Positions 1 to 29,125 of a stretch of DNA of 29,125 nucleotides are shown here, piece by piece. The position numbers and the translations under genes were made by a program. The notes beneath the pieces were generated by a model that worked only from the letters and a program-made list of their open reading frames with translations, searched no databases and was not told where the DNA came from. The DNA is from a virus. The stretch is taken from positions 1 to 29,125 of the IMG/VR virus record IMGVR_UViG_3300047548_000414. One strand, 5' to 3'. Positions within the stretch are counted from its first letter, which is position 1. Each line of letters opens with the position of its first letter.

Positions 1-2
1 CG

Positions 3-527
3 ATCCGGGCAACCGAGGCCCGCACCTATATCGGCCAGGACGCGATTGATCGCGGTCTCGCCGACCGCTTCGCATCCCTTGATGAAGTCCTTTCTGATCT
101 CTCCACCAAGGCCCCCGGGGCCGCAAAAAGAAGGAACGGGTTCGCCATGAGCAATCCGAACGAGGCCGCTGCCCCGCAGGCTGAAAACGCGGGCATCACT
201 CCCGAGGCGAACGCGGCGCTCGTCGCTGCCGCTCGCGCCGAGGGCGTTGCCGCCGAGCGCGCGAGGATCTCGTCGATCCTCCGGAGCGAGGCTGCCGAGG
301 GTCGCGAGGGTCAGGCCCTTGCGTTCGCCCTCGACACCGACGTCGATGCCGAGGCCGCCATCAAGGTTCTCTCGGTAGCGCCGAAGGTTGCCACCTCTGC
401 CATCCCGAGCATCGCGGCGCGCGCTGCTGCCGAGGCCGAGATGGGTGCCGACGAGCCGGTCCAGACCAACGCGCAGGAGGCCTCCGCCTCCGGTGCGTGG
501 GCCCGGGTTCTCGCCAAGATCAACTGA
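3..527 (+). CDS. S49-type head maturation protease fused to scaffold, C-terminal part
   Basis: The reading frame is open from the left edge, so the catalytic part of the protein lies outside the window. The visible start of the frame (about 30 residues, including ARTYIGQDAIDRGLADR) resembles the C-terminal end of phage S49/SppA-type capsid proteases. A charged, Ala/Glu-rich segment follows, with helix-forming stretches typical of scaffold domains (for example ARAEGVAAERARISSIL). In lambda-like phages the protease (gpC) and scaffold (Nu3) are read from one frame, with the scaffold made from an internal start. The position directly upstream of decoration protein and capsid genes fits this. The protein would process the prohead and guide capsid assembly. 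The protease active site cannot be checked here. Confidence 0.75.
   Translation: MRATEARTYIGQDAIDRGLADRFASLDEVLSDLSTKAPGAAKRRNGFAMSNPNEAAAPQAENAGITPEANAALVAAARAEGVAAERARISSILRSEAAEGREGQALAFALDTDVDAEAAIKVLSVAPKVATSAIPSIAARAAAEAEMGADEPVQTNAQEASASGAWARVLAKIN
147..527 (+). CDS. Probable internally initiated scaffold protein (Nu3-like)
   Basis: An in-frame ATG at 147 lies within the protease-scaffold frame. It is preceded by a purine-rich ribosome-binding-like stretch (AGAAGGAA at 129-136, about 11 nt from the ATG). Initiation here would give a 126-aa acidic, Ala/Glu-rich protein consisting only of the scaffold segment. Lambda makes its scaffold Nu3 in this way from inside gene C. The frame is certain; independent initiation is inferred from the RBS-like sequence and the lambda parallel. 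Confidence 0.5.
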   Translation: MSNPNEAAAPQAENAGITPEANAALVAAARAEGVAAERARISSILRSEAAEGREGQALAFALDTDVDAEAAIKVLSVAPKVATSAIPSIAARAAAEAEMGADEPVQTNAQEASASGAWARVLAKIN

Positions 528-545
528 ACATAAGGAACCACTCAC

Positions 546-917
546 ATGACCGTTTTCACTGAGGGCCGCAATCCCGGCGAGTTCCTCCTCTCGGAAGCCA
601 GCGGCAACCGCTCGCGTGATGTCATCACCGTCGCCTCCGGCGCTGGCGTGATCGCGCCGGGCACCGTCCTCGGCAAGCTCACCAGCGGCGGCAAGTACAC
701 GCCGTCGCCCGCGACCGGCGCGGACGGCTCGCAGACCGCCGTGGCGGTGGCGCTCTATGGCTGCGACGCCACGAGCGCCGACCAGAAGCTCGTCGTCGTC
801 GCCCGCGATGCCGAAGTGAACGTTAACCTCCTGGCCTATGCCTCCTCGGTCGATGACGCGACCAAGAAGGCCGCCAAGGCCTCGCAGCTCGCCGCCGTCG
901 GCATCATCGTCCGCTAA
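546..917 (+). CDS. Head decoration protein (lambda gpD-like)
   Basis: This 123-aa protein lies between the protease/scaffold and the major capsid gene, the position of lambda gpD. Family features are visible: an N-terminal region with GRNPGEFLLSEASGNRSRD, a central 'GAGVIAPGTVLGKL' typical of the D-family beta fold, and a C-terminal domain ending in 'LAAVGIIVR'. gpD trimers sit on the outside of the expanded capsid and stabilise it against internal DNA pressure. The length is close to lambda gpD (110 aa). The gene starts 18 nt after the scaffold stop, with AAGGAA before the ATG. Confidence 0.85.
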   Translation: MTVFTEGRNPGEFLLSEASGNRSRDVITVASGAGVIAPGTVLGKLTSGGKYTPSPATGADGSQTAVAVALYGCDATSADQKLVVVARDAEVNVNLLAYASSVDDATKKAAKASQLAAVGIIVR

Positions 918-945
918 CGCGGCACCAGAATAGGAGACAGCAAAC

Positions 946-1965
946 ATGCTGGATATCTTCAACTCGTCCGCGTTCTCTGTGGCGCGGCTCTCTCAGGTCG
1001 TGAACGAACTGAAGTTCGTGCCGGGTCGCATTGGCGAGCTTGGTCTGTTCGAGGGTTCCTCGGTCGACACGACCTCCATCGCCGTCGAGAAGTCTGGCGA
1101 CATTCTCTCGCTCGTTCCCCCGACGCCGCGCGGCGCTCCGGGCACGACGGTCGGCAAGCCCAAGCGCGACCTTCGCTCGCTGATCATCCCGCACTTTGAA
1201 CTGAATGCCGCGATCTACGCGGAAGAGGTTCAGAACAGCCGGGCTGCTGGTCAGGAGCAGGCCCTCGAAAGCGTCGTCCAGAAAGTGGCCCAGCATCAGC
1301 AGATGCTCGTCCGCTCGCTGGCCGCGACCGAGGAACACGCCCGCATGGGTGCCGTCCAGGGCGTTGTGACCTATGCCGACAACACGACCCTCGACCTGTT
1401 CTCCGAGTTCTCGGTGACGCAGGAAACCGAGATCGACTTCGATCTCGACAACGCCACGCCCGCCGATGGCGTGCTTCGCAAGAAGTGCGCGGCGATCACC
1501 CGCCAGATTGCGAACATCCTCGACGGCGTGCCGTTCACCGGCATCCATGCCTTCTGCGGCGATAACTTCTTCGACGACCTTCTTGCTCACAAGGAGGTCC
1601 GCGAGACCTACAAGGGCTGGAACGAAGCGCAGATCCTGCGCGACGGCTACGTCGGCGGGAACCGCTCGTCCTTCGGCATCTTCGAGTTCGGCGGCATCGT
1701 ATTCGAGAACTATCGCGGTGCGGTCGGCTCGACCTCGTTCATCAACACGGACAAGGCTCACATCTTCCCGCTCGGCGTGCCCGGACTGTTCCGCACGGTC
1801 TACGCGCCCGCCGATTACGAGGAGACGGTCAACACGATGGGCCAGCGCCTCTACTCGCGCACGTGGCCGATGCCCAACGGCAAGGGCCGCCACATCGACG
1901 TGCAGATGAACGCGCTTCAGTACTGCTCGCGTCCGAAGGCTCTGATCAAGGGCAAGCGCACCTAA
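946..1965 (+). CDS. Major capsid protein (lambda gpE family)
   Basis: This 339-aa protein matches lambda gpE (341 aa) in length and context. N-terminal LDIFNSSAFSVARLSQVVN and C-terminal 'MNALQYCSRPKALIKG' are typical of the Phage_cap_E family, in which an N-terminal arm precedes the HK97-fold core. A good ribosome site (AGGAGA) precedes the ATG. It would form the icosahedral shell decorated by the gpD-like protein. The next 138 nt (1966-2103) hold no convincing gene; there is only a weak inverted repeat (GCAGAC at 1992 / GTCTGC at 2020) and a 20-codon ORF. Confidence 0.93.
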   Translation: MLDIFNSSAFSVARLSQVVNELKFVPGRIGELGLFEGSSVDTTSIAVEKSGDILSLVPPTPRGAPGTTVGKPKRDLRSLIIPHFELNAAIYAEEVQNSRAAGQEQALESVVQKVAQHQQMLVRSLAATEEHARMGAVQGVVTYADNTTLDLFSEFSVTQETEIDFDLDNATPADGVLRKKCAAITRQIANILDGVPFTGIHAFCGDNFFDDLLAHKEVRETYKGWNEAQILRDGYVGGNRSSFGIFEFGGIVFENYRGAVGSTSFINTDKAHIFPLGVPGLFRTVYAPADYEETVNTMGQRLYSRTWPMPNGKGRHIDVQMNALQYCSRPKALIKGKRT

Positions 1966-2103
1966 CGGGTTTATGGCGGGCGGCGTGGAAAGCAGACACG
2001 CAGCTAACCTGGGCGGGGGGTCTGCCTCGATGGCGTATCAGGTCAACATCCCCCCAGCCGGAGTAGCGCCCGGCCTCGCCACCAACTCTTGAAGGAAACG
2101 ACA

Positions 2104-2520
2104 ATGGCTTCGCCGTTCGACGCTCTCGACGAGCTTCTCTCCGCCTCCGTCATGACCGCCTACGGCGAGGCCGCCATTCTCACGCCTCGCACCTCCTCGC
2201 AATACGCGCAGCGCGCGAGCGATACGAACCGGCCGCAGACGAATGTCTGGGGCGTCTTCTCCGCCGGTCCCGGCGAACAGCAGATCAAGGGACAGTCGAC
2301 CGGCGGCGAGTTCGCCGGAACGACAAGGCTCGGCGTCATGCGCGCCGAGTTCTGGATCACACAGGAGCAAGTCGCCGCTCTCGGGTTCAAGCCCGGCAAG
2401 GGCGACACCGTGACATTCCCCGGCCGCACCGGTTCGCCGGTCTACGCGGTCGCAGCAATTCAGAACACCGACCGGGGCGACCTTGCCCTGATCCTGGTGC
2501 GCGAGGATCAATCCGAATGA
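2104..2520 (+). CDS. Probable head-tail joining protein (gpFII-like)
   Basis: This 138-aa protein is encoded just after the capsid gene. The in-frame TTG at 2089 is rejected in favour of ATG 2104, which has GAAGGAAA 5-12 nt upstream. The C-terminal half (LGFKPGKGDTVTFPGRTGSP, then VYAVAAIQNTDRGDLALILV) resembles the small beta-barrel head-tail connectors of the lambda FII type, in which a Gly-Asp turn precedes paired strands. These proteins sit at the bottom of the connector and allow tail attachment. The assignment rests on position and pattern only. Confidence 0.55.
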   Translation: MASPFDALDELLSASVMTAYGEAAILTPRTSSQYAQRASDTNRPQTNVWGVFSAGPGEQQIKGQSTGGEFAGTTRLGVMRAEFWITQEQVAALGFKPGKGDTVTFPGRTGSPVYAVAAIQNTDRGDLALILVREDQSE

Positions 2521-3320
2521 GCCTGTCCCGTCTTGCCATGCGGATTGCGGCGGCCCGCGCGGTGCGCGGGGCCACGCTCGCGGAGAACCGGGTCTTCGAT
2601 AGCGCCATCGACCCTATCGACGTCACCATCGCGGAGAACCGCGCGCCGATCCTGATCGTGATGACCGACGAGCACGAGGGTATTCCGACGGGCCGCGATC
2701 TCTTCCACACCGACCAGAGCTGCGACCTCATCATCGAGGCCGCGATTGCCTCCCGGGTCGAGATCGAGGGCGAGGTGTCGATCACCATCCCGCACACCGA
2801 CGAGGGCATGGAACTCGTCCTCGACATGATCGAGCATCAGGTGATTGCAGCCCTGACCCGGGAACGAACCCCCTGGTCGCGGGTCTGGATGAAGCTCGTT
2901 CCCCGCGTCAAGCGGCGGCTCTCCCGGCGTGGCGCGTCGGCCGAGGGCGGCGTCCGCTTCGCCGCCCGGCAGATCGTCCTGACGTGCGACCTGATCGAGG
3001 CTCCGACCGACGGGGCTCCGGTCCCGGCCAATTCAACATGGGGCGATGTGCTCTCCGTCATGGCGACCGATGAGGCACTTGAACCGATTTCCGACCTCCT
3101 GCGCGCCACCATCGAGGGCGAGGCGGTGGCCGGGTGGCAGCGCGCCGCGAACATGCTCGGCATCCACAAGGCGACGGCCAATGCCATCGGCATCGGCCCG
3201 ATCATGGACGAGGAAGACGACCCCGCCGAACTGGCGGTGATGATCGTCGACGGCGACATCAACGACATCTTCGACGATTACGCGGCAACCGATCAGGGCT
3301 TCCCGAATGGCGATCCGTGA
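2517..3320 (+). CDS. Phage neck/tail-completion region protein, function unknown
   Basis: The gene encodes 267 aa and overlaps the previous stop (ATGA at 2517-2520), so the two are translationally coupled. The N-terminal part (about residues 1-190) mixes short beta-rich stretches with a basic segment (KLVPRVKRRLSRRG). The C-terminal part is acidic, with clusters such as GPIMDEEDDPAE and a tail rich in Asp. Its place between the connector and the spike gene is where tail-terminator or tail-completion proteins occur. I do not recognise a specific family and assign only the position-based role. Confidence 0.5.
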   Translation: MSLSRLAMRIAAARAVRGATLAENRVFDSAIDPIDVTIAENRAPILIVMTDEHEGIPTGRDLFHTDQSCDLIIEAAIASRVEIEGEVSITIPHTDEGMELVLDMIEHQVIAALTRERTPWSRVWMKLVPRVKRRLSRRGASAEGGVRFAARQIVLTCDLIEAPTDGAPVPANSTWGDVLSVMATDEALEPISDLLRATIEGEAVAGWQRAANMLGIHKATANAIGIGPIMDEEDDPAELAVMIVDGDINDIFDDYAATDQGFPNGDP

Positions 3321-3891
3321 GCTTGTCGAACTCGCCTCCCGGGTCGCGGAGCTTGAGCGCCGGTTCTCCGGCACCATGCGCCACGGGACGGTCGAGGAGG
3401 TCGACCCGGCGAAGCAGATCGTCCGGCTGAAGTTCGGCAAGGACGTGGACGGAAAGCCCTTCCTGTCGCCTTGGGTGCCTTACGCCCAGATCGCCGGGGC
3501 CTTGAAGGTCCACACGCCGCCGACCAAGGGCCAGCAATTCACGCTCCTCTCGCCGACCGGCGATTGGCAGCAAGCGGTCGCACTCCCGCTGACGTGGAGC
3601 GACAACAACAAATCGCCCTCCGGCAACGGCGACGAGAACGTCCTGACCTACGGCAACGTGCGCGCCACCATCAAGGACGACCTGACGCAAGTCCTGGTCG
3701 GCGGCACCGAGTTCGAGATCACCAGCGACCTCGTCAAGATCAAGGTCGGCGGCGTCGAGGTGAAGATCTCGGGCGACGGCGTCGCGATTACCGGCGGTCT
3801 GGTTACGCATGACGAGAAGAACATCGGCTCTACCCACAAGCACGGCGGGATTGTGCGCGGTGGAGCCCTGACAGACCCGCCCGCAAACTAG
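3307..3891 (+). CDS. V: Baseplate spike protein (P2 gpV-like)
   Basis: This 194-aa protein has the gpV layout. An N-terminal helix (ELASRVAELERRF) leads into an OB-fold domain (about residues 25-105). A repetitive beta-helix stem follows (residues 110-165, with alternating 'ITSDLVKIKVGGVEVKISGDG'). The tip carries 'STHKHGG' with H177 and H179. In P2/phi92-type spikes an HxH motif from three subunits coordinates an iron ion at the membrane-piercing apex. The start overlaps the preceding gene by 14 nt. It is the first gene of a V-W-J-I baseplate block in P2 order. Confidence 0.9.
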   Translation: MAIRELVELASRVAELERRFSGTMRHGTVEEVDPAKQIVRLKFGKDVDGKPFLSPWVPYAQIAGALKVHTPPTKGQQFTLLSPTGDWQQAVALPLTWSDNNKSPSGNGDENVLTYGNVRATIKDDLTQVLVGGTEFEITSDLVKIKVGGVEVKISGDGVAITGGLVTHDEKNIGSTHKHGGIVRGGALTDPPAN

Positions 3892-3901
3892 AGGAAAGCA
3901 C

Positions 3902-4159
3902 ATGGCGAAGTATCTGATCACCGAGAAGGCTGGAACCTTTGTGGCGGGACACCGAAACACGGGCGTCGGCACTGTCCTCGAACTCCCGCCGCTTGCGGCG
4001 GAATACGAACTGACCCTCGGCACGCTCCGGCCCGCCTCGGGCTCCGAGGAGATCATCGGCGTGATGTCGCCCGCCTCCGAGCCGGTCGCCGTTGAGGCCG
4101 AGCCGGAGGCCGAGCCCGCCGAGGAACCGGCCGCCGCCAAGAAGAAGTCGAAGAAGTAA
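3902..4159 (+). CDS. Small hypothetical protein in baseplate operon
   Basis: This 85-aa protein has a compact N-terminal portion (about residues 1-60). Its tail consists of Glu/Pro/Ala repeats (EAEPEAEPAEEPAA) followed by a lysine cluster (KKKSKK) at the extreme C-terminus. It lies between V and W, starting 10 nt after the V stop, and is preceded by AGAGGAAA. The low-complexity acidic linker with a basic end suggests a flexible binding tail. No family is recognised. Confidence 0.65.
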   Translation: MAKYLITEKAGTFVAGHRNTGVGTVLELPPLAAEYELTLGTLRPASGSEEIIGVMSPASEPVAVEAEPEAEPAEEPAAAKKKSKK

Positions 4160-4176
4160 CCGCAAGGGGTGAGGCC

Positions 4177-4599
4177 ATGACCGCGAACCTTCGTGATCCG
4201 TCGGTCGGCCTCGATGCCTCGACCGGGGGCATCCTGACCGGCTGGGAGCATGTCGTGCAATCCCTCCGGGATATCTTCGACACCCGCTTCGGCACCCGCG
4301 TCATGCGCGAGTGGTATGGCTCCTTCGTCCCGAACCTTCTCGGGCGGCTCATCACCCCGCAGGAGGTGGTCCCGTATTTCGCGGCGATCACCTCGGCCAT
4401 CGAGCAATGGGAACCCCGCTTCCGGGTCACGCAGATCCAGGTCGTGAAGGTGACGCGGGACGGGCAGCTGCACGTCTTCCTCGATGGTGAGTACCGCCCC
4501 CGGGCGGTCTACGGCGACTTCACGCCCGCCGGGGCGCGGCGGCTCGATGCCTACGCCAACCCTGACGGCATCCTGATTGAGGAAAGGCTTTCGCAATGA
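4177..4599 (+). CDS. W: Baseplate wedge protein (P2 gpW / T4 gp25 family)
   Basis: This 140-aa protein carries gp25/gpW features: 'GGILTGWEHVVQSLRDIF' near the N-terminus, 'TRFGTRVMREWYGS' (the family's 'TP.GSR....YG' region) and 'AITSAIEQWEPRF' followed by beta strands. Proteins of this family form the core of the baseplate wedge and nucleate sheath assembly. Position between V and J and length match P2 gpW. A GGTGAGG stretch precedes the ATG. The stop overlaps the start of J (ATGA). Confidence 0.9.
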   Translation: MTANLRDPSVGLDASTGGILTGWEHVVQSLRDIFDTRFGTRVMREWYGSFVPNLLGRLITPQEVVPYFAAITSAIEQWEPRFRVTQIQVVKVTRDGQLHVFLDGEYRPRAVYGDFTPAGARRLDAYANPDGILIEERLSQ

Positions 4600-5456
4600 G
4601 CCGCTTCACGGCGATCAACCTCTCCGGCCTGACGCCGCCCGAGATCATCGAGACCCTCGACTATGAGGCCATCGTCAAGGCGATGCGCGACGACCTTGTC
4701 GCGCGCTTCCCGCTGATCGCAGGGGTCATCGACCTCGAAAGCGAGCCCGCGCGCAAGCTGATCGAGGCCTTCGCCTATCGCGAGATGGGCCTCCGGGCCC
4801 GGATCAACGACGCCGCCCGGGCGGTCCTCCTTGCCTCGTCCTACGGGTCGAACCTTGACCACCTCGGCGCGCTCTTCGCGACCGCCCGGCAGACGGGCGA
4901 GGATGACGAGCGGTTCCGCCGCCGCATCCAGCTTGCGCCCGAGGCGTTTTCGGTCGCCGGTCCCGAAGGGGCCTATCAATACCACGCCCTGACCGTCGCC
5001 CCGTGGGCGCGCGACGTCTCGGCGATCTCGCCCCGGCCGGGCGTCGTCCGGGTCACGGTCCTCAAGACCGGGGCCGACCCGATGCCGACCCTTGCCGAGC
5101 GCGAGGCGATCCGTCTCCACCTCGCGTCCGAGGCGATCCGCCCCTTGACCGACGTCGTCGAGGTCCAGGCTCCGGCGGTCCGCCGGACCCGGATCGTGGC
5201 GCGCCTGACCCTCTATCCCGGCCCGGACGGCGAGGTCGTCCGGCAGCGCGCCATCACGGCGACGACGGCATGGGTCGAGAAGAACCGGATGCTCGGCATG
5301 AACCTCCGGCGCTCGGCGCTCTTTGCGTCGCTCCATCAGGAGGGGGTCCACTCCGTCGACCTCGTCTCGCCCGCGCAGGATCTCGTCCTCGATACGACGG
5401 AGGTCTATGCGCTCGACGGGATCGAGGTCTCGATCAATTCAACCAGAGACGAGTAG
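4596..5456 (+). CDS. J: Baseplate assembly protein J
   Basis: This 286-aa baseplate_J family protein is translationally coupled to W. The recognisable core is 'EPARKLIEAFAYREMGLRARINDAARAVLLASSYGSNLDHLGALF', quoted here only as its span (about residues 48-94): the family's helical region ending in 'LD.LG'. The family's 'GAYQYHALTVAP' and 'VRVTVL' follow in the middle domain. It forms the main wedge subunit around the hub, equivalent to T4 gp6. The length is close to P2 gpJ (302 aa). Confidence 0.92.
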   Translation: MSRFTAINLSGLTPPEIIETLDYEAIVKAMRDDLVARFPLIAGVIDLESEPARKLIEAFAYREMGLRARINDAARAVLLASSYGSNLDHLGALFATARQTGEDDERFRRRIQLAPEAFSVAGPEGAYQYHALTVAPWARDVSAISPRPGVVRVTVLKTGADPMPTLAEREAIRLHLASEAIRPLTDVVEVQAPAVRRTRIVARLTLYPGPDGEVVRQRAITATTAWVEKNRMLGMNLRRSALFASLHQEGVHSVDLVSPAQDLVLDTTEVYALDGIEVSINSTRDE

Positions 5457-5459
5457 CCC

Positions 5460-6701
5460 ATGACCCGGCAAACGCTCCTGCCGCCGAACCGGACGCAGTT
5501 CGAGGAGGCGTTCGACCTGACCGGCGCGCGGGTCGGCGAGTTGCCGGTCCAGATCGACAAGCTCGTCCGCCCCTACGAGATCCCCTCAACGCATCTGGCA
5601 TGGCTCGCCTGGGGCCTGTCAGTCGATCTATGGGAGAAGGAATGGCCGCAGGAGAAGCACCGGTCCTTGGCGGCGAACGCGCTGCCGATGCACGCCCGGA
5701 AGGGAACCCGGGCCTCGATCTCCGAGCACATCAAGATCATGGGCGCGGAAGCGCGCCGCTACATTGTGCCTCCGGCGAAGACCTTCATGATGGAGGCCTT
5801 TACCGAGGAGGAGCGGGAGGTCTTTCTCTCGCGCTTTCCGCAGCTTCGCGTCTATCCCTATGTGTCGCGTGGTACTGCTACGAACACGCGCTTTCTCTCC
5901 GACGCCAATGGGACACCGTCGGCCTTCTGCGGATGGCCGAGCGTCAACAGCCGCTGGTTCCGCGAGGCGAAGCTCTGGGACCGGGGCGAGGAGACGACCC
6001 TTACCGTTCGAGCCGTGACGCCCGAAGGCGTCGGCAACTTCTACGCAGCCGCTTTCGACGAGGTGGTCTTGGGGGCGAAGCCGACTAAGGCGATCCACCT
6101 CGACGCGCCGCCCAAGGCGCGCGCGTTCCTGATCGACGACCTCGGCGTGGCGCAGCGGCTGATCCGCATCCCGCGCGACGACAGCTACTCCTACCGGCTC
6201 GGGCGCGAGACCTACACCACCGCCTATCCGAACGCCGATCTCGTCGAGGTGCGGCCGCGCAACGTCGCCGAGCCGCACGGAAGGCAGGCGCGCTCGCTCT
6301 TTCTCACCAAGGGCGAGTTCATCGAGGGCGCGCAACTGCCGCCGACGATCTCGTGGCGCTTCATCTACGAGCAGTGGCACCTCCACGACCCGGACCGGGT
6401 TCCGGACATTCGGGTTCGCTCGACGCACCTCGCATACACGCGGCTCGGAATGCCGCCCTATCACGCCGAGGTCCGCACCCGGATCAAAGGCAAGCAGGCT
6501 CCGCGAACAGCGGGGCTTTTCGTAAACGGATATCTGATGACGGGAGATCGAAAGCCCATCGCCGATGTTCGTGAGGCGGTTCGGGTCTCGAAGTCTCTTC
6601 GCGACAAGATCCTCCTTGACACCAAAACCTACCGTTTCCCGAGGGCTGGCGACCGCCTCAAGATCGGAACGGTGACACTCGGACGCTTCATCGAGGCATA
6701 G
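5460..6701 (+). CDS. I: Tail protein I with long C-terminal extension
   Basis: The N-terminal ~150 residues have the gpI pattern: 'LLPPNRTQFEEAFDLTGAR', 'THLAWLAWGLSVDLW', 'HARKGTRASISEHIKIMG'. gpI links the wedge to tail fibres in P2. P2 gpI is about 176 aa; this protein is 413 aa. The added ~250 residues are beta-rich and include an insertion-like region with aromatic and basic residues (SFLTKGEFIEGAQLP region). The extension may replace part of a separate fibre-attachment protein such as P2 H; this is inference. The start is 4 nt after the J stop. Confidence 0.85.
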   Translation: MTRQTLLPPNRTQFEEAFDLTGARVGELPVQIDKLVRPYEIPSTHLAWLAWGLSVDLWEKEWPQEKHRSLAANALPMHARKGTRASISEHIKIMGAEARRYIVPPAKTFMMEAFTEEEREVFLSRFPQLRVYPYVSRGTATNTRFLSDANGTPSAFCGWPSVNSRWFREAKLWDRGEETTLTVRAVTPEGVGNFYAAAFDEVVLGAKPTKAIHLDAPPKARAFLIDDLGVAQRLIRIPRDDSYSYRLGRETYTTAYPNADLVEVRPRNVAEPHGRQARSLFLTKGEFIEGAQLPPTISWRFIYEQWHLHDPDRVPDIRVRSTHLAYTRLGMPPYHAEVRTRIKGKQAPRTAGLFVNGYLMTGDRKPIADVREAVRVSKSLRDKILLDTKTYRFPRAGDRLKIGTVTLGRFIEA

Positions 6702-6714
6702 AAGGAACACAGCC

Positions 6715-9000
6715 GTGGAAAGTCAGGTTATTTTTCGGGACCGTCAGGAGCTGCAATCCGCTGATCTGAACAATCTGCAGGATTTCACCCGCGCATCTAT
6801 CGACCACATCGTCTCCGACGCCATCGAGAGCGGCAAGGCATACAGCGGCTTCTCGGCGTCCAAGACCGCCGCGACCGAAATCACGCTCTCGCCCGGCCGT
6901 CTCTACGCGGGCGGTCAGGTCTTCGCGCGCGACGAGAACGTCGTCATCGACGTCTTCAATTCGCTGCCGCTCGTCACCAAGAAGCGCGTCGCGATTGTCG
7001 CCTTCGGCCAGGCGGTCGACACCGACGTCCAGCCCCGCGACTTCCTGATCGACGCGCAGATCGGCACGACCGAGCCGCAGTCGGTCGCGATGGAGAACCT
7101 TCGCCGCGCCGAGCTTTCGGCGGTGGCCGGAACGGAAGGCCCGGACCCGTCCTATCCGCCGACCGACGCGAACACGGTCGTGATCTGCTACGCGCTCCTC
7201 GACACCTCGGGCATCGTGTCCATCGAGCAGTGGTCGGCGACGCAGCTGCCGAACCTCCGCGTGATCTCGAACCGGACCTCGGCACTCGAAGTCTGGCGCG
7301 GCCAGATCTCGGGCCAGGTCGATACGCTCAAGACCGACCTCGCGGCCTTGGCCGACCGGCTCAAGCTCTACACGATGAAAACCGACTATGTGGACCTCCT
7401 CGGCGAGTTCGAGAAGCTCCGCGAGCGGGTCTTCCAGCCCTCGGCATATATCTACTATGGCTCGAACCACTTCCTCGATCTCGTCGGGAGCCAGACCGCG
7501 CACGCGAGCTTCGACGCGATTGTCGGCGAAGGCATCCGCTTCCCGAACGCCGGTTCGGCGACGGCGGCCCTCTCGCTGCTCAACCCGAACAACCCCTATG
7601 TGACCGTCAACAACGGGTTCATTCTCCCGAAGTACAACCACGGCCTCCGCATGAACCTCGCCGGTTACAACGGCGAGACCCGGATGGCGCAGTACACCTT
7701 CGAGACGACGGCCATCACGCAGCTTTCACGCACCCGTGAGCGCCGCCGCTTCGGCCCTGCCAAGTCGGTCTGCACGAACTCGACCTACTGGCGGCAGGGC
7801 AATTACGACCCCGTGACCGGCGTCTTCCGGATCAACGGCGAGACCTGGGAAGTCGCGGCGGCGGATCGCGCCAACGCGACCATCAATCACAAGTTCATCC
7901 GCATCACGCAGTTCTGGGTGGACACCTACGAAGAGCCCTACTGGGATTATGTGAAGTCGACCGCGACGCTGAACGGTCAGCAGGTCGCGCAGACCTTCCT
8001 CAACTCGCAGGACGGCTGGCTCTCTCAGGTCGGTCTCTACTTCTCGCGCAAGGCCGCGACCGGCGACGTGAACGTGATCGTTTGCGAAACCGCCTATGGT
8101 ATGCCGGACCTCTCCCGCGTGGTTTCTCGCACGGTCCTTCCCGTTGCGAGCATTCAGGTCGGTGCCGCCGCCGCCAACGCCGCCCTCCCGGCGTTGATCG
8201 AGACGACGGTGCCAATCGTCCCGACCTATCTCAAGTCGGGCCGCCGTTACGCGATTGTGCTCGTCACGACCGGCGACCACTACGTCGCCATGACGAACAC
8301 CGATAACGGCGTCGTGCAGGGCACGTTCTTCGTCTCGACCGATGGTGCCTTCTTCGCGGGCAACCTCGTGTCCGACATGAAGATGAAGCTTTACTTCGCG
8401 AAGTTCGACCAGCCGCGTGTCATCGTGGAACTGGCGGCCTTGCAGCTTGCGGGCGGCATCCTCGACATCGACATCCTCAACGAAGGCATCACGCCTCCGG
8501 CCTGCCGTCTCGACTACGAGGTCCAGGTCAACGGCGCGTGGGTTCCGCTCGATGCGCCGCCCAACGGCCCGAGCCTCGCAAGTCTCCCGGCTATCCTGCC
8601 GCTCCGCGCGGTGATGACCGGCACGACCGACCTGATGCCGGGCTTCGGCGTGACCGCCTCTCAGGCGACGGTCTCTCGCAACAAGACGGCCTTCACGTGG
8701 GTCGGGACCAAGCGGACCCTCGGCTCGCCCTCGACGTCGATCAAGGTCATCATCGACCTCCAGGCTTACGACGAAGTGAAGCATGACTGCACCGTCACCC
8801 TTCTGACGGGCACCACGCTCGCGACGACCGAGACGGCCGACGCGGTCGAGGACTTGCTCCAGAGCGACGGCACGGTCCGCCGGACGTGCGTGTTCAACGT
8901 GACCAGCGTTTCGGACTATGCGGTGAAGATTGTGGGCGCGACCGTCTCGGCGGCCGAGACCTTCCACGTCGCCGAACTCATCGAATTTGCCAACACGTAA
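6715..9000 (+). CDS. Large tail fibre / baseplate-attached host-interaction protein
   Basis: This 761-aa protein starts with GTG at 6715. The N-terminal ~100 residues have a pattern common in baseplate-attached fibre proteins: 'FRDRQELQSADLNNLQDF', a helical stretch, then 'ITLSPGRLYAGGQVFARDE'. A short helical segment (about 185-250) precedes a long beta-rich C-terminal region with no repeat that I can see. It occupies the position of the P2 fibre gene H, right after I. I believe it resembles DUF4815-type phage proteins, but this cannot be confirmed here. It is probably one of several host-contact proteins of this phage. Confidence 0.65.
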   Translation: MESQVIFRDRQELQSADLNNLQDFTRASIDHIVSDAIESGKAYSGFSASKTAATEITLSPGRLYAGGQVFARDENVVIDVFNSLPLVTKKRVAIVAFGQAVDTDVQPRDFLIDAQIGTTEPQSVAMENLRRAELSAVAGTEGPDPSYPPTDANTVVICYALLDTSGIVSIEQWSATQLPNLRVISNRTSALEVWRGQISGQVDTLKTDLAALADRLKLYTMKTDYVDLLGEFEKLRERVFQPSAYIYYGSNHFLDLVGSQTAHASFDAIVGEGIRFPNAGSATAALSLLNPNNPYVTVNNGFILPKYNHGLRMNLAGYNGETRMAQYTFETTAITQLSRTRERRRFGPAKSVCTNSTYWRQGNYDPVTGVFRINGETWEVAAADRANATINHKFIRITQFWVDTYEEPYWDYVKSTATLNGQQVAQTFLNSQDGWLSQVGLYFSRKAATGDVNVIVCETAYGMPDLSRVVSRTVLPVASIQVGAAAANAALPALIETTVPIVPTYLKSGRRYAIVLVTTGDHYVAMTNTDNGVVQGTFFVSTDGAFFAGNLVSDMKMKLYFAKFDQPRVIVELAALQLAGGILDIDILNEGITPPACRLDYEVQVNGAWVPLDAPPNGPSLASLPAILPLRAVMTGTTDLMPGFGVTASQATVSRNKTAFTWVGTKRTLGSPSTSIKVIIDLQAYDEVKHDCTVTLLTGTTLATTETADAVEDLLQSDGTVRRTCVFNVTSVSDYAVKIVGATVSAAETFHVAELIEFANT

Positions 9001-9013
9001 AGGAGCCTGAGAC

Positions 9014-9184
9014 ATGGCGAAGAGCCCCACGCACTACCGCATCACCGTGAACCGCCCGATTGAGGCGTCGAAGATGAACTTCAATCCGGGTGCCAAGTAC
9101 ACGGTGAAGGCTTCGGTTCACGACGCGATCAAGAAGACGGCGGCGGATGCGATTGCATCCGCCGATCCCATGATGATGGAGTAA
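9014..9184 (+). CDS. Small hypothetical protein (56 aa) in fibre operon
   Basis: An ATG at 9014, with AGGAG starting at 9001 about 9 nt upstream, opens a 56-codon frame ending in TAA at 9184. The product starts MAKSPTHYRITVNRPIEA and ends in a run of Met before Glu. It is basic in the middle and predicted helical towards the C-terminus. It is bracketed by 13-nt and 6-nt gaps to its neighbours, so it fits a continuous operon. Phages often carry a small protein of this kind after a fibre gene; the function is unknown. Confidence 0.7.
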   Translation: MAKSPTHYRITVNRPIEASKMNFNPGAKYTVKASVHDAIKKTAADAIASADPMMME

Positions 9185-9190
9185 GGTCCA

Positions 9191-9979
9191 ATGATCAGGT
9201 TCGAGGATCTGCGGGTCCGGGATCAGAACGAACTCGACCGGGACTTCTTCAACCGCCGGTTCCGCCTGATCGCCGAGGCCCTCGGCCAATTGAGCGAGGA
9301 GGTCGCGTCGGTCACGAGCGACACCGACCGCCTCGTCGCTCTCGGCCTCAATCGCGTGAACGAAGTCCTCGGGCCGTTGCTCTCCAAGGTCCAGGCAGCA
9401 GCGGAGAACGGGTTCCTCGTTGCGACGTCAACGACGCCGCTCACGATCTCGCTCGGTCTTGAGACGACGCTCACCGTCACCGCTGGCGACGAGCGGGAAC
9501 TCTTCACCCCGACGCCTTACCTGATGCTGGCGAGGACGGCGGCCAATACCGAGGCCGACTATGCGCTCCTCCGGGTCCAGAATTACAACCGGACCAACGG
9601 CGGCCTTGCCTTCGAGGTCGTGTCCTTGAGCGGCAACATCGGGGCGGCGTCCTATAGCGATTGGGTGGTCTCGGCCTCGGCCGGGATCAGCATCCAAGTG
9701 CTTGAGGCCTCGTCAAACATCGAGGACACGCTCGTCCTCGCCGAACAGGCCGCCGCCGACGCCGCCGACGCGGCAGCGACCGCGCAAGCGGTCCTTGCCT
9801 CGGGCCCGGTCTCCTCGGTCAACGGGAAGGCCGGAACGGTCGTCCTCGGCATCTCGGACATTGCCGGGCTCGTCTCGGCCATCGCCGCCAAGGCCGACAG
9901 CAACCACGGCCACCCGATCTCGGCCATCTCCAACTTGCAATCGACGCTCGACGCTCTGGCCGACGGCGGCACCTACTGA
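9191..9979 (+). CDS. Tail fibre-like protein with C-terminal fibre repeat
   Basis: This 262-aa protein begins with a helical, charged segment (FEDLRVRDQNELDRDFFNRR), followed by a coiled-coil-like region and a beta-rich middle. Near the C-terminus is an Ala-rich helix (AEQAAADAADAAATAQAV), then 'VSSVNGKAGTVVLGISDIAG' and 'NHGHPISAISNLQSTLDAL'. The V..V.GK.G.V.L.ISDI motif with a following HGH(A/P)I element is characteristic of phage tail fibres and also appears in the protein at 22968. It probably forms a trimeric fibre shaft. The receptor is unknown. Confidence 0.7.
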   Translation: MIRFEDLRVRDQNELDRDFFNRRFRLIAEALGQLSEEVASVTSDTDRLVALGLNRVNEVLGPLLSKVQAAAENGFLVATSTTPLTISLGLETTLTVTAGDERELFTPTPYLMLARTAANTEADYALLRVQNYNRTNGGLAFEVVSLSGNIGAASYSDWVVSASAGISIQVLEASSNIEDTLVLAEQAAADAADAAATAQAVLASGPVSSVNGKAGTVVLGISDIAGLVSAIAAKADSNHGHPISAISNLQSTLDALADGGTY

Positions 9980-9990
9980 GGTAAAGGTCC

Positions 9991-10218
9991 ATGACGCAGT
10001 CTGTCATCTCGCAAGTCTCGCAGAAGCTCGCCCTCGGCGGCGTCAAGGATATCGAAGTGACCGATATCGTCGACGACGGGGCGGGCGGCTGGACCCGGGC
10101 GGTGCGCTTCTACGGGACGCCCGCCGTCGGCACCAACAAGGTTCTGGTTCTCGAAGTCCTCTTGCAGTCGGCCATCAAGGCCGAGCTGGCGATCACCACG
10201 CCGGAAATCGACTTCTGA
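9991..10218 (+). CDS. Small hypothetical protein in tail operon
   Basis: This 75-aa protein starts with ATG 9991, after a GAGGTAAAGG stretch. It is short and predicted mostly beta (for example 'WTRAVRFYGTP' and 'KVLVLEVLLQS'). It is the last gene of the fibre block before a hairpin-containing gap and the sheath gene. Similar small proteins accompany fibre genes in other P2-like phages. No family is recognised. Confidence 0.65.
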   Translation: MTQSVISQVSQKLALGGVKDIEVTDIVDDGAGGWTRAVRFYGTPAVGTNKVLVLEVLLQSAIKAELAITTPEIDF

Positions 10219-10261
10219 TCCCGGCCTCCCTTCTTCCCTGATCTCATCAAGTCCGTTCAAC

Positions 10262-10292
10262 GCCCGGCGCGCGGTGCCTCCGTGCGCCGGGC
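10262..10292 (+). terminator. Hairpin between fibre block and sheath gene
   Basis: A perfect 9-bp GC stem (GCCCGGCGC at 10262-10270, GCGCCGGGC at 10284-10292) with a 13-nt loop lies in the 95-nt gap before the sheath gene. Only a mixed CTTCCGTTT follows, so termination would be weak. It may be a partial terminator or an RNA-processing or stability element that separates expression of the very abundant sheath and tube from the upstream baseplate genes. Confidence 0.45.
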
Positions 10293-10313
10293 CTTCCGTT
10301 TAGGAGACACCCA

Positions 10314-11792
10314 ATGTCTGACCCGACCTTTGGCATTTCGATCACGCGGATCGACAACGAACCGCGTCCGGCAGTCTTTTCGGATATGTCGGTTGTGGGG
10401 ATCATCGGCACCGCGCCCGGCGCGGATGCCACCGTGTTCCCCGTGAACTCCCCCGTCTTCATGTATTCCGACGACGCGACCAAGTATGCCGGTCTCGGCA
10501 CGACCGGCACCATCAAGGACGCCATCGACCTGATCAACGCCCAGCTTGGCGAATTCCAGGTCGCCGCGAAGATCGTGGTGGTCCGCGTCACCGAGGGCGC
10601 GAATGCGGGCGCGACGATTGCGAACATCGTCGGCAACGCCAGCCTCAAGACCGGCATCCATGCCTTCGTCGAGGCGGGCCCGGCGCTCGGCGTGATCCCG
10701 CGTCTGCTCTGCGCCCCCGGCTTCACCAGCCAGCGCGAGACCGGCGTCGCTTCTATCGCCGTCACGAATGCGGGCAGCGGCTACACCTCCGCCCCGACCG
10801 TGACCCTGACGGGCGGCGGCGGAACGGGTGCCACGGCGACCGCAACGGTCTCCGGCGGTGCGATCACCGGCTTCGTCATTACCAACGGCGGCAGCGGCTA
10901 CACCTCGGCACCGTCGGTCGGGCTGTCCGGCGGCGGCGGTACGGGTGGCGCTGGCACGGCCACGGTTGCCGATCTCGCCAATCCGGTCTGCGCGGCGCTC
11001 CCCGCCGTCTGCGCCAAGCTCCTCGCTCACGCCGTGGTCGATGGCCCGGCAACGACCGAGGCGGACGCTCTCGATTGGCGCGAGAGCCTCAACTCCGACC
11101 GCCTGATCCCGGTCGATCCCGCCGTGAAGGTCTACATCGGCGGCACCATCGTGACCCGCCCGCTCTCGCCCGCCGTGATCGGCATCGGCGTGCGCCGCGA
11201 TCACGAGAAGCAGGGCCGCCCCTTCCACTCCTGGGCCAACCAGCCGGTGCAGGGCGTCCTCGGACCGTCGCGTCCGATCAACTTCTCGCTCACCGACGGT
11301 GCGACCGAAGGCCAGCGTCTGCTCGCCAACAATGTCGGCGTGCTGCTGCGCGGCGAGATGGGCGTGGAGACGGCAATCGCCTCCGGCGGCTTCGTGTTCG
11401 TCGGCACCGACAATGCGGGCGAGGATGATATCTGGCGCTTCTACAACGTCACGCGCGGTCGCGATTACATCCACCTGATGTTCCTGCGGACGCTGCGCTT
11501 CTACCTCGGGCGCTTCAACCTGACCGGCCAGACCATTCAGGCGGTCCTCAACACCATGAGCTTCGCTCTCCGCGATCTCAAGGCGGACGGGGATATCCTC
11601 GGCTACCAGGTCAAGTTCACCCGTGATCAGAACTCTCCCGAGCAGCTTCGCATGGGTCGGTTCACGATCAACTTCGCCGCCGAGGAGGCCCCCGTCCTCC
11701 GCTACCTCGGCATTCAGTCGTCCCGCTATCGTCCGGCGCTCGATGCGCTGCTCGAGGACCTGCTCGCCCAGGTCGATGCGGTCACCGGTTAA
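10314..11792 (+). CDS. FI: Contractile tail sheath protein (P2 gpFI-like)
   Basis: This 492-aa protein is a sheath subunit. Family features include the N-terminal '[13 protein letters not shown]', '[15 protein letters not shown]' and '[12 protein letters not shown]', the central '[12 protein letters not shown]', and the C-terminal half with '[19 protein letters not shown]', '[20 protein letters not shown]' and '[11 protein letters not shown]'. A ring stack of this protein contracts and drives the tube into the host. It is longer than P2 FI (396 aa), mainly because of an inserted Gly-rich duplicated module at about residues 145-219. AGGAGA precedes the ATG. Confidence 0.95.
10746..10970 (+). 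repeat. Tandem Gly-rich module inserted in sheath gene
   Basis: Two copies of a 39-codon unit lie in tandem. The 17-bp core GGCAGCGGCTACACCTC occurs at 10773-10789 and 10890-10906, a period of 117 nt. Both units encode a hydrophobic strand, then 'GSGYTSAP', a strand, then 'GGGGTG' and an Ala/Thr strand. Modules of this '[10 protein letters not shown]' type are known as decorations in other phage tail and surface proteins. Here they split the sheath between '[11 protein letters not shown]' and '[10 protein letters not shown]', probably projecting from the sheath surface. Confidence 0.8.
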
Positions 11793-11818
11793 TCGTCGCA
11801 CAATAAGGAGCCCTTACC

Positions 11819-12349
11819 ATGAGCACCATTTACATCATGGAGGCCGCAAACTTGTTCTGCGGCGACCACGACCCGACGGCCTCGAAGCACCTCACCCTGG
11901 CCGAACTCAAGCTGCCGCCGCTGCAGGAAATGTACCAGGACCACCATGCCGGTGGTTCCCGGGTCCAGATCGAGGTGGCGGTCGGCATCCAGAAGCTCGA
12001 GCCCACCTTCAAGCTCAACGGCTGGGACCCCGATCTGCTGACGCAGTTCGGGCTCGGCTCGTCCCGGCAGAAGGTGTTCACCGCTTACGGCGTCATCCGC
12101 GACAAGCGGACTGGCGTCGCCATTGAGGCGAAGGCGGTGATCGAAGGCCGCCTCGGCAAGATCGAGAGCGATGCCTTCCAGCGCGGCGAGCTGCAGGGCC
12201 ACGAGTATTCGATCAACGAGGTCATGCACTACGAACTCTGGTTCAACGAGAAGGAAAAGCTCTTCTGGGACTTCTTCTCGACCGAGTGGCGTCTGGACGG
12301 CATCTCGCAGAACGACGACGAGCGCCAGATCCTGCGCATTCAACGCTAA
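11819..12349 (+). CDS. FII: Major tail tube protein (P2 gpFII-like)
   Basis: This 176-aa protein lies directly after the sheath, with an AAGGAGCCC ribosome site. It has the tube-family pattern: 'IYIMEAANLFCGDHDPTASK' at the N-terminus, 'LAELKLPPLQEMYQDHHAGG', and the central beta strands 'VQIEVAVGIQKLEPTFKLNG'. It ends with strand-rich segments around 'EYSINEVMHYELWF'. The length matches P2 gpFII (172 aa). It polymerises as stacked hexameric rings forming the inner tail tube. Confidence 0.95.
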   Translation: MSTIYIMEAANLFCGDHDPTASKHLTLAELKLPPLQEMYQDHHAGGSRVQIEVAVGIQKLEPTFKLNGWDPDLLTQFGLGSSRQKVFTAYGVIRDKRTGVAIEAKAVIEGRLGKIESDAFQRGELQGHEYSINEVMHYELWFNEKEKLFWDFFSTEWRLDGISQNDDERQILRIQR

Positions 12350-12371
12350 CTGATAGACCCCGGAGATCATG

Positions 12372-12641
12372 ATGTCAGATACCGCCCGCCTTAAGCTTCG
12401 CCGTCCTGTGACCATTGGAGAGCAGACCATCTCCGAGGTGACGGTTCGCCGCCCCAAGGTGAAAGACCTTCGGGCGATGGAGAAGGCGCGGGAGCCGGGG
12501 GGCACCGAAATGGATCAGGGCGTCGCAATGGCTGCGGCGCTCTGCGACATTCCGGTCGCGTTCATCGACGAGATGGACGCGGTGGACTTCGCCTCGATCT
12601 CCGAGGTCATCACGGGTTTTTTGCCCAAGGCCCCGGCATAG
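12372..12641 (+). CDS. E: Tail assembly chaperone E (unshifted product)
   Basis: This is an 89-aa small protein after the tube gene, with 'RRPVTIGEQTISEVTVRRP' (the family's 'L..P......eI..v.lR.P') and a C-terminal helix up to 'ITGFLPKAPA'. ATG 12372 is favoured over 12369 because of its spacing to CGGAG at 12361-12365. In P2 such proteins coat the tape measure during tail assembly, and a fraction of ribosomes shift frame to make E+E'. The shift site is annotated separately. The frame ends at TAG 12639-12641. Confidence 0.88.
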   Translation: MSDTARLKLRRPVTIGEQTISEVTVRRPKVKDLRAMEKAREPGGTEMDQGVAMAAALCDIPVAFIDEMDAVDFASISEVITGFLPKAPA

Positions 12642-12775
12642 GGGCATGGCGCGGTGTCGTCGCCGACACCGCGCACATTCTTTCGACACCGATCACGGCG
12701 TTCGACGAAATGGAGTGGTCGGAGGTCGTCCTCTGGCACGCCGAAGCACGCCGCCTCTCGACGCGGCAGGGATAG
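12372..12775 (+). CDS. E': Tail assembly chaperone E+E' fusion by -1 frameshift
   Basis: Translation to the codon TTG at 12621-12623, then continuing in the -1 frame from 12623, gives a 134-aa fusion that ends at TAG 12773-12775, 3 nt before the tape measure ATG. The -1 frame after the site encodes a protein-like segment: 'GAWRGVVADTAHILS', 'TPITAFDEMEWSEVVLWH', 'AEARRL'. This resembles P2-family GpE' domains ('...W....L..W...A..'). E' has no convincing independent start with a ribosome site, which argues for frameshifting. The same strategy is known for P2 E/E' and lambda G/GT. Confidence 0.85.
12617..12645 (+). promoter_or_regulatory. Programmed -1 ribosomal frameshift site
   Basis: The slippery heptamer T TTT TTG (12617-12623) is placed in the zero frame as GGT TTT TTG, the same heptamer used by P2 E/E'. 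A hairpin GCCCC-(6 nt)-GGGGC at 12630-12645 starts 6 nt after the heptamer, the usual spacing of a stimulatory structure. The zero-frame stop codon lies at the 3' side of this hairpin. All three elements are directly visible; the shift efficiency is unknown. Confidence 0.88.
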
Positions 12776-12778
12776 CAC

Positions 12779-15133
12779 ATGGCGAACATCACCTCTCAAC
12801 TGATCGTCCAGCTTCTCGACCAGGTCTCGGGCCCGGCGAAGCAGGTCGGCAATGCGCTGCGCGGGATCACCCGGACGGTGCAGGAGGTGGCCCGCGCGCC
12901 GCTCGATCTCACCACGCGGCTTGACGCCGCGATCACCCGGAACAATCGCGCCCTGGCTAACGCCCGCATGGGCCTCGCGGATGCTGTTGCCGGGTTCTAT
13001 GCCTTACGGACGGCCATTGCGGCCCCGGTCGAGGAAGCCATGCGCTTTGAAAGCGCGATGGCCGACGTGAAGAAGGTGGTCGACTTCCCGACCCCCAAGG
13101 CGTTCGACGACTTCAAGGCCGCGCTCATGGACCTCTCGCGGCAAGTGCCGATGACGGTCAACGGGCTGGCCGAGATCGCCGCCGCTGCCGGTCAGGCGGG
13201 CATTGCCGGACCGGACCTGATCCGCTTTACCGAGGCCGCCGCGAAGATCGGCGTCGCCTTCGATATCTCCGCGCAGGAAGCCGGAGAGGCCATGTCGAAG
13301 ATGATGACCGGCCTCGGCCTGACCATCGACAAGGTGGTCCTGCTCTCTGACGCCATCAACCACCTCTCGAACGCTCAGGCGTCGTCTGCGGCCGAGGTTA
13401 TGGACGTGGTGCGCCGGGTCGGCGCGCAAGCCAAAATGTTCGGCTACACCGCCGAGCAAGTTGCGGCCTTCGGTTCGGCCATGATCGCAGCGGGTGCCGA
13501 TAGCGATGTGGCGGCGACCTCGTTCCGCAACATGGGCCTCGCGCTCACCAAGGGCGCATCGGCGACAAAGGCCCAGCACAACGCCTTCGCCAAACTGGGG
13601 CTAGACCAGTTCTCTGTTGCAGAACGGATGCAGCAAGACGCGGTCGCCACGACGGTCGATGTCCTCGAACGGCTTTCCAAGCTTCCGAAGGAAGTACAGG
13701 CGTCGGTCGCGAGCGACCTCTTCGGCAACGAGGCTCGCGCCTTGGGGCCGCTGCTGACCAATTTGGATCTCGTCTATGCCTCTCTCGGCCTCGTCGGGGA
13801 GCAATCGAAATATGCCGGGTCGGCCTTCCGCGAGTTCGAGAACCGCAACAAGACCTTCGGGTCGGCGCTCCAACGCTTCAACAACATCATCACGATCCTC
13901 AAGATCAGCATCGGGAACGCGCTCCTCCCGGCGCTGAACTCGGTGATGCAATTGATCGCCCCGCTGATCGACGCGGTGTCGCGTCTTGCGACCGCTTTCC
14001 CGAACGTGACGGCGGCGGTCGTTGGGGCGGCTGCGGCATTCGTGGCTCTCCGGGTCGCGATCACCGGCCTGACCTTCCTCGGCCTCATGGGCAAGGGCGG
14101 GATGCTCGCCACGATGGCGGTCGGGGTCCGCACCCTGACGGCTGCGCTTGCCGGTCTCAAGGCGGTGGCGATCACCGGGCCGCTGGCCCTCATGTCCGCC
14201 GGGCTGGTCAAGCTCCGCGCCTCGCTCGTCGGCCTTACCCTCCTCGGGGCGACGGGTGGTGCTGGCTCCGTCTTCAAGACCCTCGGGGCCTCGATCCTGG
14301 GCCTCCTCAATCCGATGAACCTGGTGCGCGCGGCGGCGGTAGCCCTGCGCGGAGCCCTGCTGCTTTCCGGGGTGGGGGCGATCCTCCTCGGCATCGCGGC
14401 GGCGGGCAAGTTCATCTATGACAACTGGTCGGGCATCAAGGAGATGTTCTCGGCCTTCGGGACGGCGTTCACTGCCGCCCTCGGCCCGGTCAAGCCGATG
14501 CTCGACCCGGTGATCTCTGCCGTGGGTTCGCTCTTCGGCTGGCTCGGCAAGCTCTCCTTCGAGATATCGCCGGACCGCTGGCGGGTCTGGGGCGAGGCGG
14601 CTGGCACGGCGGTCGGCAATGTCGTCCGCTGGTTTGCCGAGCTTCCCGCCAAGATCGCCGCCCAGGTCGGGAGCCTCTACGAGATCGGCCGCCAGTTCAT
14701 GACGTCGTTCTTCGACGGGCTTGTGTCCATCGGCAACGATATCCTCAATTGGGCGAGTGGCATCGGCGACAAGATCAGCTCCATGCTGACCTTCTCCGGG
14801 CCGACGCCCACTCCGGCGGTTTCCCCGCGCGGGGGATCGACGGTCGTCCCGGCTCCGGCGCGCGCCCGGGGCGGTCCGGTCTCCCGGGGTTCGACCTACA
14901 TGGTCGGCGAGAAGGGGCCGGAACTGATCACCGCCGGGCGCTCCGGCTACGTGAACAAGGCCGGGGCGGCGGCACAGGCGGGGCCGATCACGGTCGCGCC
15001 GGTCTTCAACATGACATTCAACGGCAAGACCGAACCGGAAGACGTCGTCCAGCAAATCCGCCGCGTCCTCCGCGACGAGGTTCGCGAGACCTTCCGGGGG
15101 GTCTTCTCCGATACCGGAATGAGGATGGCGTAA
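12779..15133 (+). CDS. T: Tail tape measure protein (P2 gpT-like)
   Basis: This is a 784-aa protein, the longest in the window. The N-terminal region is helical and Ala-rich (VQEVARAPLDLTTRLD). The phage tape-measure core has 'FESAMADVKKVVDF', 'VNGLAEIAAAAGQAGIAG', 'GYTAEQVAAFGSAMIAAGAD' and 'EVQASVASDLFGNEAR'. Hydrophobic segments follow at about residues 400-560, and a Pro/Gly-rich linker with 'YMVGEKGPELITAGRSGYV' near the C-terminus. It fixes tail length and is released into the host envelope during ejection. Standard scaling (about 0.15 nm per residue) suggests a tail near 0.12 micrometre. Confidence 0.95.
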   Translation: MANITSQLIVQLLDQVSGPAKQVGNALRGITRTVQEVARAPLDLTTRLDAAITRNNRALANARMGLADAVAGFYALRTAIAAPVEEAMRFESAMADVKKVVDFPTPKAFDDFKAALMDLSRQVPMTVNGLAEIAAAAGQAGIAGPDLIRFTEAAAKIGVAFDISAQEAGEAMSKMMTGLGLTIDKVVLLSDAINHLSNAQASSAAEVMDVVRRVGAQAKMFGYTAEQVAAFGSAMIAAGADSDVAATSFRNMGLALTKGASATKAQHNAFAKLGLDQFSVAERMQQDAVATTVDVLERLSKLPKEVQASVASDLFGNEARALGPLLTNLDLVYASLGLVGEQSKYAGSAFREFENRNKTFGSALQRFNNIITILKISIGNALLPALNSVMQLIAPLIDAVSRLATAFPNVTAAVVGAAAAFVALRVAITGLTFLGLMGKGGMLATMAVGVRTLTAALAGLKAVAITGPLALMSAGLVKLRASLVGLTLLGATGGAGSVFKTLGASILGLLNPMNLVRAAAVALRGALLLSGVGAILLGIAAAGKFIYDNWSGIKEMFSAFGTAFTAALGPVKPMLDPVISAVGSLFGWLGKLSFEISPDRWRVWGEAAGTAVGNVVRWFAELPAKIAAQVGSLYEIGRQFMTSFFDGLVSIGNDILNWASGIGDKISSMLTFSGPTPTPAVSPRGGSTVVPAPARARGGPVSRGSTYMVGEKGPELITAGRSGYVNKAGAAAQAGPITVAPVFNMTFNGKTEPEDVVQQIRRVLRDEVRETFRGVFSDTGMRMA

Positions 15134-15556
15134 ATGCTGATGGCTCTGGGTCCGATCCGGTTCGAGGTCTATCCGTTCAACGTGATGGGCTACGAACACG
15201 AACACGAGACGAGTTTCGTCGAGAAGCCGGTCCTCGGAGCCCGCCCGCCCCTTGAATGGGTGGGCGAGGGGCCGGAGAGCTGGTCTCTCACGGCCAAGAT
15301 ATTCCCCCACAAGTTCGGGGGCCTCGGCGACTTGAAGAAGCTCTATCAGGCGCGGGCGGCGGGCCGCCCACTCTACCTCATGAGGGGCGACGGCGCGCAG
15401 ATGGGGTGGGTCGTGATCGAGAGCGTCAGCGAGCGGTCAACCTTTCTCGACGCCAACGGCATCGGCAAGGTGATCGAGGTCGATATCTGGGTGCGGCGGT
15501 CGTCCAAGCCGTCCAACGGCAGCTTCTTCTCCGCCTTCTCGGGGGTGTTCTCATGA
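15134..15556 (+). CDS. U: Tail protein U (P2 gpU-like)
   Basis: This 140-aa protein starts right at the tape measure stop (ATG 15134; an in-frame ATG at 15140 is the alternative). Family signatures are 'LGPIRFEVYPFN', 'LEWVGEGPESWSLTAKIFP' and 'LYLMRGDGAQMGWVVIESV'. In P2, gpU is needed for tail completion and acts in the T-U-D segment. Position between T and X/D and length (P2 gpU is 159 aa) agree. The stop overlaps the next start (ATGA). Confidence 0.92.
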   Translation: MLMALGPIRFEVYPFNVMGYEHEHETSFVEKPVLGARPPLEWVGEGPESWSLTAKIFPHKFGGLGDLKKLYQARAAGRPLYLMRGDGAQMGWVVIESVSERSTFLDANGIGKVIEVDIWVRRSSKPSNGSFFSAFSGVFS

Positions 15557-15780
15557 GCGACGTGGTCGAGACCATCCGGGTCGAGGGCGAATTCATCACC
15601 GTGTCCCTGATCGTCTGGCGGCGCTTCAAGCGCGCCATGCCAGGGCTCGTGGAAGAGGTGTTCGACCGGAACCCGGGGCTTGCCGCTCACGGCGATTATC
15701 TCCCGGTCGGCACGACCTTCCTCCTGCCGATCCCCACGCCCAGGGCTCCGGCCATGCTCGAACCAATCAAGCTCTGGTGA
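15553..15780 (+). CDS. X: Tail protein X (LysM-like, P2 gpX)
   Basis: This 75-aa protein is coupled to U through ATGA at 15553-15556. The motif 'ITVSLIVWRRFKR', then 'VEEVFDRNPGLAAHGDYLPV' and 'GTTFLLPIP', is the compact LysM-like layout of P2 gpX. It would sit at the baseplate hub and connect tube or spike components. In P2 the X gene lies upstream of lysis genes; in this genome it sits between U and D, as in many P2-like phages of alphaproteobacteria. Confidence 0.9.
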   Translation: MSDVVETIRVEGEFITVSLIVWRRFKRAMPGLVEEVFDRNPGLAAHGDYLPVGTTFLLPIPTPRAPAMLEPIKLW

Positions 15781-15786
15781 TACCGA

Positions 15787-16785
15787 ATGTCGAAGCGCGC
15801 GGTCTTCATGGTTACGGTTGCCGGGACCAATATCACCTCCACGCTCTCGCCGGTCCTCACCTCGATCTCGGTCTCCGACAAGGTCGGTACGCACTCCGAC
15901 ACCGCGACCCTTGAGGTGGACGACACCGAAGGCCGGATCGTGATGCCGCAGATCGGGGCTCCGGTCGTCGTGGCGCTCGGCTGGGAAGGCGAGGGGGTCC
16001 GGGTCGTGTTCACCGGCACGGTGGACGAGGTGAAGTCGGCGGGCTCGCGCGGGAGTGGGCGGACGCTCACGATCTCCGCGAAGGGGATGGACACCACGAA
16101 GAAGCCCAAGGAGGGCCAGCAGCGACACTTCGACGAGATGCCGGTCGCCGATATCTTGAAGGAGGCGGGCAAGCTCGCGGGCATCACCGAGTTCGAGATC
16201 GACCCCTCGCTCGCGTCGATTGTCCGGAAATACTTCGACATGCGGGATGAGAGCTTCATCCACGCGGGCGAACGCCTCGCCCGCGAGATCGGGGGGAACT
16301 TCCGCGTGACCGGGAACAAGGCGGTCATGTCGAAGCGCGGCGGGACGTACACCGCCGCCGTGCGCGCCGCCTGGGGGAAGAACCTTCACTCGTGGGATAT
16401 CTCCCCGTCGCTCGGGCGGACACAGTTCTCCGCCGTGCTGGCGCGCTGGTACGATCCGGTCAAGGCGATCTGGAACGAGATCGAGGAGAAGACCAAGCTC
16501 TCGGTCGATGCCCGGCATCCTCACCGCTTCTCGAAGGCGGACGAGGGCGAGGCCTCGCAGCAGACCGGCTCCGACGCGGCGACCTCGGAACGGGATGCGG
16601 GCGAGGGGAGCGTGACGATTGAGGGGAACACCGAAGCGATCCCCGACGGCCTGTGCATCATCTCTGGTGCGCGGGCGGGTGTTGATGGTGCGTATCGGAT
16701 CGAAAGCGTGACGCACACCTACTCGCGCGGCGGCGGGTTCGTCACTCAACTCAGCTTGAAGCAGCCCAACCAGGGCGGCGGTTAA
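15787..16785 (+). CDS. D: Baseplate hub protein D (late control D family)
   Basis: This 332-aa protein matches the Phage_GPD family: an N-terminal beta barrel ('VSDKVGTHSDTATLEVDD'), 'GWEGEGVRVVFTGTVDEV', the middle 'DTTKKPKEGQQRHF', and 'VRKYFDMRDESFIHAGERL' with 'LAREIGGNFRVTGNK'. The C-terminal domain ends in 'YRIESVTHTYSRGGGFVTQL'. The equivalent of T4 gp27, it forms the ring that carries the spike V. The family name comes from its historical genetic label in P2; no regulatory role is implied. It closes the tail module. Confidence 0.92.
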   Translation: MSKRAVFMVTVAGTNITSTLSPVLTSISVSDKVGTHSDTATLEVDDTEGRIVMPQIGAPVVVALGWEGEGVRVVFTGTVDEVKSAGSRGSGRTLTISAKGMDTTKKPKEGQQRHFDEMPVADILKEAGKLAGITEFEIDPSLASIVRKYFDMRDESFIHAGERLAREIGGNFRVTGNKAVMSKRGGTYTAAVRAAWGKNLHSWDISPSLGRTQFSAVLARWYDPVKAIWNEIEEKTKLSVDARHPHRFSKADEGEASQQTGSDAATSERDAGEGSVTIEGNTEAIPDGLCIISGARAGVDGAYRIESVTHTYSRGGGFVTQLSLKQPNQGGG

Positions 16786-16799
16786 TCGCGGAAATCGTC

Positions 16800-17114
16800 A
16801 TGCAGCAAACACAGTGGGTCTCGGACCTCCCCGGGGTGATCCTGTTCATCATCGGCCTCGGCGGCCTTGCCGGGGCCCTGCTCCTCATCGTCAAGCTCTG
16901 GAAAGAGTTCGTGCCCGACAATCAAGACGCCATGTCCCGGGATATCTCCGCGATCAGAACGGACATTCACGACGTTCGCAAACGGGTCGGGCTCCTCGAA
17001 CTCGACATTGCCAAGATCGACCAGCCCGCGATTGCCCGGCGGTTCGATACATTCGAGCAGAAGCTCGACCGCCTCTACGACCTCCTCCTCGACCGCATCT
17101 CGAAGCAGGGCTAA
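16800..17114 (+). CDS. Small membrane protein with coiled coil, holin candidate
   Basis: This 104-aa protein has a single hydrophobic segment at about residues 12-33 (GVILFIIGLGGLAGALLLIV). A cytoplasmic or periplasmic coiled coil follows (residues 45-100, 'ISAIRTDIHDVRKRVGLLEL'). It is the first gene after the tail module and precedes the endolysin, the usual place of holins or holin-associated proteins. The single transmembrane segment and long coiled coil also fit DUF2730-like phage proteins. The lysis role is inferred from location. The next 161 nt (17115-17275) hold no gene. Confidence 0.6.
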   Translation: MQQTQWVSDLPGVILFIIGLGGLAGALLLIVKLWKEFVPDNQDAMSRDISAIRTDIHDVRKRVGLLELDIAKIDQPAIARRFDTFEQKLDRLYDLLLDRISKQG

Positions 17115-17275
17115 CCCCCGCCGCCAGGATCAACGCCACCCCCGGAAATCTGCTCCGTGGCGGGCTTCTCCGGGCCGCGAGCGATTGCCCTAGCCGAAAC
17201 ACCACAAGGCCGCCCACGGGCCTCCTATGGCCTGGCAAAAACGGGTTGCAAAAACATCAATCCCCGAGGTTCCCA

Positions 17276-17482
17276 ATGTACGACCCGAGAAAGCGGGACG
17301 GGCAAGAGCCCGACTGCGGCATGTACGCGCTCGCCCTCGCCATCCTGCTCGTCCTCGCCGGGGTTTGCCTTGCCGCCATCGGGTTCCTGATCGGCGTGTA
17401 CTTCGGACCGTGGCCGGTTCCGAAACAGGTTCGCCCCGGCGTCATCGCCATCCTTCCCTTCAACATTCACCCGGAGGCCTAA
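17276..17482 (+). CDS. Small membrane protein, holin candidate
   Basis: This 68-aa protein starts with ATG 17276, after a weak GAGGT site, and ends 5 nt before the endolysin start. It has one strong hydrophobic stretch (residues 15-43, 'MYALALAILLVLAGVCLAAI' and 'GFLIGVYFG') and a short Pro-rich C-terminus. Its position just before the endolysin makes it the better holin candidate of the two small membrane proteins. A single-span holin of class III type would fit. No family is recognised. Confidence 0.6.
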   Translation: MYDPRKRDGQEPDCGMYALALAILLVLAGVCLAAIGFLIGVYFGPWPVPKQVRPGVIAILPFNIHPEA

Positions 17483-17487
17483 CAGCC

Positions 17488-18423
17488 ATGTCCGATTACA
17501 TGAAACTCGCCCGTGATCTCGTCGGCACGAAGGAAATCGTTGGCCCTGCCGACAATCCGAAGATCATGGAAATGTATGCCGCCGTCGGCCACGATTGGGT
17601 CGAACATGATGAAACTGCGTGGTGCGCTGCGTTCGTCGGATACTGCCTTGAGAAGTCCGGCCTTCGTTCGACCCGGGCTCTCAACGCCCGGTCCTATCTG
17701 AACTTCGGCGTTGCCGTTGAACTCGCCGATGCGAAGGAGGGCGATATCGTTGTCTTCTCGCGCGGCAAGGAGGCGTGGCAGGGCCACGTCGCGTTCTTCG
17801 TCGCGGCGACCGCCACGCAGATCAAGGTACTCGGCGGCAACCAGACCAATGCCGTGACCATCGCCAACTATGCCAAGACCCGGCTTCTCGGCATCCGCCG
17901 CCCGATCCTCGCGGAGACGAGCCAGACGCCGAGCGTGAAAAGCGTGCAGGAGCAGCTCCGCGCGCTCGGCTACTACGAAGTCGGCGTTCCCGACGGCAAG
18001 TATGGCCCCCGGACCCGCGCTGCGATCCTCGCCTTCCGGGCCGACAACTCCCTGCCGCTCTCGCCCGAGATCGACGCCCAACTCGAGAAGGCTCTGACGA
18101 GCGCGCCGCCCAGGGCGGTCGCGCCGGAGCGCGCCACCGGCAAGCCCGAAGGCTCGCGGATCATCAAGGCCGCCAACGTCCAGCTTGTGACCGGCGTCGT
18201 CGGTGGTGCAACCGCCGTGGCCGCAAACCTCGCGCCCGCCGTCGAGAACGCCGAGCGCGCGAACGGGCTTGTGAAGCGCACCTTCGATCTCCTCCACCTC
18301 GACGTCCTGCTCGGCCCGGCGCTGCCGTGGATATTGGGCGGCATCTGCGCGGTGGTGATCGTCTATGCCATCGCAACGAAGATGGCCCGCGTCGAGGACC
18401 ACCAGACCGGGCGCACGCCGTGA
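17488..18423 (+). CDS. Endolysin: cysteine peptidase/amidase, peptidoglycan-binding domain, C-terminal TM
   Basis: This 311-aa protein is taken from ATG 17488; the frame is open further upstream, but GGAGG at 17473-17477 supports this start. Residues 1-140 form a CHAP-like domain of the TIGR02594 type, with C46 in 'TAWCAAFVGYC' and H100 in 'WQGHVAFFV' as likely catalytic residues. Residues 148-202 are a PG_binding_1 domain ('VQEQLRALGYYEVGVPDGKY'). A hydrophobic segment at about 277-298 sits near the C-terminus. It would cleave peptidoglycan during lysis. A C-terminal membrane segment is unusual in an endolysin. Confidence 0.88.
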   Translation: MSDYMKLARDLVGTKEIVGPADNPKIMEMYAAVGHDWVEHDETAWCAAFVGYCLEKSGLRSTRALNARSYLNFGVAVELADAKEGDIVVFSRGKEAWQGHVAFFVAATATQIKVLGGNQTNAVTIANYAKTRLLGIRRPILAETSQTPSVKSVQEQLRALGYYEVGVPDGKYGPRTRAAILAFRADNSLPLSPEIDAQLEKALTSAPPRAVAPERATGKPEGSRIIKAANVQLVTGVVGGATAVAANLAPAVENAERANGLVKRTFDLLHLDVLLGPALPWILGGICAVVIVYAIATKMARVEDHQTGRTP

Positions 18424-18680
18424 TCTGGCCCCTCATCCTCCGGTGGCTCGCCTCCCTCTGGCGGGCCACCTCGTTCTACATCACCGCCGCCGGTGCCATC
18501 GTCGTCGCCATCGGCATCGCCTTCCTCAAGGGTCGCGCCGCCGGGAAGGCCGCCTATGTCGAGAAGCGCGAGGCCCAGAAGCAGACCGCCGCCAAGAAGG
18601 CCGAGGAAATCCAAAATGAAATCGCCAAGGCTCCTGACGCTCGCGTTGATCGCCGTCTCGATAAGTGGATGCGCGACTAA
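18420..18680 (+). CDS. Rz-like inner-membrane spanin
   Basis: GTG at 18420 overlaps the endolysin TGA (GTGA), giving 86 aa. One N-terminal transmembrane segment (about residues 16-36, 'TSFYITAAGAIVVAIGIAFL') is followed by a charged helical region ('AYVEKREAQKQTAAKKAEEI'). This is the i-spanin layout: inner-membrane anchor plus periplasmic coiled coil. It lies directly after the endolysin, and the lipoprotein gene starts inside its 3' end. With the Rz1-like lipoprotein it would fuse inner and outer membranes in the last step of lysis. Confidence 0.75.
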   Translation: MIWPLILRWLASLWRATSFYITAAGAIVVAIGIAFLKGRAAGKAAYVEKREAQKQTAAKKAEEIQNEIAKAPDARVDRRLDKWMRD

Positions 18681-18816
18681 CCCGGCCTTCAAGGATGACT
18701 GCGATTGGGCCAAGCCCATTCGCCCCTCTCGCGCCGACGCCCTCTCGGACGGCACCAAGCGGCAGATCCTCACCCATAACGAGGCTGGCGCAAAGCTCTG
18801 CGGGTGGAAGCCGTGA
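18616..18816 (+). CDS. Rz1-like outer-membrane spanin lipoprotein
   Basis: ATG 18616 lies within the Rz-like gene in another frame, giving 66 aa that extend 136 nt past it. A short basic N-terminus and hydrophobic core ('LLTLALIAVS') lead to a lipobox 'ISGC', with the lipidated Cys at residue 19. The mature part has 'DWAKPIRPSRADALSDGTKR' and 'ILTHNEAGAKLCGW', a pattern I associate with Rz1-like phage lipoproteins. Overlapping Rz/Rz1 genes are the classic spanin arrangement. The longer upstream frame (from 18493) is rejected because it would hide the signal peptide. Confidence 0.8.
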   Translation: MKSPRLLTLALIAVSISGCATNPAFKDDCDWAKPIRPSRADALSDGTKRQILTHNEAGAKLCGWKP

Positions 18817-19019
18817 GCGGTGTTCTGTTCTTCAGCAAGAGCCCGTTCAAGCTCCCCGACCCGACGCAATCCGAGATCGTCGTGCCCTACGAACTCCCGA
18901 CCCTCGATGGCGGTGCGCCCGACACCGACCACGAGGGCGGCGTGACCCTCGATTGCGGAAGCCCCACCACCACGACGACCGTGCGGACCATTGATGGCCG
19001 TATTGATGGAGCGATTTGA
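18813..19019 (+). CDS. Small hypothetical protein upstream of fibre gene
   Basis: GTG at 18813 overlaps the spanin stop (GTGA); an earlier in-frame GTG is at 18804. The 68-aa product starts 'MSGVLFFSKSPFKLPDP' and is rich in Asp, Gly and Thr. It overlaps the next gene by one base (TGATGA region at 19017-19021), so it is part of one translationally coupled string. No family is recognised. Its place suggests a tail or fibre accessory protein. Confidence 0.6.
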   Translation: MSGVLFFSKSPFKLPDPTQSEIVVPYELPTLDGGAPDTDHEGGVTLDCGSPTTTTTVRTIDGRIDGAI

Positions 19020-19780
19020 TGACCACCACCGTTCTCGCCAGAATTCAGATGCGCCGTGGCCTCGCCGCCGAGTGGGCGGCGGCTAACCCCGTCCTCGCGC
19101 AGGGCGAGCTTGCCTTCGAGACCGACACCGGCCGCACCAAGATCGGCGACGGTGAAACCGTGTATCTCGATCTCCCGGCTTACGCGACCTATGACCAGAT
19201 GGTGGAGGCGCTTGCGGACATCGAGACTGCGCGCGATGCAGCCTTGGCTGCGGCTTCAGCGGCAGATGATGATGCCGACAGGGCCGTCGCAGCCGCTGAT
19301 CGCATAGATCTGGGGTCCTTCGACTCCGATGTGGCCGCGACCGCAAGCGCCAAGACCGCCGCAGAGTCCGCGAGAGATGCGGCAGTGGTGGCGAAAAACG
19401 CCGCCGAGGCGGCCAACACCCAGGCGCAGGCTGCGTCGAACGTGCACGAGGCGGTGGCGGGAAACGTCGGCACGCTCATGGCCGCCTTCGGGCAGGCGTG
19501 GGAAGAACTGCAGAAGGTGATGGATGGCCAAGACGACAACGCGCTCGGCGCGGTCCACGTCGCCAACCTCGCGCAGATCATCGGGCAAATGGCCGATCAG
19601 ATCAACGGCGGCCGCATCACGCTGGCTGGAGGAACTCTTGCCGATCCGGCCATCCGCCTCGGGACCGTCGGCATCTACAGCTCGGCGGCCAACACCCTCT
19701 CCGTGGCGATCGCGGGTGTTGAGCGGCTGCGCGTCACCGCGAGCGGAATCACGGTCTACGGCACGGTCACAAACGCATAG
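19019..19780 (+). CDS. Tail fibre protein with Mtd-like N-terminal domain
   Basis: This 253-aa protein starts at ATG 19019. Residues 1-60 ('IQMRRGLAAEWAAANPVLAQ', then 'GELAFETDTGRTKIGDG') have the pattern of the N-terminal beta-prism domain of the Bordetella phage major tropism determinant and many other fibres. A long Ala-rich helical segment follows (about 65-150), with 'AESARDAAVVAKNAAEAANT'. The C-terminal part is beta-rich and ends 'RLRVTASGITVYGTV', which looks like a fibre tip or chaperone-proximal end. It lies two genes upstream of the DGR target and may form part of the same fibre complex; that is inference. Confidence 0.78.
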   Translation: MTTTVLARIQMRRGLAAEWAAANPVLAQGELAFETDTGRTKIGDGETVYLDLPAYATYDQMVEALADIETARDAALAAASAADDDADRAVAAADRIDLGSFDSDVAATASAKTAAESARDAAVVAKNAAEAANTQAQAASNVHEAVAGNVGTLMAAFGQAWEELQKVMDGQDDNALGAVHVANLAQIIGQMADQINGGRITLAGGTLADPAIRLGTVGIYSSAANTLSVAIAGVERLRVTASGITVYGTVTNA

Positions 19781-19788
19781 GATAACCC

Positions 19789-20124
19789 ATGGGATACAAG
19801 CTAAATCAAAGCCCGGTTGCTGGCGAAAGCTACCAGCGCTGTTTGCAGGTGGTCATCGACAATCCACTCGCCGGTCAGCCAACGGTGATGTTCAGTCAGG
19901 AGACGGTCGTCGGCACGGATGCGGGAGCCGTGGTGAGGATCCCGATGCAGCCGTTGGCCATGCCATTCGACCCTGACGCCGAGATCCCGGTCATCAACCC
20001 GGAGACGGGCGAGCCCACAGGGGCGGTCGTCACCCAAGCCGAAGTCTACACCCTGATCTTTTCCGCTTACGTCGCCGCGGCAAACCCGCCGCCGTCTGCT
20101 CTTGAATTCGAGGAGGAACCCTGA
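19789..20124 (+). CDS. Fibre-associated hypothetical protein directly upstream of DGR target
   Basis: This 111-aa protein begins 'MGYKLNQSPVAGESYQRC', similar to the 'MGIKLKRSAVAGK' start of the fibre gene after the DGR (22968). The rest is beta-rich with a conserved-looking 'PFDPDAEIPVINPETGEP' and an acidic C-terminus (ALEFEEEP). TGATG at 20122-20126 couples its stop to the target start, so the two proteins are likely made together. It may be a tail-attachment protein or a chaperone for the diversified protein. No family is assigned. Confidence 0.65.
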   Translation: MGYKLNQSPVAGESYQRCLQVVIDNPLAGQPTVMFSQETVVGTDAGAVVRIPMQPLAMPFDPDAEIPVINPETGEPTGAVVTQAEVYTLIFSAYVAAANPPPSALEFEEEP

Positions 20125-21167
20125 TGACCGTTTCCGCCGCCGCCCAAGCCAACCTGCGCCGCCAGGTCGAGACCATGTCGAACGGCGACATGACCGTTCG
20201 CTTTACGGCCAAAGGCCAGCCCAGCTACTTCTGCCGTCTGCGCAAATTCACCGTTCAGAGCCTTGATGCAAGCCTCGGCACTGGCGTCCATCCGGCATTC
20301 ATCGTGGGCGGCGTCGAGAAGGACGAGATCCTGATCGGCATTCACCAAGCCGCAGAGGTCAATGGCGAGATGGTGTCTCAGGCTGGCATCGTTCCTCGCG
20401 CAAGCATTACCCATGATGCGGCAGTGACCATGGCCCGCAACACCGGGACCGGGTTCTGCGTCGCCACCAATGCTATGTACGCGGCTCTCGCCCTGCAATG
20501 CAGGGCGGCGGCCCGCTTCCCGCGCGGCAACAACAACAACGGGCGCGCATACAATGCGACCGATGAAGTCGGCATCAATGACAGCGGCAACCCAACCACA
20601 GGCGGCAGCGGACACACCGTTATCCGCTCTGGGTCAGGGCCGATTGCATGGAACCACCCCGCGACGCCTTGGGGCATCCAGAACCTGAATGGCAATGTCT
20701 GGGAGTGGTCGCCCGGCATGCGCATTGTCGCTGGCGAAATCCAGATCATCGAGAACAACAACGCAGCGCTGGCGGCCACCGATCTCAGCACGGCTGGGCC
20801 GTGGCAGGCGATCCTCGCTGCGGATGGAACGCTGGTCGCGCCGGGCACATCTGGCACGGTCAAGTATGCCACATCAGGAACGACCGCCGGGACGCTGGTC
20901 TGCGCCAACGGCGGGGCGTTCTCTTCGATGACTGCCAATTCGGTATCGACGGCGGCGCTTCAGAGATTGCGCCAGCTTGGGCTTATGCAGCCGGGCGCGC
21001 CAATCGAGGCGGATGGTTTTTACATTGACATGACGAGCGAGCGTCTGCCGATCCGTGGCGGCGACTGGGGCGGTGGTTCGCGGGCTGGGGTCTTCGCCCT
21101 GGCCCTGACCATTGCCCGGTCGTCCCCGGACGCGGGCATCGGCTTTCGCCCCGCTTTCGTGCCCTGA
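20124..21167 (+). CDS. DGR target: variable receptor-binding protein with FGE/C-type-lectin-like domain
   Basis: This 347-aa protein has a strong AGGAGG site at 20111-20116. The N-terminal ~85 residues are probably for attachment or oligomerisation. From about residue 90 to the end there is a formylglycine-generating-enzyme-like (C-type-lectin) fold: 'GTGFCVATNAMYAALAL', 'ARFPRGNNNNGRAY', 'NLNGNVWEW' (189-195 for NGNVWEW) and the final 'GIGFRPAFVP'. The last 42 residues are encoded by the variable repeat. Twelve residues differ from the template: 314, 316, 317, 320, 327, 329, 330 and 334-338. The protein keeps its scaffold and changes the binding surface. No catalytic enzyme role is implied. 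Confidence 0.93.
   Translation: MTVSAAAQANLRRQVETMSNGDMTVRFTAKGQPSYFCRLRKFTVQSLDASLGTGVHPAFIVGGVEKDEILIGIHQAAEVNGEMVSQAGIVPRASITHDAAVTMARNTGTGFCVATNAMYAALALQCRAAARFPRGNNNNGRAYNATDEVGINDSGNPTTGGSGHTVIRSGSGPIAWNHPATPWGIQNLNGNVWEWSPGMRIVAGEIQIIENNNAALAATDLSTAGPWQAILAADGTLVAPGTSGTVKYATSGTTAGTLVCANGGAFSSMTANSVSTAALQRLRQLGLMQPGAPIEADGFYIDMTSERLPIRGGDWGGGSRAGVFALALTIARSSPDAGIGFRPAFVP
21039..21155 (+). repeat. DGR variable repeat (VR)
   Basis: This 117-bp stretch aligns without gaps to the template repeat (21587-21703; constant offset 548). There are 17 mismatches, all at TR adenines; substitutions are A to G (11), A to C (4) and A to T (2). The invariant 3' end (GGCTTTCGCCCCGCT) is the likely initiation-of-mutagenic-homing region. 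Homology ends 12 bp before the target stop codon. Confidence 0.97.
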
Positions 21168-21190
21168 TATCTGAAACCCTGAAATCTGAG

Positions 21191-21210
21191 GTCCGCGCGA
21201 TAGCGCGGGC
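21191..21210 (+). promoter_or_regulatory. GATA-tetraloop hairpin downstream of VR (DGR target recognition element)
   Basis: An 8-bp stem (GTCCGCGC at 21191-21198, GCGCGGGC at 21203-21210, one G-T pair) encloses a GATA loop. It lies 35 nt after the end of VR homology and 24 nt after the target stop. In the Bordetella phage BPP-1 DGR, a short hairpin or cruciform with a 4-nt GRNA loop downstream of VR is required for efficient homing. GATA fits GRNA, and no copy follows the TR, which would mark the VR as the recipient. Confidence 0.8.
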
Positions 21211-21234
21211 CCTACTTCTGCCGGGAGGCACCGC

Positions 21235-21588
21235 TTGGACGATCTTAAAATCCGGCAGAAGTGCGAGGAAATGATCGTCTATGGCTACGTGGCGCTCAGG
21301 CAGCTCCCCAAGTACGAGCGCCATGTGCTGGCCGCCGAAATCAGGACATCGATGTGGACGCTGTTGCGGCTGATCATCCTCTGCAACAAGCGCTACCACA
21401 AGAAGACCACGATGCAGGACTTGGACGCCGAGCTTGACCTCTTGAGGTGCCAAGTGCGGACGGCCTATGCGCTGCAGTACATAGACGTGAAGAAGTACGA
21501 GATTTGGTCCCGGCACCTCGATGAGGTCGGGCGGATGATCGGCGGCTGGTTCAAGTCGCTGAGCAGAGGGGCTGTGGGTGATACTTGA
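21235..21588 (+). CDS. avd: DGR accessory variability determinant (Avd)
   Basis: This 117-aa protein starts at TTG 21235, six nt after GGGAGG (21223-21228). It is all-helical and basic, with the Avd-family pattern: 'YGYVALRQLPKYERHVLAAE', 'LLRLIILCNKRYHKKTTMQD', 'LDAELDLLRCQVR' and 'KYEIWSRHLDEVGRMIGGWF'. Avd is a four-helix bundle that assembles as a pentameric ring, binds the reverse transcriptase and the template RNA, and is needed for cDNA synthesis. The stop TGA (21586-21588) overlaps the first bases of the TR, so the avd 3' end is part of the template RNA region. Confidence 0.92.
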   Translation: MDDLKIRQKCEEMIVYGYVALRQLPKYERHVLAAEIRTSMWTLLRLIILCNKRYHKKTTMQDLDAELDLLRCQVRTAYALQYIDVKKYEIWSRHLDEVGRMIGGWFKSLSRGAVGDT

Positions 21589-21703
21589 GCGTCTGCCGAT
21601 CCGTGGCGGCAACTGGAACAATGGTTCGCAGGCTGGGGTCTTCGCCCTGAACCTGAACAATGCCCGGTCGAACACGAACACGAACATCGGCTTTCGCCCC
21701 GCT
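21587..21703 (+). repeat. DGR template repeat (TR)
   Basis: This 117-bp template contains 24 adenines, concentrated in nine AAY codons plus ACG (two) and CAG when read in the VR frame. These are exactly the codons whose mutation gives wide amino-acid choice without stop codons (AAY cannot become a stop by A changes alone). It lies between avd and the reverse transcriptase gene, as in BPP-1. It is not itself translated in any supported gene. Confidence 0.97.
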
Positions 21704-21866
21704 CTCGGGGAACGTCAGAAGGCGGCGGCCCAAGGGCCTCCGTTCGGTACCCCCTCGAAAGGACCCGCAGTCCTCGGCCAAGTGCCGAAAAACATGAACA
21801 GGCCGGGGTGTCGCAGTAGCCGGGAACGGTGAACCCTCGCCCCGGCCAACAACCAGAAGGTCCACG
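21587..21866 (+). ncRNA. Probable DGR template RNA (TR plus 163-nt spacer)
   Basis: After the TR, 163 nt (21704-21866) precede the reverse transcriptase ATG and hold no supported gene. In BPP-1 the functional RNA comprises TR plus a structured spacer of roughly 140 nt, which binds RT-Avd and provides the cDNA priming site; here the length and position agree. The spacer is GC-rich with possible pairing segments (CCGGGAACGG, CCCCGGCC), but I did not derive a full fold. Ends of the transcript are not known. Confidence 0.65.
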
Positions 21867-22949
21867 ATGGCGAAGACATTCACGAACCTCTGGGAAGAAA
21901 TCATCCAGTTTGAGACGCTTCTGCTGGCGTGGGAACGGACCGCAAAGGGCCGCAGGCGGCAGCGCGACGTGATCTCGTTCCGCGCGAACCTTGAGCCCAA
22001 CCTGATCGAAATTCAGGAGAGCCTGATCCACAGGACATACCGCACCGGTCCGTATCACAGGTTTTTCGTCTATGAGCCAAAGAAGCGCCAGATCGCTTCG
22101 CTGCCGCTCAAGGACAGGGTAGTGCAGCACGCGCTCGTCCACGTTATCGAGCCGATCTTCGAGGCGCGCTTTATTGATCAGTCGTTTGCCTGCCGCCATG
22201 GGAAGGGGGCTCACAAGGGGGCCGACACTGTCCAAGACTATATTCAGAGCGTCAAGCGCACCCACGGCAATGTCTACGTCCTCAAGGGCGACATTTCAAA
22301 GTATTTTCCATCTGTCTGTCATGATGTGCTTCGGCGCATTGTCGCCAAGAAAATTCAATGCAGCGAAACGCTGTGGCTCATCAATGCCATCCTCGATAGC
22401 GCGGCAGATGGAGACACTCTCATGCCGCGCGGCATTCCCATCGGGAACCTCACCTCCCAGATGTTTGCCAATGTCTACCTCAATGAGCTTGACCACTTCG
22501 TGAAGCACACGCTGCGAGAGCCGCATTACGTGCGCTACATGGATGACTTCGTGATCGTGGGGCACGACAAGCAGCAGCTTCACGACCAGCGCAAGGCGCT
22601 CGAAGACTACCTCTGGGCCGAACTTGGCCTGCGGACCAACACGAAGACGCAGGTATTCCTTGTCGGAGACGGCGGCCGCGCGCTTGATTTCCTTGGCTAC
22701 AAGATATGGCCCACCCACCGGGCTCTGCGAAAAGACAGCATCCACCGGATGAAGCGCAAAATCCGCCGGATGATGAAGCTCTACCATCAAGGCGAGCTGA
22801 CGCTCGACGACATCGAGCCCGTTCTTGTTTCATGGGCCGGACACGCGAAGCACGCCAACACCTATAATCTTAGGTCAAAGGTCCTCGGCGGCGCCAGCTT
22901 CGTCCCGCCTCCGCTGCGAATGCAGCGGCCACCACCCCACGCTAGATAG
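21867..22949 (+). CDS. DGR reverse transcriptase
   Basis: This 360-aa protein starts at ATG 21867, six nt after AGAAGG (21855-21860). It has retroelement RT motifs in order: 'KKRQIASLPLKDRVVQHAL' (fingers), motif A 'VLKGDISKYF' with D142, 'GIPIGNLTSQMFANVYLNEL' (189-208; the DGR-typical I/LGxxxSQ box), the catalytic 'YMDD' at 224-227, and the thumb-proximal 'LDFLGYKI'. The size is typical of DGR RTs, and there is no maturase or endonuclease domain, so it is not a group II intron RT. It copies TR RNA with errors at adenines, and the cDNA replaces the VR. GC content looks lower than in neighbouring tail genes. Confidence 0.97.
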   Translation: MAKTFTNLWEEIIQFETLLLAWERTAKGRRRQRDVISFRANLEPNLIEIQESLIHRTYRTGPYHRFFVYEPKKRQIASLPLKDRVVQHALVHVIEPIFEARFIDQSFACRHGKGAHKGADTVQDYIQSVKRTHGNVYVLKGDISKYFPSVCHDVLRRIVAKKIQCSETLWLINAILDSAADGDTLMPRGIPIGNLTSQMFANVYLNELDHFVKHTLREPHYVRYMDDFVIVGHDKQQLHDQRKALEDYLWAELGLRTNTKTQVFLVGDGGRALDFLGYKIWPTHRALRKDSIHRMKRKIRRMMKLYHQGELTLDDIEPVLVSWAGHAKHANTYNLRSKVLGGASFVPPPLRMQRPPPHAR

Positions 22950-22967
22950 CAGAAGAAGGGAGCCCAC

Positions 22968-23684
22968 ATGGGTATCAAGCTGAAACGGTCGGCGGTTGCC
23001 GGTAAGGTTCCGCAGCTGACCGATCTCGAACTCGGCGAACTCGCCATGAACACGGCGGATGGCAAGATCTATCTGAAGAAGAGCGTCGGCGGGACCGAGA
23101 GCATCGTGGAGGTCGGGAACGTCACCTCCGTCGCCGGGAAGACCGGCATCGTCACGCTCGCCATCTCGGATATCCCGAGCCTCCAAGGGGCCCTCGACGG
23201 GAAGGCCGCTGCGAGCCACGCCCACGCCATCGCCAACGTGACGGGTCTACAGGGCGCGCTCGACGCGAAGGCACCTCTGGCCTCTCCGGCCTTTGATGGC
23301 ACCCCGACCGCGCCGGATCTCCCGGCCTACACGAACACGCTCCAGATCGCGACCGCCGCCCTGGTCTACAAGAACGCGACCCGCGTCCCGATCAACTGGC
23401 AGAACGTGGCGGCCTATACTCTGGTCGTCGAAGACAGCGGCAAGATGGTGCAGCTTGAATGGGGCACCGCGATTACGCTCACCGTTCCCGCTGGCGTCTT
23501 CGGCCCGGGTCGAAGGATCGACATCACGCAACTCGGAGCCGGACAGGTCTCGGTCGTCGCCGGGGCCGGGATGACGATCTACTCGAACGGCAACCAGCTA
23601 AAGCTCGCCGGGCAATACGCCGCCGCCACGCTCCACTTCTGGGATGCGAACCGGGTCCAGCTCATCGGAGACATCGTGGCATGA
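22968..23684 (+). CDS. Tail fibre protein with repeat motifs
   Basis: This 238-aa protein lies directly after the RT. The N-terminus 'MGIKLKRSAVAGKVPQLTDL', then 'ELGELAMNTADGKIYLKK', is common in phage fibre and hyaluronidase-type proteins. It is followed by 'VTSVAGKTGIVTLAISDIPS' and 'HAHAIANVTGLQGALDAKA', shared in pattern with the fibre at 9191. The C-terminal part is a beta-rich domain ('YTLVVEDSGKMVQLEWGTAI'). It probably forms a fibre shaft and tip. It and the 19789 gene share an N-terminal start and bracket the DGR. Confidence 0.78.
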   Translation: MGIKLKRSAVAGKVPQLTDLELGELAMNTADGKIYLKKSVGGTESIVEVGNVTSVAGKTGIVTLAISDIPSLQGALDGKAAASHAHAIANVTGLQGALDAKAPLASPAFDGTPTAPDLPAYTNTLQIATAALVYKNATRVPINWQNVAAYTLVVEDSGKMVQLEWGTAITLTVPAGVFGPGRRIDITQLGAGQVSVVAGAGMTIYSNGNQLKLAGQYAAATLHFWDANRVQLIGDIVA

Positions 23685-24502
23685 TCGGGAAGTCTCTCCT
23701 CGCGGCGACCCTCGCGTCGGGGCTCGTCGTGCCGCCGGAGGCGGGGCTCTACGTCCCGCCGAAGCCCGCCATCGTCAAGCCGGAGAACCTTGACTTCTCC
23801 AAGAACATGCTCGCCATGCCGATGCTCGTCGGCGCGATCAAGCCGCAGAGCGGGCCTCCGGCGACGCTCTCCTATGTGGTGACATACCGGAACAACTTCA
23901 TAGGCACGTCGAGTAGGGTATCCGCATCGGACGTTTCACTAGGCGCGACAGCCGCCAACCGCACATTGATCTTCGTGTTTTGCGCGATTGCGTCGACGAA
24001 CGTCGCGAATGCCGTGTCCTCTGTCACACTCACTCGAACGTTCGACACCAGCGTGAACATGGTGAAGAGATACGAGCTTACGGTCGGCAATTTTGCTCTG
24101 GCGTTCTTTACTGTTCGTCAGAGTAACTGGGTAAGGGCCGACACTGTAGTGAACCTCCCATCGGGGCAGGCCGGTCTCAGCTGGGCGGTCTATGCCGCCT
24201 ATGGGCTTACAAGCGATGTCCCGACGGACGTCTCTTCGGCCTGGGGTGCAGACGCTCTCCCGGCATCTGGCCTTGGCGTTCAACGTGGGGGCATTGTCAT
24301 CGGCGGCGCTATGACGAACCGCTCCGACGGTGTCGTTAGCTGGTCCGGTCTAACGCTCTCAGAAAGCGCGACGGGAGCGGGGAGCATGCGCTCGTCTACT
24401 GCGCGCCTCGTCGCATCTCAGGCCCAATCCAACCTCGCCGCCAGCGCGACCTTCTCGGTCGCCGGAACACTGAGCGCCGCCGCCTACGCCGCCTTCCGGT
24501 AA
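23681..24502 (+). CDS. Tail/fibre-associated protein, function unknown
   Basis: This 273-aa protein is coupled to the previous gene by ATGA at 23681-23684, which supports this start over earlier in-frame codons. The N-terminus ('MIGKSLLAATLASGLVVPPE') is moderately hydrophobic. The rest is beta-rich and Ser/Thr/Ala-rich, with 'NRTLIFVFCAIAST' and a C-terminal 'FSVAGTLSAAAYAAFR'. The layout fits a virion-surface or receptor-contact protein of immunoglobulin or jelly-roll type. Part of the gene has less GC than its neighbours. It is the last gene before a strong terminator. Confidence 0.65.
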   Translation: MIGKSLLAATLASGLVVPPEAGLYVPPKPAIVKPENLDFSKNMLAMPMLVGAIKPQSGPPATLSYVVTYRNNFIGTSSRVSASDVSLGATAANRTLIFVFCAIASTNVANAVSSVTLTRTFDTSVNMVKRYELTVGNFALAFFTVRQSNWVRADTVVNLPSGQAGLSWAVYAAYGLTSDVPTDVSSAWGADALPASGLGVQRGGIVIGGAMTNRSDGVVSWSGLTLSESATGAGSMRSSTARLVASQAQSNLAASATFSVAGTLSAAAYAAFR

Positions 24503-24534
24503 CACCCCCGACCGCAACGACCGATCAACCCACG

Positions 24535-24572
24535 AAGCCCCGCTCCGGCCATCCGCCGGGCGGGGCTTTTTT
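24535..24572 (+). terminator. Rho-independent terminator of the late operon
   Basis: A nine-base GC-rich stem (AAGCCCCGC at 24535-24543 with GCGGGGCTT at 24560-24568) is followed by a run of six T (24567-24572). It lies 32 nt after the last fibre gene stop and closes the long late transcription unit. Confidence 0.93.
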
Positions 24573-24586
24573 CATGGAGGGACGCC

Positions 24587-24937
24587 ATGCGACCCATGCG
24601 ACCCATCGTGCTTGCGCTTGCCCTATCGACCGCCGCCCCCGTTGCCGATGCCAAGACATGCAAGGCATCGTTCTACGGGGCAGGGGAGCGCCTCAACCGG
24701 CACACCGCGAACGGGGAGGTCTACCGCCCCCACGGGATCACGGCGGCCCACCGGACCCTTCCCTTCGGCTCCCGGGTCAAGGTCGTCCACGGGGGCCGCT
24801 CGGTGGTCGTCCGGATCAACGACCGGGGCCCGGCATCCTGGACGGGGCGATGTATCGACCTGTCCCTCGGGGCCGCCCGGAAGCTCGGGATGGTCAAGCG
24901 GGGGGTAGCCCCGGTCCGATTACAGATCATCAGATGA
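24587..24937 (+). CDS. RlpA-like secreted double-psi beta-barrel protein
   Basis: This 116-aa protein starts at ATG 24587, with GGAGGG 6-11 nt upstream. The N-terminal hydrophobic stretch ('IVLALALSTAAPVADA', residues 6-21) is a signal peptide with a plausible AxA cleavage site near residue 22. The mature domain has RlpA signatures: 'CKASFYGAGERLNRHTANGE', 'TLPFGSRVKVVHGGRSVVV', 'INDRGP' and 'CIDLSLGAARKLGM'. RlpA proteins act on denuded peptidoglycan as lytic transglycosylases, or bind it. The gene lies between two terminators, outside the late operon, which suggests a separately acquired accessory (moron-like) gene. Two Cys may form a disulfide. Confidence 0.88.
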   Translation: MRPMRPIVLALALSTAAPVADAKTCKASFYGAGERLNRHTANGEVYRPHGITAAHRTLPFGSRVKVVHGGRSVVVRINDRGPASWTGRCIDLSLGAARKLGMVKRGVAPVRLQIIR

Positions 24938-24938
24938 G

Positions 24939-24976
24939 AAAGCCCCCGTCCGGTTGTCCCGGGCGGGGGCTTTTTT
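24939..24976. terminator. Bidirectional terminator between convergent units
   Basis: A ten-base stem (AAAGCCCCCG at 24939-24948 with CGGGGGCTTT at 24964-24973) carries a T run to 24976 on the + strand and TTTC on the - strand. It starts 2 nt after the RlpA-like stop and lies 25 nt from the end of the convergent - strand gene, so it probably stops both transcripts. Confidence 0.9.
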
Positions 24977-25001
24977 GCGTTTTGAGGAGGCGATTAATCT
25001 C

Positions 25002-25256
25002 CTATGCGATGTCCCACGCGAGGTCGGTGAAGTCGGAGTGCGCCTGCTTTATCGCGCGGGCCCGTTCCGCGAAGGCCTCCTGCGCCTCTTGGAAGGCTTC
25101 TGGTCCCTGTGGATAGAAGTCCCGCCCGTTCGGCGCTGCGGCGTTGATCGCCGCGAGCGCAGCGTCGAGGGCGTTGATGACCGCCTCGAGCTGGTTGAGC
25201 AGCTCATCCTTAGAGGTGCCGTTCATGTGGATGGTCGGTTTCAGAAGAGGCTTCAT
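25002..25256 (-). CDS. Small hypothetical helical protein, common phage type
   Basis: This 84-aa protein is read from ATG 25256; an in-frame TTG at 25271 is the alternative. After 'MKPLLKPTIHMNGTSKDELL' it is helical, with 'LEAVINALDAALAAINAAAP', then 'NGRDFYPQGPEAFQEAQEAF' and a C-terminal helix. The 'PNGRDxYPQG' pattern is one I recognise from hypothetical proteins of alphaproteobacterial phages. The function is unknown. It is the last gene of the - strand block, separated from the integrase by a 228-nt non-coding gap, so it may have its own promoter. Confidence 0.7.
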   Translation of the reverse strand: MKPLLKPTIHMNGTSKDELLNQLEAVINALDAALAAINAAAPNGRDFYPQGPEAFQEAQEAFAERARAIKQAHSDFTDLAWDIA

Positions 25257-25484
25257 GTCTGTGCTACCCAAGTGTTATCGGTGCGGGACGGACGCAAAAA
25301 ACCCTTTTGTTTTCAAACGGCCGGATATTCCCGCACTTTGGCCTAACGGTTTGATATGTCGCCGAAAGCAGGTCAACTGGTGGGCCCACCACCCCCGCAA
25401 AACCCCTTTGATATTCCAAGGTTTTTCGCCCCAATTCCCGCACTTGCATTTAGGTGCGGGAGGATTTTGTCCACTGTCCGTTCT
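25257..25484. other. Candidate attP / regulatory region with four GTGCGGGA motifs
   Basis: This non-coding gap next to the integrase 3' end contains four copies of GTGCGGGA or its complement: 25281-25288 (+), 25329-25336 (-), 25436-25443 (-) and 25454-25461 (+). The 12-mer ATTCCCGCACTT occurs exactly at 25327-25338 and 25434-25445. The stretch is richer in A/T than the surroundings (for example CAAAAAACCCTTTTGTTTTC). The pattern of direct and inverted short repeats in an A/T-rich gap beside an integrase resembles arm-type integrase or excisionase sites around a core. No tRNA fragment is visible, so the core cannot be named. Confidence 0.5.
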
Positions 25485-26525
25485 TCACGACTTGCGCGCG
25501 AGGCGCTGTGCGGCGCGCTGCGCCAGCGAACGGTTGTTTGCAGCCCGGGTATAGGTCTGCGACTGCGAGCCGGTGCGCCATCCGAAGAAGGCCTGCAGCT
25601 CCTTTTCCGAGCCGCCGCTGTCGGCGACCTGTGTGGCGAGCAGCTTGCGCAACCCATGCGCCGTGCCCTCGACCTTCGCCGCCTTGCAGGCGTTCTTGAA
25701 CCACGTGCCGAAGCTCTCCTTGACGAAGGGCGCGCCAGAGGCGGTCACCACGAAGGTGAGGTCGCCGCACGGCCCGGCGTCGATGGCGGCCTGCAGCTCG
25801 GGCATGACGGGGATGAACAGTTCGGTGTTGGTCTTGTCCGCCTTCATCTCGATCACCCCGTCCTTGACGTGCTGCCGCCCCAGCCGGACGGCGTCGCTGC
25901 GCCGGAGCCCGGTGTTCAGCAGGATCTCCATCGCCAGCCGCTCGCGGGTGCCGAGGGGCCAGCGCTTGCGGTATCGGGCGACCTCCTCCGGGGTCCAGAC
26001 CTTGAACCCGTCCGTCTTCACGCTCAGGCGTTTCACGGTCAGGGTCGGGTCGACTTCGAGGTGCTCCATCTCGACCGCCCACCGGAACAGGGCCCGCATG
26101 GTCTTGAGGAAGTTGTTCGCCGCGAACGGCGTCTTGGGGCGCCGGTCGCGCGCCTCCATGATGTGTTTCTTGGTGATCGCCTTGAACGAGACGTTGCCGC
26201 TCTTCGCAAGGACGTGGAGCAGGATGTTCTCCCGCTGCCGCCTGGTCGCGGGCGAGCTTTGCGCCCAATCGGCCGAGGCGTGCCATTGGTCGACCAGCCA
26301 CTTCAAGGTTCCGACGCTGGCCCGCTTCTTATCGGGCTTTGCCGAAGGCAGGTCCGCGCCCGCGATGGCCGCGTGGTAGTCGGCCATGAACTGCGGCGAG
26401 CCGTACTCGCCTTTGATGCGGATGCGCTTGCCGCGCTCCTTGCGAACGTACCATTTGAACAGCCCGTGGCGGGTCCGCTCGTGTTGCAGATGGGGGAGTT
26501 TGCGCTTTGTCATGTCGGCATTCAC
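25485..26525 (-). CDS. int: Tyrosine-family phage integrase
   Basis: This 346-aa protein is taken from GTG 26525 (GTGA overlap with the upstream stop); ATG 26513 is an alternative. The N-terminal arm-binding part (1-70) is basic. The SAM-like core-binding domain (about 72-165) contains 'FAANNFLKTMRALFRWAVEM'. The catalytic domain has R208 in 'NTGLRRSDAVRL', H290 and R293 in 'AHGLRK', W316 in 'FGWRTGS' (replacing the common His) and the nucleophile Y325 in 'QTYTRAAN'. It catalyses site-specific integration and, with a partner, excision. Unusually, phage genes lie on both sides of it. Confidence 0.93.
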   Translation of the reverse strand: MNADMTKRKLPHLQHERTRHGLFKWYVRKERGKRIRIKGEYGSPQFMADYHAAIAGADLPSAKPDKKRASVGTLKWLVDQWHASADWAQSSPATRRQRENILLHVLAKSGNVSFKAITKKHIMEARDRRPKTPFAANNFLKTMRALFRWAVEMEHLEVDPTLTVKRLSVKTDGFKVWTPEEVARYRKRWPLGTRERLAMEILLNTGLRRSDAVRLGRQHVKDGVIEMKADKTNTELFIPVMPELQAAIDAGPCGDLTFVVTASGAPFVKESFGTWFKNACKAAKVEGTAHGLRKLLATQVADSGGSEKELQAFFGWRTGSQSQTYTRAANNRSLAQRAAQRLARKS

Positions 26526-26707
26526 AGGTTTATGTCCCCGTCGAAGTCAACTCGAGCATTCCGCTTCTCGCGCCCCGGCTCCTTGGGCGTGATGCGGATC
26601 TCGCCGTTGGCCGAGATCACGATCTCCATGTCCTCGCCGAACTGCTTGACCGCCCGGATGACGCGGGCGACGTCGGCCTGCGTGAAGCGCGATGCTTTCA
26701 TGCCCAT
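26522..26707 (-). CDS. Small protein preceding integrase, possible recombination cofactor
   Basis: This 61-aa protein starts at ATG 26707 (TGATG overlap with the upstream gene). The N-terminal part 'KASRFTQADVARVIRAVKQF' is followed by a beta hairpin ('MEIVISANGEIRI'). Proteins starting 'xxFTQADVxRAxxA' are frequent next to integrases in alphaproteobacterial phages. An excisionase or recombination directionality role would fit the place and size but is not shown by any motif. The stop overlaps the integrase GTG, so the two are coupled. Confidence 0.65.
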   Translation of the reverse strand: MGMKASRFTQADVARVIRAVKQFGEDMEIVISANGEIRITPKEPGREKRNARVDFDGDINL

Positions 26708-26925
26708 CAGCGTCCTCCGAAAAGGTCCTGCTGCGCCGCGATCCGGTCGAGGATGACCTGACGGATCGCCTGCATCGCCCGGTTCCTCCGCCGGGCCTCC
26801 TTCATCCCCAGCTTGCCCGCGCGGATCATCCTCGGGTACTTCCAGTCCCGGTCGCGGATCGTCCGGTCGATCTCGCGGAGCATGTCCTGGTAGGTGACAG
26901 GGCCGGTCAGATCATCGAGCGCCAT
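26707..26925 (-). CDS. Small hypothetical protein in early operon
   Basis: This 72-aa protein starts at ATG 26925, inside the 3' end of the upstream regulator gene (14-nt overlap). It is highly charged and helical, with 'YQDMLREIDRTIRDRDWKYP' and a basic stretch 'LGMKEARRRNRAMQAIRQVI'. The basic helices could bind nucleic acid, but no family is recognised. It is coupled to both neighbours in the - strand operon. Confidence 0.65.
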   Translation of the reverse strand: MALDDLTGPVTYQDMLREIDRTIRDRDWKYPRMIRAGKLGMKEARRRNRAMQAIRQVILDRIAAQQDLFGGR

Positions 26926-27286
26926 CGTCTGCCTCCGTGTCGATCACCGCGTCGAAGAGCTGGTCCTCGATGATGGTGAGCAGCATCTGGCGGACCAGTG
27001 CGTCGGCCGAGAGGCCGCGCTCGCTCGCCTGCTGCTCAAGGACGCTGTGCATCCGGTTCGGGATGACGACGCTTACCGGGTGGCCCATCACCGGAACCCC
27101 GTTGCGGGTGTAGGGCACATCAAGACCGGCCTTACGCATCTTGAACAACATCACGCGTGCATGCTCCGGTGTGATCTTCATTCGCCGCGCGATGGCGGAG
27201 GGCGTCAGCACGCCGCGCGCGATGAGGTCCAGTATCTGCCGCTGCCGGTACGGGATGGCTCGCCGTCGCTTGTGCTTTTTCGCCAT
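26912..27286 (-). CDS. DNA-binding regulator: HTH plus ribbon-helix-helix-like region
   Basis: This 124-aa protein begins with a basic patch (KKHKRRR) and a helix-turn-helix at about 14-53 ('RQRQILDLIARGVLTPSAIA', then 'RRMKITPEHARVMLFKM'). The second half has a strand and two helices at about 71-108 ('VSVVIPNRMHSVLEQQASER', 'GLSADALVRQMLLTII'), the pattern of ribbon-helix-helix proteins. It would bind DNA, probably as a dimer, and regulate its own early operon. A long inverted repeat lies 50 nt upstream of its start and is a candidate operator. Confidence 0.7.
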   Translation of the reverse strand: MAKKHKRRRAIPYRQRQILDLIARGVLTPSAIARRMKITPEHARVMLFKMRKAGLDVPYTRNGVPVMGHPVSVVIPNRMHSVLEQQASERGLSADALVRQMLLTIIEDQLFDAVIDTEADDGAR

Positions 27287-27335
27287 GTGAATTACAGTCC
27301 ATGCCGATCAATCTCCGTGGAAAGACTTTGATCAT

Positions 27336-27369
27336 TTCCGGGTCGGGCGTTCACGCGCCCGGCCCGGAA
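27336..27369. promoter_or_regulatory. Long inverted repeat upstream of the regulator gene
   Basis: TTCCGGGTCGGGCG at 27336-27349 and CGCCCGGCCCGGAA at 27356-27369 pair over 14 positions with a single imperfect pair and a 6-nt loop. It sits in the 94-nt gap between the annealing-type gene and the regulator gene, in a place suitable for an operator or an attenuating hairpin. No T run follows on the - strand, and a short TTTT occurs on the + side. Confidence 0.6.
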
Positions 27370-27380
27370 CCGTTTTCAGA

Positions 27381-28493
27381 TCAGGCTGGCTTGCCTTCGT
27401 CCCATCCGGCGGCCCAGGCATCGGCCTCCGCCTCGCGCCCTTCCTCTCGGAACTCCCCGGGGATCGCCTTTCGGGCGATGCCCTTGCCACGCGCGTCCCG
27501 GCCGCGCTGGCGGGCAGCGGCGATGGCAGGGCCGTCGGCGTCGGGCAGATCGGACTTGCCCGTCTCCGGCGCGCTCTGGCCCTGCGTGGCGGCCTGATCC
27601 TTATCCGGCGACCCGGCGCTCTTGTCCGGCAACCCCTCGGCCTTGTCTGCCGGGGCCTTGTTCTTTGCCAGATCAGCGAGCTTCGCCGCCGTTCCCTTGG
27701 CGGCCTCCTTCGCCTTGGCCGGATCGACCTTTGCCGGGAAGTAATCCTCGACCGACTGTTCGCCGCCCTTGATGGATTTGAACATCGCGGTCAGGGTGCC
27801 GATCTCGTCGAGGCCGATGTCGTCCAGCCCCTCCACCTCGAGGGCGGCGAAGATCTGCTCCGGCGTGATCCCGAAGGTGGCGAACGCCTTGATGGCGTCG
27901 CCCCGCCGGACGGCGAGGGTCTTCACATCGCCCGCAATGACCTGTTCGGCGGCGGCGTAGGCCTTGCGCCAGAGCGCCTTTGGAACCCCCTTGAGGACCG
28001 CGTTCCGCATGGCGATGGACCGGGCGGCGTTGCCGGTCACCACGATCATGTCGTCGTTGTAGAGCTTGCCGTTGCGGTCCACGATCCGGCGCTGCGTCTG
28101 CTCGGTCACGCGGAGCCCCGTCTCGTAATCGATGAAGACCCCCTCGGCGATCACGACCTTCTCGAACTTGTCCACCGCGACGACCCGGGAGCCGACATGG
28201 CAGTTGCCGTACTGGCTCGCCACGATCTCGGCGAACCGGACGCTCGCGCCCTTGATGGGCTTGCCGCCCCGGGGCAGGGCATAGACACACTCCGCCGCCG
28301 TCTCCTCGTCAAGCATCACGAGGCTGTGAATGTTGTTCTGGACCCGCGCCAGAGACCTCGGCCTCTGCTCGGCCCGCGCGATCTGCGCCTCGATCTCCGT
28401 CTTGATCTGGACCGCCACGCCCGAGAAGCCCTTTGGCTCCATCGTCATGAGTTCGCCGGTCTGCGGGTCCATCCGTTCTGCGATCTCGTTCAT
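27381..28493 (-). CDS. Probable phage single-strand-annealing/recombination-type protein
   Basis: This 370-aa protein is taken from ATG 28493, with GGAGG about 9 nt upstream; TTG 28499 would overlap the previous stop. The folded part (about 20-250) includes 'RVQNNIHSLVMLDEETAAEC', 'GGKPIKGASVRFAEIVAS', 'TEQTQRRIVDRNGKLYNDDM', and 'GNAARSIAMRNAVLKGVPKA'. I associate this pattern with phage recombination proteins placed in early operons. The C-terminal third is a low-complexity Ala/Lys/Asp/Pro linker ending in a small charged segment ('EGREAEADAWAAGWDEGKPA'). It may anneal ssDNA in replication or recombination; the family is not certain. Confidence 0.6.
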   Translation of the reverse strand: MNEIAERMDPQTGELMTMEPKGFSGVAVQIKTEIEAQIARAEQRPRSLARVQNNIHSLVMLDEETAAECVYALPRGGKPIKGASVRFAEIVASQYGNCHVGSRVVAVDKFEKVVIAEGVFIDYETGLRVTEQTQRRIVDRNGKLYNDDMIVVTGNAARSIAMRNAVLKGVPKALWRKAYAAAEQVIAGDVKTLAVRRGDAIKAFATFGITPEQIFAALEVEGLDDIGLDEIGTLTAMFKSIKGGEQSVEDYFPAKVDPAKAKEAAKGTAAKLADLAKNKAPADKAEGLPDKSAGSPDKDQAATQGQSAPETGKSDLPDADGPAIAAARQRGRDARGKGIARKAIPGEFREEGREAEADAWAAGWDEGKPA

Positions 28494-28495
28494 GG

Positions 28496-28825
28496 TCAAG
28501 CAGCCTCCGCCTGGTTGGTGGGTTCATCGGTGAGGATCATGGCGGCCTCGACGGGCACCGCGCCCATCGAAGTGATGAAGCTGTGAAGCCTGCCCGTGGC
28601 TTCGAGGCGCGCCTTCACCTTGGCGATGTGCTCCGCGACCCGGACCACGTGCGCCGGGTCGGCCATGTCAATGACGATGGCGAGCTTGACCCCGATGCGG
28701 CCGCCCTCGAAGCGGAGGCCGTCACCGTCCGTCTTGCGGAACGCGGCCTGCGCCATTGCGTCCGCAACCCATGATCCCGGCGTCCATGTCGCCGAGACCT
28801 TCATGGCCTGCACTGTCTTTCCCAT
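28496..28825 (-). CDS. Small hypothetical early protein
   Basis: This 109-aa protein starts at ATG 28825, with AGGAG at suitable distance. It shows a mixed alpha/beta pattern: 'ATWTPGSWVADAMAQAAF', 'GRIGVKLAIVIDMADPAHVV', and a helix with 'VRVAEHIAKVKARLEATGRL'. It ends right before the annealing-type protein gene and is likely in the same transcript. No family is recognised; a replication or recombination accessory role is possible only from position. Confidence 0.65.
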   Translation of the reverse strand: MGKTVQAMKVSATWTPGSWVADAMAQAAFRKTDGDGLRFEGGRIGVKLAIVIDMADPAHVVRVAEHIAKVKARLEATGRLHSFITSMGAVPVEAAMILTDEPTNQAEAA

Positions 28826-28843
28826 TCGCTTGTTCTCCTGTGG

Positions 28844-29125
28844 TTAGCGGCGGAAGGTTGATTTGATGTCCTCGAAGACCTCGACCCCGGGGAGCGAGGT
28901 GTCGCCCTTCTGGATCCTGACCATCGAGCGGATTGCCTTTTCGACATCGGCGCGCGCGAGGTATGGGCGCAGGGCATTGAGGTCGATGGCGGCATAGTTG
29001 GCGATCCGGAACGACCACTCGGTCTTGGCGCTCGCCGTGACCCCGTTCGTCCTGGTGCGAACCAGATCGGCCGCAGAGACGGCGGCTTCCTGCTCGGCGC
29101 GCTCGGTGTTGGCCGAGGCAAGCTC
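28844..29125 (-). CDS. Hypothetical phage protein, C-terminal part (runs off the right edge)
   Basis: The - strand frame is open from the right edge and ends at TAA (28844-28846). The visible 93 residues include 'AAVSAADLVRTRTNGVTASA', 'EWSFRIANYAAIDLNALRPY' and 'PGVEVFEDIKSTFRR' at the C-terminus. The end pattern (L..LRP.L....V..A....... PGV.(I/V)FE) is common in conserved hypothetical proteins of temperate phages, often near recombination genes. The start and N-terminus are outside the window. The stop lies 18 nt before the next gene. Confidence 0.7.
   Translation of the reverse strand, partial: ELASANTERAEQEAAVSAADLVRTRTNGVTASAKTEWSFRIANYAAIDLNALRPYLARADVEKAIRSMVRIQKGDTSLPGVEVFEDIKSTFRR

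Follow-up and report, generated by a model that had tools for sequence, protein, structure and literature searches.

A complete diversity-generating retroelement of the BPP-1/TaqVP type, with a lectin-fold target, in a contractile-tail phage

Does the region 20124-22949 of a 29,125-base virus record carry a complete and working diversity-generating retroelement (DGR), and is the protein that it would diversify the receptor-binding protein of the phage? The whole 29,125-base stretch was analysed and is referred to below as the window. The identification of a DGR is essentially certain, being backed by the reverse transcriptase (RT), Avd, the repeat pair, the hairpin, the spacer RNA and target homology. 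We estimate at about 96% the probability of the full reading, namely that a complete phage DGR of the BPP-1/TaqVP type is present here, working as proposed, and that its target is most likely a receptor-binding protein.

The anatomy is directly visible in the sequence. All the parts announced in the preliminary description are present on the + strand (as are the fibre-like and 111-aa genes described below), in the order target, variable repeat (VR), hairpin, avd, template repeat (TR), spacer and RT gene, which is the order of BPP-1. VR (21039..21155, 117 nt) forms the 3' end of the target coding sequence, of which it covers residues 306-344, while TR (21587..21703) lies outside the target, between avd and the RT gene, and overlaps the final 2 nt of avd. 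The two copies lie 548 bases apart. All 93 non-adenine positions are the same in both, and 17 of the 24 TR adenines are changed in VR (hypergeometric P 2.9e-15); the 24 adenine columns counted earlier are thus correct. Relative to TR, VR shows 11 changes from A to G, four from A to C and two from A to T. A weaker, 121-nt version of the match (hypergeometric P 2.6e-14) reaches 21159 and adds the sole non-adenine difference, C to T at 21156, which is where the shared IMH-like end stops. This end (21138..21159), located by sequence comparison and named by analogy with the BPP-1 IMH, is marked by ATCGGCTTTCGCCCCGCT, common to VR and TR, after which the copies diverge; the shared end is 18 nt long, and with the divergence that follows, it corresponds to the IMH/IMH* pair of phage DGRs. 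Nine codons of TR, read in the VR frame, are AAY, and A occurs in six others; none of these can turn into a stop. Twelve of them are altered in the present VR, and TR could give rise to about 1.6e14 protein variants. A window-wide scan revealed no other A-biased repeat pair, nor a second VR that would go with this TR.

Two structured elements accompany the repeats. A hairpin/cruciform (21190..21211) starts 34 nt past the VR end, with a GC-rich 9-bp stem (GGTCCGCGC/GCGCGGGCC) and a GATA loop that matches the GRNA consensus. Published phage DGR hairpins are found at 4-34 bp from VR, with GC-rich stems of 7-10 bp and loops of the GRNA type (PMC3240598), so this one fits the phage DGR kind in stem, loop and distance. 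A comparable hairpin after VR was found in 45 of 84 scanned sequences and in none of 84 shuffled controls. The spacer between TR and the RT gene (21704..21866) is predicted to be a structured RNA with covarying helices. Across nine relatives, five helices are retained, with standard pairs in 93.6% of pair cells, and 15 pairs are altered on both sides, versus 7.9 in shuffles (none of 500 shuffles was as high); the helices collapse in every slid control. This covariation is in line with published work on BPP-1, where the spacer is reported to fold to recruit RT-Avd and to prime cDNA synthesis (PMC12875486); it backs a known feature rather than revealing a new one. An Rfam search of the window, spacer included, returned no match. 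The covariation across relatives is strong, and a covariance model for this DGR group appears feasible.

The RT (21867..22949, 360 aa) carries both motifs reported earlier, IGNLTSQ and YMDD, which match the [ILV]GxxxSQ box and YxDD of DGR enzymes. It is assigned to phrog_1423 (E 1e-146), and its best solved relative is RT entry 8UB7 (E 5e-71), versus 1e-23 for the best group II RT. In a maximum-likelihood tree, rooted at the midpoint and with group II RTs as the only outgroups, 30 DGR-type RTs are separated from five group II intron RTs with 100/100 support. The window RT is nested among the DGR-type RTs, grouped with those of loci L003 and L002, rather than falling outside the DGR clade, the placement that had been named beforehand as incompatible with a DGR. 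The avd gene (21235..21588, TTG start) encodes an accessory variability determinant of 117 aa, which scores above the NCBIfam equivalog cut-off (NF033474, 125.5 bits versus 80), matches Pfam bAvd (108 bits) and phrog_3206, and shares 25% identity with BPP-1 Avd (E 2e-6).

The target gene (20124..21167) encodes a 347-aa protein with a predicted FGE-type C-type-lectin fold, homologous to the variable protein TaqVP of a Thermus aquaticus prophage. As a Pfam search returned no family for this protein, the fold assignment rests on a PDB match and a model. The target is assigned to phrog_2889 (E 2e-110) and matches TaqVP (PDB 5VF4) along its length in phmmer (E 3e-71). An AlphaFold (AF2) model built from 49 related sequences has a mean pLDDT of 95, and Foldseek retrieves TaqVP chains as its top matches (TM 0.90, 39-40% identity); TvpA, Mtd and FGE come next, as weak matches. 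The model thus places VR at the C-terminus of what would be a C-type-lectin fold of the FGE subtype, the arrangement that defines FGE-subtype DGR variable proteins. This subtype is common to TaqVP, TvpA and Mtd (PMC6328139). The suggestion that an FGE-like target distinguishes this phage from BPP-1 was therefore wrong, as Mtd is likewise FGE-type. Where the structures do differ is in the additional trimerising domains of Mtd: TaqVP consists of a single domain, and the present target matches TaqVP along its length.

Directly upstream, a tail-fibre-like gene (19019..19780) encodes a protein with an Mtd_N domain (PF18454, E 7e-16), although a BLASTP comparison of this protein with Mtd gave no significant alignment. 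The C-terminal part of the fibre-like gene is kept upstream of the target in the closest relatives, and the gene likely belongs to the same tail-tip module as the DGR target. The Mtd N-terminal domain thus sits here on a gene separate from the target. Between the two lies a gene for a 111-aa protein (19789..20124), whose stop overlaps the target start and which adjoins the target in at least nine relatives. The model of this protein is mostly beta and fairly confident (mean pLDDT 83). A fold search gave no usable PDB match and just two uncharacterised BFVD matches with E <0.01, and no similarity to the small gene at the same place in phage Bise was detectable. That it acts as an adaptor or chaperone is our guess.

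Activity was assessed from relatives. Summed over 81 of them, VR differences number 1013 at TR-adenine columns and 45 elsewhere, but the scan that detects TR/VR pairs rewards adenine mismatches; this ratio is thus inflated and we discount it as evidence. The same scan gives adenine-only differences in BPP-1 (17), VP58.5 (12) and Bise (9). More direct are 13 pairs of related loci with flanks at least 95% identical and different VRs, which show 194 differences at TR-A columns and 16 elsewhere, although these pairs are not independent and come from loci picked by the same scan, with a bias smaller than in the summed count. In four related viral contigs (L059, L060, L061 and L062), VRs differ solely at adenine columns, at 11-15 of them per pair. 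These contigs have an identical TR while the surrounding DNA is 4-11% different, which suggests strong constraint on TR. A lack of adenine-column variation among related phages, named beforehand as the other outcome that would refute the DGR reading, was not seen. As near-identical relatives differ in VR almost only at TR-adenine columns, the DGR lineage appears to be active. Other samples were searched with a TR pattern that left the adenine columns free. No near-identical record of this phage came up, although very near ones may be absent from the searched set, so that for the present DGR copy we infer activity from its lineage: it is probably working.

The mechanism would be that of BPP-1, from which the biochemical steps are transposed by analogy. 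The RNA spanning avd, TR and spacer would be bound to RT and Avd, and TR would be copied into cDNA by the RT, with random bases placed opposite adenines. This cDNA would then take the place of the 3'-terminal VR of the target gene, with the IMH-like end and the hairpin as guides. As a result, some 12-15 codons for the binding face of the lectin fold, in a protein of the tail region, would be rewritten.

Could the repeat pair simply be an ordinary duplication of the target 3' end, lying beside a group II intron-like RT? The RT does match the NCBIfam group II model, albeit far under its cut-off (154 versus 300 bits). Set against this, 17 of 17 differences fall at adenines (P 3e-15), an Avd is present, and the RT stands apart from group II RTs with full support. 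The adenine pattern and the RT tree lead us to reject a simple duplication, which we regard as having next to no chance of being correct. A DGR that is intact in sequence but now silent, its VR differences being the fossil of past rewriting, is a more serious proposal, given that the search brought up no second isolate in which recent change could be seen. Yet the target, hairpin, avd, TR and RT are each open or undamaged, the relatives appear to be active, and VR and TR have not drifted apart, as they show no non-adenine difference. We thus consider present silence quite improbable.

A further doubt concerns what the diversified protein does. Its position and homology make it likely that the target is a receptor-binding protein carried in the virion. 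It might instead be a virion surface protein with a role other than adsorption, such as binding to mucus or particles; no receptor is known for it, and the literature consulted contains no demonstration that any target of the TaqVP type serves in adsorption. However, the target gene lies at the end of the tail module, adjoining the fibre with the Mtd_N domain, and the protein has the FGE-type fold in common with Mtd, a proven adhesin (PMC6328139). A role outside adsorption is therefore unlikely in our view.

Compared with BPP-1 (mtd-avd-TR-brt), the locus has the same order of parts, TR directly after avd, a spacer of about 140-160 nt, a GRNA-loop hairpin, a homologous RT (about 40% identity), an FGE-type C-type-lectin target and adenine-specific TR/VR differences (in BPP-1 the same scan finds differences at 17 of 23 TR adenines). 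It differs in its target, which is TaqVP-like and lacks the trimerising domains of Mtd, in the Mtd_N domain on a separate upstream gene and in its contractile, P2-like tail. The Thermus aquaticus prophage DGR has the same avd-TR-RT order (PMC6328139), but TaqVP is longer (381 aa) and belongs to a different phage. A P2-like tail combined with a lambda-like head had also been put forward as setting this phage apart from BPP-1. Both are real (Tail_P2_I, GpU, FII tube and sheath for the tail; capsid E, decoration and protease for the head), but a P2-like tail with such a cassette already occurs in Vibrio phage VP58.5. There, an FGE-type target, avd and RT adjoin P2-like baseplate genes, with a TR/VR pair found by the scan. 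Vibrio phage VHML likewise has FGE-type target and RT homologues. Target identity to these two phages is just about 33%, and the VP58.5 cassette lies between tail fibre and sheath, whereas the present one comes after the tape measure and endolysin genes.

Much closer are the IMG/VR loci L162, L002, L003, L168 and L180 (RT 71-75%, Avd 80-85% and target 69-77% identical), which also have the upstream 111-aa gene and the fibre C-terminus. The opposite case is provided by Microcystis phage Mae-JY30 (L189), a DGR-less relative. Its head-tail module is syntenic with positions 1-18423 of the window and in the same order (sheath 65% and tube 67% identical), and both phages have about 65% G+C, but nothing in Mae-JY30 matches the block from the fibre gene to RT (about 19.0-22.9 kb). 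Judging from this gene content, DGR and target together resemble a tail-tip module that can be exchanged. A bolder and rather doubtful extension is that the block of fibre, 111-aa protein, target, avd, TR and RT is transferred whole into contractile-tail phages of unrelated background, the 111-aa protein being an adaptor or chaperone that would fix a single-domain DGR lectin to an Mtd_N-type fibre, replacing the trimerising part of Mtd.

The locus is a further clear example of a well-known kind of DGR, its layout and target type being already known from other phages; a large survey of public IMG genomes and metagenomes found many phage DGRs with lectin-fold tail targets (PMC8144416). Understanding of DGRs is unchanged by this finding. 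Its contribution is a complete and well-defined DGR whose target has a high-confidence model, from a phage that has a contractile tail and is known from sequence alone. Related loci also supply natural pairs in which rewriting of adenine columns is seen, and covariation in the spacer alignment supports an RNA structure whose importance in BPP-1 was already known. Finally, the gene that follows the RT (22968-23684) carries phage tail repeats (PTR), with a match to a Mae-JY30 fibre gene in the repeat part.
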